Shown: in pieces, positions 1 to 64,000 of the stretch
Layout of the letters: each line of letters starts with the position of its first letter
How positions within the stretch are numbered: the stretch's first letter is position 1
DNA from: Exiguobacterium mexicanum
GTDB taxonomy: Bacteria > Bacillota > Bacilli > Exiguobacteriales > Exiguobacteriaceae
Length of the DNA: 64,000 bases
Direction of reading: 5' to 3'
Assembly: GCF_005960665.1 (NCBI RefSeq)
Contig: NZ_CP040676.1
Span: forward strand, 444,501-508,500
The notes under the pieces: model-generated
Database searches by the model: none
Told to the model about the DNA's origin: nothing
What the model saw: the letters and a program-made list of their open reading frames with translations, nothing else
Made by a program: the position numbers and the translations under genes

Positions 1-213
1 ATCCAATTAACGGACGCCATTACACGTTTAAACGAAGTTGAACATGTATTTGCTTACGAATTCACTGGTAAACGATATGACGTGGGCGAAAAACTAGGTT
101 TTATCCGTACTACTATCGAATTCGCTTTGAATAGACCAGATTTGGAAAAAGAAGTTTTAGTTATTTTGAAAGAACTAATCACTAATTATGAAGGGAGAAC
201 AATATATAGATGA
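1..213 (+). CDS. galU: UTP-glucose-1-phosphate uridylyltransferase, C-terminal part (partial)
   Basis: Reading frame open from the left edge to a TGA, giving the last 70 residues of a protein. The segment FTGKRYDVGEKLGFIRTTIE followed by FALNRPDL is the typical C-terminal end of GalU-type pyrophosphorylases, which make UDP-glucose from UTP and glucose-1-phosphate in the cytoplasm. The catalytic N-terminal part lies outside the window, so function rests on this tail only. The stop overlaps the start of the next gene (ATGA at 210-213), implying translational coupling. UDP-glucose from this enzyme is the substrate of the UDP-glucose dehydrogenase at 4874-6040, so the two probably serve the same pathway. 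Confidence 0.8.
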   Translation: MQLTDAITRLNEVEHVFAYEFTGKRYDVGEKLGFIRTTIEFALNRPDLEKEVLVILKELITNYEGRTIYR

Positions 214-905
214 AACTAGCAGAAAAAACTTTTGAAAACAATTTATCCGAAGATCTTGGGATGGAAGTTCCTGTTAGAATGGAATTTATTACGGGAATTG
301 AGGCTTTTCCAATACATTTGCCTAATAAATCATTTTTGATTTATAAAAGAGCATTTGATTTGTTCGTTTCAATATTTTTATTTTTATTTACATTACCCAT
401 TATATTTTTAGTTGCAATTTTTATATATATAGAGAGCCCAGGAAACATTATTTACAAACAAAAACGAGTTGGATATCAGAATAAAGAATTTTGGATATAC
501 AAATTAAGATCTATGAAGTTAGATGCTGAAAAAAATGGCGCTCGTTGGGCAATTCCTAATGATTCAAGAGTTACAAAAGTAGGTAAATTTATAAGGGCTA
601 CGAGAATTGATGAATTACCTCAGCTTTTTAATGTAATAAAAGGAGATATGTCTTTAATTGGTCCAAGACCTGAAAGGCGAGTGTTTATAGATGAATTTGT
701 CAAAAATATTCCTGAATTTAAATACAGAACTATTGTCAAACCTGGCCTAACAGGATGGGCACAAGTAAATGGCGGATACGATTTAAGTGTAGAAAAAAAA
801 TTAGAGGAAGACTTACACTATATTAGAAATTATTCGTTAAAATTAGAAATGCTTATTGTATTTAAAACGATTAAAGTGATTTTTACTGGTGAAGGTGCAC
901 GTTAA
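210..905 (+). CDS. Initiating undecaprenyl-phosphate sugar transferase
   Basis: 231-residue member of the bacterial sugar transferase family (PF02397). It should transfer a hexose-1-phosphate to undecaprenyl phosphate at the inner face of the membrane and so start repeat-unit assembly. A hydrophobic helix lies at about residues 46-72 (FDLFVSIFLFLFTLPIIFLV). The conserved cytoplasmic motifs follow: KQKRVG, LRSM, RATRIDELPQLFNVIKGDMS, IGPRPER and KPGLTGWAQVNG. It lacks the long polyprenol-binding N-terminus of WcaJ/WbaP enzymes. It overlaps galU by 4 bp and is separated from the following glycosyltransferases by an IS30 element. Base composition is strongly AT-rich, as in the genes at 2065-4817, suggesting joint acquisition. 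Sugar specificity cannot be read from the sequence. Confidence 0.9.
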   Translation: MKLAEKTFENNLSEDLGMEVPVRMEFITGIEAFPIHLPNKSFLIYKRAFDLFVSIFLFLFTLPIIFLVAIFIYIESPGNIIYKQKRVGYQNKEFWIYKLRSMKLDAEKNGARWAIPNDSRVTKVGKFIRATRIDELPQLFNVIKGDMSLIGPRPERRVFIDEFVKNIPEFKYRTIVKPGLTGWAQVNGGYDLSVEKKLEEDLHYIRNYSLKLEMLIVFKTIKVIFTGEGAR

Positions 906-969
906 AATTTAGTCCATAGTCTTTTAAACATGAAATTTTATCAATGACTAATATTTTTTATATGATGAA

Positions 970-2014
970 TTATAAAATTAAGTGCAACACCTGAACGTGA
1001 ACGCAAAAAAGCCCATAGCGACGGCCTCGTGTAGAATGAAGTTACCACACAAACATTCAGACGGAGGAATCGCTATGAGCTACACCCATCTTACCACAGC
1101 CGAACGCGTGAAAATAGAGACCTATCTGGAGCTCGGGATGTCCATCCGGTCCATCGCGAGACGGATCGGGCGACAGCCCTCGACCGTCTCGCGGGAGATC
1201 AGACGGAACCCCGACTATGTGGCTGAACGTGCCCAGAAACGCCACGAGAAGGCGAAGACCAACTGCGGCGCCAAGACGAAACTCGATGACACGATGCGCC
1301 GGACGATCGTCGAGAAGCTGCGTGCGACCTGGTCCCCGGAACAGATCGTCGGCCGTCTCTACACAGGAAAAATTGCCTTCTCCACCATCTACCGTTGGAT
1401 CTATGCGGGACGGATCGACGTGCCCCTGACCGTGCTCCGCCAGAAGGGGAAACGTCAAAAGCCGACCGAGATGCGCGGGCGCATCAACATTGGACTCCCC
1501 ATCTCGCAACGACCGCCAGAGGTCAGGGGGCGCCAGACGTTCGGGCACTGGGAGCTCGACACCATGGTCTCCGGACGAGGGAAATCGAAGGCGTGCGTCG
1601 CGACGTTCATCGAGCGGAAGAGCCGGTTCTATCTCGCCCTGCCGATCACGGACCGCACCGCGGCCTCGATGGAGGGGGCGATCCATGCGGTGCACGGCGC
1701 CTTCCCGGACGGCACGTTCGAGACGGCGACGACGGACCGTGGCAAGGAGTTCAGCGGTCACGAGCGCATCCAGTCGTCACTCGGCGTGCCGATGTATTTC
1801 GCCGACCCGTACTCATCGTGGCAACGGAGGAGCAACGAGAACGCCAACGGGCTCCTCCGCGAGTTCTTCCCGAAAGGAACGGACTTCGCGCAGGTGGCGT
1901 ACGATGAACTCACGGACGCGCTGGCCAAGATCAACGGGCGGCCGAGAAAATGCCTGAACTGGAAAACCGCACACGAGGTCCTCACCGAGGAAGTGTTGCG
2001 CTTAATTTGACAAA
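970..2014 (+). mobile_element. IS30-family insertion sequence
   Basis: About 1.05 kb element carrying one transposase. Imperfect terminal inverted repeats are visible: TTATAAAATTAAGTGCAACA at about 970-989 against the reverse complement of the stretch ending near 2014 (TTGTCAAATTAAGCGCAACA). The best-conserved core is AATTAAG-Y-GCAACAC. I could not identify a convincing target duplication, so the outer ends are uncertain by a few bases. The element is visibly GC-rich while its flanks are very AT-rich. It sits between two genes and breaks no reading frame, but it may interrupt transcription of the polysaccharide operon. Confidence 0.85.
1075..2010 (+). CDS. IS30-family transposase
   Basis: 311 residues from the ATG at 1075, chosen because GGAGG (1063-1067) lies 7 nt upstream; an in-frame upstream extension has no such site. 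The N-terminal helix-turn-helix (LTTAERVKIETYLELGMSIR, then SIARRIGRQPSTVSREIRRN) is typical of IS30. The DDE core is complete: Asp in GHWELDTMVSG, Asp in TTDRGKEF, and Glu in the signature RRSNENANGLLREFFPKGTD. Length matches intact IS30 transposases, so the copy is probably functional. It should cut and join the terminal inverted repeats of its own element. Confidence 0.95.
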   Translation: MSYTHLTTAERVKIETYLELGMSIRSIARRIGRQPSTVSREIRRNPDYVAERAQKRHEKAKTNCGAKTKLDDTMRRTIVEKLRATWSPEQIVGRLYTGKIAFSTIYRWIYAGRIDVPLTVLRQKGKRQKPTEMRGRINIGLPISQRPPEVRGRQTFGHWELDTMVSGRGKSKACVATFIERKSRFYLALPITDRTAASMEGAIHAVHGAFPDGTFETATTDRGKEFSGHERIQSSLGVPMYFADPYSSWQRRSNENANGLLREFFPKGTDFAQVAYDELTDALAKINGRPRKCLNWKTAHEVLTEEVLRLI

Positions 2015-2064
2015 CCGTCATATAACAAAATCGATTGTTTTAAATTAATTAAGGAGTTTTTTCA

Positions 2065-2850
2065 ATGCAAATGAACATGGTTTCAGTGATTATACCTACT
2101 TATAATTCTTTTGACACAATTGAAGAGACTTTGAATTCAGTGTTGAATCAAACATATAAGTATTTAGAAGTAATTTTAGTTGATGATTGTTCTACAGATG
2201 ATACCGTAATTAAACTTAAGGAATTCGAAGAACGAGACTCTAGAGTAAATGTTATTTCGCTTAGTAATAATTCAGGAGCCGCTGTAGCTAGAAACTACGG
2301 ATTGGATGAAGCGTCTGGGCAGTATGTTGCTTTCTTAGATGCAGACGACATATGGGTGCCGAATAAACTTGAATTACAAATTGATTTCATGCAAACAAAT
2401 AACTACTCATTTACATTTACTAATTATACAAGAATTAATGAGAATAATGTTTTGATAAATGAGGTATTTGTACCTTCTAAATTAACATATAATGATTTAT
2501 TAAAGAATACTGTTATTGGTTGTTCAACTGTCATGATCGATAAAAATGTAATAGGTGATTTTAGGATGCCTTTACTTAAAAAAGGACAGGATACTGCAAC
2601 GTGGTTACAAATTTTGAAAAAAGGCACAGTTGCTAGAGGCTATAGTAAAGGTTCCTTGACTGCTTATAAAGTAAGAAAGGGATCTCTCTCTTCGAATAAA
2701 ATAAGTGCTTTAAAAAGGACATGGTATTTATATAGACATCATGAACAAATTAATTTTATAAAATCTATTTATTTCTTTTCATATTATGTAATAAATGCAG
2801 TTTATAGAAGAAAATCAAATAACAAAAAAGGGAATTCATTATATGAGTAA
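2065..2850 (+). CDS. GT2-family glycosyltransferase
   Basis: 261-residue GT-A fold glycosyltransferase. The N-terminus has the classic pattern VSVIIPTYNSFDTIEETLNS, then EVILVDDCSTDDT (first Asp pair binding the nucleotide) and YVAFLDADDIWVPNKLE (the DAD/DXD-like metal and sugar-phosphate site). There is no strong membrane anchor until a weak hydrophobic stretch near the C-terminus, so it is likely cytoplasmic or membrane-associated. The start is supported by AAGGAG at 2051-2056, 8 nt upstream. It begins just after the IS30 element and overlaps the next gene by 8 bp. It is AT-rich like its neighbours. It should add one sugar to the lipid-linked repeat unit; donor and acceptor are unknown. Confidence 0.88.
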   Translation: MQMNMVSVIIPTYNSFDTIEETLNSVLNQTYKYLEVILVDDCSTDDTVIKLKEFEERDSRVNVISLSNNSGAAVARNYGLDEASGQYVAFLDADDIWVPNKLELQIDFMQTNNYSFTFTNYTRINENNVLINEVFVPSKLTYNDLLKNTVIGCSTVMIDKNVIGDFRMPLLKKGQDTATWLQILKKGTVARGYSKGSLTAYKVRKGSLSSNKISALKRTWYLYRHHEQINFIKSIYFFSYYVINAVYRRKSNNKKGNSLYE

Positions 2851-3622
2851 AATTCAGGTTTTGGTATCGACAATGGACAGTGACTTTTATCTTCATCATA
2901 GAATGAATACATTAGACTCGATAATTATTAATCAAACTGAAAGTATCAGTGAGGAAGTAGTTAGAAAAGATCATACAGTTTATTATAGTTATAATGAAAA
3001 AGGACTAAGCGTTAGTCGAAATAGAGCATTAAAACATAGTGATGGAGAAATATGTATCATTTCAGATGATGACGTTAAGTTTGTAGATCGTTATCAAGAA
3101 AAGATAATACAGGCCTATAAAGAACATCCGCAAGCAGATGTAATTGCTTTTCAAGTTTCAAGAAGTGGGGGAGGTAGAAGTAAAGAATTTGGCTCCTCGT
3201 TTAAAAGACTTAATCAACTAACTATTATGAGGGTTTCTTCTGTCGAGATAACATTTAAAAGAGAAAGTATAATCAAAAATAATATAAAGTTTAATACTCG
3301 TTTTGGTGCGGGTGCAAAATATAGAATGGGAGAGGAAAATCTTTTTTTAAGTGAATGTATAAAAAAAGGTTTAAAAATATACTATGTCCCAATAAAAATC
3401 GGAGAAGTTGATATGAGTACGTCTTCTTGGTTTAACGGATATGCGACAAAATATTTTGAAGATAAAGGTGCTTTTTTTAAAGCTTACTCCCCATACTTAT
3501 GGCCACTTCTGAATTTACAATTTCTTTTAAGGAAATGGAAAATGCTAGATAATAATGTGTTTTTATTTATAGCTAGATTATTAATTATGACTAGAGGCTC
3601 TATCAAATATAAAATAAGGTAA
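2843..3622 (+). CDS. GT2-like glycosyltransferase
   Basis: 259 residues from the ATG at 2843, where the protein starts MSKIQVLVSTMDSDF; an in-frame start 48 nt upstream lies inside the previous gene and is less likely. Motifs seen: KGLSVSRNRALKHSDGEICI and ISDDDVKF, the latter being the DXD-type metal site of GT-A enzymes. MGEENLFLSECIKKGL resembles the acceptor-loop ED motif of GT2 proteins. It is a divergent member and more related proteins are needed to name a donor. It is coupled by overlap to the preceding glycosyltransferase and followed 7 bp later by the flippase gene. AT-rich, apparently part of the same transferred block. Confidence 0.8.
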   Translation: MSKIQVLVSTMDSDFYLHHRMNTLDSIIINQTESISEEVVRKDHTVYYSYNEKGLSVSRNRALKHSDGEICIISDDDVKFVDRYQEKIIQAYKEHPQADVIAFQVSRSGGGRSKEFGSSFKRLNQLTIMRVSSVEITFKRESIIKNNIKFNTRFGAGAKYRMGEENLFLSECIKKGLKIYYVPIKIGEVDMSTSSWFNGYATKYFEDKGAFFKAYSPYLWPLLNLQFLLRKWKMLDNNVFLFIARLLIMTRGSIKYKIR

Positions 3623-3629
3623 TGTTTAT

Positions 3630-4817
3630 ATGGTGAAAAAAAGTATATTTTATTTAATGGGAGATTTGTCAGTTGCATTTACACAATTTGCAATTTTAAT
3701 ATTAATCGCAAAATTCTTCAGTATAAATGAACTTGGTCTTTTTACTTATTTCCTTGCAATCATTGCGCCAGTAAGTTATTTAATTCAAATGCAACATAGA
3801 ACAGTATATGTAACGAATGGGTTCCCTCAATTTGGTATCATAGATTATTTAATATCACGAGCAATTCTATTTTTAGTACTTGCATCAGTAAGTTATGGGT
3901 TATTAATTGTCATTAACAAAAGCGATATCATATTTATACTTATTTTTTTATGGAAATTTGGAGAGATGCTTAGTGATTTAATTTACGGATACTGGCAGAA
4001 AAACAATTTGATTTTCAATATATCAGTTAATAAAGTAATTAGATCTGGGATTCAATTAGTAGTTTTTACAGGTTGCTTATTGTCTAATAATTCATTAGAA
4101 ACTTCTTTATTTCTTTTAGCGCTAACTACCCTTTTAATATTTGTATTCGAACTAAGAAAAATAGAAAAACCCAATTGTATAAATTTTAATTTCAATTATT
4201 TTAATGAATTTGTAGTTTTTACATTACCTTTAGCAATTTATTCAACATTGTCTATACTGTATATTAATATACCGAAATATCTCATAGAATATACGTTAAG
4301 TGTTGAAGAAGTAGCTATTTACTCTACGATTTCATATTTCTTAATAGTTGGTAATTTAGTAATTAATTCGTTAATTCAAGTTAGGCTTAAGACATTGACA
4401 AATTTATTTCAAAGCAATTTAAATAAATTCTATGATTCAGTAAAGCGAATTATTATGTTTATTTCTATCTTAGTAATTACAGCAATCACACTTGTTTATT
4501 TATGGGGCGAATTTTTATTAAGAGTAGTATATACAGAAGAAATTTCTAAATATAACGATTTACTAATACTTTTATTGATAGGCTCTATATTTAGCTATGC
4601 TAGTATTTTGATAGGAGTGATATTTACTATAGCTAAAGAGTATAGCATTCAGCCGTACTTATCGGTCATGTGGTGTGTAATTCATTTAGGTACGTCTTTG
4701 GCATTAATTCACTTATATGGCATATATGGTTCTGGATACAGTTTTATAATATCTTCTATCTTCCAATTAACTACTTCAATAATTGCATTGAAAAAAATTG
4801 TGATAAATAGAAGGTAA
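3630..4817 (+). CDS. Wzx-type polysaccharide flippase
   Basis: 395-residue, very hydrophobic protein with about 12 predicted membrane segments, beginning KSIFYLMGDLSVAFTQFAIL. The pattern (short loops, N-terminal MGD-x-x-V segment, charged loop near the middle with RKIEKP) fits the polysaccharide transporter/MOP superfamily, which flips undecaprenyl-linked repeat units across the membrane. It lies directly after two glycosyltransferases, as Wzx genes often do. No Wzy polymerase is adjacent, which is unusual. Extreme AT content matches 210-905 and 2065-3622. Exact family assignment would need a profile search, but the role is the natural reading of topology and context. Confidence 0.85.
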   Translation: MVKKSIFYLMGDLSVAFTQFAILILIAKFFSINELGLFTYFLAIIAPVSYLIQMQHRTVYVTNGFPQFGIIDYLISRAILFLVLASVSYGLLIVINKSDIIFILIFLWKFGEMLSDLIYGYWQKNNLIFNISVNKVIRSGIQLVVFTGCLLSNNSLETSLFLLALTTLLIFVFELRKIEKPNCINFNFNYFNEFVVFTLPLAIYSTLSILYINIPKYLIEYTLSVEEVAIYSTISYFLIVGNLVINSLIQVRLKTLTNLFQSNLNKFYDSVKRIIMFISILVITAITLVYLWGEFLLRVVYTEEISKYNDLLILLLIGSIFSYASILIGVIFTIAKEYSIQPYLSVMWCVIHLGTSLALIHLYGIYGSGYSFIISSIFQLTTSIIALKKIVINRR

Positions 4818-4873
4818 AAGGAATAATTACCTATTCTTCAGTGATTACTATTCTATTTTGATAGGAGTTTGAA

Positions 4874-6040
4874 ATGAAAATTACAGTAGCAGGAACTGGG
4901 TATGTAGGTCTTTCAATGGCCGTATTATTGTCGCAAGCGAATGAAGTAGTCGCATTGGACATCATGAAAGACAAAGTCGACATGATTAACGCAAAACAGT
5001 CTCCAATCGTTGATGCAGAAATTGAAGACTTCTTACAAAATAAAAAATTGAATTTAGTTGCGACAACAGACAATTTGACAGCATTCAAAGATGCAGAATA
5101 CGTTGTGATTGCAACGCCTACCGATTATGACCCAGTGCGTAACTACTTCAATACACGCACAGTTGAGAGCGTTATCGCAACGGTTTTAGCAATCAATCCA
5201 GATGCGATTATGGTCATCAAATCGACCGTTCCGGTTGGATACACAGATGAGGTTAAAGCGAAGTTTGATACAGAAAACATCATTTTCTCACCAGAATTCT
5301 TACGTGAAGGCCAAGCGTTGCATGATAACCTTTATCCATCACGTATTGTCGTCGGTGAGCAATCAGAGCGCGCGGAAGTGTTCGCGAACTTGTTAAAAGA
5401 TGCTGCCATTAAAGAAGATATTACGGTGTTATTGACTGACTCAACAGAAGCGGAAGCCATCAAGTTGTTCTCAAACACATACTTGGCGATGCGTGTTGCG
5501 TTCTTTAACGAACTTGATACGTACGCAGAAGTTCGCGGTCTTGACTCTAAACAAATCATTGAAGGTGTAGGGCTCGATCCACGCATCGGTTCACACTATA
5601 ATAACCCATCATTCGGTTATGGTGGTTACTGCTTGCCAAAAGATACGAAACAGCTCCTTGCGAACTATGAGGACGTACCGAATAACATCATCGGGGCAAT
5701 TGTCGACGCGAACCGCACGCGTAAAGATTTTGTTGCGGAGTCGATTCTGAAGCAAAATCCGAAGCGTGTTGGCGTCTATCGTTTGACGATGAAGACGGAT
5801 TCGGACAACTTCCGTGCGTCGTCAATCCAAGGGATTATGAAGCGTATCAAGGCGAAAGGTGTCGAAGTTATTATCTATGAGCCAGTTTTAAAAGAAGAAT
5901 CATTCTACAATTCTCCTGTCATCAACGATTTTGAGACGTTCAAAGAGACAGCCGACGTTATCGTGACAAATCGCTTACATCCAGAGCTTGAAGATGTAGC
6001 CGATAAAGTTTATACACGCGATTTGTACAGTCGTGACTAA
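4874..6040 (+). CDS. ugd: UDP-glucose 6-dehydrogenase
   Basis: 388-residue NAD-dependent nucleotide-sugar dehydrogenase that oxidises UDP-glucose to UDP-glucuronate in two steps. Visible are the N-terminal Rossmann motif [13 protein letters not shown], the segment VIATPTDYD, the substrate-binding [16 protein letters not shown], and the catalytic cysteine in [14 protein letters not shown]. The C-terminal domain binds UDP. Length is normal for the family. Codon and base use resemble the bulk of the window and not the AT-rich genes immediately upstream, so the boundary of the transferred block falls near 4820-4870. With galU upstream it gives a two-gene route from glucose-1-phosphate to UDP-GlcA, a common acidic sugar of capsules. 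Confidence 0.92.
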
Positions 6041-6043
6041 TTA

Positions 6044-6085
6044 TATGGCAGTACGAGGAAACAGTCCCCGTGCTGCCATATTTTC
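6044..6085 (+). terminator. Rho-independent terminator after ugd
   Basis: Hairpin with arms TATGGCAG (from 6044) and CTGCCATA (ending 6080), extended inward by further near-complementary bases, followed by TTTTC. It begins 3 nt after the ugd stop and closes the first polysaccharide operon. Confidence 0.75.
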
Positions 6086-6192
6086 AATCTTTTAAATCAT
6101 CGATAGCATTTCAACCTTCTGGATCAGTGTATTTTGCAATACAAATGTGCACAATAATGCAACGAAAAGTACAGAACTTTGCCAGCTGGGTT

Positions 6193-6909
6193 TTAGTGTT
6201 TCGACAACGCATGCGTGACACGATAACTGTCACCTGTAAAGTTTAGTATGTGAGCGTGATGGATGACGCGATCGACGAGTGCCGCAGTCAAGCGCGCGTC
6301 GCCAAAGATGCGATTCCATTGGCTGAACTCAAGGTTGGATGTGATGATCAGGCTCTTTCGCTCGTACCAGTCGGTGATGAGATGAAACAGAAGTTCCGCA
6401 GATTCTTTTGTGAGAGGGAGATATCCCATCTCATCTAAAATAATCATATCTGCCGACTCGAGACGAGAATGGAAGTTGCCTAGTTTTCCATCCCGCCAGG
6501 CCTTGTTAAGTTGCTCGACGAGTTCAGAGACCCGGAAGAACCTCACCTCATAACCTTTGTGACAAGCTTCTCTCCCGAGCCCGATGGCCAAATGGGTCTT
6601 TCCTGTACCCGGGGACCCTGTCAGAACGACGTTCTGTGAGTGCTCGACGAAATTCAGTGAGGTCAGTTCGTCCTTATCTAAATGCTTTGGGAAGTAGATG
6701 TGATTGCCCCAATGATAGTCGTCTAGTGACTTATTGTTGATGAATTTTGCCTTTTTGATTAACCGTTGCGCTTTCGCTTCCTCGCGGAGGCGCATTTCCA
6801 TCGAGAAAAGCTCCGTGAGAAACTTTTCAGGGGATTCCGTTGGAATCGATTCATAGATTTCAGCGACATAGGCAAGGCGGAGCGATTTGCACATTTCTTT
6901 TAGGCTCAT
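6193..6909 (-). CDS. istB: IS21-family helper ATPase IstB
   Basis: 238 residues from the ATG at 6909, which overlaps the istA stop as ATGA, the usual IS21 arrangement; a start 21 nt upstream is possible but lacks this coupling. It is an AAA+/DnaA-like ATPase: Walker A GSPGTGKTHLAIGLG, Walker B MIILDEMGYLPL, then the sensor region IITSNLEFSQW and an arginine region DRVIHHAHIL. In IS21 elements IstB acts with IstA in strand transfer and target choice. The frame is intact and full length, so the element could still be active. Confidence 0.95.
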   Translation of the reverse strand: MSLKEMCKSLRLAYVAEIYESIPTESPEKFLTELFSMEMRLREEAKAQRLIKKAKFINNKSLDDYHWGNHIYFPKHLDKDELTSLNFVEHSQNVVLTGSPGTGKTHLAIGLGREACHKGYEVRFFRVSELVEQLNKAWRDGKLGNFHSRLESADMIILDEMGYLPLTKESAELLFHLITDWYERKSLIITSNLEFSQWNRIFGDARLTAALVDRVIHHAHILNFTGDSYRVTHALSKH

Positions 6910-8333
6910 ACTGCACCACCTTCTCCCCAAGGCCGATTCAGGCTATCGTACTTGCTCCAATCCACATCATAAGGATGGTCCTCAACCACGGCTGGATCGT
7001 CGTCCTCGCTCAGTAGCTCGTATAGGCGTTCATTGATCTCGAGGATTGGATAGAGTGCGAGCTTGGCTCGGATCCAGGCCAGTCTTTCCTGCCGAACGAG
7101 TAAGTTGGGTACGCCCAGGTACTCTTTGATTCTACCCGGCAGATATTCGGAATAACGGGAGTGCCCGAAGCTTCTCGGCTTCTTGTGCCAAGTGCTGATG
7201 ATGTTTTCCCATGGGAGCGCACGCTTTGTCATCATGTAGGGACGTTTTTCTTCGTAGAGGATTTCTCCGTGAAGTGAGAGAATCTTCATCGAATCCCACC
7301 TTAAGATGGCGCGTACTTGCCCATGACGAGCCCCTGAAGGGATCAAGACTTTCGTCTTATCGATCGTTATTTCGCCGTACTTGTTCACCTTGAACAGTTC
7401 TTCTTTGAAGACGGGGAAGTCTTCTTGCGGCAATCGCAATAGATGTCTCTGCTCTTCTTCGAACAACTCACGGATCAGCACATGCTTTTCGTAATGCACT
7501 CTCTCCATGTCATCCCGTAGGGAAGCTGCGAGTTGCCGGTTCGTCGAATCGTAATCATGCATGACAGGGGCTGGGACAAGAAAATTGTACCGAACGTATC
7601 CTACCTTGTTCTCGACACTTCCTTTCTCGTTACCTCTGTAAGGATTACAGCTTTGAACTTGGAAGCCGTAATGTGCCATGAACTGCAGGAAAGCATCTGT
7701 ATAGATCGCCTCTTCTTTTGTCGTTCGTGGTTGGATGACTGCGGCGGGGAGATTATCGATTCTGAGCTGTTGCGGTACACCACCGATTTCTTCAAAAAGC
7801 ATTTTGAGTCCCGTCAAAAAGCACTCTTGGTTTTCTGCGGGCAGGGCGACAGCTGCTGTGCGGTTACTGAAGGGCAGGCTCATGACGAGGCATTTTACAT
7901 CGACCGCATGACTATCTTTGACGACTTCCATCGTCCCGAAATCTACCTGTGCCTCACCCGGAGGGTGTTGCAATCGTTCTTGCCTTGTGTCGTTTTCCTC
8001 CTCGCTCGTCATATGCCAGCTCTTGATGAAATTGCAGACCGTCCGGTAAGAACCCTCGAATCCGTTCGCCACCAGCGTTTCATAAAGCTTTTTATTCGTT
8101 CGTCTTAACTTTTTCTGAAGCATTTGATCCTCGGTCAACCAATCCTCGACCATCTCGCCCCATTTCGTTCCGTACATCATGCCTCTCTTGGGGCGAATGG
8201 TTTCACTCGGCAGTTGAGCTGAATCCGCGTATTTTTTTACCGTCCTCCAGTTGAGGTCTAGATTTTTAGCGATTCGATTGATCGAATGTGATTTGTGGTT
8301 TCTCAGATATTTGATACAATTGATATCGGACAT
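6906..8333 (-). CDS. istA: IS21-family transposase IstA
   Basis: 475 residues from the ATG at 8333, preferred because a GAAGGA site lies 9 nt upstream; an earlier ATG at 8351 has its Shine-Dalgarno sequence abutting it. The N-terminal helix-turn-helix is SINRIAKNLDLNWRTVKKYA. The catalytic core of the retroviral integrase type has Asp in EAQVDFGTMEV, Asp in LRIDNLPAAV, and Glu in RGNEKGSVENKVGYVR. The length is usual for IstA. It should bind the multiple terminal repeats of the element and catalyse transposition together with IstB. Its DNA-binding segment resembles one found in the ISL3 transposase next door. Confidence 0.95.
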   Translation of the reverse strand: MSDINCIKYLRNHKSHSINRIAKNLDLNWRTVKKYADSAQLPSETIRPKRGMMYGTKWGEMVEDWLTEDQMLQKKLRRTNKKLYETLVANGFEGSYRTVCNFIKSWHMTSEEENDTRQERLQHPPGEAQVDFGTMEVVKDSHAVDVKCLVMSLPFSNRTAAVALPAENQECFLTGLKMLFEEIGGVPQQLRIDNLPAAVIQPRTTKEEAIYTDAFLQFMAHYGFQVQSCNPYRGNEKGSVENKVGYVRYNFLVPAPVMHDYDSTNRQLAASLRDDMERVHYEKHVLIRELFEEEQRHLLRLPQEDFPVFKEELFKVNKYGEITIDKTKVLIPSGARHGQVRAILRWDSMKILSLHGEILYEEKRPYMMTKRALPWENIISTWHKKPRSFGHSRYSEYLPGRIKEYLGVPNLLVRQERLAWIRAKLALYPILEINERLYELLSEDDDPAVVEDHPYDVDWSKYDSLNRPWGEGGAV

Positions 8334-8425
8334 TGCTAGCATTCCTTCCATCTCCTAACGTTCTTGTGTCGCAACTTAAACGTTAGGGTGAGATTATGGT
8401 TGCTGGCAAGTCCTTTTTCTTTTCT

Positions 8426-8482
8426 AAAATAGGAGTGCAGAGTTGTGTACGTTTCCGTTGCACACTTCTGCACTCCTATTTT
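8426..8482. repeat. Inverted repeat in the right end of the IS21 element
   Basis: AAAATAGGAGTGCAGA at 8426-8441 is the exact reverse complement of 8467-8482, with a 25-nt spacer. It belongs to the family of end sequences listed for this IS region and probably contains transposase binding sites. Confidence 0.8.
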
Positions 8483-8706
8483 GCATTACACATGGATCAG
8501 TTATATGCAAGTAGCAATCGATAGTTTGGTGTATGCCGACCGAGTGGTTGACGGCTTAGCACTGGACTGTCTCCGTTCCAGTTGTATAGTGCAAAATAGG
8601 AGTGGTTCTTACGCAATGTTGGTGAGGTAGTGATGCTGACATTATGGGAATAAAATCAAAAACGATTGATTCCAATGAACGAGTTGGAGTTCTTAGATGA
8701 TCGACT

Positions 8707-10245
8707 GTGCTGTATTTTGCACTACACATGTGCGTCACGAGTGCTCATTCACACGATGGGGTGAGACACTTTGCCGCTCGTCTCGTGTCCAGCGGTGCAT
8801 GCTCTCCAGACTGTGGTCAGTCTTGTCAACGACGTCACAGTTTCACGACACAGCGGCTAAAAGACTTCTCAGGAATACATCAGGTTTTCCGTCTGAACAT
8901 CCAAGTACCGAAACGGTTCTGCGACAACTCAAAATGCCAACGTTCCATCTTTACAGAGCGATTGCCGTGGGCCATTTCTCATTCGCGGAGAACGCTCCGT
9001 TCGGAGCGTGTGTTGTCCACTTTAATGTTGGCCATGAGTGCGAAGGAAGCCGAGCGTGTCACGACCGTCCTAGGTTTTCGAATCAGTCACGACACGCTAC
9101 TCAGGGTGCTACGACGTGTGCCCGTCCCGAGCCCCTGTGCTGAGGTGATCGGCACTGATGACTTCGCCTTCAAAAAGGGTCACCGATACGGGACCATCAT
9201 CTGTGACGCAACAACCCATCGTCCCATCGACCTGCTGCGGACCCGCGAAGCGGACATGTTGAAGGATTGGCTTGTGAATCTGGAGAAACGACCTGTCCGC
9301 GCATTGGTCGATCGATTCCCGGCCTATGAAGAGGCGTTGCTCGACCAGGACATCGTAGTGGTGAGCGACCGCTTCCACCTCGTAGACAACCTATGGCGAT
9401 GTCTCAATTCGATATGCCAGCGTGTCCTCCCCTCTCGAGTCCCTGTAAAACTGGAAGGTACCGTATCGTACGGTTTGAAACCGGAACATCCGACTGAACC
9501 CGAGAAAGAAACGAAACGACCGTTGGTCGAAAGGGTTCAAAGCATGCACCGCCAAGGGATGAGTCTGAATGCGATCGCCCAGATGCTCAGCTTGAATTGG
9601 AGGACCGTCAAAAAATACAGTGATCCGGCTTACGAGCCTTCCCTGCAGAAACGACAAAGACCTCACTTGATCGATCGTTTCATGCCACATTTGAGAGAAT
9701 GTGTCCGAAATCGATTCACAATCCAGGAAACGGACGCTCATCTGAGGCAATTAGGTTACAGGGGTTCGTTTGGCGCGGTCCGTCACCGTTCACGTGACGT
9801 TCGGAGGGAGGGTCTTCCCGAACCCCAGGTTTTCATATCGCGCAAGGATGTCTGCCGCCTACTCTGGCAATGGCCTGCGACCAGGCCGGACGATACCATC
9901 GATGTCTCGTACCTGTTGGTCCGTTACGGAGACCTCGCCATCCCGTTCTGTTTTATTAAAGGATTTCGGGAAGCGATTCGGGAACGGGACGCGGGACATC
10001 TCCTTTCGTTGATCACCAATCCACAGGTCACATCACACCCCGGACTGAAGCGTTTCGTGGGTCGCCTCAAACAAAATATAGAGGCAATCCTGGCGGCCTG
10101 TCAATTTGAAGAAAGCAATGGTTACGTGGAAGGGAACGTCAATCGTCTAAAGGTGATGAAGCGACTCATGTATGGAAGGGGAAATTTTGACTTGCTCAGG
10201 ATTCGGGTGCTTTGTCGAAATCCCGAGCCGAGTTGTGCTCACTGA
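8707..10245 (+). CDS. ISL3-family transposase
   Basis: 512 residues if read from the GTG at 8707, the first possible start after an in-frame TGA at 8698. The N-terminal zinc-finger region (CSPDCGQSC, then RFCDNSKCQRSIF), the DDE core (Asp in VIGTDDFAFKKG, Asp in VVSDRFHLVDN, Glu in ESNGYVEGNVNRLKVMKRLM) and the C-terminal GRGNFDLLRIRVL are those of ISL3 transposases. A central helix-turn-helix, SLNAIAQMLSLNWRTVKKYS, is present. The true N-terminus is doubtful: an ATG at 8675 in another frame encodes MNELEFLDDRL, which looks like a plausible family start, so a frameshift between about 8700 and 8765 may have damaged this copy. Confidence 0.88.
   Translation: MLYFALHMCVTSAHSHDGVRHFAARLVSSGACSPDCGQSCQRRHSFTTQRLKDFSGIHQVFRLNIQVPKRFCDNSKCQRSIFTERLPWAISHSRRTLRSERVLSTLMLAMSAKEAERVTTVLGFRISHDTLLRVLRRVPVPSPCAEVIGTDDFAFKKGHRYGTIICDATTHRPIDLLRTREADMLKDWLVNLEKRPVRALVDRFPAYEEALLDQDIVVVSDRFHLVDNLWRCLNSICQRVLPSRVPVKLEGTVSYGLKPEHPTEPEKETKRPLVERVQSMHRQGMSLNAIAQMLSLNWRTVKKYSDPAYEPSLQKRQRPHLIDRFMPHLRECVRNRFTIQETDAHLRQLGYRGSFGAVRHRSRDVRREGLPEPQVFISRKDVCRLLWQWPATRPDDTIDVSYLLVRYGDLAIPFCFIKGFREAIRERDAGHLLSLITNPQVTSHPGLKRFVGRLKQNIEAILAACQFEESNGYVEGNVNRLKVMKRLMYGRGNFDLLRIRVLCRNPEPSCAH
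8711..8730 (+). repeat. IS21-end-like repeat inside the ISL3 element
   Basis: TGTATTTTGCACTACACATG differs at only two positions from the left end of the IS21 element (6128-6147). It lies across the 5' end of the ISL3 transposase gene, not at an element end. Origin unknown. Confidence 0.7.
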
Positions 10246-10476
10246 TATTGCAAAAAATGAGCGACCACCTTCGGGCGGTCGCTCGTCATCGTTCACCAAC
10301 AGTGCGTAAGAACCGCATTTGTATTGCAAAATACACCAGTAATAAAACTATGATGCAAGACGTGGGTGTGAACGCTAAGATAAATGGGGAATACAATCAT
10401 TATTTTCTATTTAAAGTAAGTAAAATCATTATAAAGCATAGGAAATACATAGTTAGTTTTTGCAGGATGGTTATAT

Positions 10477-11337
10477 ATGAAAAGAGTATTAATCACGGGA
10501 GCTAATAGCTACGTCGGGAATGCGTTCAAGCGATGGATTGAAGCAAATCATTCCGATGCAGTGCAAGTCGAAACAGTCGGGATGTGGAACGGGGAATGGA
10601 AAACATTTTCGTTCAATGGATACGGTTCAATTTTACATGCTGCCGGAATTGCCCACGTCTCGACGGACAAGAGCATGGAGGACCTAAACTATAAAGTGAA
10701 TACGGATTTGACTTCCGAAGCTGCAGGGAAGGCGAAACGAGAAAGTGTGAAACAGTTCATCTTCCTCAGTAGCATGATTGTGTACGGCGATGCCTCGAAC
10801 GCTCAAATGATCACACGAGATACAGTGCCGAAACCGACGAATTTTTACGGGAACAGCGAACTTCAAGCCGAGAAGAAACTTGAGGAGATTGCAGATCTTA
10901 ATTTTCTCGTTGCGAATATCCGTCCGCCGAGGATTTACGGGAAAAGGTCGAAAGGGAACTATATCAAACTAGCAGGTCTTTCAAAGAAAATTCCGTTCTT
11001 CCCGATCTATCAAAATCAGCGTATTATGATTCACATCGATAACTTGTCCGAGTTTTTGGCACAGGTCATTATACATGAAGATCATGGCACATTCCATCCT
11101 CAAAACAAAGAGTACGTCTGTACGTCAGAGCTCGTCTCGACGATGGGATCTGTCCATGGTAATCAGGTAAGAGGGTTAGGCTTGTTCAATAATGTCATCT
11201 ATCAGCTCGTTGGTCGTAACGTCACCATCAATAAATTGTTCGGTGACTTCGCATATGCGAAGGAATTGTCGATGTATGAACATGACTATCAGGTGCGTGA
11301 TTTTAAAAAGAGTATTATTGCGACTGAAAAGAATTAA
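10477..11337 (+). CDS. NAD-dependent epimerase/dehydratase-like SDR protein
   Basis: 286-residue extended short-chain dehydrogenase/reductase. The N-terminal cofactor motif GANSYVG, the segment SILHAAGIAHV, the Ser of FIFLSSMIVYG and the Tyr of FYGNSELQAEK fit sugar-nucleotide epimerases of the UDP-glucose 4-epimerase type found in polysaccharide loci. The catalytic pair YxxxK reads YGNSE here: the lysine position is glutamate, a one-base change from AAA to GAA at the codon level. Related proteins usually have YGxSKLQAE. Activity is therefore doubtful. The gene follows the IS cluster directly and is shorter than a full GalE. It ends in front of a bidirectional terminator. It could be a relict of the first polysaccharide locus cut off by the insertions. 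Confidence 0.8.
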   Translation: MKRVLITGANSYVGNAFKRWIEANHSDAVQVETVGMWNGEWKTFSFNGYGSILHAAGIAHVSTDKSMEDLNYKVNTDLTSEAAGKAKRESVKQFIFLSSMIVYGDASNAQMITRDTVPKPTNFYGNSELQAEKKLEEIADLNFLVANIRPPRIYGKRSKGNYIKLAGLSKKIPFFPIYQNQRIMIHIDNLSEFLAQVIIHEDHGTFHPQNKEYVCTSELVSTMGSVHGNQVRGLGLFNNVIYQLVGRNVTINKLFGDFAYAKELSMYEHDYQVRDFKKSIIATEKN

Positions 11338-11487
11338 CATTCTTACTACAAATTTTAGTAAAGTTGATTAAACTCTTCACGACATCTTCCTCTACTGCTT
11401 CCGTAAGATTAGGGAGTCGCATCTGTGATTAAAAAACACTGAGTCTGGTTTTGCTGTCGTTTTAAACGCACTAATCAAGCATTGTTT

Positions 11488-11539
11488 TAAAAAGATTGAG
11501 CCATGAGTAATCACTTACTCTCATGCCTCAATCTTTTTT
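11488..11539. terminator. Bidirectional terminator between epimerase-like gene and recombinase
   Basis: AAAAAGATTGAG near 11489-11500 pairs with CTCAATCTTTTT near 11527-11538, with an inner stem CATGAGTAA/TTACT-CATG. T runs occur on both strands, so it can end both the + strand epimerase-like gene and the - strand recombinase gene. The 150 nt between 11338 and 11488 show nothing else. Confidence 0.85.
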
Positions 11540-11541
11540 AT

Positions 11542-12411
11542 TTATTCATTCAAGCTATCAATCAACTTACGACTTTGTTCTCTAGACACATGTAGATAGC
11601 GCTCGGTCGTACTGATTGACTTGTGCCCAAGGAGTTTGCCTACACTGAGCATATCTTGACTCTTATTGTAGAGCGTCGTCGCAAAACTGTGACGCAACAT
11701 ATGGCTCGTCAGCTTCACACCGAACTGTTCTTGTGCGATTTTCTTCAAATCACCATTTACAAAGCCAGGTTGAACGACACGGCCGGTCGGCATCAAGAAA
11801 ATGCGATTCGAATCTCCGACGTTCGGTCGATGCGTGGCAATATACTTCTTTAATTCCGTCGTAAGTCTAGGTGTCATCGGGACATGACGTGTCTTGTCGC
11901 CTTTTCCTTTTCGGACCGTCAACAACCGCTCCTCGAAATCGATATGGTTGATTTCCAAATTCAAAATCTCACTGATCCGTAATCCGGCATCCCCTCCGAC
12001 GAGATAAATCGTATAGAGCGTGTAATTGCGGGCGTGATACAGCACCGTGTTCAATTGGTCGCGCGTAATGATTGTTGGCGGTTCGCTGACACCTTCCCGT
12101 GTGACGATTCGACCGAATGGATTATGAGTCATCCACTGCTGGTCGAGGGCGAACGTAAACAGCCCACGGATGCGCATGATATAGGATTTGACCGTATTGT
12201 CGGCCATTCCGCTGAGGTGTTTCTTATACGGGATCGCATGGTTCGTCTCGCTAATGTCTTGGATATACACCACACCGTGCTTGGCCGCATAGCGGGCAAA
12301 GCGAAACAACGAATTGCGCGTGCTTTTCAGCGTCGTCTCGGGGGCTTCCTTTCGTTCTCTCAAGTCCGTTAAGTACATGTCGATGGCATCATTTAGTAAC
12401 ACGTGTTTCAT
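11542..12411 (-). CDS. Tyrosine recombinase/site-specific integrase
   Basis: 289 residues from the ATG at 12411, favoured because AAGGAG lies 8 nt upstream; a GTG at 12420 would have the site directly against it. The SAM-like N-terminal DNA-binding domain covers about residues 1-90. The catalytic domain has Arg in GGDAGLRISEILNL, a lysine in VRKGKGDKTRHVP, His-x-x-Arg in SHMLRHSFATTLY, His in LLGHKSISTTERYLH and the nucleophile Tyr in ERYLHVS. Length and motifs resemble XerC/XerD-like and phage-type integrases. No phage genes or attachment repeats were recognised nearby. It is coupled to a sigma-like gene upstream. A role in local inversion, chromosome-dimer resolution or a lost element is possible. 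Confidence 0.9.
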   Translation of the reverse strand: MKHVLLNDAIDMYLTDLRERKEAPETTLKSTRNSLFRFARYAAKHGVVYIQDISETNHAIPYKKHLSGMADNTVKSYIMRIRGLFTFALDQQWMTHNPFGRIVTREGVSEPPTIITRDQLNTVLYHARNYTLYTIYLVGGDAGLRISEILNLEINHIDFEERLLTVRKGKGDKTRHVPMTPRLTTELKKYIATHRPNVGDSNRIFLMPTGRVVQPGFVNGDLKKIAQEQFGVKLTSHMLRHSFATTLYNKSQDMLSVGKLLGHKSISTTERYLHVSREQSRKLIDSLNE

Positions 12412-12416
12412 GTTGA

Positions 12417-12869
12417 TCACTCCTTCAAGTTGATTGCCTCTTTCAGTTCCCGTTGGACGTCGGCCTTATATGCCCGCAAACGACTCGGCGAATAAGACAG
12501 CGTCTGTTCGGTCCCGTCAATCAAGTGGCAAAGGAGTTCGAAATGGCGGGGCGACAACAACAACCGCTGTTCATCGAGCCAGTCGAAGAGATTGCGTTCG
12601 GACGTCATACATTGCTCCGGGATTCGTTCGGCCGCGACCTCATGCTTTAAATGTCGGGCATTCTTTTGTTGGTGATTCAGAATGGCGCCCCGAATCCGTT
12701 GGAAGCAATACGTCTTCGATAGCATGCAGCCGCGATTCAACGCTTCCCATAGGGCGATTCGTGCGATTTGGGCGCAGTCTTCCTGTTCGTTCGGGTGAAT
12801 CGATAGGTGGCGGATGACATAGTGAATCATCGGTTCCCATTCATAGATTTGATCATCAATGTGAGTCAT
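12417..12869 (-). CDS. Small sigma-70-like regulatory protein
   Basis: 150 residues. Residues about 8-75 resemble sigma-70 region 2: EWEPMIHYVIRHL, EQEDCAQIARIALWEALNRG, then FQRIRGAILNHQQKNAR, close to the common pattern QEDLxQxGxxxLWEA and RIRGAIxxxxR. Residues about 100-148 (LDEQRLLLSPRHFELLCHL, then SPSRLRAYKADVQRELKEA) look like a shortened region 4, though the recognition helix is not obvious. The stop overlaps a GTG of the recombinase gene (GTGA) and lies 6 nt from its preferred ATG, so the two are translated together. It may be an alternative sigma factor, an ECF-like or ComX-like relict, or a regulator of the recombinase. I am fairly sure of the fold, less of the function. Confidence 0.65.
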   Translation of the reverse strand: MTHIDDQIYEWEPMIHYVIRHLSIHPNEQEDCAQIARIALWEALNRGCMLSKTYCFQRIRGAILNHQQKNARHLKHEVAAERIPEQCMTSERNLFDWLDEQRLLLSPRHFELLCHLIDGTEQTLSYSPSRLRAYKADVQRELKEAINLKE

Positions 12870-13195
12870 GTGGTGATTCTTTTCCGAGCGCTCTGTTGAT
12901 TTTCCTAGGTTAATTCGAGTATAGTCATCGATATCCGAGATGGACTAGCGCCCTTATCGCACATAAGCCTAGGGCTTGTTTGAAATATCAGCTTACAATA
13001 ACGAATGGAGTCGAAAGGCTAACGCACAGCAACAACCAATCGTCGAATATCGATGAATATCCGGCGAAGCGAATGAATGTCGTTTTGTACGTTAATTGTT
13101 TTGAACTGTCAACTTTACAGATAATCAAATGAATGAAGAAATAAGGCGTTATCTTTCGAGATGATGGGATCTCTTGAGTGATGTCCAAACAGAAA
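12870..13195. other. Intergenic region without a recognisable gene
   Basis: About 330 nt upstream of the sigma-like gene. TATACT near 12920 on the minus strand could be a -10 element for that gene, but no good -35 is seen. No RNA gene or repeat was recognised. Confidence 0.5.
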
Positions 13196-13232
13196 GGCAC
13201 GAACCTTCCTCACAATGAGGGAGGTTCGTGCC
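13196..13232. terminator. Terminator downstream of secreted GH43 gene
   Basis: GGCACGAACCTTCCTC pairs with GAGGGAGGTTCGTGCC almost perfectly around a 5-nt loop. It starts 5 nt after the end of the minus-strand GH43 gene and is followed on that strand by TTTCTGTTT. Confidence 0.85.
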
Positions 13233-13236
13233 TATT

Positions 13237-14565
13237 TTAGTTCGCCTGTCGCAACTCGATACGCGTGATCTTACTTTCATATTCGGCCATGATTTCGATT
13301 GAGGCTGAACCGGAATCAAATGCCAAAGCGTCAAAGACGACGACGTTGGGAGTAGGGACGTTACCATCGTTTGCGAGTGCCATGCCTCGTACCGATTTTT
13401 CATCGTAGGCAAGTGTATATGGCACCTCGGTTTGATTCTCGACATAGAGGACGACTTGATAACGTCCGCTTTCTGGAATGTCGAGACGCAGGTCTAATGG
13501 GTTGTCAGGCGTGATCGTCTCGTTCATATCGACGGCAAGCAATCCTGTCTGGCCTGACGGAAATGGGAGGGCTTCATCCGTTGAGACCGGCTCACCGAAC
13601 ACCGGGACGTTATCTTTCCACGTGAACGGCTGCATCCGAACGTTCCGTGTCCAACCGCTCCCTTCCGCCCGAGCGGCGTGATAGACGATCCAGTCCTCGC
13701 TTCCATCAGGGGATGTCACGAACGAGGCGTGGCCAGGGCCGAAGACGTCACCGCTCGACGAGAAGACGGGTTTTTCTTGCTTGGTCCAGGCGTCCGGGTC
13801 CATCAGGTCGGAATCGCTTGTCGCTGACAAGAGACCGAGCTGGTAAAAGTCGGTCCAACTGCCGCTCGCCGAATAGACGATATGGATTTGACCACCTTTC
13901 ATGAGGATTTGAGGCCCCTCATTGATTGACGGTGGGGCACCGAGCGACTCCCAGTCATATGTCGGACTTGACAACTCGACCCGCTCGCTTGAAATCGTCA
14001 TCGGGTCTGACATCTCGGCGATATATAGGTATTGGCTGACGTTGACGTCGCCTTCCCAACCCGACCAGACGTAATACAAATCATCTCCGTTTTTGAGAAT
14101 CGTGCCGTCGATGGCCCACTTACCGGATGGGTCCTCGATGACACCTTTTTCCGTATAGTCCGAGAATGGATCGGCGGTCGCCGACTCGAGTACGTACATT
14201 TTGTGCACCTCACCCGGCATGACGGCCGCGTAGTAGACGTACCAGCGGTCGTTCACGAAATGGATCTCTGGGGCCCAAATGTCCCGTTCGCCTTTCGTCG
14301 GTTGCCAGATGACCTTTGATTCGGCTGTCGCCAGCTCGGTCGGGGCGTCGGTGCGCCACAGCGTGACGTTGCTGCCGGTCGTCTGTGTATAGACGTATGA
14401 CCCTTCATGCTCATATAGGAACGGGTCGGCACCGTCCGGTAGAATCGGGTTCATGAACGTGTCACTCTCGGTCAATTGATCCGCTCTAGTGAGTGACCAA
14501 CCGACGAGAGCGATGGCGATGACACCGACGAGGGTAGCGATGATCCACATGGATTTTCGTTTCAT
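13237..14565 (-). CDS. Membrane-anchored or secreted GH43 glycosidase (arabinofuranosidase-like)
   Basis: 442 residues. The N-terminus MKRKSMWIIATLVGVIAIAL is a signal anchor or uncleaved signal, so the enzyme acts outside the cell. Residues about 37-345 form a GH43 five-bladed propeller with the catalytic Asp in GADPFLYE, the second Asp in WAIDGTIL and the general acid Glu in SINEGPQIL. Residues about 350-442 look like an accessory beta-sandwich (LDLRLDIPESGRYQVVLYV), possibly carbohydrate-binding. The family includes alpha-L-arabinofuranosidases, arabinanases and xylosidases; here a galactan- or arabinan-type substrate is inferred from the neighbours. The start has GGAGG 5 nt upstream. A hairpin separates it from the GH2 gene, so it may be expressed less or separately. 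Confidence 0.85.
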   Translation of the reverse strand: MKRKSMWIIATLVGVIAIALVGWSLTRADQLTESDTFMNPILPDGADPFLYEHEGSYVYTQTTGSNVTLWRTDAPTELATAESKVIWQPTKGERDIWAPEIHFVNDRWYVYYAAVMPGEVHKMYVLESATADPFSDYTEKGVIEDPSGKWAIDGTILKNGDDLYYVWSGWEGDVNVSQYLYIAEMSDPMTISSERVELSSPTYDWESLGAPPSINEGPQILMKGGQIHIVYSASGSWTDFYQLGLLSATSDSDLMDPDAWTKQEKPVFSSSGDVFGPGHASFVTSPDGSEDWIVYHAARAEGSGWTRNVRMQPFTWKDNVPVFGEPVSTDEALPFPSGQTGLLAVDMNETITPDNPLDLRLDIPESGRYQVVLYVENQTEVPYTLAYDEKSVRGMALANDGNVPTPNVVVFDALAFDSGSASIEIMAEYESKITRIELRQAN

Positions 14566-14582
14566 AAGCTCCTCCTTTAGAA

Positions 14583-14608
14583 GAAAAGGTGCCCCCTTAG
14601 AGGCACCT
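14583..14608 (-). terminator. Intercistronic hairpin/terminator between GH2 and GH43 genes
   Basis: AGGTGCC and GGCACCT arms (14587-14593 and 14602-14608) with an 8-nt loop. On the minus strand TTTTCTTCT follows. It could stop or reduce transcription into the downstream GH43 gene. Confidence 0.7.
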
Positions 14609-14616
14609 GTGATGGA

Positions 14617-16401
14617 TTAACGGATTTCGTGATGCCACTGTTCATTGATATGACGAATCGTCTCGAGTGGGACTTTCGGTTCCCGGTCGTACGTGAGGAG
14701 ACCATTGATCTCTTGTTCGACGTCCGTCAATTGCGTGTAGCAATAGCCATGGAGCGCACGGGAGGCGTAGACCGCGTCCATGATGCGGGCGTAATCGTTC
14801 ACGAACGTCTCGCCGTCCGAGACGGAGGTATAGCCCCAACCGGCGTCGCCGCCAATCTTATAGCCGATGCCACCGAACTCGGTCAACAAAATCGGCTCGC
14901 CTTGATGGCTGAAGCCGTTTGCGTAAATGCGACGGCGGGCCGGTTGCGAGGCAAGAAGTGATTCAGTCGTCGAAAGGTCTTGTTTATACACTTCATACTT
15001 TTTCGTCTCGTCTGCTTGGCCGTGATTGTAGTTATGGATGGCGCAAATGTCGCTCACGGTCAGTTCCCATCCGTCATTCGAAATGACCGGACGTGTCCCG
15101 TCGATTGAGTGAATCAAGTGGTACATCGCCTGTGAGTGATGCTGCTGCATCGCATCCGACCGGACGAGCGGGATGCCCCAGCTCTCGTTCAATGGCACCC
15201 AAGCTACGATCGAAGGATGGTTATAGTCACGTTCGACGATCTCGATCCATTCTTTCGTCAGGCGGGCCGCCGCGTCTTCGGTATAGAAAGCAGATGCCGC
15301 CGACTCACCCCAAACGAGATAGCCGAGATGGTCCGCCCAGTAGAGGAAGCGGGGGTCTTCGACTTTTTGGTGCTTTCGGCACCCGTTAAAGCCCATTTCC
15401 TTCGCGAGTTCGATGTCTCGCTTCAACGCGTCGTCCGACGGTGGGGTGAGCAGGCTTTCCCGCCAATAGCCTTGGTCGAGGACGAGCTTTTGGTAGTACG
15501 GCTTGTTGTTCAAGTAGAACATGCCTCCCTCCGTATGGATCTTCCGCATCCCGAAATACGACGTCACTTCGTCGATTATTTGTTCGCCATCCTTTAGTCG
15601 AAAGATGATATCGAACAAGTTCGGGTTCTCCGGGGTCCACGTGCGGCCGTCGTGATGGAAATTCGTATGGAAGATATGAGGTCCCATCACATTGACGGCG
15701 CGCTTCCCGTTCGAAGAGACGAGCCGGGTCTGCTCCAAACTGACGAGCTCGCCTTGGAAAGAAATCTCGGTTTCGAGCGTGAGACCGACCGCACTTGGTG
15801 AGACGTCGTAAGCTAGGCGAATCTCGCCTTGGTCAAGGTCAGGTGTCATCCGGACACGCGAGATTGATGCGTTCGGGACATGCTCGAGCCAGACGCTCTG
15901 CCAAATGCCGGTCGTCCGCGTGTACCAAATCGAGTCGGGTGCTTCCTGCCAAAACTGTTTCCCGCGTGGAATCGTTTCGTCCGTCGACGGGTCGAACACA
16001 CGGACAGCGACGCGTTCTTCTCCGTGGTTCAATGCGTCAGTGATATCGAATGAGAACGGGGTCTGGCCGCCGACCTGCGTGCCGACCAACTGGTCATTCA
16101 CATAGACGGCCGTCTCGTAATCGACGGCATTGAAATGTAAGATGACGCGCTCGTTCCAATCGCTTGGCACATCAAACGTCCGCTCGTACCAGACGATGTC
16201 GTGAAAACTTGGGTCATGGATGCCGCTCCGTTCTGTTTGATAGGCGAACGGGACGTTGATGGTAAGAGGGAGATCATTTCTTTTGTACCAATGTTCATGG
16301 AGCCCCTTGTTGTCATCATCGAAGGCGAATCGCCAAGCGCCATCGAGTGTTTGCCAGTCTTTTCGGATGAATTGTGGGCGAGGGAAGTGTGTGATCGTCA
16401 T
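14617..16401 (-). CDS. GH2-family glycosidase (beta-galactosidase-like)
   Basis: 594 residues, no signal peptide, so probably cytoplasmic. Domain order is that of GH2: jelly-roll sugar-binding domain (about 1-165, with HFNAVDYETAVYVNDQLVGT), Ig-like domain (about 166-270) and TIM barrel (about 275-590). The acid/base Glu is in VAWVPLNESWGIP and the nucleophile Glu in PILLTEFGGIGYK. It is shorter than LacZ and belongs to the compact GH2 group that also includes beta-glucuronidases and arabinofuranosidases. Its place between two GH43 genes, a sugar ABC importer and the Leloir operon makes a galactoside substrate the best inference. AAAGGAG lies 9 nt before the start. Confidence 0.85.
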   Translation of the reverse strand: MTITHFPRPQFIRKDWQTLDGAWRFAFDDDNKGLHEHWYKRNDLPLTINVPFAYQTERSGIHDPSFHDIVWYERTFDVPSDWNERVILHFNAVDYETAVYVNDQLVGTQVGGQTPFSFDITDALNHGEERVAVRVFDPSTDETIPRGKQFWQEAPDSIWYTRTTGIWQSVWLEHVPNASISRVRMTPDLDQGEIRLAYDVSPSAVGLTLETEISFQGELVSLEQTRLVSSNGKRAVNVMGPHIFHTNFHHDGRTWTPENPNLFDIIFRLKDGEQIIDEVTSYFGMRKIHTEGGMFYLNNKPYYQKLVLDQGYWRESLLTPPSDDALKRDIELAKEMGFNGCRKHQKVEDPRFLYWADHLGYLVWGESAASAFYTEDAAARLTKEWIEIVERDYNHPSIVAWVPLNESWGIPLVRSDAMQQHHSQAMYHLIHSIDGTRPVISNDGWELTVSDICAIHNYNHGQADETKKYEVYKQDLSTTESLLASQPARRRIYANGFSHQGEPILLTEFGGIGYKIGGDAGWGYTSVSDGETFVNDYARIMDAVYASRALHGYCYTQLTDVEQEINGLLTYDREPKVPLETIRHINEQWHHEIR

Positions 16402-16422
16402 AAGTGTCTACTCCTTTGTTGG

Positions 16423-17349
16423 TTACTGAATCAACAGTCCATCATTTGTCTCTGTTAATGAGAAGAACGTCGGGCGCTCCATCCCATGTGGTGTGTCTGG
16501 AGAATGAGTGCAAAGCATCAGTTCGCCTGAGAACGTACGGAACAGGCTACAGTGCCCGGCATCTTTATCGAGGAAGAGCGTCTCGTCCTCTTCCCAAGGC
16601 CCGAAAATCGAACCTGATTTGGAGCGGACGACGGCGACCGTATAGCCGCCGGCACCACCGGTCACATCGGCATTGGCGTAACTCGACCAGAACATGAGCA
16701 AGTCACCGTTCGTTGCTTGATAGAAAAACGGGGCATCGGTCAGATAGCCTTCTTTCTGGATGCGTGGGTCGCTGAACTTTCGAATCCACGATTGATGGCC
16801 GGCACGAACAATCGGAAACGGTTTGCCAATCGGACGTCCATGATCAAGTTCGATCCCCTTGATTTCCCCGTAGTATTGCTGGGTCCATTCGTGGCAGTAG
16901 ACGAGGAAACGTCGTCCGTCTTCCTCGTAGAATGTCCCGTCGAGCGCCTCCTCGTCTGGAGGGGTCGTCGCTTCGTTATAAAGCGGGCGATACGGTCCGC
17001 CGGGATGGTCGGCCCGCAAAATCGTCGTGCCCCGATGGACACCGATCCCGCCTTTGCATGTCGCAAGCATCCAATAACTGTCGTCGACGTGATGAACCTC
17101 AGGCGCCCAGTAATGACGAACCCCCCAATATCCGGCAGGAGGAGTGAACGCAAGGTAAGGGCCGGTCCAGTCTTCGAGATTCGGACTGGTGTATACATAG
17201 AAGCCGGGCTCGACGTCGCCGATGCCGTCGGCGAACGTCGTCCCGAATAAGTAATATGTTTCTGTCGATTCATCCGAAAAAACGAACGGATCGCGCATAT
17301 GAAGATCCGTCCGTTTCACGGTTTGAATCGGAAGATGTGTCGTTTGCAT
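16423..17349 (-). CDS. Cytoplasmic GH43-like glycosidase
   Basis: 308 residues from the ATG at 17349, favoured by GTGAGG 8 nt upstream over an ATG 6 nt earlier. There is no signal peptide. Propeller motifs: catalytic Asp in HMRDPFVF, WAPEVHHVDDSYWML, the second Asp in EALDGTFYEEDG, and YLTDAPFFYQATNGDLLMFW where most GH43 enzymes have their general acid Glu (EGP). Here that position reads TDAP; related GH43 proteins with TDGPF exist as far as I recall, so this may be a subgroup feature. Likely substrates are imported arabino- or galacto-oligosaccharides. It lies 10 nt from the end of the upstream permease gene and is the first enzyme gene after the transporter. Confidence 0.8.
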   Translation of the reverse strand: MQTTHLPIQTVKRTDLHMRDPFVFSDESTETYYLFGTTFADGIGDVEPGFYVYTSPNLEDWTGPYLAFTPPAGYWGVRHYWAPEVHHVDDSYWMLATCKGGIGVHRGTTILRADHPGGPYRPLYNEATTPPDEEALDGTFYEEDGRRFLVYCHEWTQQYYGEIKGIELDHGRPIGKPFPIVRAGHQSWIRKFSDPRIQKEGYLTDAPFFYQATNGDLLMFWSSYANADVTGGAGGYTVAVVRSKSGSIFGPWEEDETLFLDKDAGHCSLFRTFSGELMLCTHSPDTPHGMERPTFFSLTETNDGLLIQ

Positions 17350-17359
17350 CAACATCGCC

Positions 17360-18190
17360 TCACTTGATTCCAGAATTGGTGACGCCTTTGACGAAGTATT
17401 TGTTCGCCCAGAGGAAGATGATAAGTGCCGGCACCGTCGCGACGACGGTCGAGGCCATCATGGCAGCCGGATTCACGAAGTTTGAGCCTTGGACGAGTGT
17501 GGCGACCCCGAGCGTGAGCGTCTTCATCTCATCGCTGTTCGTGACGAGTGACGGCCAGAGAAAGTCGTTGTAGATGGCGAGGAATGTGACCACTCCAAGC
17601 GTCGTGACGACCGGTTTGATTGAAGGGAAGATGACCTTCGTCAAGACCTGCCACTGTGAGGCGCCATCGAGATAAGCCGCTTCTTCGAGCTCTTTTGGAA
17701 ACGAGCGCAAGAAGTTGTAAATCAAGAACACGCCAAGCGTCCCGGCCGAATAAGGCAAGATGAGCGGTGCATACGTATCGAGCAAGTCCGCGCTCTTGAA
17801 CAGATAGAAGGCGGGGAACAGTGTGACGATTCCCGGGACGGTCAAAGCGACGACGACGATACCGAGAATGACTTTCTTCCCCGGGATATCGAGACGGGCC
17901 AGCGCGTAGGCGGCGAGGACGTCGACGAAGATGACGAGCACTGTCCCGATTAATGTAACGATGGCCGTGTTGATCGTCCATTGGACCATGTTCGAGTCGG
18001 CCGAAGCCGAGAAGATGCTGGCGTAGTTTTCAAGTGTCCATTGACGCGGGAACAGTGAGGCACTCGCAAGCGATTCACTCAGCGTCTTAAAGGACGTGAA
18101 CACCATCCAGACGAGCGGGAAGAGAAAGAGCACGGCGAGTACAGAGGCGACCGCAACAAGAATCCCTGATTTGATACGTTTCTGTCTCAT
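17360..18190 (-). CDS. Carbohydrate ABC transporter permease (MalG-type)
   Basis: 276 residues with six hydrophobic segments. The EAA loop, EEAAYLDGASQWQVLTKVIF, near residue 190 is the contact site for the ATPase. It belongs to the CUT1 class, which imports oligosaccharides. The start codon overlaps the stop of the partner permease (ATGA at 18187-18190), so the two are translated together. No ATPase gene is in the operon; CUT1 systems in Bacilli often share an MsmX-type ATPase encoded elsewhere. Confidence 0.93.
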   Translation of the reverse strand: MRQKRIKSGILVAVASVLAVLFLFPLVWMVFTSFKTLSESLASASLFPRQWTLENYASIFSASADSNMVQWTINTAIVTLIGTVLVIFVDVLAAYALARLDIPGKKVILGIVVVALTVPGIVTLFPAFYLFKSADLLDTYAPLILPYSAGTLGVFLIYNFLRSFPKELEEAAYLDGASQWQVLTKVIFPSIKPVVTTLGVVTFLAIYNDFLWPSLVTNSDEMKTLTLGVATLVQGSNFVNPAAMMASTVVATVPALIIFLWANKYFVKGVTNSGIK

Positions 18191-19206
18191 GTGATTTTTC
18201 GCTCCTTTTTGTCGATTGTAGCAGCTGGGTGCTGATTGACGTTCGTCGGTCCGGCATTGACGGCCCGTTTCAAACGTTTCCGTTCTTTGCGACTCGGTTT
18301 CGCGAGGTCGTCTTTGTCGCTCTTATACGAGATCCAATATTGGATGCCGGTGATGAGCATCATGATGACTCCCATGAGGAGCGCCATCGCCGATCCGACC
18401 CCGAGCTGGTTGTTGCCGAAGACGGTCGTGTTGATGCCCATGATGAGTGAACTCGTCGACTGTTCCGGTCCGCCTCGTGTGATGAGGAGTGATTGTCCAT
18501 ATAAGTTGAACGAGGCGATGACCGTCGTGATCATGACGAAAATCGAGATGTTTCGAATCTCTGGTAATGTGATGAAACGGAACTTGTTCCAAGCCGACGC
18601 CCCGTCCAAGTCAGCGGCCTCGTAGAGCGTGCCGTCGACCTCGTCGAGCGCGTTGACGAATAACAACATGTTGAAGCCGATCGTCCACCAGATGGTCGCG
18701 ATGACGATGACGAGCCAGGCATACGGTTGATCACCCGTCCAGTTGATTGGCGACGAGATGAGTCCGGCCTTCATCAAAATATTGTTGATGTATCCACCGT
18801 TCGCGCCGAAGAGCCACAAGTAGATGGCCGATACGGCGGTGACGGAGATTGAGTATGACAAGAAAAAGACGGTCCGGAAGAACGTCTTCAATTTTTTCGG
18901 TAAGTGCTCGATCAATAGGGCGAGGCCGAGACTGATCAAGATGAGCGGCGGTACGCTCAGCACGATGAACATGAGGGTGTTTTTGAGCGAGGTCATGAAC
19001 GTTCGATTATAAATCGTATCGGGTGTCAAGATGTCGACGTAGTTTTTTAAGCCGATGAAGCCGTTGTTTCCGACCGACAACCGGAAGTCATGAAGACTGA
19101 TCCAGATGCCGTATAAGAGCGGGATTAACCAAAAGACTAGGAAGCTTACCAGGAATGGGACAACGAAGATGAACCCAAGCCATTTTGATTTGTTCGTCAT
19201 ATGCAC
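18187..19206 (-). CDS. Carbohydrate ABC transporter permease (MalF-type)
   Basis: 339 residues starting at GTG 19206, which has GGAGGG 8 nt upstream; a nearby ATG at 19200 is too far from that site. About six membrane segments, with the EAA loop YEAADLDGASAWNKFRFITL. After the last helix a basic, polar tail of about 35 residues follows (KPSRKERKRLKRAVNAGPTN), longer than in typical MalF-type permeases; its role is unknown. It forms the heterodimeric channel with the product of 17360-18190. A stable hairpin separates it from the binding-protein gene. Confidence 0.92.
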   Translation of the reverse strand: MHMTNKSKWLGFIFVVPFLVSFLVFWLIPLLYGIWISLHDFRLSVGNNGFIGLKNYVDILTPDTIYNRTFMTSLKNTLMFIVLSVPPLILISLGLALLIEHLPKKLKTFFRTVFFLSYSISVTAVSAIYLWLFGANGGYINNILMKAGLISSPINWTGDQPYAWLVIVIATIWWTIGFNMLLFVNALDEVDGTLYEAADLDGASAWNKFRFITLPEIRNISIFVMITTVIASFNLYGQSLLITRGGPEQSTSSLIMGINTTVFGNNQLGVGSAMALLMGVIMMLITGIQYWISYKSDKDDLAKPSRKERKRLKRAVNAGPTNVNQHPAATIDKKERKIT

Positions 19207-19231
19207 GGGGAAGACCCTCCTTCATAAGAAA

Positions 19232-19255
19232 TCAGTGCAGGATACCCTGCACTGA
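19232..19255 (-). promoter_or_regulatory. Intercistronic hairpin between binding protein and permeases
   Basis: TCAGTGCAGG (19232-19241) and CCTGCACTGA (19246-19255) form a perfect 10-bp stem. A weak T-rich tract follows on the minus strand. Such hairpins after a binding-protein gene usually protect its mRNA or reduce read-through, so that the binding protein is made in excess over the permeases. Confidence 0.75.
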
Positions 19256-19271
19256 CCTCGTGTCCTTCAGC

Positions 19272-20528
19272 TTATTGAGTATCTGCGATCTGTTTAGCGG
19301 CTTTCGTCGCTTTTTCAAGCTCACTCATGAGCGCATCTTTTGTAAGATTTGGTTCACTCGTCAACTTCGTGAAGACGACTTCGTTCATGTAACGCATTTG
19401 CTCATCGAATTGATAGACGCGCGGTGCGGCCACATACGTGTCGAGCTGTTTTTGGTTCTTCGCAGCCAACTCGTATTTCTCTGGGTCTTCCGTGATCAAG
19501 TCGAGTGTCGCAAGGTGTGACGGTGTCTGGCCAGATTCAGCCCAGTTCGCCAAGTTCTCCGGTGTGTACAAGTACTTCAAGAACTCAGAGATGCCATCTT
19601 TCACTTCTTCGTCTTCGACTGAAGCAGCGACCGAGATCGTATGGGCGTTACCTGTCGTGGCTGCCGTTTCGAAGAGTGTCGGCATGGCACCGATACCGAG
19701 GTTGTCCGCATACTTCTCTTTCACGGCTTGGTAGTACCAAGGGCCGGTCATCGTGACGGCTGTTTGTTTGGCACCTTCATCTGCTGACTTCATGAACGCC
19801 TGGAACTCACCGTCGAGGCCGAGTTTTTCAGGGGACGTATTGTCTTTGAAGACCATGTCATGATATTGCATGAGCGCATCAGCATAGTCGCTTTGCGTGA
19901 AGTCGAGATACCCGTCTTTTGCGAGGTCGATACCGTTTTGTGCGGCCGCGGCTGTGAAGTAGAACGTCGTCAAGCCGGTCGATGGGAGACCGAACGCATA
20001 GAGGTTCTCGTTCTCGCTTTGAAGCGTTTCGCCGAGTGCTTTCAATTGCTCGTAGTCCGTCGGAGCCTCGCTGACGAGTTCTTCGTTATAGAACATCGTG
20101 AGCGGGTGAATGTCGAGCGGTACCCCGAATAGTTTGTCTTCGACCGTACCCGACTGGATACCTGCCGCGTTAAAGTCGTCCTCTGCAAGTCCGGCTGTTT
20201 CCATATAAGGACCGGCGTCTTGAATCAACTGGTCTTTTTGATATGTTTCAAGGCTCGTCTCATGGATGACGACCAAATCGTAATTCCCTGATTTGAATTT
20301 CGTATAGTGATCCTTCTCTTGCGACTGAACGACCTCGAACTCGTCCTGGCTAGAGTTGAACCCGTCCACGATTTTTGTCATGAAGGCACCGTCCCCGCCG
20401 GTGAAACCGTTGATGAACTTGATTTGTGTTTTCCCGCTATCACTTGAAGAGTCGCCCCCGCTACAAGCTGCGAGCGAAAATACCAACAACCCCGTTGAAG
20501 CCGCAGCTCCAATTTTTTTCATGTTCAT
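19272..20528 (-). CDS. Carbohydrate ABC transporter substrate-binding lipoprotein
   Basis: 418 residues. The N-terminus MNMKKIGAAASTGLLVFSL ends in the lipobox LAAC followed by SGGDSSSDSG, a typical lipoprotein signal and flexible linker, so it is anchored outside the membrane. The body fits family 1 extracellular solute-binding proteins (LFGVPLDIHPLTMFYNEELV, then a hinge and AMTGPWYYQAVKEKYADNL-like segment). The ligand should be an oligosaccharide; the adjoining GH2 and GH43 genes and the divergent gal operon suggest galactose- or arabinose-containing oligomers. It is the first gene of the minus-strand operon, preceded by a strong GGAGG and a perfect cre site. Confidence 0.92.
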   Translation of the reverse strand: MNMKKIGAAASTGLLVFSLAACSGGDSSSDSGKTQIKFINGFTGGDGAFMTKIVDGFNSSQDEFEVVQSQEKDHYTKFKSGNYDLVVIHETSLETYQKDQLIQDAGPYMETAGLAEDDFNAAGIQSGTVEDKLFGVPLDIHPLTMFYNEELVSEAPTDYEQLKALGETLQSENENLYAFGLPSTGLTTFYFTAAAAQNGIDLAKDGYLDFTQSDYADALMQYHDMVFKDNTSPEKLGLDGEFQAFMKSADEGAKQTAVTMTGPWYYQAVKEKYADNLGIGAMPTLFETAATTGNAHTISVAASVEDEEVKDGISEFLKYLYTPENLANWAESGQTPSHLATLDLITEDPEKYELAAKNQKQLDTYVAAPRVYQFDEQMRYMNEVVFTKLTSEPNLTKDALMSELEKATKAAKQIADTQ

Positions 20529-20550
20529 ATGAATCCTCCTCCAATAATGG

Positions 20551-20564
20551 TGTAACCGCTTTCA
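20551..20564 (-). promoter_or_regulatory. cre (CcpA) site upstream of the ABC importer operon
   Basis: TGTAACCGCTTTCA fits the cre consensus TGWAANCGNTNWCA at every position. It lies 23 nt before the start of the binding-protein gene, where bound CcpA would block elongation or initiation under glucose. A LacI-family regulator such as the GalR encoded at 25530-26516 could also use this kind of site. Confidence 0.8.
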
Positions 20565-20747
20565 AATAAAACTTAACGAATTTTAATGAATAATGCAACA
20601 TATTTTTTACTAAAAAAATTAACTACTATTTTTATTTAATTTAATAACATCATTAATTTAATTCCAATTAGATAAGTTATGTCGAAATATAAATCGCTAC
20701 ACCCGTGCTAAATAGCGATTTATTCACGAATAATTAGTAAAATTACA

Positions 20748-20776
20748 TTGACTTTTAGTAAAATAATGACGAGAAT
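20748..20776 (+). promoter_or_regulatory. Probable promoter of the gal operon
   Basis: TTGACT at 20748-20753 and GAGAAT at 20771-20776 with 17-nt spacing fit a SigA promoter (good -35, moderate -10). An operator-like site begins 7 nt after the -10. The rest of the 290-nt divergent region is AT-rich with no gene. Confidence 0.6.
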
Positions 20777-20783
20777 GGAGTTG

Positions 20784-20797
20784 TGAAAGCGTTTACT
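20784..20797 (+). promoter_or_regulatory. cre/LacI-type operator at the gal operon start site
   Basis: TGAAAGCGTTTACT (from 20784) matches the cre consensus at 13 of 14 positions and lies at the expected transcription start of galK. It may be bound by CcpA, by GalR, or by both. Confidence 0.7.
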
Positions 20798-20819
20798 CAA
20801 TCGTCCGAGGAGGATTACT

Positions 20820-22004
20820 ATGAATCAAAAACAAATGATGGCGTCGTATAAAAGAACGTTCGAGACAGAGCCGACGCATCTCTTTTTCGCACCAGGTCGA
20901 ATCAATTTAATCGGTGAGCACACGGACTACAACGGGGGGCACGTGTTTCCGGCTGCCATTACGTTCGGGACGTATGTCTTGATGCGTAAGCGCGACGACG
21001 ACGTCGTCCGCCTCTATTCAGAAAATTTCCCTGAAGTAGGCGTGATTGAACGGCGATTGGGAGATTTGGCATTCCGGGAGGAAGACGACTGGACGAACTA
21101 TCCGAAAGCGATGCTTCATTTGTTGCAGGAGCAAACTCAGAACATCACAACGGGCGTCGACATGTGGTTTTTCGGAAATATCCCGAACGGTGCCGGACTT
21201 TCTTCATCCGCGTCCATCGAATTGGCGACGGCGTTTGGATTGAATCGGATGTATCAACTTGGGCTTGAACCACTCGAACTCGTCAAATTGGGGCAACGGG
21301 CTGAGAACGAGTACATCGGTGTCAACAGTGGGATTATGGATCAATTCGCCATCGGTATGGGCAAGCAAGGTCACGCGATGCTACTCGACTGCGACACGCT
21401 CGAATGTGAATATGCGCCAATCGACTTGGATGGTCTGTCGATTGTCATCATGAATACGAACAAACGCCGTGAGTTGGCCGACTCGAAATACAATGAGCGT
21501 CGGGCCGAATGTGAGATGGCGCTCGAAAAATTGCAAGTGGCGTTATCGATTCAGTCGCTCGGTGATGTGACACCTGAGACGTTCGAGTCGCATATCTCCT
21601 TTCTTCAAGATGAGACGCTCGTCAAACGGGCCCGGCACGCCGTATATGAAAACGATCGAACACTTAAGGCGCTCGTGGCGTTAAAAGAGAATCGGCTCGA
21701 AGAGTTCGGTCGGCTTATGAATGCCTCGCACGTCTCGCTTCGAGATGACTATGAAGTGACGGGAAAAGAATTGGACACGCTCGTTGAGGCCGCCTGGTCG
21801 AACGGGGCCATCGGAGCCCGGATGACCGGTGCCGGTTTTGGAGGGTGTGCCATCGCACTCGTCCGCGATGAGGCGATCGATTCGTTTCGTCAGGCAGTGG
21901 CCGAACGGTATTCGGCAGTAGTCGGGTACGCCCCGACGTTCTATGTGGCTTCCATTGGTGAAGGCGCGCACGAAATCAAGCTTGGCATGAAGGAGGAAGT
22001 GTGA
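20820..22004 (+). CDS. galK: Galactokinase
   Basis: 394-residue GHMP kinase that phosphorylates galactose to galactose-1-phosphate with ATP in the cytoplasm. The galactokinase signature GRINLIGEHTDYNGGHVFP is at residues about 27-45, the phosphate-binding loop NGAGLSSSASIE near 125, and the C-terminal GHMP motif RMTGAGFGGCAIAL near 340. Full normal length. GGAGGA precedes the ATG. First gene of a tightly packed Leloir operon (galK-galE-galT-galM-galR); its stop overlaps the galE start. Confidence 0.97.
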   Translation: MNQKQMMASYKRTFETEPTHLFFAPGRINLIGEHTDYNGGHVFPAAITFGTYVLMRKRDDDVVRLYSENFPEVGVIERRLGDLAFREEDDWTNYPKAMLHLLQEQTQNITTGVDMWFFGNIPNGAGLSSSASIELATAFGLNRMYQLGLEPLELVKLGQRAENEYIGVNSGIMDQFAIGMGKQGHAMLLDCDTLECEYAPIDLDGLSIVIMNTNKRRELADSKYNERRAECEMALEKLQVALSIQSLGDVTPETFESHISFLQDETLVKRARHAVYENDRTLKALVALKENRLEEFGRLMNASHVSLRDDYEVTGKELDTLVEAAWSNGAIGARMTGAGFGGCAIALVRDEAIDSFRQAVAERYSAVVGYAPTFYVASIGEGAHEIKLGMKEEV

Positions 22005-23005
22005 TGACAACGTTAGTCGTTGGTGGGGCCGGTTATATCGGATCTCACGCTGTGTATCAATTGATAGACCGTGGAGAGGATGTCGTTGTGATTGATAGTC
22101 TGGAAACAGGGCATCGCGAGGCTCTTCATCCGCAGGCACGATTTTATAAAGGGGACATCCGCGACCGTTCATTCTTGAACGACGTGTTCGCGACAGAAAC
22201 GATTGATCAAGTCGTCCATTTCGCTGCAAACTCGCTTGTTGGCGAGTCGATGACCAATCCACTCAAATACTATGACAATAACGTTCACGGAACGCAGTGC
22301 TTGCTTGAAGCGATGGTGGCTAACGATGTGTTACGAATCGTATTCTCATCGACGGCCGCGACATATGGTGAGCAAGACGTGATGCCGATCACAGAAGATA
22401 CAGAGACGAGGCCGACGTCGACCTATGGGGAGACAAAGCTCGCGATGGAGCGAATGATTCATTGGACAGAGGTAGCCCATGGATTGCGATTCGTCTCGCT
22501 CCGCTACTTCAACGTGGCCGGTGCGCGAGCAGGTGGTGTCATCGGTGAGGATCACCACCCAGAGACGCATTTGCTACCACTCGTTCTGCAAGTCGCGAAT
22601 GGTCAACGTGAGTCCATCTCGATTTTTGGGACGGATTATCCGACGGTAGATGGGACATGCATCCGGGATTACATTCACGTGGAGGACTTGATTCAGGCGC
22701 ACGTCTTGGCGCTCGACTATTTGACAGAAGGCGGGGCGAGCGAGGTGTTTAACCTCGGTTCGAACAACGGTTTCTCCGTCCAAGAGATCATTGAAGAAGC
22801 GCGGGCCGTCACAGGGCACTCAATACCGGCCGTAGAACAAGAGCGTCGGGCAGGTGACCCGCCTCGTCTGATCGCGTCCTCGGCGAAAGCAAAACGCATC
22901 CTCGGATGGGAACCATCGCGCACTGACGTGAAACGGATCATCCAAGACGCTTGGGATTGGCACCGGGCAAATCCGAACGGCTATAAGGGAGGCGTGACGT
23001 CTTGA
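22004..23005 (+). CDS. galE: UDP-glucose 4-epimerase
   Basis: 333 residues from the ATG at 22004, chosen because GGAGG (21992-21996) lies 7 nt upstream. The extended SDR has GGAGYIGSH at the N-terminus, the Ser/Thr of VFSSTAATYG, the catalytic pair in TYGETKLAMERM (YxxxK intact), and RYFNVAGA. It interconverts UDP-galactose and UDP-glucose, completing galactose breakdown and also supplying UDP-Gal for polysaccharide synthesis. It overlaps galK and galT by one base or so at each end, implying coupled translation. Confidence 0.97.
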   Translation: MTTLVVGGAGYIGSHAVYQLIDRGEDVVVIDSLETGHREALHPQARFYKGDIRDRSFLNDVFATETIDQVVHFAANSLVGESMTNPLKYYDNNVHGTQCLLEAMVANDVLRIVFSSTAATYGEQDVMPITEDTETRPTSTYGETKLAMERMIHWTEVAHGLRFVSLRYFNVAGARAGGVIGEDHHPETHLLPLVLQVANGQRESISIFGTDYPTVDGTCIRDYIHVEDLIQAHVLALDYLTEGGASEVFNLGSNNGFSVQEIIEEARAVTGHSIPAVEQERRAGDPPRLIASSAKAKRILGWEPSRTDVKRIIQDAWDWHRANPNGYKGGVTS

Positions 23006-24487
23006 TGAATACGTATATCGAAGGATTGATTGACGAGGCGAAGCGTCAAGAGTTGATCACGAGTCGTGACGTCGTCTATTGTCGCAACCGCCTATTCGAG
23101 TTATTAGGAGTCACATGGGCTGACGTCTCACGCACCGATGGGACGATTCCTGAGCTATTGAATCACATCACAGAGGAAGCGGTTCGTCAGAACTTGATTG
23201 AGGATTTCTTAGAAACAAAAGAGATTTTAGTTGCGAAAGTGATGGATGTATTTTTACCAAAACCGTCTGATTTAGAGTATGTGTTCCAACTGAAATATTT
23301 CGACGAGCCAAAAAAAGCGACTGGTTATTTCTATCACTTGTCTCAAGCATCGAACTATATCCAGACGGCACGGATCGCAAAAAACATCTCGTATCAAGTC
23401 GCGACATCGTACGGAGAACTCGATATCACCATCAACATGTCAAAGCCGGAGAAAGATCCAGCTGAAATTGCACGTCAAAAATTGTTGCAACCGACTGCAG
23501 GAGCGGGCGACTATCCGAAGTGTCTTTTATGCGTCGAGAATGAGGGCTACGCTGGGCGATTGGACCATCCAGCACGTACGAATCACCGCGTCGTCCCAAT
23601 TCGTTTGGGTGGTCAACCATGGTATTTCCAATACTCGCCCTATGTCTATTACAACGAACATTGCATCTTGTTGTCGGAAGAGCACCGGGATATGGTCATC
23701 GATGAAGGCGCATTCGAGCGCTTATTGGATTTCGTCGACAAGTTCCCACATTATTTCGCCGGATCGAACGCTGACTTGCCGATTGTCGGAGGATCTATCT
23801 TGTCGCATGACCATTATCAAGGAGGGCGCTACGATTTTGCGATGGCCCGGGCCGAAGAATTATTCTCTCTTGAACTCAAAGCGTTCCCATCGATTGAAGC
23901 GACGTATTTAAAATGGCCTTTATCGGTCATCCGTCTGCGAGGGATGGAGAAAGAGCAATTGATTGAAGCGGCTACGCTCGTACTCGCACATTGGCGGGTG
24001 TATTCGGATGAGGTGCTCGATATTCTCGCCGTCACCGATCAACCGCATAATACCATCACGCCGATTGCACGCCGTCGGGGTGATGCTTTCGAACTTGATC
24101 TCGTATTACGGAACAATCGGACGACCGAAGAGCATCCGATGGGGCTGTTCCATCCGCATGAGGATGTCCATCACATTAAACGAGAGAACATCGGATTGAT
24201 TGAAGTGATGGGACTCGCGGTCTTACCGGCAAGGTTAAAAGCAGAGTTACGGGAAGTCATCCACTATGTGGAAGGACGTCCGGCAACGATTGAACTGATG
24301 CATCAGGCGTGGGCGGATTCACTGAAACAAATAGCTACGCATGATGTCGAGACACTCGTTTACGAACAAGTCGGTCAGAAGTTCTTGAAAGGCTTAGAGG
24401 ATTGCGGCGTGTATAAACAAGATGAGATTGGATACGATGGCGTCAAACGTTTCATCGATTCGATGCACACACAAGGAGGATTACAGG

Positions 24488-26516
<2,029 letters not shown>

Positions 26517-26524
26517 GCGTTTGA

Positions 26525-26552
26525 ACCGCCACGGGATTGTGGCGGTTTTTTT
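26525..26552 (+). terminator. Terminator of the gal operon
   Basis: ACCGCCAC/GTGGCGGT stem with a 6-nt loop followed by a run of T, starting 9 nt after galR. Confidence 0.92.
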
Positions 26553-26625
26553 GATGGGATTATTCAACGGGAAGGGAGGGAACAAGTAGCATAGTTGAAA
26601 TTCTAATCAAAGTAGGTGAGCCAGT

Positions 26626-27588
26626 TTGAGAGAAGCAACGATTGAAAACAAGAACGGCATGCGGCTGTCGGCCATTTCATATGGGTGTGCCATGACCGAA
26701 TTGACGGCACCGGACCGTGACGGCAACATGGACTCCGTCATCTTGAAGTACGGCAGTCCCGAGCAATATCTTGAGAACCCGGTCTATCTCGGTTCCGTCG
26801 TCGGACGGATTGCCGGACGGATTCGCAACGCGGAGATTGATGGCGTGGCCTTGACCCCAAGCGAGGCCCCGCATCATATCCACGGCGGAGACGACGGCAT
26901 CACGTTCCGGCATTGGGACATGGACGCTGAAGGACAGGCGATTACGTTTACTTATTTAAGTCCGGATGGGGAAGAAGGCTATCCCGGCAACGTCACGTTC
27001 AAAGTGTTGTATGAGCTGACGGACGACAATGAGCTCGTGGTCACGATGACGGCTGCGACGGACAAACGGACGTGGGTCAACTTGAACCATCATAACTATT
27101 TCAATCTCGGCGGACGGCCGACGATTCATGATCATGTGTTGACGTTACCATCCGACCACGTCGCACGACTCGATGACGAATCGCTGCCGACGGGCGAATT
27201 GCTTGAGGTAGAGGCGACACCGTTCGATTTTCGGGACGGGAAGTCAGTCGGTGAGGCGATTACGTCAGAGGACGAGGCGATTGCGAAAGCTGGTGGCCTC
27301 GATCATCCGTTCATCTTGAAAGATGGGACGACGCGATTGCATGACCCGGTGAGCGGACGCGTCATGGATGTTGAGACGAATCAACCGGTCATGGTCGTCT
27401 ATACGGCGAACTTCCTCAGTGAAGAGACACCGGTGACGCTCGAGGGGCGACAGAAGCATAGCGCTATCTGTCTCGAAGCTCAAGCGTTTCCGGACGCACC
27501 GAATCATCCAGACATCGCCACATCGATTGAACTGAAACCGGGTGAGTTGTATCACTCGCGGACGATGTATCGGTTTGGGGTGGTGTAA
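26626..27588 (+). CDS. Second aldose 1-epimerase-like protein
   Basis: 320 residues starting at TTG 26626 with AGGTGAG upstream. Galactose mutarotase family: VVGRIAGRIRNAEI, PHHIHGGDDGITF, the catalytic His in VNLNHHNYFNLGG, and AICLEAQAFPDAPN near the end. It has its own unit between the gal operon terminator and a bidirectional terminator. Compared with the galM at 24488-25513 it is more GC-rich and clearly diverged, so it is not a recent duplicate. It may act on another aldose or oligosaccharide end such as arabinose. Confidence 0.9.
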   Translation: MREATIENKNGMRLSAISYGCAMTELTAPDRDGNMDSVILKYGSPEQYLENPVYLGSVVGRIAGRIRNAEIDGVALTPSEAPHHIHGGDDGITFRHWDMDAEGQAITFTYLSPDGEEGYPGNVTFKVLYELTDDNELVVTMTAATDKRTWVNLNHHNYFNLGGRPTIHDHVLTLPSDHVARLDDESLPTGELLEVEATPFDFRDGKSVGEAITSEDEAIAKAGGLDHPFILKDGTTRLHDPVSGRVMDVETNQPVMVVYTANFLSEETPVTLEGRQKHSAICLEAQAFPDAPNHPDIATSIELKPGELYHSRTMYRFGVV

Positions 27589-27593
27589 CGAAC

Positions 27594-27644
27594 AAAAGTA
27601 GAACAAATCCCAGCCTTAAACTGTCGGGCTGTTGTTCTACTTTT
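27594..27644. terminator. Bidirectional terminator between second galM and wzy-like gene
   Basis: AAAAGTAGAACAA (27594-27606) pairs with TTGTTCTACTTTT (27632-27644). T runs on both strands serve the convergent genes on either side. Confidence 0.88.
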
Positions 27645-27732
27645 GGTTACCTGAATTAGCGTTTTTATTGATATGATTTTGAACACTTTTCAATTTCTGT
27701 GTGTAGTGAGTTTTTGACTGATGTCGCTAAAG

Positions 27733-29028
27733 TTACCATGTGATGCGTGGCGTAAGACGTTTCTTCTTATTATTGGATTTAATCGGTTTCCCATTATAAT
27801 CTTTTCCAGTATCTTTTAAGGCAATAGCAAGACCTAAGTAAAACATAATAAGAATTGGATAGTTCCAGCCACTAATCGTTTCTGCTTGAATGCCAATTAA
27901 TATCGAGAAAATGACATAAGTTTGTCCAAGCACTTTCATATTTCGATTTTTTAGCTTGCTAAAGATAATAAATACAGTAATATAGATAGACAAATTTAAC
28001 AACAGTCCTATAAAACCATAGTTTAATATGGAATAAAGGAAATCATTGTCTATGAAAGTAGAGGCAGAGAAATTTGGACCTAGACCAAATAAGTATGCTA
28101 AATTTCTGTTTTCATTCACCATCACATTCCATGCGTTGCTCCAAATCAACGTTCTCATGTTAAACGAACTAACGCTCGTTAACTCACCAGTTTCCAAAAT
28201 TTGAAGCAATTGGCTGAGATAAGGGAAAGTTTGTTGGTACTTTGTAATCAACCAGACCATCAGTTGGAAAGTTAAAAATAATGCGAATAAATACATTGGA
28301 ACTTTAAAAAAATAGAATGACTTTGTTTTTTTTGTTTTTAGAAATGTGCAAACGAACAAAACGGCAGGGAAGAGAGCGAACGATGTTCTTGATCCTGACA
28401 AAATTATAAGAATTGCACCGAATGCTACCCATAAAACTATAGATAGTTTGCTTTTTTCCATTAAAAAAATTGTGACAGTCGAGATAATTACAACCCATGC
28501 GAATATATTTGGGTTTCCTAAGGTCCCAACAATTCGAATCAAGCTACCAATCGGTCGGGCTAGTTCTGCATTATAAATTGAATCAAAAATCGTTATAGCC
28601 AATAATTGTGGGATACCTACTAGAAGTTGACTTGCCATAATAACTTTTGAAGCCTTGACGAGGCTTTTTTCAATTATTTCGACGTCGTAACTTTGACCAA
28701 TAATATAACCAAAAAATAACACAATCACAAACAGAACTGGTTTGAATATGTGGGCGATGGATGTAAATTGCGGATTAACTGACATTAATACTGAGATTGA
28801 TACGCTAATCATGTAAAGAAATAATAGTAAAGTGACTGCCATTAAACTTTCGCTTTTTACGAATTTCTTTACAGTGACTAGAATTAAGATAGATAATATT
28901 CCACCTAAGACTGGATATGTTAAAAATTGCGCACCATTAACAGCTGGGCGAGGCATAAATACAAATAATAATGGTACCAGATACGCTAACATTTTTGTGT
29001 CAGCATGCCTATTTAATGTAATATTCAT
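27733..29028 (-). CDS. O-antigen ligase/polymerase-like membrane protein (Wzy candidate)
   Basis: 431 residues with about 10-12 membrane segments and a larger extracellular loop around residues 260-330 (YQQTFPYLSQLLQILETGEL), the topology of Wzy/WaaL proteins. The stretch ILSGSRTSFALFPAVLFV resembles the conserved SGSR-type motif of the Wzy_C family. The C-terminus is short and basic. It stands alone on the minus strand, and its AT-rich composition resembles the cluster at 210-4817, which lacks a polymerase. TAGGAG precedes the ATG. It likely links repeat units outside the membrane; which polymer it serves is inference. Confidence 0.8.
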   Translation of the reverse strand: MNITLNRHADTKMLAYLVPLLFVFMPRPAVNGAQFLTYPVLGGILSILILVTVKKFVKSESLMAVTLLLFLYMISVSISVLMSVNPQFTSIAHIFKPVLFVIVLFFGYIIGQSYDVEIIEKSLVKASKVIMASQLLVGIPQLLAITIFDSIYNAELARPIGSLIRIVGTLGNPNIFAWVVIISTVTIFLMEKSKLSIVLWVAFGAILIILSGSRTSFALFPAVLFVCTFLKTKKTKSFYFFKVPMYLFALFLTFQLMVWLITKYQQTFPYLSQLLQILETGELTSVSSFNMRTLIWSNAWNVMVNENRNLAYLFGLGPNFSASTFIDNDFLYSILNYGFIGLLLNLSIYITVFIIFSKLKNRNMKVLGQTYVIFSILIGIQAETISGWNYPILIMFYLGLAIALKDTGKDYNGKPIKSNNKKKRLTPRITW

Positions 29029-29361
29029 TTTGTCTCCTAAAGGTTAAGTTTCACTAATCTATTTTAAAGTTAAAAAAACTGTAATTCAATAGCGACTTAG
29101 GGTAAATCTCACATTTTATGTCTCTGTTGTACTAAAAATTTTCCACATTACCGGTGTTATATTATTTATTAAAACTTAAACTAGGCATTTCACCGTTGGA
29201 TTAATGTTATGAGCAATCTTTTTGAATCTGTGGACTCTCGAAAACTTTGACGATGCTAAGTGTATGCATAAAGAAAGTTCTATTTGTCAAACCACAAGAG
29301 AACACAATTTGTACTCGCGAAAAAATCGGGATAGCCCTGGTATTGAACGTTTAAAGGCGGC
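29029..29361. other. Intergenic region without a recognised gene
   Basis: About 330 nt, AT-rich, between two divergent units. TTGACG near 29247 followed by ATAAAG is a weak promoter candidate for the + strand pseudogene. No RNA gene or repeat seen. Confidence 0.4.
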
Positions 29362-30234
29362 GTGGTAATTTTCTGGATGTTCATCAAGCATAAACGCTCG
29401 GTCTTCTGGTCTTCGGTTATTGTGGTGGGACGGAGCGTGTTGGCATTGATGATGCTGTGCATAAGTCTATTTGGTGGATATGCGGCCTATCTTGAGGCGC
29501 AAACGACGGATTGCCTCGATTCAACGCAAGTGGCGTCCTCAAAAGAGCTCGGTCAGGCGCTCGCTTACCACATGAGTCAATTCGATGAAACGTTCAGCAT
29601 CAGTTATATCGGCAAAAGTCGAGATTTCGAACAGACGATGGACGAGGCGTAGGATTGGCTGGAGGCGAACCACATTTACGTGTTCCGCCTGTCACGAGGC
29701 GGGGAGACGGAGTATCGCGATCATGGCGGCTATGTCGAACTAGAAGTCGAGTTGGCTTACGATATGAACATCGAGGAATCGAAACAGATTGAAGCGAAGG
29801 TCGACCAAGTCGTCGCAGAGATGCCGGTCGGGTTGAACGACTTTGAGAAAGTGAAGTACATAAACGATTACGTCGTCTTGAACACGGCCTACAACTTAGA
29901 CAGCCAAGCGAGTCCATATACGCCATATTCGATTCTGTTTAATGGGGAAGGCGTGTGCGAAGGATACGCGTTGACGACACTTTTGTTGCTGGAAGCTGCG
30001 GGGTTGGAAGCGAAGTATATCTCTGGCGAGGTCCAGACCGGATTACACGCATGGAATCTCGTGAAGCTCGACGGCGCTTGGTATCACTTGGACACGACGT
30101 GGAACGATCCCGTCCCGAATCGAGTGGGGGAGGTCGGCTACGATTATTTCTTAGTATCCGATGCGACGCTTCAGAAGGACCATACTTGGGAGATAGGGGA
30201 CTATCCAGTGACGGCTGTAGCTGACTTTCAATAA
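29362..30234 (+). pseudogene. Transglutaminase-like exported protein with an internal amber stop
   Basis: One continuous frame broken by a single TAG at 29650-29652. The 96 codons before the stop include a membrane or signal segment (LALMMLCISLFGGYAAYL). The 194 codons after it carry the transglutaminase-like core: catalytic Cys in GEGVCEGYALTTLLLLEAAG, His in GLHAWNLVKLDG and Asp in WYHLDTTWNDP. The frame is kept across the stop, which would be explained by one change such as CAG to TAG. A GTG at 29680 could restart translation but would lack the export signal. Proteins of this kind are surface proteases or transglutaminases of unknown substrate. Disabled unless the stop is suppressed or a sequencing error. 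Confidence 0.82.
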
Positions 30235-30278
30235 AAAACGTGCTTCACTCCATTCGATTGGAGCAAAGCACGTTTTGC
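30235..30278. terminator. Bidirectional terminator between pseudogene and nanE
   Basis: AAAACGTGCTT and AAGCACGTTTT arms with an inner TCCA/TGGA stem. Located between the convergent gene ends, with A and T runs on the two sides. Confidence 0.88.
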
Positions 30279-30974
30279 TTATTTCGGCGTGACCGAAGAA
30301 GACATCGCCTCTTCGAATCGTGCCGTAATCTGTTGCGGCCGTGTGATGGCCCCGCCGACGACGACGGCATGTGTGCCGAGGTCCATGCAGCGTTTCGCCA
30401 TCTCGGGCGTCAAGATGTTGCCTTCGGCGACGACCGGTTGCGTGACGTGGTCGAGCACGTCCTTCAGGAACTTGAAGTCGTCGTGGAAGAGGCGCGAGCC
30501 GTTCGTCTCTGCCGTATAGCCGTAGAGCGTCGTCGAGATATAGTCGAAGCCGAGTCGATCCGCCTCGATGCAATCCTCGAGCGTCGCGCAGTCGGCCATC
30601 AACAGTTGATTCGGATAAATCGAACGGATGGTGTGGACGAGTTCTTGGAGCGTCATGTTGCCGGGACGCAAGCGTTGCGTCGCATCGAGGGCGATGACGT
30701 CGACGCCGACCTCGATCAATTCTTCGACTTCTTTCATCGTCGCGGTGATGAACACGTCACTGTCCGCATAATCGCGTTTGACGATCCCGATAATCGGCAC
30801 GTTCACTTGCTGTTTGATTTCACGGATGTCTTTCGCCGAGTTGGCACGGATGCCTTTGGCGCCGCCTTGGACGGCCGCGATGGCCATCCGGCCCATGATG
30901 AAGTCGCTATGGAGCGGTTCATCCTCGAGTGCCTGGCACGAGACGATCAATCCGGTTGGTAAATCAGTCATCAT
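30279..30974 (-). CDS. nanE: N-acetylmannosamine-6-phosphate 2-epimerase
   Basis: 231-residue TIM-barrel enzyme that converts ManNAc-6-phosphate to GlcNAc-6-phosphate. Visible family segments: [66 protein letters not shown] and the phosphate-binding end VVAEGN...[11 protein letters not shown]. Its start touches the stop of the upstream regulator gene (TAATG), so it is coupled to it. With a PTS permease in the same operon, the likely route is uptake of ManNAc or a related amino sugar as its 6-phosphate. No nanA, nanK, nagA or nagB is in the window. Confidence 0.92.
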
Positions 30975-31780
30975 TAATCACTTCTTTCTTTTAATCGGTC
31001 GAGCGCTTTGAGTGTTTTTAGATAATGCGCTTTTAAGTCTTCACTCGTTTCCATCAACGTTTTCGTCACCGCGTCCGCCGTGAAGAGGAGCGGGAGTTGC
31101 GTGTTGATCAAGAACGCCTCGCCTGATGCACCGGCCGTCAACAGTCGATGGTCGACGAGCTCGGCGAGCGGGGAGTGCTGATAGCCGACGAAGGCGATGG
31201 TCGTGCAGCCCGATTCTTTAGCGAGCTGGACGGCTTGGACGACCTCACGGCTCTCGCCGCTGTTCGAGAAGGCGATAATCAAATCGTCTTTCGTCGCGAT
31301 TGAGGCATCCATGACCATGCTGTGGCTATCGAACGCCGTCGTGGCGAGCAGTCCCATCCGCCGCAAGCGATACTCCATCTCTTGGGCGACGAGACCGGCG
31401 TTACCGAGCCCGTATAAGTGGACCGAACGGCAACGTCGGATATGGTCGCAGATGGCGAGGAGTTCCTCTTGGTCGATCAAATGGGCGGTCGTCTGAATCA
31501 ATTCGATATACGACCGCTGCATCGGTTCGAGGGACGTCGCCGTCTGGGGCAAGTTCGTTTCCGTCAATGTCTTTTGCATCATGAGCTTCAGTGCCGAATA
31601 GCTACCGACCCCAATCGTTTTACAGAATCGGGTCACGGTACCAGGTGACGTCTGGATGGCTTGCGCCAACTCGGTGATCGTCAACTCGATGGCGTCGTTC
31701 ATATTCGTCATGAGGTAATCGGCAATCTTTTTCTCACTGTCCGTCATCTCTGGATAGACGTCTTTCATTTGTTCCCACAC
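30974..31780 (-). CDS. RpiR/MurR-family transcriptional regulator
   Basis: 268 residues from the GTG at 31780, preferred because GGAGG lies 8 nt upstream; earlier in-frame codons at 31798 precede that site. N-terminal helix-turn-helix ([20 protein letters not shown], then [17 protein letters not shown]) and C-terminal SIS domain ([37 protein letters not shown]), which senses phosphosugars. It lies between the PTS gene and nanE, so ManNAc-6-P or GlcNAc-6-P is a reasonable ligand. The repeated palindromes at 33392-33433 are candidate binding sites. Confidence 0.9.
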
Positions 31781-31804
31781 GGCTGTTCCCTCCAACACAA
31801 TTCG

Positions 31805-33346
31805 TTATTCGCCCCGGCCTAACGCCTCTTGGACTTCATTCTTAATAATTGTAACAGAAGGACCGTAAATTACTTGAATCCCATTTCCTTTTTGCACGAC
31901 CCCGTGGGCGCCCGTCGCCTTCAACAAATCCTCGCGAACGTGTTGGTGGTCGTTGACGGTGACGCGGAGGCGTGTCGCACAGCAGTCGACCGTGTCGATG
32001 TTGGCATCGCCACCGAGCGCGGCGATGATGGCCGTCGTGCGGTCTGAGGCGTCAACGTCGGCTGCTTTTGTTGCTGTCTCGTCGGAACGTCCCGGCGTCA
32101 TGAAGTTGAACTTCGTGATGAGGAAGCGGAACGTCACGTAGTAGAGCAAGAACCAGAAGGCACCGATGACCGGTACGAGCATCCAGTTCGTCTTGTCATT
32201 TCCCTGTAAAACCCCGAATAGGATAAAGTCGATGAACCCACCTGAGAACGTTTGACCAATCGTGATCTCGAAGATGTGGGCCATCATGAAGGCAAGTCCG
32301 TCAAAGATGGCGTGGACCAAGTAAAGCACAGGTGCCACGAACAAGAAGGCGAACTCGAGCGGCTCCGTGATTCCGGTCAAGAACGACGTGAGTGCTGCCG
32401 AGAACAAGAGGCCGAAGACGACTTTCTTCTGTTCCGGTTTCGCACAGTGATACATGGCGAGCGCGGCACCGAGCAGACCGAACATCATCGTGATGAAGCG
32501 ACCTGACATGAAGCGGGCCGTGCCTTCATAGAACTGCGTCGTGCTCGGGTCAGCGAGCTGGGCGAAGAAGATTTTCTGCGTCCCTTCGATCAACGTCCCG
32601 TCGATGACCATTGAGCCCCCGAGGCCGGTCGTCCAAAACGGGATGTAGAAGATGTGGTGCAACCCGAACGGTCCGAGCATCCGGAGCACGAAGCCATAGA
32701 TGAACGTCCCGATATAGCCTGTCTTGTCGACGAGTCCGCCGAGCGAGAAGATCCCGCTTTGGACCGTCGGCCAGATGAAGTAAAGCGCAATCCCGACCCC
32801 GATGGCGACGAACGACGTGATGATCGGCACGAAGCGCGATCCACTGAAGAAGCCGAGGAATTGCGGGAGCACTTGCTTGTTGTAACGGTTATGCAAGAGC
32901 GCCGTCACAATCCCGATTAAAATCCCGCCGAAGACACCGGTCTCGAGCGTTTGAATGCCGAGTGCCATCCCTTGACCGGCACTGGCGAGATCCGTCTCCA
33001 TCAACTCACCAGTGATTTGAAGCATGGCGTTGATGGTGGCGTTCATGATCAGATAACCGAGCATGGCGGCGAGTCCCGCCGTCCCTTTATCCGACTTGGC
33101 GAGCCCGACCGCGACCCCGATTGCGAACAAGACGGCCAAGTTGGCGAAGACGATCGACCCGGCGGCGGCCATGATGGTGAACAAATGCTGGAGCCAGGTG
33201 ATGTCGAGGAATGGATACGCCTGGACCGTGTTCGGGTTCGAGAGCGCACCTCCAATCCCGAGCAGTAGTCCCGCTGCCGGTAAGACAGCGATGGGCAACA
33301 TAAATGATTTCCCGAATTGTTGTGCCCGTTCGAATAGACGTGACAT
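31805..33346 (-). CDS. PTS glucose/GlcNAc-family EIICB component
   Basis: 513 residues from the ATG at 33346, where GGAGG lies 9 nt upstream. EIIC (about 1-420) begins FGKSFMLPIAVLPAAGLLLG, as in glucose-family permeases, and contains GTLIEGTQKIFFAQ and TSFLTGITEPLEFAFLFVAP. EIIB (about 435-513) has the phosphorylated Cys in NIDTVDCCATRLRVTV. There is no EIIA domain, so phosphate must come from another protein, for example the EIIA of BglP. Substrate is inferred from nanE: ManNAc, GlcNAc or a similar amino sugar. First gene of the operon PTS-rpiR-nanE. Confidence 0.9.
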   Translation of the reverse strand: MSRLFERAQQFGKSFMLPIAVLPAAGLLLGIGGALSNPNTVQAYPFLDITWLQHLFTIMAAAGSIVFANLAVLFAIGVAVGLAKSDKGTAGLAAMLGYLIMNATINAMLQITGELMETDLASAGQGMALGIQTLETGVFGGILIGIVTALLHNRYNKQVLPQFLGFFSGSRFVPIITSFVAIGVGIALYFIWPTVQSGIFSLGGLVDKTGYIGTFIYGFVLRMLGPFGLHHIFYIPFWTTGLGGSMVIDGTLIEGTQKIFFAQLADPSTTQFYEGTARFMSGRFITMMFGLLGAALAMYHCAKPEQKKVVFGLLFSAALTSFLTGITEPLEFAFLFVAPVLYLVHAIFDGLAFMMAHIFEITIGQTFSGGFIDFILFGVLQGNDKTNWMLVPVIGAFWFLLYYVTFRFLITKFNFMTPGRSDETATKAADVDASDRTTAIIAALGGDANIDTVDCCATRLRVTVNDHQHVREDLLKATGAHGVVQKGNGIQVIYGPSVTIIKNEVQEALGRGE

Positions 33347-33380
33347 GAGATAAATCCTCCTTAAAATTATTTTCACCTGA

Positions 33381-33409
33381 ATCATAATATGAAAAATATT
33401 TTTATGCAA
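33381..33409 (-). promoter_or_regulatory. Probable promoter of the PTS-rpiR-nanE operon
   Basis: On the minus strand TTGCAT (33409-33404), 17-nt spacer, TATGAT (33386-33381), about 35 nt before the start codon. The spacer is mostly one copy of an AAAAATATTTTT repeat. Confidence 0.65.
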
Positions 33410-33433
33410 GCGTTTACGGTAAAAATATTTTTA
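33392..33433. promoter_or_regulatory. Two AAAAATATTTTTA repeats around a cre-like site
   Basis: The 13-nt sequence AAAAATATTTTTA occurs at 33392-33404 and again at 33421-33433. Each copy contains a perfect palindrome. Between them TGCAAGCGTTTACG (33405-33418) resembles cre, with two mismatches to the consensus. One copy sits in the promoter spacer and one upstream of the -35, an arrangement that fits repressor binding by the RpiR-type regulator of the operon. Confidence 0.6.
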
Positions 33434-33434
33434 A

Positions 33435-33470
33435 CAAAAAATCGAACCAGTCAACGGGACCGGTTCGATT
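33435..33470 (-). terminator. Terminator of the bgl operon
   Basis: AATCGAACC and GGTTCGATT arms with an extended inner GT/AC pair; TTTTTT follows on the minus strand, just after the end of bglA. Confidence 0.88.
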
Positions 33471-33477
33471 CGCGTGG

Positions 33478-36874
<3,397 letters not shown>

Positions 36875-36916
36875 GTCCATACCTTCCTTTTCCATTGGAT
36901 TTTACGTTCGCGTCAA

Positions 36917-36984
36917 ATAAAAAACCTGACCCGTGTCAGATGAGATACGTGAAATCACGTCTACCATCTGACTCGAGTCAGGTT
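36917..36984 (-). terminator. Conditional terminator in the bglP leader
   Basis: On the minus strand AACCTGACTCGAGTCAGATG pairs with CATCTGACACGGGTCAGGTT (two mismatches), with an inner hairpin ACGTGA/TCACGT, followed by TTTTTTAT. It lies between promoter and start codon and would stop transcription unless the overlapping antiterminator forms. Confidence 0.88.
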
Positions 36985-37007
36985 ATGCCCACTAAAGGTA
37001 ACATTCC
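36979..37007 (-). promoter_or_regulatory. LicT/BglG-type ribonucleic antiterminator (RAT)
   Basis: Minus-strand sequence AGGAATGTTACC, then a short loop, then GGGCATAACCTG resembles RAT elements (GGATTGTTACTG...GGCAAAACCT). Its 3' end overlaps the first arm of the terminator at 36917-36984, so the two structures exclude each other. The antiterminator protein is not encoded in this window. Confidence 0.78.
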
Positions 37008-37044
37008 TGCGCAGGAGACCGTTCAGTTGTTATTTGATACTTGA

Positions 37045-37082
37045 AATGTAGCACGTGCCAAAACAAAATGTCAACGCTTACA
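37045..37082 (-). promoter_or_regulatory. bglP promoter with overlapping perfect cre site
   Basis: TGTAAGCGTTGACA on the minus strand (37082-37069) matches the cre consensus throughout, and its last six bases are the -35 TTGACA. After 18 nt comes TACATT as -10 (37050-37045). CcpA binding here would exclude RNA polymerase. Confidence 0.82.
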
Positions 37083-37217
37083 TTTAGGAATTTTCAGATT
37101 CCTTTAATCTGTCACAAGTGAGATTTTTTACTTCTATAGATGGGAATCATTTTGAATTGAAACCAACGTAGGGAAGGATTCGTACATACATTAACACTAA
37201 CTAAAGGAGCTTTGACC

Positions 37218-37673
37218 ATGAGACGTGAACAACATATACGCCGCCTCGTCGATTACGCACGGCAAGGAAATGCAAAGACATTCATCATTGGGGCCGCTTC
37301 GGCCATCATTACGGGAACGCTCGTCCAGTACGTGTCTCAATACGAATTCGTCGTTCTCGGTATCGGATTTCTAGGCGTCATTCCGTTGGCCATTCGCGAA
37401 TGGAAACTTGGCACTATCCGAGCCTCGTTCAACGACAATTCGACGTATCAACGGCTCGTCCGGTTGCCGTTTTGGCTGACGTTGTGCGGATTGGTCATGC
37501 TGTACGCGCTTCTCGGCTGGTACGATTTCGGCTCGGCGGATTCGTCCTTCTTTATCTTGTTCGCAGCGCTCTGCATGGGGATGTTTGGTTTCCAGCGTGC
37601 CTTCGACCGGGTCATCTTGAAACTCGAACCGGATTATATCACCGACCGCGAACTGCATCGCGAGCTGAAATGA
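37218..37673 (+). CDS. Four-helix membrane protein of unknown function
   Basis: 151 residues from the ATG at 37218, with AAAGGAG 8 nt upstream. I do not recognise the family. Two pairs of hydrophobic helices are visible: FIIGAASAIITGTLVQYV and FVVLGIGFLGVIPLAIREW, then WLTLCGLVMLYALLGWY and SFFILFAALCMGMFGF. The two termini and the loop between pairs are charged (RREQHIRRLVDYARQGN at the start). It stands alone between the bgl leader and a terminator, divergent from bglP. Confidence 0.75.
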   Translation: MRREQHIRRLVDYARQGNAKTFIIGAASAIITGTLVQYVSQYEFVVLGIGFLGVIPLAIREWKLGTIRASFNDNSTYQRLVRLPFWLTLCGLVMLYALLGWYDFGSADSSFFILFAALCMGMFGFQRAFDRVILKLEPDYITDRELHRELK

Positions 37674-37711
37674 AAAAACGAGGTCACCCGGCGCGGGGTG
37701 GCCTCGTTTTT
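37674..37711. terminator. Bidirectional terminator after membrane protein gene
   Basis: AAAACGAGG-CACCC and GGGTG-CCTCGTTTTT arms around a short GC-rich loop, shared by the convergent genes on both sides. Confidence 0.9.
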
Positions 37712-37713
37712 GC

Positions 37714-38361
37714 TTACAGATAGCGTTCGTTCATGACCCGGCCCCGCACCGGTTTGGCCGGGGAGCCGTAGGCGACGACGTGGTTCGGGATGTCCTTGAC
37801 GACTGTGGCCCCGGCCCCGATGACCGTGTCGTGGCCGATGTGGATGCTATGGATGACCGTCGCGCTCATGCCGATGAACGTGCGGGCGCCGACGTGGACG
37901 TTGCCGCCGAGATGGGCACCCGGGGCGACCGAGGCGAACGGTTCGAGCACACAGTCGTGATCGACCGACGCCATCGTGTTGATGATACTATGCGGACCGA
38001 TGACGGCGTTCGGATTGATGACGCTGCCGGCCATGACGGCCGTCCCTTCACCTAGGATGACGTTCTTGCCGATGACGGCGCTCGGGTGGATGGCGTTGAT
38101 GAACTCGAAGTCCGAGTTGTTCTGTAAGATTTTCTCGGCTATCTGCTCACGATTATGATTCACTCCGACTCCGATAATCCCCTTGTTTGCCACAAGCTTA
38201 GAATCAATCAATCCTAACACCGGATATCCGGCGATGAACTTGCCTAGCATACTGGGGCTGTCATCATAAATTCCTGCAATCCGATAGACACCCATCAATT
38301 CGAGAATATCGATAAGCACTTGTGCATGACCGCCCGCACCAAATATCACAATCCATTCCAT
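37714..38361 (-). CDS. NeuD/PglD-type sugar acyltransferase
   Basis: 215 residues. The N-terminal small Rossmann-like domain starts VIFGAGGHAQVLIDILELMG, as in PglD and NeuD. From about residue 90 a left-handed beta-helix follows with hexapeptide repeats (AVIGKNVILGEGTAVMAGSV) and the catalytic His in MASVDHDCVLEPF. It ends with AYGSPAKPVRG. Such enzymes acetylate amino groups of UDP- or dTDP-amino sugars, or hydroxyls of sugars. In this locus a substrate could be the product of the aminotransferase at 54728-55906. It lies on the opposite strand to the rest of the second polysaccharide locus. Confidence 0.88.
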   Translation of the reverse strand: MEWIVIFGAGGHAQVLIDILELMGVYRIAGIYDDSPSMLGKFIAGYPVLGLIDSKLVANKGIIGVGVNHNREQIAEKILQNNSDFEFINAIHPSAVIGKNVILGEGTAVMAGSVINPNAVIGPHSIINTMASVDHDCVLEPFASVAPGAHLGGNVHVGARTFIGMSATVIHSIHIGHDTVIGAGATVVKDIPNHVVAYGSPAKPVRGRVMNERYL

Positions 38362-38643
38362 AATTGGTCACCCCTTTTGCCGAAAACTGTCGAAAATATG
38401 GTTCTGTACGTTAGTTATTTCCGATTCGCCATATTTAAAACAAAATCAGAAAGAAGTTACGAGCATAGTTTGATGTCAAAGCATATTCCTCAGTGTCCCA
38501 TGCAGGTATGGCGAGGCAGACGATAAATAAATAACATTATATGAAAGGTTTGGATTGCAAAAGCATTATCTGGATTTCCGTTTTGTTGTTTTTCGGACGG
38601 GCTAATTCCCTAAAGTAATCAATTGATGAGAGGAGTGCTCGCC
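38362..38643. other. Divergent intergenic region, no gene recognised
   Basis: About 280 nt between the acyltransferase gene and the HpaI-like gene, presumably holding both promoters. I cannot point to convincing -35/-10 pairs. No hairpin or repeat stands out. Confidence 0.4.
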
Positions 38644-39489
38644 ATGTCTTTAAAACTGATGTATATCACGAATGAACCGAACATTGCCCTGCTCGCTGAA
38701 CAGAACGGGGTCGATTGGGTGTTCGTCGATTTAGAACTAAACGGAAAAGAAGAACGACAAGGTCATCTCGATACGGTCATTTCACGCCATGCCATCCGTG
38801 ACGTGAGCCGCCTGCGCGCGGTATTGAAACATGCCGAGCTGCTCGTCCGCGTCAATCCGATTTTCCAAGGTTCACGTTATGAGATTAATGAGGTCATCAA
38901 TCGCGGGGCCGATGTCGTCATGCTTCCCTACTACAAGACGGCCGCCGAAGTGGCGGCGTTTATCGATTTCGTCGACAAACGAGCCAAAGTCTGTCTGCTA
39001 TGTGAAACGAAAGAGGCCATCGCCTGTATGACGGACGTACTCAAACTATCGGGCATCGACTACGTTCACATCGGCTTGAACGACCTGCATCTCAGTTACG
39101 GGCAGAGCTTCCTGTTCGAACCACTCGCCGATGGTACGGTCGAAGCGGTGACACGTCAACTCCAAGCGGCCGGAATCCCGTACGGTTTTGGCGGCGTCGC
39201 TCGAATCGGAGAAGGTAAGCTTCCGGCTGAAAAAGTGCTCGGGGAGCATGTCCGACTCGGTTCGTCACTCGCGATTTTATCGCGCAGTTTTTGTAATATC
39301 GGATCGGTCGGGAAATTTGATGCGAAACAGGCACAACTATTCCAAGAAGGGGTATGGAGAATTAGAGCGTACGAGCAACAGCTCGAACACGCGACACCGG
39401 AGTGGTTGGGATTGAATCGGTTGAGTCTCGTCTCGACCGTTGATGCCATCACGGCGGAAATCCAGAACCGGAAAGGAATCTTGTCATGA
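38644..39489 (+). CDS. HpcH/HpaI aldolase-like protein
   Basis: 281 residues from the ATG at 38644, with AGGAG 8 nt upstream; earlier in-frame starts lie before that site. The (beta/alpha)8 fold of HpaI-type class II aldolases is indicated by VDWVFVDLEL, the Arg of LLVRVNP, the metal-binding Glu of LLCETKEAIACM and the Asp of IGLNDLHLSYG. The histidine that normally follows the first strand (DxEH in HpaI) reads LELN here, so the usual base is missing and the reaction may differ. The stop overlaps the start of a hydroxyacid dehydrogenase (ATGA), which suggests successive steps. Role in the polysaccharide is unknown. Confidence 0.8.
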   Translation: MSLKLMYITNEPNIALLAEQNGVDWVFVDLELNGKEERQGHLDTVISRHAIRDVSRLRAVLKHAELLVRVNPIFQGSRYEINEVINRGADVVMLPYYKTAAEVAAFIDFVDKRAKVCLLCETKEAIACMTDVLKLSGIDYVHIGLNDLHLSYGQSFLFEPLADGTVEAVTRQLQAAGIPYGFGGVARIGEGKLPAEKVLGEHVRLGSSLAILSRSFCNIGSVGKFDAKQAQLFQEGVWRIRAYEQQLEHATPEWLGLNRLSLVSTVDAITAEIQNRKGILS

Positions 39490-40394
39490 ATTTGCTATCG
39501 ACAGGAGTGCGGTTGACTCCTGAACAACTCGCGACACTCGAACGACTTGGCTATACGGTGACGATGCTTCGGGAAGAGGCGGACGTGTCGGACATCGATG
39601 TCTCACAGGTCGAGGGTTTGATTTGTAACAATGTCTTTCAATACCGCTCTTGTATGGACTTCAAACGGTTGCGGTTCGTCCAAGCAATCAGCGCCGGACT
39701 CGACCGTTTGCCGCTCAACGAACTCGAGGAACGAAACATCCGGATCTACAATGCCGGCGACACGTACGCCGTACCGATGGCCGAATGGGTCGTCTGGCAG
39801 TTGCTCGATTTTATGAAGCATGGGGCCGCGTTTCGGGAGAAACAGGCGAACCGGCATTGGGAAAAGGAACGGCGCTTGCGTGAGCTGACCGGGAAGACCG
39901 TGGCGCTGCTTGGTCTTGGCCATGTTGGGGAAGCGATTGCGACACGGCTCCGGGCGTTCGATATGACCCTCATCGGCGTCGGGCATCGGGAGAAGCACGT
40001 GCCGTTCGTCGACCGTTACGTGTTGATGGATGAGCTGCACGACGTTTTGGCGGAGAGTGACGTCATCGTCATCGCCTTACCGCTCACCGACGATACGTAT
40101 CATGTCATCGACGCGGAAGCGATTGCGTCCATGAAAGAGGATGCCGTCCTGTTGAACGTCGCGCGCGGGTCGATTATCGACGAGTCGGCGCTCATCGCGG
40201 CGCTCGAGGAAGGCAAGTTCTTCGGGGTCGCCTTGGACGTCTTCGAGACCGAGCCGCTCCCGTCGGATCATGCGCTCTACAACTTTGAATGGGTGACGCT
40301 TACGCCGCATAACTCGTACGTGTCGGACCGGGTGAATGAGCGGCTGTTCGAAAATATGATGAATCATTTGAAACTCGAACAATTGAACAGATAA
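39486..40394 (+). CDS. D-isomer-specific 2-hydroxyacid dehydrogenase
   Basis: 302 residues. The substrate domain is split around an NAD-binding Rossmann domain with ALLGLGHVGEAIATRL. Catalytic residues are all visible: Arg in LLNVARGSIID, Glu in VFETEPLPSDH, His in TLTPHNSYVSD. It should reduce a 2-keto acid to a D-2-hydroxyacid or the reverse. It is coupled to the aldolase-like gene by ATGA. The pair could make a hydroxyacid substituent of the polysaccharide, but no attaching enzyme is identified. Confidence 0.88.
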   Translation: MNLLSTGVRLTPEQLATLERLGYTVTMLREEADVSDIDVSQVEGLICNNVFQYRSCMDFKRLRFVQAISAGLDRLPLNELEERNIRIYNAGDTYAVPMAEWVVWQLLDFMKHGAAFREKQANRHWEKERRLRELTGKTVALLGLGHVGEAIATRLRAFDMTLIGVGHREKHVPFVDRYVLMDELHDVLAESDVIVIALPLTDDTYHVIDAEAIASMKEDAVLLNVARGSIIDESALIAALEEGKFFGVALDVFETEPLPSDHALYNFEWVTLTPHNSYVSDRVNERLFENMMNHLKLEQLNR

Positions 40395-40502
40395 ATCCAT
40401 CTGGTTTAAGGCAAATAGTTCGCTCATAAAGGAAGTGGAGGACTTGAGAAAGAATAAAGCAACGAGAGGACTATAACGTATAGGGATGGATGGTGGCTTA
40501 CT

Positions 40503-41768
40503 ATGAAGGTGCTATGGTTGACTAACGTTCCGTTGCCAGAGACAAGTCATTTATTACGTGAATCATCAACGCCGTATGGCGGATGGCTCGTCAATACATC
40601 GAAATATTTGTCTGACCTGGATACGGTCAAACTCTCCGTTGCGTTCCCGACTAAAAAAGCGAACCGAATAAATGTTTTGGAAGGGGATAAAATCACGTAT
40701 TATCCGTTCGTGCCGATTAAAAAGGTGAGTGACCCCTCCATCAAAAACCATGCGCGATTTGCGAACATTTTACAGGAAGTTTCCCCGGACCTCGTTCACA
40801 TATTCGGAACCGAAATGCCCCATACATTGGCCATGGTCAATGCCTGTCGGAAATTCGGTGTGAAGACCGTGATTTCGATTCAAGGACTCGTTTCGGTCAT
40901 CGAAAAACATACGTATGCCGGTCTGCCCCAAGACGCCATTCACAATAAGACGTTTCGAAACTGGGTTCGTCACGACCATGTGAGCGGATTGCGAAAAACG
41001 TTCCAAGTACGTGGTGAGGCCGAACGTGAGGCGATTCGAAAAGTCGGCCATGTCATCGGCAGGACGACGTGGGACCGAGCCTGTGTCTCTCAAATTAATG
41101 ACCAAGCTGTTTATTTCCATTGCAACGAGACATTACGGGAATCGTTTTACCATGAGACGTGGGAGCGGGAAAGATGTGAGCCCCATTCGATTTTCTTGAG
41201 CCAAGGTCAATATTCCATCAAAGGGCTGCACTTTATGTTGGAAGCCATGCCGTTGATTTTGCAAAGGTATCCGGACGCAAAATTATATATTGGAGGCAGC
41301 GATTTGACAGACCGATCCGGTTTGAAAAATAAGCTGTTCGCCACACATTATGGCAATTATATTCAATCATTGATTGACCGATACAATTTAAGACAACATA
41401 TCTCATTCACGGGAACGTTGAACGAGCAAAACATGTGCCAACGTTATCTCAAGTCGCATGTCTTCGTCTGTCCGTCTACCATCGAAAACAGTCCAAATTC
41501 ATTGGCAGAGGCGATGTTACTAGGTGTGCCATCCGTTGCGTCTTATGTAGGGGGGACGAGTGACATGCTGGCTGATAAAAAAGAGGGATTCCTATACCAA
41601 CATGACGCCCCTTATATGTTGGCTTATTATGTCTGTAAAATTTTTGAGGACGATATGTTAGCCAAAACCTTATCTGCAGCGGCACGACGACGGGCCAAAG
41701 TCACACACAGTCAAGAGTTAAATCTAAAGCAACTCGTACAGATTTATGAAGATATATTAACTCCATAG
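40503..41768 (+). CDS. GT4-family glycosyltransferase
   Basis: 421 residues of GT-B fold. The N-terminal domain includes VSPDLVHIFGTEMPHTLAMV and VISIQGLVSVIEKH. The C-terminal donor-binding domain has the E-x7-E motif in CPSTIENSPNSLAEAMLLGVPSV and FTGTLNEQNMCQRYLKS. Unusually long stretch of basic and His-rich sequence near residues 140-165 (FRNWVRHDHVSGLRKTF). It probably adds a sugar to the lipid-linked unit of the second polysaccharide; donor unknown. It is followed by a terminator, so it ends the first transcription unit of the locus. Confidence 0.88.
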   Translation: MKVLWLTNVPLPETSHLLRESSTPYGGWLVNTSKYLSDLDTVKLSVAFPTKKANRINVLEGDKITYYPFVPIKKVSDPSIKNHARFANILQEVSPDLVHIFGTEMPHTLAMVNACRKFGVKTVISIQGLVSVIEKHTYAGLPQDAIHNKTFRNWVRHDHVSGLRKTFQVRGEAEREAIRKVGHVIGRTTWDRACVSQINDQAVYFHCNETLRESFYHETWERERCEPHSIFLSQGQYSIKGLHFMLEAMPLILQRYPDAKLYIGGSDLTDRSGLKNKLFATHYGNYIQSLIDRYNLRQHISFTGTLNEQNMCQRYLKSHVFVCPSTIENSPNSLAEAMLLGVPSVASYVGGTSDMLADKKEGFLYQHDAPYMLAYYVCKIFEDDMLAKTLSAAARRRAKVTHSQELNLKQLVQIYEDILTP

Positions 41769-41786
41769 TTCTCAGTTGATAGACGG

Positions 41787-41816
41787 GCCGATTGCGATGA
41801 TGCAATCGGCTTTTTT
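41787..41816 (+). terminator. Terminator after GT4 gene
   Basis: GCCGATTGC/GCAATCGGC stem with a 6-nt loop followed by TTTTTT. Confidence 0.93.
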
Positions 41817-41945
41817 CGTTTTTTATACTTCACGAAAAGATTATCCACGGCTCATTCTGTTTGTGAGTTACCGGCAGGGGCTTACGGGAACAACGAGGAT
41901 AGCATCCTCACATCATGAAACGACAACTTAGAAGGAGTGACTCAC

Positions 41946-42998
41946 ATGCCAAGCCTCACCCAGCTCGTTAGTCTGGTCGTCCCAATCTATAACACAAGCG
42001 CCTACTTGAGACAGTGTCTTGACAGCCTTGTTCATCAAACGTATCCACATCTCGACATTATTTGTATCGATGACGGGAGTACAGATGATAGTCTCAACAT
42101 TGCATTGTCTTACGACAAAGATCCGAGAGTACGTGTCATCAGTCAAACGAATCGTGGCTGTTCTTCCTGCCGCAATCGAGGCCTTCAATTGGCATCAGGT
42201 GAGTATATCATGTTCATCGATAGTGACGACTGGCTTGATGTAGATGCGATTCGACTATTAGTTGAACACGCGGAGAATGAACGGGCAGATGCCGTCATGG
42301 GGACGTATGTGCGTGAATACAAGGGACGTTCTCTTCCGAAGCGAATCTTTGAAGCGGACTTCTTATCTTACAACGAAGAAGAGACGAGACGGTATGTCCA
42401 TCGCCGCCTATTCGGACTCGTCGGTGAGGAGCTCGCTCACCCGGAGACAGTGGATGCGCTCAATTCAAACTGTATCACGCTTTATCATCGTGATCTCATC
42501 AAACATCTAACGTTTGGCGGTCCATACGGGACATTTATCGATTTATATTTTCAAATCCAAGCATTGGAGCATTGCCAACGATTCATTTATATCGACTATC
42601 CAGTCTACCATTATCGAAAAACAAATACCCAGTCTGAAACGAGTGTCTATCACAAAGACCTTGTCGCCTCGCGCCTCCAGTTCTTCCACATTTTAATGCG
42701 CTATATCGAGACACATCAGCTCGGCGAGGAATATAATCATGCTCTTTATAACCGGATCGCCCTCAGTATGATTGGAATTGGTTTAAACGAAATTGCTGCG
42801 CCGAAATCTCTGTTCGCTCAAGCGGAATCATTGAAACAAGTGCTCCGACAAGAAGAGTACAAACGGGCTTATTCGCAGATGGATATGCGTCATTTTGATG
42901 TAAAGTGGCGAACATTTTTTCGGCTCTGTAAAAACGAACAGACTGTACCGCTTGTGTTGATGTTACGTGGTGTCGATTATCTTCGGAAGCGTGTATGA
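41946..42998 (+). CDS. GT2-family glycosyltransferase
   Basis: 350 residues from the ATG at 41946, with AAGGAG 8 nt upstream. GT-A N-terminus: SLVVPIYNTSAYLRQCLDSL, DIICIDDGSTDDSL, ASGEYIMFIDSDDWLDVDAI (the DSDDW motif holds the metal-binding Asp). The C-terminal half is rich in aromatic and charged residues without clear membrane segments. It begins a new transcription unit and is followed 13 nt later by another glycosyltransferase. Donor unknown. Confidence 0.9.
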   Translation: MPSLTQLVSLVVPIYNTSAYLRQCLDSLVHQTYPHLDIICIDDGSTDDSLNIALSYDKDPRVRVISQTNRGCSSCRNRGLQLASGEYIMFIDSDDWLDVDAIRLLVEHAENERADAVMGTYVREYKGRSLPKRIFEADFLSYNEEETRRYVHRRLFGLVGEELAHPETVDALNSNCITLYHRDLIKHLTFGGPYGTFIDLYFQIQALEHCQRFIYIDYPVYHYRKTNTQSETSVYHKDLVASRLQFFHILMRYIETHQLGEEYNHALYNRIALSMIGIGLNEIAAPKSLFAQAESLKQVLRQEEYKRAYSQMDMRHFDVKWRTFFRLCKNEQTVPLVLMLRGVDYLRKRV

Positions 42999-43011
42999 GG
43001 AGGAGAGAACG

Positions 43012-44169
43012 ATGAAACGAGTGCTCATGGTCGCCTCGGTCGTCTCGATGATTGAGAGCTTCAACCGCGACAATATCCGCATGTTGCAGGACATGGCATA
43101 TAAGGTTGACGTCGCCACGAACTTCGAGTGGGGCAGCATGTATTCGCCTGAGAAGATCGCCCGCATCAAACAGGACTTGGAGGCGGACGGGGTCACACTG
43201 TACCAAGTCGATTTCGAGCGCGACATCAAGAAGATGAACGGCCACGTCCGGGCCTATCAACAGTTGAAGGCCGTCATGACGGCAAACCGCTATCACTTCA
43301 TCCACTGTCACTCGCCAATCGGCGGGGTCGTCGGCCGGCTCGTCGCCCGTCAGACACACACGCCATGCATGTATACGGCACACGGCTTCCATTTCTTCAA
43401 AGGCAGCCCGTCGCTCAACTGGATGCTGTATTATCCGGTCGAGCGGACGCTCGCCCGGCTGACCGACACGATTGTCACCATCAACGAGGAAGATTTCTCG
43501 CGGGCGCAGACGTTCAAGACGTCGCACACGTTCCGCATCCCCGGCATCGGTGTCGACACGAAACGAATCGAGGCGGTCACGGTTGACCGGCCGCTGAAAC
43601 GGCGCGGCCTCGGCATCGACAGTGACACCGACTTCGTCTTGTTATCGGTCGGTGAGTTGAACGAGAACAAGAACCACGAGACGATTATCCGCGCCATCGC
43701 CTCACTGAAGGAACCGACGCTCCGCTATTTGATTGCCGGGACGGGTGACAACAAAGACCAGCTCGAACGGCTCATTCGGGAGCTCGGACTCGAGCGACAA
43801 GTATTCTTGCTCGGTTTCCGCGACGATGTCATCGAAGTGATGAAGGCGGCGGACTGCTTCGTCTTCCCGTCAAAGCGGGAAGGTCTCGGCATGGCCGCAC
43901 TCGAGGCGATGGCGGCGGGACTCCCGCTCATCACATCGAACGTGCATGGGATCAACGACTATTCGATTGACGGGGTGACTGGTTATAAATGTGCTCCTGA
44001 GGATGTGGCCGGCTTTGCCCGGGCCATCCGGACGATGCAACTCGATTTCGATTTGTCCCACCAAATGGGGCTCCACAACAGCGAGTCGGTCAAGGCATTT
44101 GACGTCAATCGTTCGAAATCGGAGATGCGACGCATCTATTCTCAATTCGTTCAGGATAAGCCGACATGA
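43012..44169 (+). CDS. GT4-family glycosyltransferase (EpsD/CapM-type)
   Basis: 385 residues from the ATG at 43012, which has GAGGAGGAG upstream; a longer frame starts inside the previous gene. GT-B fold: HFIHCHSPIGGVVGRLVARQ and MYTAHGFHFFKGSPSLNWML are typical of the EpsD/TuaC/Cap8J-like group in Gram-positive capsule loci. Donor domain has LLSVGELNENKNHETIIRAI and the E-x7-E motif PSKREGLGMAALEAMAAGLP. The gene is noticeably GC-richer than its neighbours. Confidence 0.9.
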   Translation: MKRVLMVASVVSMIESFNRDNIRMLQDMAYKVDVATNFEWGSMYSPEKIARIKQDLEADGVTLYQVDFERDIKKMNGHVRAYQQLKAVMTANRYHFIHCHSPIGGVVGRLVARQTHTPCMYTAHGFHFFKGSPSLNWMLYYPVERTLARLTDTIVTINEEDFSRAQTFKTSHTFRIPGIGVDTKRIEAVTVDRPLKRRGLGIDSDTDFVLLSVGELNENKNHETIIRAIASLKEPTLRYLIAGTGDNKDQLERLIRELGLERQVFLLGFRDDVIEVMKAADCFVFPSKREGLGMAALEAMAAGLPLITSNVHGINDYSIDGVTGYKCAPEDVAGFARAIRTMQLDFDLSHQMGLHNSESVKAFDVNRSKSEMRRIYSQFVQDKPT

Positions 44170-44225
44170 TAGTTCATGAAAAGATGGTAGACATTTCTTT
44201 CCGATTTGTATGGAACGTCGGGTAA
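44163..44225 (+). promoter_or_regulatory. Conserved 63-nt upstream block, copy 1 (before capA)
   Basis: GACATG at 44163, ATG-x-TA-x-ACATTTCTTTCC at 44184-44202 and CGGGTAA at 44219-44225 recur with identical spacing at 49415-49477 before the capE-like gene. Likely a shared promoter or regulator site; the sigma factor or protein is not recognised. Confidence 0.55.
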
Positions 44226-44303
44226 GGAGTAAAGACAGAGAACGGCAACAACGTCACGACTGGATATTTGTCTATGCAACTTTGTCTGAAGGAGGGCTTA
44301 CGT

Positions 44304-45080
44304 GTGAAAAGTCAAACGATGTTACTCTCAGAAATATTCGGGGTGTTAAAGAAAAATATGTTGCTTCTCCTCTTGATGATTCTCATGGGTGGAGGGGCTG
44401 CCTATTATTTAAGTCAGTATGTGATCGCGCCGACTTATGAGGCTTCGACACAAGTACTGATTGTACCGAAAGAAGAGGCTGGTACGAATGTCGTCGACAG
44501 CTCGCAAGTCTCATCTTCACTCTCCCTTGTGAACACGTATCGTGTCATCATGCGCAGTCCGGCTATTTTGAATGAGGTCCAAGCTCGAGTCGCGGAAGCG
44601 CCGAAAGACATCAGTGAAATCCTCTTAGTAGAAAGTGAGGAAGAATCACAAGTCATCAACATTGTAGTGGAGTACGGTGACCCTGTCGTCGCCACCGAAA
44701 TCGCCAACGTCATCACACGCGTGTTCGCCAGTGAGATTCCTGATTTGATGAATATCGATAACGTTCGCATTCTATCGGAAGCCGTCGTACCAGGCGAACC
44801 CATCGCTCCGAATGTCGTCATAAATACTGCAATTGGTCTGCTTGCAGGGTTTGTGATTGGAGGCGTGCTCGCCCTCATCCGTCATACGTTTGATAAACGG
44901 ATTCATGATGAGCGTGAGGCGGAACAAATTTTGTCCATGCCAGTAATCGGATCGATTCCGGTCATTGAAAAACGTGACATGAACCCAAAGGTAGTTAAAC
45001 CAAAAGCTGAGGCTGGCACGGCGCCGAAAGGAGACGATCCACATGTTCCACCTGTCAAAGAGTCAAGACAAACATCGTGA
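44304..45080 (+). CDS. capA: Wzz/CapA-type chain-length and kinase-modulator protein
   Basis: 258 residues from the GTG at 44304, with GGAGG 6 nt upstream; an earlier ATG at 44268 has no such site. Membrane segments at about 18-38 (MLLLLLMILMGGGAAYYLSQ) and about 175-195 (VINTAIGLLAGFVIGGVLAL) enclose an extracellular Wzz domain (YEASTQVLIVPKEEAGTNVV). The cytoplasmic tail activates the BY-kinase encoded next. In Gram-positive capsule systems this pair sets chain length and export. The tail overlaps the kinase gene by 38 bp. Confidence 0.92.
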   Translation: MKSQTMLLSEIFGVLKKNMLLLLLMILMGGGAAYYLSQYVIAPTYEASTQVLIVPKEEAGTNVVDSSQVSSSLSLVNTYRVIMRSPAILNEVQARVAEAPKDISEILLVESEEESQVINIVVEYGDPVVATEIANVITRVFASEIPDLMNIDNVRILSEAVVPGEPIAPNVVINTAIGLLAGFVIGGVLALIRHTFDKRIHDEREAEQILSMPVIGSIPVIEKRDMNPKVVKPKAEAGTAPKGDDPHVPPVKESRQTS

Positions 45081-45747
45081 TTCGGGGCGCAGCCTTATCA
45101 CGTTAGCGAATCCTAAATCTCCGATTGCCGAACAGTATCGGACCATACGAACGAATTTGCAATTCACGGCGCTTGGTGCGACGTTGCAGACGATTGTCGT
45201 CACATCGGCGTCGGCCGGGGAAGGTAAATCGACGACGGCCTCTAACTTGGCCATCGTCTACGCGCAACTCGGAAAACGGGTGTTGCTAATGGATTGTGAC
45301 ATGCGTAAGCCAACGGTACATTTCACGTTCCAACTTGCAGGTCAGACGGGTTTATCCACTGTTCTCGCCAAACGGACAACGTTCGATCGTTCGGTTCAAA
45401 TGACGAAAGTGCCAAAGCTCCATTTGTTGGCAGCGGGTCCGATTCCACCGAACCCGTCAGAGTTGCTCGCGTCACCGATGATGAAGCAGTTGTTAGATGA
45501 GGTGAAGGAAAAGTATGACTTGATTATCTTGGATGCACCCCCGCTCATGCATGTAGCGGACAGCCGATTATTAGCAAGCGAGACGGACGGAACGATTCTT
45601 GTCGTAGGTTGCGATAACTCGAACCGAGACCTCGTATTAAAGGCGAAAGAGCAGCTCGTCTTATCGGGCGCCCACATGTTAGGGATTGTAATGAATAAAC
45701 GTGAGCGCGCCGGAAAGAATGCATACTACGCATATACGTACGAATGA
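45043..45747 (+). CDS. capB: CpsD/CapB-family tyrosine-protein kinase
   Basis: 234-residue cytoplasmic BY-kinase. Walker A SASAGEGKSTTASNLA, Walker A' RVLLMDCDMRKPTV and Walker B YDLIILDAPPLM are complete. The C-terminus carries the autophosphorylated tyrosine cluster NAYYAYTYE. It works with the CapA-type protein of the preceding gene to control polymerisation, and often phosphorylates UDP-glucose dehydrogenase, one of which is encoded at 4874-6040. AAAGGAG lies 9 nt before the ATG. Confidence 0.95.
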   Translation: MFHLSKSQDKHRDSGRSLITLANPKSPIAEQYRTIRTNLQFTALGATLQTIVVTSASAGEGKSTTASNLAIVYAQLGKRVLLMDCDMRKPTVHFTFQLAGQTGLSTVLAKRTTFDRSVQMTKVPKLHLLAAGPIPPNPSELLASPMMKQLLDEVKEKYDLIILDAPPLMHVADSRLLASETDGTILVVGCDNSNRDLVLKAKEQLVLSGAHMLGIVMNKRERAGKNAYYAYTYE

Positions 45748-45800
45748 GACGGAGATTGGCTGGTTTGATGTGAATTATGGAAGCAAGAGGAGGCAGCAAA

Positions 45801-46736
45801 ATGAAGAATCCACTCGTCTCGATTGTCATCCCGGTATACAATGGGGCAGACTTTTTGAAGGAAACAATTGAAAGCGCCCTCGCCCAAACGTATGAGCGAG
45901 TGGAAGTGATTGTGATCAACGATGGTTCGACAGATGGGGGGGCGACGGCGGCGATTGCCAGTAGTTTTGGGAATCGGATTCGATACTTTGAAAAAGCGAA
46001 TGGCGGGGTATCGACCGCGCTCAATTTGGGCATCGAGAAGATGCGAGGCGAATGGTTCTCCTGGTTAAGTCATGACGATCTCTATACTGCCGATAAAATC
46101 AAGACACAGGTTCAGCATTTAGAAAAACTTGGGGATCAGGCAAATCGCTATATCTTATCGTGCGGGACGAAGCTGATTGATGAATCAGGCCATCCGATCC
46201 ATCGTCCGAGAAGACAGCCGAAAGGCATGTATACGAATGTAGAGATGTTCAACTATTTATTGTTGGACGCTTGTTTGAGCGGATGCGCGCTACTGATTCC
46301 GAAACAAGCGCTCATTAGCGTCAATGGGTTTCCGACATCGTATCGATACATTCAAGATTGGGTGTGCTTCACTGATTTAGCTTTAGAGGGTTACCATTTT
46401 AAGATGACCACTGAGCCTCATGAGAAGACACGCATTCATGCAAAACAACAAACGAAAAAAATTGCGAACCTTGCGCCGATTGAAACGGCTCGCTTCTTCG
46501 AACAGTTATTGATTCGACTTGATGCAATCAATAGTGAGACGACGCCACAGATTAAAACGGTATTTAAAGCCATCTATCGATCGACCGAACCAGAAGTAAG
46601 AGATGAGTTGCTTCGAAGATTCGACGGGAACCGTCATTTGAATTGGATTGATCAAAAGACTTTGCTCGTCTCGTCATTCATCTACCATCGTCTATTGACG
46701 TTGTATCGAGGGATGATGAACCTTCGTTATCGCTGA
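45801..46736 (+). CDS. GT2-family glycosyltransferase
   Basis: 311 residues from the ATG at 45801 (AGGAGG 7 nt upstream). GT-A motifs: PLVSIVIPVYNGADFLKETI, VEVIVINDGSTDGG, and GEWFSWLSHDDLYTADKI, where SHDD replaces the more usual SDDD. The C-terminal part has no membrane helices. It lies between the kinase gene and the EpsG-type polymerase gene. Confidence 0.9.
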   Translation: MKNPLVSIVIPVYNGADFLKETIESALAQTYERVEVIVINDGSTDGGATAAIASSFGNRIRYFEKANGGVSTALNLGIEKMRGEWFSWLSHDDLYTADKIKTQVQHLEKLGDQANRYILSCGTKLIDESGHPIHRPRRQPKGMYTNVEMFNYLLLDACLSGCALLIPKQALISVNGFPTSYRYIQDWVCFTDLALEGYHFKMTTEPHEKTRIHAKQQTKKIANLAPIETARFFEQLLIRLDAINSETTPQIKTVFKAIYRSTEPEVRDELLRRFDGNRHLNWIDQKTLLVSSFIYHRLLTLYRGMMNLRYR

Positions 46737-46758
46737 CAACCGCAAAGGAGGAGGTCAT

Positions 46759-47823
46759 ATGTGGATTTATCTGATCAATATGTTACTTCTGATCGCATGG
46801 GCGGCGCTCCTCCTGCGTGAAGATGGCATCAAGCATGGTAAGTTGCTGTTTGTGACGATTGCGACGGGGCAATGGATTCTATTGTCAGGCTTTCGTCACT
46901 TCAGTGTCGGAGCTGACACGATGCAATACAAATGGATGTTTGATGAGACGAAGAGAATCTCATGGGACCGATTGGGTCAAAATTTTGTCGACGTCGTATT
47001 TGGAGATGGGGATGGTCGAGATCCTGGTTACTATTTATTGCAGAAAATGATACAACTTGCGACCGAAAATTATCAATGGTATTTACTGACGGTCGCACTT
47101 TTGTTCCTCATTCCGTTTGGGATTTGGATTTATCGCAACTCGACCGAGCCGCTGCTGAGCTTCCTGATTTTCTCGACCTTGTTTTACGCCTTCTTTGCCA
47201 TCACTGGCATTCGCCAAACGATTGCAACGGCCATCGCCGTATTGATTGGTTACTACTTCATTCAAACGAGACGATTTTGGCCGTTTCTCGGGGTCGTACT
47301 GCTTGCGGCGACGATTCACAAATCTGCACTCGTTTTTCTCCCATTTTATTTCTTGGCGACGAAAGCCATCACGCCGAAGTATCTACTTTTTATGGGCGCA
47401 TTGATTCCGTTCTTGTTCGTGTTTCGTGTCCAACTGTTCGAATTTTTCCGAACCATTAGTGGGTACAACGAATACGAATATTATACGGGAGCAGGTACAT
47501 TTAACTTCTCTATGATTATGATTTTAATCACGATTGTCTCGCTTTGGCGTCGTGAACAGATGATTGCGGTCAATCCGAACGTGACTCATTATTTGAATGC
47601 CTTGTTATTGGCACTTTGTTTTCTGCCACTAACGTTTATCAACCCTTCTATGATGCGGATCGTCCAATATTTTTCTATCTTCGTCATGTTGTTGATCCCA
47701 GAACTGATTCGTTCCTTCGAACGTCGGGAGCGCCTGCTCGTCTATTACGTGGCCATCACGATGCTGCTGCTCTTGTTTGTCCGTAACGAACCACTTTATA
47801 TGTTCTTTTGGCAACAGAAATAA
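46759..47823 (+). CDS. EpsG-family polysaccharide polymerase (Wzy-type)
   Basis: 354 residues with about ten membrane segments. The pattern FRHFSVGADTMQYKWMFDET after the second helix, DPGYYLLQKMIQLATENYQW and the ITGIRQTIATAIAVLIGYYF segment are typical of the EpsG family, which joins repeat units on the outer face of the membrane. It starts 22 nt after the GT2 gene with GGAGG, and is followed by the flippase gene, giving a normal Wzy-Wzx pair for the second locus. Confidence 0.9.
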   Translation: MWIYLINMLLLIAWAALLLREDGIKHGKLLFVTIATGQWILLSGFRHFSVGADTMQYKWMFDETKRISWDRLGQNFVDVVFGDGDGRDPGYYLLQKMIQLATENYQWYLLTVALLFLIPFGIWIYRNSTEPLLSFLIFSTLFYAFFAITGIRQTIATAIAVLIGYYFIQTRRFWPFLGVVLLAATIHKSALVFLPFYFLATKAITPKYLLFMGALIPFLFVFRVQLFEFFRTISGYNEYEYYTGAGTFNFSMIMILITIVSLWRREQMIAVNPNVTHYLNALLLALCFLPLTFINPSMMRIVQYFSIFVMLLIPELIRSFERRERLLVYYVAITMLLLLFVRNEPLYMFFWQQK

Positions 47824-47838
47824 GGGGAGGGGAATCTG

Positions 47839-49380
47839 GTGACGACGAAAGTGGAGTTTGATGAACAAAAAAGTTCACGACAAATCAAAATCGGTGTACT
47901 CATGTCTTACATCGCCATCGGATTTAATATCCTCGCCGGGCTGTTCTACACACCATGGATGATTGCGGAAATCGGGAAGGCGAACTATGGACTCTATATG
48001 CTATCGCTGTCGCTCGTCAGCATCTTCGCGCTAGATTTCGGCTTGGAGGCGGCGGTGTCACGCTTCCTGTCAAAATATCATGCGCTCGGAGATTCAGAAG
48101 GAGCGTCCCGTTTTCTAGGTGTCGCGTTCAAACTTTTTATTGGCATCGCGCTGTTGATTGGCCTCGTTCTGATTGGGGTCTATGTAATGATCGACACGAT
48201 TTACGCAAGCCTATCGCCTGCTGAAGTCGAGACGCTCCAAGTGTTGTACATCATGGTCGGTTTTTACATCGTCGTCTTGTTTCCGACCAAACCGTTCAAT
48301 GGAATTTTTATCGCCAATGAGCGATTTGTCGTCCTCAACTGGTTCAACTTGATTGAGAAAGTGTCGACTGTCGTTTTAATGATTGGAGCGCTTTTGTTCG
48401 GGTTTGGCTTGTATGCGCTCGTTTTTGTCAATGCCATTGTCGGGTTATCCATCATTATCGGGAAAGGCATCTACTTGCTCCGTAAAACGGAGACAGCGAT
48501 TGATTTTTTACACAACAGTCGTTCAATGTACCGGGATATCTTTTCTTTCTCCTCCTGGACGACAGTCATCGCTATCGCGCAGCGTTTCATTTTAAACATC
48601 ACCCCGACGATTCTCGGGGCTTTAGCGAGTAGTGCGTCCATCGCTTTATTCTCAATCGGGATGGTCATTGAAGGATACGTTTGGACAATATCATCAGCGA
48701 TTGGATCTCTATTCCTCCCGAAAGTCACGCGAATGACGACCTATAATCGTCAGTCCGAATTGGATCATTTGTTGATTCGTGTCGGACGTATCCAATTGTA
48801 TATCGTCGGCTTGATTATCATCAGTTTTGCGACGATGGGTCGGGAGTTCATCGGACTTTGGGTCGGACCGGACTTCTTTCCATCCTATGTGGTTGCGTTG
48901 CTACTCATTCTTCCGGGGCTCATCACATTGACGCAAGAAATCGCCTATACGACGTTAATTGCCGTCAATCAAATTAAGTATCGGGCGTTCGCATCCCTCA
49001 TTGTCGCAACGGTCAGTGTGATTTTATCGCTTATCTTGTCGCCGCATTATGGTGCAATCGGTGCTGCCATTGCCATCTTGATTGGGAATTTGGTTGGTAC
49101 CGTCATATTTATGAACCTGGTGTACTTACGTGTCTTGAAATTGAATATGTGGAAATTCTTCTACGAATGTCATGTGAAGATTGCGCCGGCCTTAATTTTT
49201 CTAGGAATTTCCGGCTTCTTATTCCAACGATATCTGCCTGTCGATTCACTCATTCACTTCCTCTTTAAAGCTGTTGTGCTCGGTCTCGTCTACTTTATCT
49301 TTCTATGGATGTTCACGTTTCGGGATGATGAAAAAGAATTGTTGCGTGGGTTTGTCCGTCATGCATCGAAGACATCCTGA
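47839..49380 (+). CDS. Wzx-type polysaccharide flippase
   Basis: 513 residues starting at GTG with GGGGAGGGG upstream. About 14 membrane segments; the N-terminal IKIGVLMSYIAIGFNILAGL and the motif SLVSIFALDFGLEAAVSRFL are typical of polysaccharide transporters of the MOP superfamily. It is longer and of different composition than the flippase at 3630-4817, so the two serve separate polymers. A terminator hairpin overlaps its stop codon. Confidence 0.92.
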   Translation: MTTKVEFDEQKSSRQIKIGVLMSYIAIGFNILAGLFYTPWMIAEIGKANYGLYMLSLSLVSIFALDFGLEAAVSRFLSKYHALGDSEGASRFLGVAFKLFIGIALLIGLVLIGVYVMIDTIYASLSPAEVETLQVLYIMVGFYIVVLFPTKPFNGIFIANERFVVLNWFNLIEKVSTVVLMIGALLFGFGLYALVFVNAIVGLSIIIGKGIYLLRKTETAIDFLHNSRSMYRDIFSFSSWTTVIAIAQRFILNITPTILGALASSASIALFSIGMVIEGYVWTISSAIGSLFLPKVTRMTTYNRQSELDHLLIRVGRIQLYIVGLIIISFATMGREFIGLWVGPDFFPSYVVALLLILPGLITLTQEIAYTTLIAVNQIKYRAFASLIVATVSVILSLILSPHYGAIGAAIAILIGNLVGTVIFMNLVYLRVLKLNMWKFFYECHVKIAPALIFLGISGFLFQRYLPVDSLIHFLFKAVVLGLVYFIFLWMFTFRDDEKELLRGFVRHASKTS

Positions 49381-49396
49381 ACGGGGTGTCTTTTTT
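49371..49396 (+). terminator. Terminator overlapping the flippase stop
   Basis: GACATCC (49371-49377) pairs with GGGTGTC (49384-49390, one G-T pair) followed by TTTTTT. Short stem, so termination may be partial. Confidence 0.65.
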
Positions 49397-49414
49397 CATA
49401 GGACGCAAACATTA

Positions 49415-49477
49415 GACATGTCATCTTTCAAAAAAATGATAAACATTTCTTTCCTATTCTCATAATGAGACGGGTAA
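49415..49477 (+). promoter_or_regulatory. Conserved 63-nt upstream block, copy 2 (before capE)
   Basis: Same blocks as at 44163-44225: GACATG at 49415, ATGATAAACATTTCTTTCC at 49436-49454 and CGGGTAA at 49471-49477. TAGACA at 49413-49418 would be a fair -35, but no consistent -10 is seen in both copies. Confidence 0.55.
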
Positions 49478-49570
49478 CACGATAGTATCAACGTCATTGC
49501 AATTGTTTCCAACCCAACTTTCCCATCACCTTTAGAAGCAACTGACATCATGAAAAGGAGAGGATTTGCA

Positions 49571-50596
49571 ATGTTTACAGACAAGACGTTATTGATTACT
49601 GGAGGAACCGGATCATTCGGAAACGCCGTTATGCAGCGCTTTCTGAAAACTGATATTAAAGAGATTCGTATCTTTTCACGAGACGAGAAGAAACAGGACG
49701 ACATGCGTAAACTGTATCATGACGACAAACTCAAATTTTATATCGGTGACGTCCGTGATGTGAACAGTGTGCGAAACGCGATGTACGGTGTCGATTATGT
49801 ATTCCACGCCGCGGCGTTGAAACAAGTCCCTTCCTGTGAGTTCTTCCCACTAGAGGCAGTGAAAACGAACGTGTTGGGAACGGACAACGTCTTGAACGCG
49901 GCCATCGAGCAACAAGTTCAAAAAGTCATTTGCCTATCGACCGACAAGGCGGCCTATCCAATCAATGCGATGGGCATTTCTAAGGCGATGATGGAAAAAG
50001 TATTCGTCGCCAAAGCGAAAGCCGTCGGACCGGAGCAGACGTTGATTTGCGGCACGCGCTACGGAAACGTCATGGCATCACGGGGTTCTGTCATTCCACT
50101 CTTCGTCGATCAAATCAAACGAGGTGAACCGTTGACCGTGACCGACCCGTTCATGACACGTTTCTTGATGAGTCTCGAAGACGCGGTCGAACTTGTCGTC
50201 TTCGCCTTCCAGAATGCACACGCGGGAGACATCATGGTCCAAAAGTCACCGGCGTCGACGATCGGGGTATTGGCGCAAGCGTTGCTCGAGCTGTTCCAAG
50301 CGAACAACCCGATTAAAGTCATCGGCACACGGCATGGTGAGAAGTCATACGAGACGCTGTTGACACGAGAAGAGAATGTCGTCGCAGAAGATATGGGCGG
50401 CTTCTACCGCGTCCCGGCCGATACACGCGACTTGAACTACGATAAATACTTCAATGAGGGTAGCAAGCAATTGACGGTCGAGGGTGAATATAATTCGGCC
50501 AATACAGAACAGTTGAACGTCGAGCAAGTGAAGCAACTGTTATTGACTCTTCCTTACATCCAACAAGAACTTGCGAGCTGGGTGAAAGTATCATGA
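49571..50596 (+). CDS. capE: UDP-GlcNAc 4,6-dehydratase/5-epimerase (CapE/FnlA-type)
   Basis: 341 residues from the ATG at 49571 (AGGAGAGG about 7 nt upstream). Extended SDR with LLITGGTGSFGNAVMQRFL, IFSRDEKKQDDMRKLY and FHAAALKQVPSCEFFPLEA. The catalytic motif is MxxxK (NAMGISKAMMEK) in place of YxxxK, as in CapE/FlaA1 enzymes. It performs the first step from UDP-GlcNAc to UDP-L-FucNAc; the next two genes encode the later steps. Start of a new transcription unit, preceded by the conserved block. Coupled to capF by ATGA. Confidence 0.93.
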   Translation: MFTDKTLLITGGTGSFGNAVMQRFLKTDIKEIRIFSRDEKKQDDMRKLYHDDKLKFYIGDVRDVNSVRNAMYGVDYVFHAAALKQVPSCEFFPLEAVKTNVLGTDNVLNAAIEQQVQKVICLSTDKAAYPINAMGISKAMMEKVFVAKAKAVGPEQTLICGTRYGNVMASRGSVIPLFVDQIKRGEPLTVTDPFMTRFLMSLEDAVELVVFAFQNAHAGDIMVQKSPASTIGVLAQALLELFQANNPIKVIGTRHGEKSYETLLTREENVVAEDMGGFYRVPADTRDLNYDKYFNEGSKQLTVEGEYNSANTEQLNVEQVKQLLLTLPYIQQELASWVKVS

Positions 50597-51777
50597 AGAT
50601 TCTCGTCACCGGAGCATCTGGATTCATCGGTAAGAATCTGGTCGCAGAATTGACCGCACGGGGACATGACGTGTACTCGTGCACACGCGATACACCAGAA
50701 GCGTTGTTTCAGCAGTTTTGCCGAACGGCCGAGTTCGTCTACCATTTGGCCGGGGTGAACCGCTCGGAAACGGAATCCGACTTTGCGGAAGGAAACACCG
50801 GGTCGACCGAGCGCTTGGTCGCAGCACTGACCGCGCATGCCAATGACGCGCCGATTATGTTTGCCTCGTCGATTCAAGCGGCCCAGGACAATCCGTACGG
50901 ACGAAGCAAACTCGCGGCGGAGCGTGTGCTGAGAGCCGAATATGAGACGACGGGACGCACCATCTATCTGTTCCGTTTCCCGAACCTGTTTGGAAAGTGG
51001 GGCCGGCCGAACTATAACAGTGTCGTCGCGACGTTTTGTTATCGGGTCGCACGAGACTTGCCGATAGAAATTCACGACCTGGCACGCACCGTGCAACTGG
51101 CGTATATCGATGACGTGATCGATGCGTTGATCGGCTTGCTCGACGTGAGAGGACAAACACCGGCCGTGTATGAGGAAGAAGTTGCAGTCCATCCGCCAAT
51201 CGAGCTCGGCCGAATCGCCGACTTGTTACAGACATTCAAAGAAAGTCGCCAGAGCTTGGCCGTCCCGAATTTAGAGGATGTGTTTACGAAGCAACTGTAC
51301 AGCACGTACCTCAGTTACTTGCCTGTCGACAGCTTCGCTTATGACTTGAAGTTGAATGAAGATGCACGCGGGTCGTTCACTGAATTCATCCGGACACCTG
51401 ACCGGGGACAAGTGTCCGTCAACGTTGCCAAGCCCGGGATCACGAAAGGGAACCACTGGCACCACACGAAAAATGAAAAGTTCCTCGTGGTCAGCGGCGA
51501 GGCGTTGATTCGTTTCCGCAAGGTCGGAGAGAACGAGGTCCATACGTATCACGTCACGGGAGAGATGATGCGTGTGCTCGATATCCCAACCGGCTATACG
51601 CACAACATTGAAAACATCGGAACGACCGACTTGGTGACCGTCATGTGGGTGAATGAGGCCTATGACCCGAACAACCCGGACACATACTTTATGGAGGTGC
51701 AAGATGAAACGACTCAAAGTGATGACTATCGTCGGGACGCGTCCCGAAATCATACGCCTGTCGGCCGTTATTCATAA
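50593..51777 (+). CDS. capF: Bifunctional SDR/cupin reductase (CapF/FnlB-type)
   Basis: 394 residues. N-terminal SDR reductase with VTGASGFIGKNLVAEL, YHLAGVNRSETESDF and the catalytic pair in NPYGRSKLAAERV (YxxxK). The C-terminal cupin domain has the zinc-binding cluster GNHWHHTKNEKFLVV. This architecture is that of CapF, which reduces the 4-keto intermediate on the way to UDP-L-FucNAc. CapF proteins normally end near the segment NPDTYFMEV; here the frame runs about 24 codons further, 74 bp into the next gene. The added tail (QDETTQSDDYRRDASRNH) is just the next gene read in another frame and is probably non-functional. Confidence 0.92.
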   Translation: MKILVTGASGFIGKNLVAELTARGHDVYSCTRDTPEALFQQFCRTAEFVYHLAGVNRSETESDFAEGNTGSTERLVAALTAHANDAPIMFASSIQAAQDNPYGRSKLAAERVLRAEYETTGRTIYLFRFPNLFGKWGRPNYNSVVATFCYRVARDLPIEIHDLARTVQLAYIDDVIDALIGLLDVRGQTPAVYEEEVAVHPPIELGRIADLLQTFKESRQSLAVPNLEDVFTKQLYSTYLSYLPVDSFAYDLKLNEDARGSFTEFIRTPDRGQVSVNVAKPGITKGNHWHHTKNEKFLVVSGEALIRFRKVGENEVHTYHVTGEMMRVLDIPTGYTHNIENIGTTDLVTVMWVNEAYDPNNPDTYFMEVQDETTQSDDYRRDASRNHTPVGRYS

Positions 51778-52861
51778 ACTGGAACACTCTGAGGCCATCG
51801 AGCACGTCCTCGTGCATACGGGACAAAATTATGACTATGAATTAAATGAAGTGTTTTTCGAGGATTTCTCTTTGCGAAAACCCGATTACTTTCTTAATTC
51901 TGCGACGGGCAGCCCGATTGAGACGATTGGTAACATTCTCATCCAAGTCGATCCCGTGCTTGAACTCGAACGTCCGGATGCGGTGTTGATTCTCGGAGAT
52001 ACAAATTCTTGTCTTGCGGCAATCGCGGCCAAACGCCGGAAAATCCCGATTTTCCATATGGAGGCCGGCAACCGCTGCTTCGACCAACGCGTTCCGGAAG
52101 AAATCAATCGGAAGATTGTCGACCATACCGCGGACGTGAATTTGACGTACAGCGATATCGCCCGGGAATACCTTCTCCGAGAAGGGCTCCCGGCGGAACG
52201 AATCATCAAGACGGGAAGCCCGATGTTCGAGGTGTTGATGTCGAAACGAGAGGCGATTGAACAGTCAGATGTGCTGAGCCGGCTTGAACTGACTCCGGAC
52301 CACTACTTCATCGTCTCGGCGCATCGAGAAGAGAACGTCAACTCCGACAAACACTTCTTGGCACTTGTCGACAGTTTGAACGCAATCGCGGGGCAGTATG
52401 GACTACCGGTCATCGTCAGCACCCATCCACGGACGATGAAGCGGATTCATGAATTGAACGTCTCGTTCCATCCGCTGGTCCGGCTCCTCAAGCCGCTCGG
52501 ATTTGTCGACTATAACCACCTTCAACTGCATGCTAAAGCGGTGCTCAGTGACAGCGGGACAATCAGCGAAGAGTCTTCCATCCTTGGATTGAGAGGATTG
52601 AATATCCGAGAGACGCATGAGCGGCCGGAGGCGATGGAAGAAGGGGCCGTCTTGATGGTCGGGCTTGAGAAAGAGCGAATCTTACAAGGATTGTCGGTCG
52701 TCATGGAGCAGGAGCGGCCTCGCCTCGTCAGTGACTACAGCATGCCGAACGTCTCGGACAAAGTGGTACGGATTTTGATCTCGTACACGGATTATGTCCG
52801 ACGCGAGGTATGGAAAGGCACGACCGACCCCCGTCAAACCGTAAGGGAGGGTGAACGATGA
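51704..52861 (+). CDS. capG: Non-hydrolysing UDP-sugar 2-epimerase (CapG/FnlC-type)
   Basis: 385 residues from the ATG at 51704, with GGAGG upstream within the capF end. Family segments: MTIVGTRPEIIRLSAVIHKL, HTGQNYDYELNEVFFEDF, HMEAGNRCFDQRVPEEINRK, SAHREENV, and SDSGTISEESSILGLRGLNI. The FDQRVPEEINRK version is typical of enzymes acting on UDP-2-acetamido-2,6-dideoxy-L-talose, giving UDP-L-FucNAc, and not of WecB. Completes the CapE-CapF-CapG route. Overlaps the next gene by 4 bp. Confidence 0.92.
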   Translation: MKRLKVMTIVGTRPEIIRLSAVIHKLEHSEAIEHVLVHTGQNYDYELNEVFFEDFSLRKPDYFLNSATGSPIETIGNILIQVDPVLELERPDAVLILGDTNSCLAAIAAKRRKIPIFHMEAGNRCFDQRVPEEINRKIVDHTADVNLTYSDIAREYLLREGLPAERIIKTGSPMFEVLMSKREAIEQSDVLSRLELTPDHYFIVSAHREENVNSDKHFLALVDSLNAIAGQYGLPVIVSTHPRTMKRIHELNVSFHPLVRLLKPLGFVDYNHLQLHAKAVLSDSGTISEESSILGLRGLNIRETHERPEAMEEGAVLMVGLEKERILQGLSVVMEQERPRLVSDYSMPNVSDKVVRILISYTDYVRREVWKGTTDPRQTVREGER

Positions 52862-53988
52862 AACAAAAACTCGTCTTTATCGGGAATATCGCTTCCCCTT
52901 ATCAAGTGAAACTGTGCTACGCCTTGGAAGAATATTTTGACGCTGAATTTTGGTTTTATGAACACCTCGATCAAAATCGGCCGGACTGGTGGAAAATCCC
53001 GCTCGGCGAGAAGTGTCAAATCTTAAAACACACGAAGTGGTTTCCAAAACTCGGTTATCTCTCGCTCGGATTGATCCCAGAGCTGATTCGGTTCAAACCG
53101 GATGTCATCCTACTCGGCGGATTCATGGCTGGACATGCCGGCATCGTGAGAGTGGCAAAACTGTTCGGAATCAAGACCGTCGTCATGAGTGAACCGATTC
53201 GTCCGCTACAAAATGACGACGACCCTTCTGATCGGCTCACGAATCCTCAAGACAATCCATATAAAACGAAACTGTTGCACTGGATGTTCAAGGATGCCGA
53301 CTTATATTTCGGGATGGGGACGGTAGCGGTCGAGCAATTCAAGGACCATCTCGGGTTTGATCCTGAAAAAGTTGTGCATGCGACATATGCACAGGACATT
53401 GATGCTTACTTCGATCATGGGTTGAGACGGAAACAGCCAGGCGACACGTTCAAACTTTTGTTTGCGAATCGTCTCGTCGAACGCTATCAGCCGCTGCTCG
53501 TGTTAGAAGCATATCGGAATTTATCAAAACGCTATTCCCTCGAACTCTATTTGAACAATTCAGGACAACAACTCGAGGCGTGTAAAGCATATATCGCAGA
53601 GCACGATTTGAAGAACGTCCACTTCTTAGATGAGATCCGGGCGTGGGACGAGATGCCGAAAGTGTATGAACAAGCGGATATCTTGGTCCTGCCGGCCACG
53701 TATTCGAACGGGAACGGGACCATCATCGAAGCGAGAGCCTCAGGCATGGGGGTCGTCATCAGCGATCAAATCAATAACGTCTCCCATCACTCCGTAGACG
53801 GAAAGAACTGCTACATGTGTGACATCACGGTCGAATCGATCGAACGAGGGATTGAACAGTACCTCGAACATCCGGAGCGTCTCATCGAACATGGCATGTT
53901 ATCGCGGGAACTCGTCAAGTTCCATCGAAACGATGTCACGGCCAAAGGATACTATGACACGTTACGCGCGAAACAAATCATTTCGTAA
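52858..53988 (+). CDS. GT4-like glycosyltransferase
   Basis: 376 residues of GT-B type. N-terminal KLVFIGNIASPYQVKLCYAL; middle VILLGGFMAGHAGIVRVAKL; donor domain FKLLFANRLVERYQPLLVLE and YSNGNGTIIEARASGMGVVI with the conserved Glu. The second Glu of E-x7-E is not clear, so it is a divergent member. It follows the FucNAc genes by ATGA overlap and may use UDP-L-FucNAc; this is inference from position. Confidence 0.82.
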   Translation: MKQKLVFIGNIASPYQVKLCYALEEYFDAEFWFYEHLDQNRPDWWKIPLGEKCQILKHTKWFPKLGYLSLGLIPELIRFKPDVILLGGFMAGHAGIVRVAKLFGIKTVVMSEPIRPLQNDDDPSDRLTNPQDNPYKTKLLHWMFKDADLYFGMGTVAVEQFKDHLGFDPEKVVHATYAQDIDAYFDHGLRRKQPGDTFKLLFANRLVERYQPLLVLEAYRNLSKRYSLELYLNNSGQQLEACKAYIAEHDLKNVHFLDEIRAWDEMPKVYEQADILVLPATYSNGNGTIIEARASGMGVVISDQINNVSHHSVDGKNCYMCDITVESIERGIEQYLEHPERLIEHGMLSRELVKFHRNDVTAKGYYDTLRAKQIIS

Positions 53989-54000
53989 AGGAGAGACGTC

Positions 54001-54717
54001 ATGAACGTGGGCATCATGCAACCTTACTTCTTCCCTTATATCGGGTACTTCCAGTTGATCCATGCGGTCGATACATTCGTTTTGTATGACGACGTTCATT
54101 TCATCAAAAAAGGGTGGATTCATCGAAATCGTGTCCTGATTGATGGAAACCCTCACCCGTTCACGTTATCAATTCAAAAGATGAGCCAAAATCGTTTGAT
54201 TTGCGACCATGAACGGGCACAACCGGATGAGATTGCCGAACAACAGTTGAAACTGTTGCGACACGCCTATCACAAAGCCCCTCAGTTCGAACACGTCTTC
54301 CCATTGCTCGAACGAGTGATTCGTCATCCCGAACGAAACGTCGGGAAGTATTTGGCAAACGGCATCGGGGAAGTCGCACGGTATCTCGGCATCTCGACGA
54401 CATTCATTCTTTCGTCGGAGTTGAACGCTGGATTCGGATTGAAGGGCCAAGCGAGGATTATCAAGATGTGTGAACAGTTAAGGGCGACGCATTACGTGAA
54501 TGCGATCAACGGAATGTGCTTGTATGATGCCGATGTGTTCGAACAGGCAAGGATTGATCTATCGTTTATCAAGACCGATTCAATCACGTACGATCAAGGG
54601 CCCTATACGTTCCAACCGAACTTGTCCATCATCGACGTGATGATGCATTGTTCCAAACTGGAAATCCAATTCATGCTTGAACGGTACGCACTCGTCTCGA
54701 ATCGCCAAGTGACCTAG
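54001..54717 (+). CDS. WbqC-like family protein
   Basis: 238 residues. Begins NVGIMQPYFFPYIGYFQLIH, then FVLYDDVHFIKKGWIHRNRV, the signature of the WbqC family (PF08889), whose members lie in O-antigen and capsule loci, often beside DegT-type aminotransferases. The ending segment ITYDQGPYTFQPNLSIIDVM is also conserved. No reaction is established to my knowledge; some annotations suggest glycine or acyl transfer. It sits 12 nt downstream of a glycosyltransferase gene and 10 nt upstream of the aminotransferase gene. Confidence 0.85.
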   Translation: MNVGIMQPYFFPYIGYFQLIHAVDTFVLYDDVHFIKKGWIHRNRVLIDGNPHPFTLSIQKMSQNRLICDHERAQPDEIAEQQLKLLRHAYHKAPQFEHVFPLLERVIRHPERNVGKYLANGIGEVARYLGISTTFILSSELNAGFGLKGQARIIKMCEQLRATHYVNAINGMCLYDADVFEQARIDLSFIKTDSITYDQGPYTFQPNLSIIDVMMHCSKLEIQFMLERYALVSNRQVT

Positions 54718-54727
54718 GAGGTGCCTT

Positions 54728-55906
54728 ATGCTACACATCGTCGATATCCAATCCGCCGCATTTCCGGCTCATCCAGCATCAAATCAGCCTGACCGTCCGC
54801 CAGAAGCTATTCCCGTCACCAAATCGATACTCCCATCATTTGAAGAGTATACGGATGAGATTCGTGAGTTGTGGGCATCGGGATGGTTGACGAACAACGG
54901 CGCCAAACATCAGCAACTCGAGCATGAGTTGATTGATTATTTAGGAGTCGAGCATGTATCCCTGTTCACGAACGGACACTTGGCACTCGAGACGGCAATC
55001 GAGGCATTCGGATTGACGGGAGAAGTCATCACGACCCCTTTTACCTTTGCTTCGACGAGTCACGCCTTAATCCGTAAAGGGCTGACACCCGTGTACGGGG
55101 ATATCCGTCCAGACGACTTTACACTCGACGCTTCCAAATTAGAGCGACTGATCACGACGAAAACCTCGGCCATCCTACCCGTCCATGTGTACGGAAATGT
55201 ATGCGACGTCGAGGCAATCGAAGCGATTGCCAAGCAACACAACCTGAAAGTGATCTATGACGCGGCCCATACGTTCGGCGTCAACGTGAACGGTCGAGGA
55301 ATCGGCTCGTTCGGGGACGTCTCGATGTTCAGTTTCCACGCCACGAAAGTGTTCCATACGATTGAAGGTGGCGCCTTGACGTACAATGACCCGGCCTTGA
55401 AGCCCCGTTTCGATCAGTTGAAAAACTTTGGCATTACTGGCCCGGAAACGGTTCAAGAGCCGGGTGGAAACGCCAAAATGAATGAGTTTCAGGCTGCGAT
55501 GGGGTTATGTAACTTGCGTCATATCGAGGAGACGATCATGCGTCGGAAACGCGTGCGTGAGCAATATGACGCGTTACTCAAAAACGTCCAAGGGATTCGA
55601 ATCCTGACACCTCAACCCGGCGTCAAAACGAACCATTCCTATTATCCCATCATCTTGACGGCGGAGGAGAATCGACGGGATGAGCTGCATGACGCCTTGG
55701 CGAAGGAAGGTATCTTCACCCGGAAGTATTTCTATCCGCTCGTGACGGATTATGCGTGGAATCAGAACCGGTTTGCGAGCCGCAGCACCCCCGTCGCCCG
55801 TGAGATTGCCGAGCGGGTGCTGACACTTCCGCTTTATCCAGACCTTGCCGCAGAAGACGTGACACGGATTTGCACGGTGATTCAAGAAAGGATGATGAAA
55901 CGATGA
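54728..55906 (+). CDS. DegT/DnrJ/EryC1-family sugar aminotransferase (VioA/FdtB-like)
   Basis: 392-residue PLP enzyme. Core starts [20 protein letters not shown] and [18 protein letters not shown]; then [33 protein letters not shown], the Asp of [10 protein letters not shown] and the PLP lysine in [18 protein letters not shown]. About 27 residues precede the usual start of the family ([20 protein letters not shown]). Context with RmlA and RmlB and without RmlC/RmlD suggests that the substrate is a dTDP-keto-6-deoxyhexose, giving a dTDP-amino sugar such as Qui4N or Fuc3N. No FdtA-type isomerase was seen, which favours the 4-amino product. Confidence 0.88.
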
Positions 55907-56874
55907 AAGGCATCATATTAGCAGGCGGGAACGGAACGCGCCTCTATCCGATGACAAAGGCCGTCTCCAAACAACTGTTACCGATCTACGATAAACCGTT
56001 GATTTACTATCCGATGTCCGTGTTGATGTTAGCGGGGATTCGAGAAATCCTGCTCATTTCGACCCCGCAAGATATCGGTGGATATGAGCGTCTGTTCGGG
56101 GACGGCCATCAGCTCGGCATCGACATTTCCTATAAAGTGCAGACGAAGCCGGTCGGACTGGCCGACGCCTTTATTCTAGGAGCGGATTTTATCGGCGATG
56201 ATTCGGTCTGTCTCATCTTAGGGGATAACGTGTTTTACGGACCCGATTTGACGCGCTTCTTGAAACACGCGCAAGCGAAAAAACAAGGGGCGACTGTCTT
56301 TGGCTACCCGGTAAAAGATCCGCGAGCCTTTGGTGTCGTCGAATTCGATGCCGAAAACCGGGTCGTCTCGATTGAAGAAAAACCGGCGGCCCCAAAATCG
56401 AATTATGCGGTCCCGGGACTATACTTCTACGACAATCAAGTTGTCGAATTCGCCAAACGTGTCGAACCTTCCGCAAGGGGCGAACTTGAAATCACGTCGA
56501 TCAACAACATGTATCTCGAGCGCGGGGAGTTGAACGTCGTGCTGTTCGGACGAGGGATGGCATGGCTCGACACCGGAACGCCAGAAGGTATGATCAAAGC
56601 GTCCGTGTTCGTCCAAACGGTCCAAGAGCGGCAAGGTTATTACATCGCCTGTCTCGAAGAAATCGCCTGGCGTCGCGGATTCATCACACGAGACGAGTTG
56701 AAGGATATCGGTTTGACGCTCAAGATGACCGATTATGGACAATATCTCTTATCACTCGTCGAGGAAGGAGAGAGAACGGATGCGAACAATCCTAGTGACT
56801 GGCGGAGCCGGGTTCATCGGTTCAAATTTCATAAAACACTTGCGGGCAAAACATCCAGCGTACCGCATTCTTAA
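55903..56874 (+). CDS. rmlA: Glucose-1-phosphate thymidylyltransferase
   Basis: 323 residues from the ATG at 55903, coupled to the preceding stop by ATGA. Nucleotidyltransferase motifs [48 protein letters not shown] and [18 protein letters not shown] are complete. It makes dTDP-glucose. RmlA proteins usually end shortly after [10 protein letters not shown]; this frame continues about 35 codons, 95 bp into rmlB, with a tail ([17 protein letters not shown]) that is rmlB read in another frame. The natural stop appears to have been lost or displaced, as in capF. Confidence 0.94.
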
Positions 56875-57838
56875 CGTCGATGCGCTCACGTATGCAGGGA
56901 ATCTCGAGAACCTTCGGGAGTTCGAGGCAGATCCCCTCTACCATTTCGAGAAAACCGACATTCGTGATCGGCAAGCAATGGACCGATTGTTCACGAAGTA
57001 TGAAGTCGATGAAGTCGTCCACTTCGCAGCAGAATCGCATGTGGACCGTAGCATCACCGAGCCTGAACTGTTTTTGACGACAAACGTTCTCGGGACGCAA
57101 GTGCTGCTCGACACGGCGATGCGTCATTGGAAAGTCGCCCCTGATGATAAGTACAGCCGGGAGTATGAGGCAGGCGTCTGTTTTGTCCATGTGTCGACGG
57201 ATGAAGTGTACGGGTCACTCGGCGCGACCGGTTATTTCACCGAGGACTCGCCGATTGCCCCGAACAGCCCGTATTCGGCCTCGAAAGCGAGCTCTGACCT
57301 GCTCGTTCGGGCTTATCACGAGACGTACGGGTTGCCGGTCAAGACGACGCGATGCAGCAACAACTATGGGCCGTACCAGTTCCCAGAGAAGCTCATTCCG
57401 CTCATGATTCATAACTGTATGTCGAACTTGCCGTTACCGGTTTACGGCGACGGGCAACAGATTCGGGATTGGTTGTATGTAAGCGATCACTGTGAGGCCA
57501 TCGATGTTGTTCGAGAGAACGGAAGGTTCGGTGAGGTTTACAACATCGGGGGGCATAATGAAAAAACAAACTTGGAGCTCGTTCACATCATCCTTAAAGC
57601 GTTCGGACAGTCAGACGAGTTGATTCAATTCGTGAAAGACCGTCCGGGACACGATCGACGTTACGCGATCGACGCGACCAAGATGGCCGACGAACTCGGA
57701 TGGACCCCGCGATATCGATTTGAAGATGGAATCGTCGAGACGATTCAATGGTATGTGGAGCATCCTGAATGGATTGAACGGATTGTATCCGGTGCGTATC
57801 AATCCTACTACGACTCGATGTATTCTTCGTTCCGATAG
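56780..57838 (+). CDS. rmlB: dTDP-glucose 4,6-dehydratase
   Basis: 352 residues from the ATG at 56780 (GGAGAGAG upstream inside rmlA). Extended SDR with [32 protein letters not shown], the TDE motif in [12 protein letters not shown] and the catalytic YxxxK in [16 protein letters not shown], plus [20 protein letters not shown]. It converts dTDP-glucose into dTDP-4-keto-6-deoxyglucose. With no rmlC or rmlD in the locus the product is probably taken by the aminotransferase at 54728-55906. Confidence 0.96.
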
Positions 57839-57850
57839 GAGGGAGTTCCC

Positions 57851-58492
57851 ATGTATGCACGTTTTGTGAAACGTCCGCAAGACATGATTCTTGCGACGAT
57901 CTCACTGCTTGTTTTAAGTCCCGTCCTCGTGACGGTCGCGGGTCTCATCAAGTGGAAGCTCGGAGGACCGGTGCTGTTCAAACAAAAACGTCCCGGGAAA
58001 GACGGCGTCATCTTCGAGATGATGAAGTTTCGGACGATGACCGATGAGCGGGATGAGCACGGCGAGCTGCTACCGGACGAGGTACGGTTGACCCCGTTCG
58101 GTCAGACGCTCCGGTCGCTCAGTCTCGATGAGCTGCCGAGTCTGCTCAACATTGTCAAGGGTGACATCGCCATCGTCGGACCGCGCCCGTTGCTCGTCGA
58201 GTATTTACCGCGTTATAACGAGGAGCAGCGCCGACGTCACGACGTCCGGCCTGGACTGACAGGCCTCGCCCAAGTGAACGGACGGAACCGGCTGTCATGG
58301 CCGGATCGTTTCGCGCTCGACGTGAAATACGTCAACAACATCACGTTTCTCAACGACTGGAAAATCATCTTGCAGACGGTCGGTAAAGTCGTGAAGAAGG
58401 ACGGTATCTCGTCGGATACGGCGGCAACGATGGAGGCGTTTATGGGGAATGAAACTAGGAGAGAACCTCAAAAAGAATTGCACTTGAGTTAG
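57851..58492 (+). CDS. Initiating sugar-phosphate transferase (PglC/CapM-like)
   Basis: 213-residue monotopic phosphoglycosyl transferase. A reentrant membrane helix lies at about 10-33 (DMILATISLLVLSPVLVTVA); catalytic segments are LFKQKRPGKDG, MKFRTMTDERDEHGELL, LRSLSLDELPSLLNIVKGDI, VGPRPLLVEYLPRY and RPGLTGLAQVNGRN. This short PglC type starts many capsules with N-acetylamino-dideoxy sugars, so UDP-L-FucNAc or another amino sugar is a plausible substrate. It is the last gene of the second locus. Its final codons overlap the terminator. Confidence 0.92.
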   Translation: MYARFVKRPQDMILATISLLVLSPVLVTVAGLIKWKLGGPVLFKQKRPGKDGVIFEMMKFRTMTDERDEHGELLPDEVRLTPFGQTLRSLSLDELPSLLNIVKGDIAIVGPRPLLVEYLPRYNEEQRRRHDVRPGLTGLAQVNGRNRLSWPDRFALDVKYVNNITFLNDWKIILQTVGKVVKKDGISSDTAATMEAFMGNETRREPQKELHLS

Positions 58493-58516
58493 AAAAACTC
58501 GGGCGCAATTCTTTTT
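58471..58516 (+). terminator. Terminator of the second polysaccharide operon
   Basis: AAAAGAATTGC (58471-58481) and GCAATTCTTTT (58505-58515) with an inner GAGTT/AACTC stem; T run at the end. It starts inside the last codons of the upstream gene. Confidence 0.9.
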
Positions 58517-58524
58517 GTCGTTTT

Positions 58525-58554
58525 TTGTCATGCTGAATTCACCTGTTCTATAAA
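58525..58554 (+). promoter_or_regulatory. Promoter of the Ig-repeat surface protein gene
   Basis: TTGTCA (58525-58530), 18-nt spacer, TATAAA (58549-58554), each one base from consensus. Transcription would start near 58561, leaving a leader of about 70 nt. Confidence 0.75.
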
Positions 58555-58574
58555 AGTGAAAAGATAAACATTTG

Positions 58575-58585
58575 AAGGAGGTGAT
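58575..58585 (+). promoter_or_regulatory. Orphan perfect Shine-Dalgarno sequence (STAB-SD-like)
   Basis: AAGGAGGTGAT is fully complementary to the 3' end of 16S rRNA, but no start codon follows at a usable distance with a useful frame. It lies near the predicted mRNA 5' end and 45 nt before the real start, which has its own weaker GGCGG. This matches the layout of stabilising SD sequences of Bacillus mRNAs. Confidence 0.6.
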
Positions 58586-58630
58586 ATATTTTATAAGGAT
58601 TTAATTCGAATAGAAAAAGGCGGCAAGAAA

Positions 58631-61600
58631 ATGAGAATCATGAAATCGAAAATCGCTATGCTTACATTCATTATGTGTCTAGTGATTGGAACATTTTCGT
58701 TCTATCCAATGGGCGAAAGTGTGCACGGAGCAACAACGTATAATATTGATCCTTTTAGCAAGGACAGTAAAGTAATCACCGGGCAAGCAGAGCCAAACAC
58801 TCAAGTTCAGTTAAACGTGGACGGTCAATTAGTGAACCTCCAAACGAATACGACGGGGCAGTTTACGTATACCCTTACTAACAAAATGACGAGTTCGGAA
58901 ATCCATTTGTATCAAATCACAAAAGAAGGTTATGCAGAATGGAAGTGGACTGCATACGCTTCTGAGGATTTATCGACAAATGTGCATCCGGCACAATATC
59001 TTGGAATCTACAATAATGAAATGAAGTTCTCAGCACGAGATGATCATACGATTGTAGCCATTTATGACGGGCGTTCTTACAGTGGGATTAATAAGTTGTC
59101 TATTCCGCTAAAAGCAGCCCAAGAAGTGAAGTTTTATTCACAGTACAATGGCAATCGTAGCACCACAACGACGGTTCAAAACGTGAATGATAAACCGAGT
59201 TACTTGTTCCAATCCAATCTGTTTGACTATGGCTCGGGTTACATTACTGGGAAAACAGTTCCTTACTTGAAACTCAAATTTGTAACAGGGGCAGGCATGG
59301 AATATGAATTTACAGCCGATGAAGATGGTGATTTTCACAACTATGTCCCTTTACAAGAGAAAGAAGTATTAGACGGTTTTAATTATAAAATTGTTGAGCC
59401 TACGACAAATACAGAACTAGTAGGACCAACAATGGTAAAACCGTTTCAAGCTTCAGCTGTAATCCCGTTTTATTCGTTAAGTGAATTCAATATTTATGAT
59501 TTAACAGGATACACATTCCCTGATGCTGTTGTTAAGGTTGATGGGAAAGTAATAGCGACTTCCGATAGTATGGGAAGAATTTCGAACTATGTAGAAATTG
59601 GAAAATCCCCATTCCGTTTGATTGAGGTCATACGTAATGGAGAGGTGGTTGCTAAGTTCGAACGGGAAATGGCGTTTGACGTGAACCAATTTAAGTTTGA
59701 GGTCGTTAATCCAGTCACATCCGAACAAAGCAAACTAGTGGCGAAGACATACCCTAACAAAGACTTTGTGATTAAATATCAAAATCAACATTACGGTGAG
59801 CTGCACTCAACTTCAGATACACAAGGGGATCTTCAAATTGAATTGCCGAAGTTTCATTCTGGATCATATGACGTTTATGTGGTTCAACAAACTGGAGATT
59901 GGCAATTAATCAAATCGATAGAAATAGAAGACAAGCGACTATTACCGAGTCCAATCATTAAGACGATTGACAACTCTCTCTCGATTTCTAGTGATTTCTC
60001 GACAACATCTCAACTATATGTAGAGGCACAAATCGAGAAAAAGAATGGTGAGATTGAAGTCTACAATGAACCGATTGGCCCAGAAGGGAAGCAAGTCGAT
60101 AAACTTCAAACTGGTGATAAATATAAGGTAAGAGTTTATGTCGATGAAAATCGTGAATCAAAGTTTGTTGAAGGAATCTTCAATCCGATTTCCCAGCCGA
60201 CATTTGAGAATTTTATTGAAGGCGAACAAACGATTAAAGGTAAGACGGAGCCGAATGCAACGGTTAAGATACATGAATCTCAATACAATCTAAATGATTT
60301 CAATTTACCGGTTCAGCAATTAACGGCAGATTCAAATGGAAACTTCACCTTTGCTAAAAAGTCTAAGCTAGATTTACCAATTACTATTTCGGTTGAACGA
60401 GACAATCAATCTGATCGGGCTAACTTCGTGATTACACCTCAAGACATCACATCTCCAGTATTCACAATTTACAGAGAATTAATAATACCAGAAGAGTATC
60501 CTGAGATAAGTGTGAAGTCAGATGATGCTTTAAAAAAATTGAGTGTCTCTTATTATTCAAAGAGTAAATTACTTAAAACTAAAATTGTGGATATCGATAG
60601 TAAAAAATCATGGAAAGGTCAACGCTTTGTAGTTTTGTTCGATGATGAGGGAAATAAGACACTTAAAGAACTTGGAATCGATAAAATTGTTATCGAAGGG
60701 GAAAACGTGGCTGGATTAGTAGCGGAACCGACCACATTTATTGTTAAAGACACTACACCGCCTAACCCAAGAGGAATTAATCCAATTCTATATGGAGATC
60801 AATTCATAGCAGGCAAGACAGAGCCATTCACAAAAATTCAAATCGGAAGCGGGCACTTGGCGAAACTTACAACAGCAAATGCAGAAGGGTATTTTAAAAT
60901 AGGGTTAGATTACCCGTTCTCGGTTCACTCAAGTTCGATTCGATTGATTATGACTGATTTGGCAGGAAATAAAGTACAAGAATATATTCGTGCCATGGAT
61001 CATCGGGTCGGTGATATTCGAGTCAATCAAGATGGTTCGAAGATTTGGTTTGCTAACGAAAATCGGAAGTTGTCTTATCAACATTACCAAATCTATTTGA
61101 ATGGACAAAAGTGGACCGGAAATGAAAATAGATACAACCCATACACTAGTCTTATTCAAACGAATAGAAAAGTATCGTTCCCGTTGGATGTAAAACTCAT
61201 AATGAAAAATCCCGATGGCACGACTAAGTATGAGTTCTCAAAACGTTTGACTGGCCCATCTAAAGTAATCGCTCCAAATAAACTTGAATCTTCTAATAAC
61301 AGAAAGAGTCTTACAGGATATGCAGACAAGTTCATTACAATCGATGTGTATGATACAGTGGGTAAAAAAGTTGGTACAAACCGTGCGGACAAAGATGGGA
61401 AGTTCGCGGTCGTCTTGTATCGCTATCCAGTAGCAAACGAAACACTTAAGGTTGTAGCCAAAGACGCATTCGGTGGAACTAAAACTTCGACGTTGAAAGT
61501 TAAGGATCGTGTAGCGCCGACGAAACCGACTGTCTCGACGCTCACAAACAAATCGACGTATGTGTCGGGGAAAGCAGAGAAAGGCGCGACCGTTTATATT

Positions 61601-61999
61601 ACGTATAACGGACGCACATACACGACGAAAGCATCGAGTGGCGGTTCATATCGCTATAACGTGAAGACGACGAAGCCAGGAGCGACTGTCTCTGTACGCG
61701 CGAAAGACGCGGCCGGGAACATGTCGAGCACAGCCTCGAGAAAAGTCCTAAACACGTTCCGGACGTTCAGCGTCAACTCGGTGAAGTCGACGTCTAACAT
61801 CATCACCGGAAAAGGGAATAAAGGGGCGACGGTCAAGGCGTATGTCGGGACAAGGCTCATCAGCAAGACCGCGAAAGTCGATTCAAAAGGAAACTATAGG
61901 CTGACAATCTCACGCCAGAAACCAGGCGTGACCGTCACCGTGAAGATGACACAGAGCGGGTATCAAGAATTGAAAAAGACGACACGCGTCGTCAAATGA
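58631..61999 (+). CDS. Large secreted protein with bacterial Ig-like repeats
   Basis: 1122 residues. Signal peptide at 1-34 (IAMLTFIMCLVIGTFSFYPM, cleavage expected near VHGA-TTYN). The rest is built of degenerate Ig-like repeats of about 80-100 residues, recognisable by the pattern (I/V)xGxAEPxTxV...xTxxxGxFxxxL: about residues 47 (VITGQAEPNTQVQLNV), 535 (IKGKTEPNATVKIHES), 725 (IAGKTEPFTKIQIGSG), 890 (LTGYADKFITIDVYD), 975 (VSGKAEKGATVYITYN) and 1055 (ITGKGNKGATVKAYVG). No LPXTG, SLH or other wall anchor is seen, so it is probably released or bound noncovalently. The last 170 residues are encoded by GC-richer DNA than the rest. An adhesin or matrix role is inference. Confidence 0.82.
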   Translation: MRIMKSKIAMLTFIMCLVIGTFSFYPMGESVHGATTYNIDPFSKDSKVITGQAEPNTQVQLNVDGQLVNLQTNTTGQFTYTLTNKMTSSEIHLYQITKEGYAEWKWTAYASEDLSTNVHPAQYLGIYNNEMKFSARDDHTIVAIYDGRSYSGINKLSIPLKAAQEVKFYSQYNGNRSTTTTVQNVNDKPSYLFQSNLFDYGSGYITGKTVPYLKLKFVTGAGMEYEFTADEDGDFHNYVPLQEKEVLDGFNYKIVEPTTNTELVGPTMVKPFQASAVIPFYSLSEFNIYDLTGYTFPDAVVKVDGKVIATSDSMGRISNYVEIGKSPFRLIEVIRNGEVVAKFEREMAFDVNQFKFEVVNPVTSEQSKLVAKTYPNKDFVIKYQNQHYGELHSTSDTQGDLQIELPKFHSGSYDVYVVQQTGDWQLIKSIEIEDKRLLPSPIIKTIDNSLSISSDFSTTSQLYVEAQIEKKNGEIEVYNEPIGPEGKQVDKLQTGDKYKVRVYVDENRESKFVEGIFNPISQPTFENFIEGEQTIKGKTEPNATVKIHESQYNLNDFNLPVQQLTADSNGNFTFAKKSKLDLPITISVERDNQSDRANFVITPQDITSPVFTIYRELIIPEEYPEISVKSDDALKKLSVSYYSKSKLLKTKIVDIDSKKSWKGQRFVVLFDDEGNKTLKELGIDKIVIEGENVAGLVAEPTTFIVKDTTPPNPRGINPILYGDQFIAGKTEPFTKIQIGSGHLAKLTTANAEGYFKIGLDYPFSVHSSSIRLIMTDLAGNKVQEYIRAMDHRVGDIRVNQDGSKIWFANENRKLSYQHYQIYLNGQKWTGNENRYNPYTSLIQTNRKVSFPLDVKLIMKNPDGTTKYEFSKRLTGPSKVIAPNKLESSNNRKSLTGYADKFITIDVYDTVGKKVGTNRADKDGKFAVVLYRYPVANETLKVVAKDAFGGTKTSTLKVKDRVAPTKPTVSTLTNKSTYVSGKAEKGATVYITYNGRTYTTKASSGGSYRYNVKTTKPGATVSVRAKDAAGNMSSTASRKVLNTFRTFSVNSVKSTSNIITGKGNKGATVKAYVGTRLISKTAKVDSKGNYRLTISRQKPGVTVTVKMTQSGYQELKKTTRVVK

Positions 62000-62000
62000 C

Positions 62001-62030
62001 ACGAGCGGGCCATAGGGTCCGCTCGTTTTC
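62001..62030 (+). terminator. Terminator after the Ig-repeat protein gene
   Basis: ACGAGCGG and CCGCTCGT arms (62001-62008, 62019-62026) with inner pairs, followed by TTTTC. Confidence 0.88.
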
Positions 62031-62137
62031 TTATGTGTCGTTTCTTATGATGAACTTCACGATAACGTCACTCGAGTCTGTCGGGCAGACATGGTATAAC
62101 TAAATATGTGAATTAATGAGCAAATGGAGGTTTATAC

Positions 62138-62782
62138 ATGAAACGATTTTATCTACTATTCGTCGGACTCATCCTGATCCTTTCTGCCTGCAGCCAAAGT
62201 GAGGCCGTCGAGTCGACGAAGCTGCATACATACACGAAGTACGAGCTTCCGCTCGAGGACAAGGTCGCGCTCGGGGAAGGCAAGCACGAGATCGTGTTCG
62301 TCTTCGACTACAGCTGCCCGTGGTGCAAGAAGTGGATGGAAGAGGTACTACCGGAGATCGAGGAGCGCTGGATTGACACGGGCGAGGCGACGTTCAAAGG
62401 ACAGCCGCTTGTCCTGTTGAACGAACAGTCACAACTGCTCGCGAACGTGGATTATAACGTGGAACGGCTCATCCCGGACCGTTACTATGAAGTGCAGCGC
62501 GCCATCGGACACGACTCGGGGTCGGACGGCTTCGGGACGGAAGCCCATGTCCAAAAAATCGCCTCTGAGTTCAACCTGAATGTGGACGAACTGCTTGAGA
62601 ACCACGTCGATATCGGCATCCAGAACTCACGGCTGTTCACGCGGGACTTAGGTGTCAAGTACGTGCCGACGGTGTACGTCGACGGCATCCAGCTCGTGGA
62701 CGCGTTCAGCTTAGACGAGATGGAACACGTCATGGATGGAACGATCGAGGTCGGTGATCAAGTCGAACTCCCCGAGAACTAA
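62138..62782 (+). CDS. DsbA/thioredoxin-fold lipoprotein
   Basis: 214 residues. Lipoprotein signal MKRFYLLFVGLILILSAC with lipobox LSAC. Thioredoxin fold with the redox motif CPWC in FVFDYSCPWCKKWMEEVL and the cis-Pro region VKYVPTVYVDGIQLVD; a helical insertion lies between them as in DsbA/BdbD proteins. It should act outside the membrane as a thiol-disulfide oxidase or isomerase. A BdbC-type partner was not seen nearby. The substrate is unknown; the adjacent Ig-repeat protein has hardly any cysteine. Confidence 0.88.
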   Translation: MKRFYLLFVGLILILSACSQSEAVESTKLHTYTKYELPLEDKVALGEGKHEIVFVFDYSCPWCKKWMEEVLPEIEERWIDTGEATFKGQPLVLLNEQSQLLANVDYNVERLIPDRYYEVQRAIGHDSGSDGFGTEAHVQKIASEFNLNVDELLENHVDIGIQNSRLFTRDLGVKYVPTVYVDGIQLVDAFSLDEMEHVMDGTIEVGDQVELPEN

Positions 62783-62784
62783 AA

Positions 62785-62812
62785 CAACCCCTCGTCCGGC
62801 GACGAGGGGTTG
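62785..62812. terminator. Hairpin between convergent genes
   Basis: CAACCCCTCGTC and GACGAGGGGTTG form a perfect 12-bp stem with a 4-nt loop. T tracts are poor, but position between convergent stops suggests a bidirectional terminator. Confidence 0.75.
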
Positions 62813-62817
62813 CATCA

Positions 62818-63672
62818 TCAATTCTCGAAATACGGTTTGACGAAGAACTCGAACAGTTCGGCGTCGAGCAAGTATCGGTTCATGTAAAACGGATCGTTGT
62901 CCGGCGTGATCGGGTTCGGGCTCAAGATGAAAGCCTGCTCAAAACCGAGGTCTTGTACCGTTTCGGTGACCGCATCGCTCGTGTTGCCGAACGGATAGGC
63001 GATCGTCGTGACGCGCGTCCCGAGCTCTGACTCGATGGCGGCGACACTCGTCTCCAAATCTTGCCGCAGTTCGTCTTGCCTGTCTTCCGGCAAGAACACG
63101 GCGCCCCCGTCTTCGACATAATGCATGTCATGCGTATGCGTCCCGAAGTCGGCGAGTCCACTGTCCTGCATATCCTTCAATTCGGTCCACGGGGCGAGGT
63201 CCAAGTTTTGGAACGCCTCGCCGACGTGACCGGTGATGATGAACAGCGTGAACGGGATTTGTTTGTCTCGTAAAATCGGGAACGCGTTCTCGTAGACGGT
63301 ATGATCGACGTCATCGAACGAGAGCCAGACACATTTGTCTGGGATCGGTTCGCCGGCAAGGTAACGTGATAGGTCAGTTTGCGTCGCGAAATGGACGCCT
63401 TCGTCTTGAAGCCATGTCATCTGCTGCTCGAACTCGTCGGCGTAGACGTTATAGCGAACCAGTTCGGAGGCGCCGGTCACGGACTCGACGAGCTTGTTCC
63501 ATGCGTTCGGCCGTTTGACGCGGTGGTAATTGAGACCGAGACAGACGTTGTCTTTGGGGAGGAGCGCCGCATCGGGCACTTCTTCATGTGTCGTCGAGGA
63601 CACATCATATACTTTCCAGGCGATGCCCCCAATCAATAGGAGCGCGAATATCCATTTGAAGTAGCGCATCAT
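62818..63672 (-). CDS. icaB: Polysaccharide deacetylase (IcaB/PgaB-like)
   Basis: 284 residues. N-terminal signal or anchor (YFKWIFALLLIGGIAWKVYD). NodB-homology domain with LNYHRVKRPN, the Asp pair of VWLSFDDVDHTVYENA, the metal-binding FGTHTHDMHYV and the AYPFG motif. It matches IcaB-type enzymes that partly deacetylate poly-beta-1,6-GlcNAc at the cell surface. The start overlaps the stop of the IcaD-like gene, so an ica/pga-type operon on the minus strand begins outside the window. A gene symbol is given by analogy. Confidence 0.85.
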   Translation of the reverse strand: MMRYFKWIFALLLIGGIAWKVYDVSSTTHEEVPDAALLPKDNVCLGLNYHRVKRPNAWNKLVESVTGASELVRYNVYADEFEQQMTWLQDEGVHFATQTDLSRYLAGEPIPDKCVWLSFDDVDHTVYENAFPILRDKQIPFTLFIITGHVGEAFQNLDLAPWTELKDMQDSGLADFGTHTHDMHYVEDGGAVFLPEDRQDELRQDLETSVAAIESELGTRVTTIAYPFGNTSDAVTETVQDLGFEQAFILSPNPITPDNDPFYMNRYLLDAELFEFFVKPYFEN

Positions 63673-64000
63673 TTCAACTCTTTCACCGGGTTTTTCTCGA
63701 AGACGATGACTTTATCGGACTGGAGGCGATGGATGTCCTCGGGCTCCATCAAGTCGAGGGCGAGCCAATCGTCGAGCGTCGTGTCTTTCGGCATCTGACG
63801 CCGGTTGAGCGGTCCATATTTCCGTTTGTTGTACGTCCGCCAAATGAACAGAAGGAGAGCGGCGACGAACGAGGAGACGAGCCCGAAGAAGAGCAGCTCG
63901 CGGATGTCGGCGTTCGTGACGTTCAAGGCGGTCTTGAGGATGGCGATATAGCGGTCGTTCACGTTCAGGACGGCGCTCAAGAAGAACCACGTGACGATGA
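63669..64000 (-). CDS. IcaD/PgaD-like membrane protein (partial at right edge)
   Basis: The frame stays open to the edge of the window; at least 109 codons are present, starting within a hydrophobic segment (IVTWFFLSAVLNV). A second helix, LLFFGLVSSFVAALLLFIWR, is followed by a basic cytoplasmic tail. Small size, two helices and coupling to an IcaB-type deacetylase point to the IcaD/PgaD accessory subunit of the poly-GlcNAc synthase; the synthase gene would lie further right. Sequence support alone is weak. Confidence 0.65.
   Translation of the reverse strand, partial: IVTWFFLSAVLNVNDRYIAILKTALNVTNADIRELLFFGLVSSFVAALLLFIWRTYNKRKYGPLNRRQMPKDTTLDDWLALDLMEPEDIHRLQSDKVIVFEKNPVKELK

Follow-up and report, generated by a model that had tools for sequence, protein, structure and literature searches.

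Two transcription units of one polysaccharide locus in Exiguobacterium mexicanum are each preceded by a similar stretch of 63 nucleotides, which raises the question of whether the two units share a control element and, if so, of what kind.

Two similar blocks in the capsule locus

In the window (the whole 64,000-nt stretch of DNA that was analysed; all features on the + strand), block 1 (44163..44225) starts at the stop codon of the upstream glycosyltransferase gene (42967..44169), and block 2 (49415..49477) separates the flippase gene from capE. The first gene after block 1 is capA (44304..45080), matching Wzz/CspC-type polysaccharide chain length determinants (TIGR01006, E 1.8e-51, below the curated cut-off), followed by capB (45043..45747) for a polysaccharide biosynthesis tyrosine autokinase (TIGR01007, above cut-off). 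Block 2 is followed first by capE/fnlA (49571..50596; UDP-GlcNAc 4,6-dehydratase/5-epimerase, TIGR04130, E 6.9e-167, below the curated cut-off), whose unit also holds a WbcJ-like UDP-2-acetamido-2,6-dideoxy-hexulose reductase (50593..51777; NF047837, E 4.1e-119, below cut-off) and a WecB-type UDP-GlcNAc 2-epimerase ORF of the UDP-FucNAc pathway (51653..52861; TIGR00236, above cut-off). With three of the five family matches under the NCBIfam curated cut-offs, these matches bear out the roles proposed in the first-pass annotation, namely chain-length determinant and tyrosine kinase for capA and capB, and UDP-FucNAc synthesis for fnlA, wbcJ and wecB. The cap locus showed no regulator gene.

Aligned without gaps, the two blocks are identical at 42 of 63 positions and carry GACATG, ATGxTAxACATTTCTTTCC and CGGGTAA at equal offsets, just as the first-pass annotation had described. 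The pair is the best + strand 47-mer self-match of the window (34/47), with four other diagonals at 33/47. As sequence likeness goes, the pair by itself would be weak proof; pairwise similarity is barely above noise, and it is the comparison across genomes that decides. The composite ACATTTCTTTCC-N16-CGGGTAA occurs in the E. mexicanum genome only at the two blocks, even with 3 mismatches allowed (controls gave 1 + 1 matches), and five more of the 19 genus genomes carry two copies of it on one strand, separated by 5.2-6.4 kb.

Within each block lies a 41-bp site, spanning -16 to +24 around the G of AAAAGATG. The capA site occupies 44170..44210 (G at 44186, dyad centre 44189) and the capE site 49422..49462 (G at 49438, dyad centre 49441); their E-values in the E. 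mexicanum genome under operator model R2 are 7.0e-8 and 5.3e-10, both sites having belonged to the training set of that model. A promoter -10-like GGGTAA (GGGWAW) follows at 44220..44225 and 49472..49477, in both cases 31 bp from the dyad centre. A search of the 64-kb window for further sites found none, model R1 giving exactly two matches at E <= 10.

Conservation across Exiguobacterium

The consensus of the 41-bp site is CATGTTnCnAAAAAATGnTAAnCATTTCTTTCCnATTnTCA, with GGGWAW downstream. This combination stands ahead of capA in 19/19 genomes of this Exiguobacterium genus and ahead of capE (fnlA) in 16/16 genomes with capE in the cap locus, counts which, the genomes being related, do not represent independent events. 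The first-pass annotation had made its reading depend on the blocks being present in related loci, and on this point it is upheld. No capE was detected at the search threshold used in the remaining three genomes (G002, G010 and G017). Diverged block pairs were recovered by a sequence-only model in the other ten capE-carrying genomes; R1, trained on 13 sites, found 12 capA sites outside its training set (three of them from G002, G010 and G017, whose loci are variant) together with ten capE sites. Loci were retrieved for 11 of 19 sister-genus genomes; by eye, none of these has the block upstream of capA, and it is absent from all five fnlA copies outside the cap locus (second copies in G003, G005 and G006; copies in G031 and G033).

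The features that are conserved differ somewhat from those first singled out. Only some clade-1 genomes keep GACATG at its block offset and the exact ACATTTCTTTCC. Numbered relative to the G of AAAAxATG, the positions invariant in 35/35 cap sites are A -15, T -12, AAA -7 to -5, T at -1, +2, +10, +19 and +20, and C +11. Among five diverged clade-1 genomes, mean pairwise identity is 0.88 (capE) and 0.74 (capA) for the 41-bp site and 0.90 and 1.00 for GGGWAW, set against 0.53 and 0.30 for the spacer (9 bp at capA) and 0.43-0.67 for the flanks. Taken together, these sequences indicate that both blocks are a real, genus-wide control site composed of a putative binding site of about 40 bp and a phased, promoter-like GGGTAA. 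Two other candidate features were rejected: a reverse-strand small ORF (GGAAAGAAATG) loses its ATG in G007 capA, and the right arm of a core that recalls a Fur site (AATGnTAAnCATT) is not kept in clade 2.

A third site upstream of an LCP gene

A third copy of the site, inverted, lies upstream of a LytR-CpsA-Psr (LCP) gene in 15/19 genomes of the genus, adjoining the LCP gene in each; the E. mexicanum copy is located ~8 kb before the window. In the E. mexicanum genome R2 gives only three sites at E <= 0.1, those of capA, capE and LCP, with 150/1674 first-look candidates scored; R1 lists two further weak places (E 0.06 and 0.23), neither of which R2 lists at that threshold. An LCP site was not found in four genomes (G012, G013, G016, G018), and a weak R2 match in G013 (C11, E 0.04) has no LCP gene adjoining. 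The proposal of a shared promoter or binding element thus stands for both cap units, each of which the site precedes, and has to be widened, as the element is not confined to the locus. Since the same site also stands ahead of a gene of the wall-attachment family, one putative protein probably switches these genes together.

The two blocks could also owe their likeness to duplication, one being a recent copy of the other kept alike by conversion and without shared regulation. Such a history would suit clade 2, in which the left arms of capA and capE within one genome are 94% identical, compared with 59% and 82% for orthologous sites across clades. This within-genome likeness is uneven (0.53 for left arms in clade 1, 0.47 for right arms in clade 2) and falls mainly within the site and GGGWAW, while spacers and leaders differ. 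Moreover, the clade 2 capA and capE sites stand at unlike spacing to GGGWAW (31 and 40 bp), and the third copy sits inverted in an unrelated promoter. We therefore regard duplication without shared regulation as very improbable.

Spacing and helical phase

Spacing was measured between the dyad centre and the nearest GGGWAW downstream of the site, with only W accepted at the W positions. It is 31 bp at 22 cap sites, 30 bp at four, 40 bp at six and 41 bp at three (among these G002 capA, at 41 bp). All 15 LCP sites have GGGAA 41 bp from the dyad centre (14 GGGAAW, one GGGAAC), and at a sister-genus gene the distance to GGGWAW is 20 bp in all seven sites read. For comparison, GGGWA stands at one of the six in-phase offsets for 0.8% of window positions. 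The distances of 20, 30-31 and 40-41 bp are thus about whole helical turns apart, so that site and promoter are in phase, as for an activator, against which must be set a second, out-of-phase GGGAA at 28 bp in 5/7 sister-genus sites. The spacing classes perhaps reflect four or five changes in all.

Because the distances differ by approximately whole helical turns, they point to a DNA-bound protein. A structured 5'-leader RNA, an attenuator or antiterminator repeated ahead of two operons, would agree with the intergenic position, and individual sequences allow hairpins to be drawn. It leaves unexplained both the stepwise shifts in spacing and the LCP copy, which is inverted relative to its gene. 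At gathering scores, Rfam families had 0 matches across the 64-kb window, the consensus fold of 13 sequences reaches -1.13 kcal/mol with compensatory changes at 0/8 predicted pairs, and z-scores in six members range from 0.29 to -1.94. A leader RNA is hence the least credible of the explanations considered here, and we give it almost no weight.

Promoter elements and a possible role of SigB

The first-pass annotation had found no familiar sigma-factor consensus in the blocks. The SigB promoter consensus of the Bacillales is KTTTW-N12-17-GGGWAW (PMC9847131). The GGGTAA within CGGGTAA fits its -10 element, so that the earlier verdict needs revision here; for the -35 element it was right, as neither block contains one, each scoring 2 of 6 for a GTTTAA match at N12-15. 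GGGWAW is present in 35/35 cap sites at only four offsets. SigB is encoded in the E. mexicanum genome, where the gene read as rsbV is preceded by GTTTAG-N13-GGGAAT.

The cap sites divide by spacing. As a group, the 26 short-spaced sites have a SigB -35 score of 2.58 versus 2.84 for shuffled sequences, with 947/1000 shuffles at least as good; the KTTTW-like element of SigB promoters is not found above chance, and the conserved 41-bp site lies in its place. The nine long-spaced sites (40-41 bp) resemble SigB promoters more closely, with a best GTTTAA match at N12-15 of 3.78 of 6 versus 2.83 shuffled (1/1000), and carry ATTNAA (5/9), ATTCAT (3) or ATTTGA (1) ahead of GGGWAW. The 15 LCP sites score 4.07 versus 2.56 (0/1000) and carry CTATAA (14) or CTTTAA (1) at N15, and the sister-genus gene scores weakly, at 4.0 versus 3.43 (60/1000). 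One possible hypothesis is that these are plain SigB promoters that share upstream sequence by chance, the conserved site being a -35 region with a UP-like A/T stretch. The ubiquity of GGGWAW, the presence of SigB and the -35-like sequence of the long-spaced sites all suit this hypothesis; it does not account for the 26 of 35 cap sites in the short-spaced class, nor for a conserved stretch that is precisely 41 bp, recurs inverted and at other distances, and has just the three genomic matches given by the operator model. We consider it improbable.

The LCP promoter allows a further reading. Its CTATAA, ahead of GGGAAW in 14/15 sites, is also a SigA-like -10, and for this reason GGGAAW need not be the LCP promoter. 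In those 14 sites an extended -10 of SigA type, its TATAA placed 21 bp from the dyad centre, lies between the site and GGGAAW, a classic repressor layout. GGGWAW could thus be a second same-face contact, made by the site-binding protein or by a partner, in a bipartite operator, rather than a -10, with the start elsewhere and blocked when both are bound. Spacings of 20, 30-31 and 40-41 bp would also suit co-operative binding, and the short-spaced sites have no -35. On the other side, no TTGACA/TATAAT (SigA promoter) is conserved, by eye, in the capA or capE blocks, not even a SigA -10. Furthermore, the G010 LCP promoter has lost TATAAT yet keeps GGGAAT, the same place reading CTTTAA-N15-GGGAAT, which is near a SigB promoter. 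GGGWAW also lies where a promoter normally would, 62-101 nt ahead of the cap start codons (taken as the point where the protein match begins) and 44 nt ahead of the E. mexicanum LCP start (by hand count). A repressor operator is accordingly rather unlikely in our view, though the most serious of the alternatives.

A model for coordinated control

We favour, as the probable though by no means settled reading, promoter-operator modules in which a putative dimeric protein and SigB-type GGGWAW promoters jointly control the capA-capB, capE and LCP units. Each block would be one such module, with a candidate DNA-binding protein on the 41-bp A-tract/T-tract site and RNA polymerase starting just downstream, at GGGWAW. 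We infer a dimer, with some doubt about its symmetry, the right arm of the dyad being weak in clade 2. In the window blocks, with GGGWAW taken as -12 to -7, the site centre would lie ~43 bp upstream of the predicted start, over the missing -35, in a class II-like arrangement. At other cap promoters and at LCP, the site would be about one helical turn further from GGGWAW, with -35-like sequence present (ATTNAA and similar at cap, CTATAA/CTTTAA at LCP), in a class I-like arrangement. We infer activation over repression: the regulator would probably be an activator that aids the -35 contact or substitutes for it, and GGGWAW would most likely be read by a SigB-type holoenzyme. The same putative protein, bound in inverted orientation upstream of the LytR-CpsA-Psr gene, would coordinate the control of capsule chain length and export with synthesis of the UDP-FucNAc precursor and, probably, with wall attachment of the polymer.

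More tentatively, and with the balance tilted against so complete a scheme, the sites may define a genus-specific envelope-polysaccharide regulon. Here a putative dimeric regulator would drive GGGWAW promoters for which the -35 is dispensable, from one near-symmetric site used in either orientation at about two, three or four turns, placing capsule export, sugar-nucleotide supply and wall attachment in one switch. A repeat spotted by eye would thereby become a defined three-site regulon. This reading predicts one regulator, start sites and simple phasing behaviour. The sites form a natural series of one site at different helical turns, and they suggest that an upstream activator can rescue SigB-type promoters that have no -35.

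Comparison with known systems

No literature on Exiguobacterium capsule control was found among the matches listed. In Staphylococcus aureus the cap promoter is SigB-dependent and capA is the first gene of a single operon. The present locus shares with it a capA-first capsule operon and a SigB link, and differs in its split units. Among response regulators, DegU offers a possible parallel, the usual gene order being degS-degU-degV; locus L129 has a kinase-like ORF, a response regulator with a LuxR-type domain and a DegV-like ORF, in that order (kinase and DegV read by eye). Phosphorylated DegU of Bacillus subtilis binds AGAA-N11-TTCAG (PMC4348106), and AAAA-N11-TTCY can be read in the 41-bp site. 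DegU was nevertheless rejected, as the best motif match in the 35 sites reaches 5-7 of 9, no more than shuffled sites or 42-mers drawn at random from the window give. In B. subtilis, biofilm matrix genes are activated by RemA, which covers six or more periodic 7-bp repeats of poor conservation (PMC8481266). RemA, too, would offer a parallel as the activator of a polysaccharide operon at an AT-rich site; the present promoters differ in having one well-conserved 41-bp site, which is also used inverted. No 10-bp repeat of the RemA type (7-bp repeats with 3-bp gaps) was seen in 28 sites, by eye only. A further comparison is with class I and class II activator-dependent bacterial promoters of the CRP type. 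The present promoters differ from these in that no CRP-type half-site was seen in the site and that the -10 is GGGWAW rather than TATAAT. They resemble them in layout: promoters without a -35 have the site centred near -43, and those with a -35-like element have it roughly one helical turn farther upstream.

Conserved blocks upstream of capA and capE

The 63-nt blocks before capA (44163-44225) and capE (fnlA; 49415-49477) are a real, genus-wide, phased element, probably a promoter-operator module of a small capsule regulon. Each block contains a 41-bp site (the putative operator) and GGGTAA, and the two agree, ungapped, at 42 of 63 positions. As the pair is only narrowly the best 47-mer self-match of the window's + strand (34/47, with four other diagonals at 33/47), comparison between genomes was needed to decide. 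When ACATTTCTTTCC-N16-CGGGTAA was searched for in the 2.69-Mb, four-contig genome of the window, allowing up to three mismatches, only the two blocks matched (backward control, 1 + 1). Across the 19 genomes of the genus, the pattern occurs as two same-strand copies separated by 5.2-6.4 kb in this genome and in G007, G008, G011, G014 and G015; all other matches were scattered singles, one of which, in G003, is a true capA site.

The window belongs to an Exiguobacterium, its related loci bearing the names E. chiriqhucha, E. aurantiacum, E. alkaliphilum and E. profundum, among others. R1, a sequence-only model built from 13 copies, recovered diverged sites outside its training set, with E from 5e-12 to 0.48: twelve at capA, including three in the variant loci of G002, G010 and G017, and ten at capE; the weakest, at G012 capE, was recognised from position and reading. 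A gene-anchored search found capA in 38/38 family genomes and capE (E <= 1e-100) in 18/38, 16 of those within the genus. Reading of upstream regions placed the site and GGGWAW, a -10-like promoter element, before capA in 19/19 genus genomes and before capE in all 16 that have the gene. By eye, both elements are absent from the 11 capA regions returned from 19 sister-genus genomes, as they are from five copies of fnlA located outside the cap locus. G017, G002 and G010 carry a different cap locus that lacks capE, yet the operator is retained at capA there; GGGAAA stands farther from it by roughly one helical turn. The first-pass annotation was right about the blocks, and its interpretation, a common promoter or binding site coordinating the locus, mostly stands. 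At the end of a sugar transferase gene, an inverted repeat (58464-58522; 27-nt arms, 81% complementary, 5 nt between) may terminate the capE unit.

Site anatomy

With position 0 as the G of AAAAxATG, all 35 cap sites (those before capA and capE) have A -15, T -12, AAA -7 to -5, T -1, T +2, T +10, C +11 and TT +19/+20, while A -4, G 0 and T +14 each occur in 34. The consensus of 28 sites, including those at the LCP (LytR-CpsA-Psr) gene described below, is CATGTTnCnAAAAAATGnTAAnCATTTCTTTCCnATTnTCA; it contains the dyad AAARAAATGnTnAnCATTTYTTT, best preserved in clade 1 and at LCP. Mean pairwise identity among five diverged clade-1 genomes, for capE and capA respectively, is 0.88 and 0.74 in the site, 0.53 and 0.30 in the 9-bp spacer, 0.90 and 1.00 in GGGWAW, 0.54 and 0.62 upstream of the site, and 0.67/0.52 and 0.43/0.55 in the leader. 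The capA and capE sites of one genome partly track each other: left arms in clade 2 are 94% identical within a genome (59% for capA and 82% for capE between orthologues across clades), and right arms in clade 1 are 80% identical (55% and 47% across clades). No such tracking was seen in clade-1 left (53%) or clade-2 right arms (47%).

A third site and other polysaccharide genes

LCP proteins are wall-polymer ligases. About 8 kb before the window, R1 and R2, an operator-only model from 28 sites, place a third site (G000:C4:436511-436550; L089 4011-4052; E 1.6e-9), inverted relative to a downstream gene that matches the LytR_cpsA_psr domain (PF03816, E 8.3e-48). All three own-genome sites belonged to the R2 training set; R2 gave no fourth place at E <= 0.1 among the 150 of 1674 first-look candidates scored, and R1 gives two further places (E 0.06 and 0.23). 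The inverted LCP site is present in 15/19 genus genomes (12 via R1 matches, plus G010, G009 and G004) and was not found in G012, G013, G016 and G018. Weaker sister-genus matches (E about 0.002-0.08) precede a secreted-protein gene, SH3-repeat-like by eye (L202-L208), and a second, distant capA-like gene (L200, L201), where the divergent gene resembles, by eye, an O-antigen-ligase-type membrane protein.

A second polysaccharide cluster comprises a capA paralogue before the window (G000:C4:441378-442058), for which R2 lists no operator, and sugar transferase, glycosyltransferase, polysaccharide synthesis and UDP-sugar dehydrogenase genes at 210-6040. Another capA paralogue (G003:C1:942071-942817) has two in-frame stop codons in its match and is likely a pseudogene. 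Near the window start, 982-2010, 6906-10245 and 11542-12420 hold a phage-type integrase as well as transposase-like genes; two of the latter match rve, one of them falling just short of the cut-off, and a third is ISL3.

Spacing and promoter architecture

Counted from the dyad centre towards the gene, GGGWAW at cap sites lies at 31 bp (22 sites), 30 (4 capE), 40 (6 clade-2 capE) or 41 (3 capA: G017, G002, G010). LCP spacing is 41 in 15/15 (14 GGGAAW, one GGGAAC), despite the inverted site and varying intervening bases. At the sister-genus SH3-like gene, GGGAA stands at 20 bp in 7/7 sites read, with a second, out-of-phase GGGAA at 28 bp in five of them. By comparison, GGGWA occurs at any of six in-phase offsets for 0.8% of window positions and 0.7% of shuffled LCP segments. 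The genomes are related, so only a few of these arrangements count as independent; every one lies close to a whole number of helical turns, which argues for proteins touching across one DNA face.

The first-pass annotation had seen no familiar sigma-factor consensus. The Bacillales SigB promoter consensus is KTTTW-N12-17-GGGWAW, with GGGWAW as the -10 (PMC9847131). The genome encodes SigB (413.5 bits; cut-off 315), and GTTTAG-N13-GGGAAT lies in the gap preceding the presumed rsbV, assigned by eye two genes before sigB. When the -35 is scored by its closest fit to GTTTAA at N12-15, it averages 3.78 of 6 at the nine long-spaced cap sites (shuffled 2.83; reached in 1/1000), 4.07 at 15 LCP sites (2.56; 0/1000), 4.0 at seven sister-genus sites (3.43; 60/1000) and 2.58 at the 26 short-spaced sites, both window blocks included (2.84; 947/1000 shuffles as good). 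A -35-like element thus accompanies the site where it lies one turn farther, and the close site occupies the -35 place itself. On this layout, the best reading is an activator that would act from a class I position at the farther sites and from a class II position at the close ones. A less likely alternative is repression by way of a bipartite operator, mainly because the LCP -35-like sequence, CTATAA-N15 in 14 genomes, doubles as a SigA-like -10, with TATAA at 21 bp in 14/15. In G010 (L211) the TATAAT of other genomes is gone from the LCP promoter; its place is taken by CTTTAA-N15-GGGAAT, which resembles a SigB promoter closely.

Candidate regulators and comparison with known systems

Among the ORFs scanned, none in the cap locus was recognised as a regulator gene. 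The window does hold a LacI-type regulator gene (25530) and an RpiR-type one (30974), which lie next to galactose genes and close to a PTS gene. The genome has seven sigma-70-type genes above the TIGR02937 cut-off and only two LuxR-type response regulators passing the GerE cut-off, which, from domain searches, inspection by eye and gene order, read as DegU-like and LiaR-like. For the DegU-P motif AGAA-N11-TTCAG (PMC4348106), match scores in the sites do not exceed those in random 42-mers, and DegU was dropped as a candidate.

No description of capsule regulation in Exiguobacterium was seen among the literature matches listed, which for some searches were a small part of the total. The S. aureus cap operon is SigB-dependent. 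The matches listed include no demonstration for the S. aureus cap promoter, and PMC2850373, as far as its text was available, is not pertinent. This kind of module is already known; the site and its putative regulon are, as far as searched, new.
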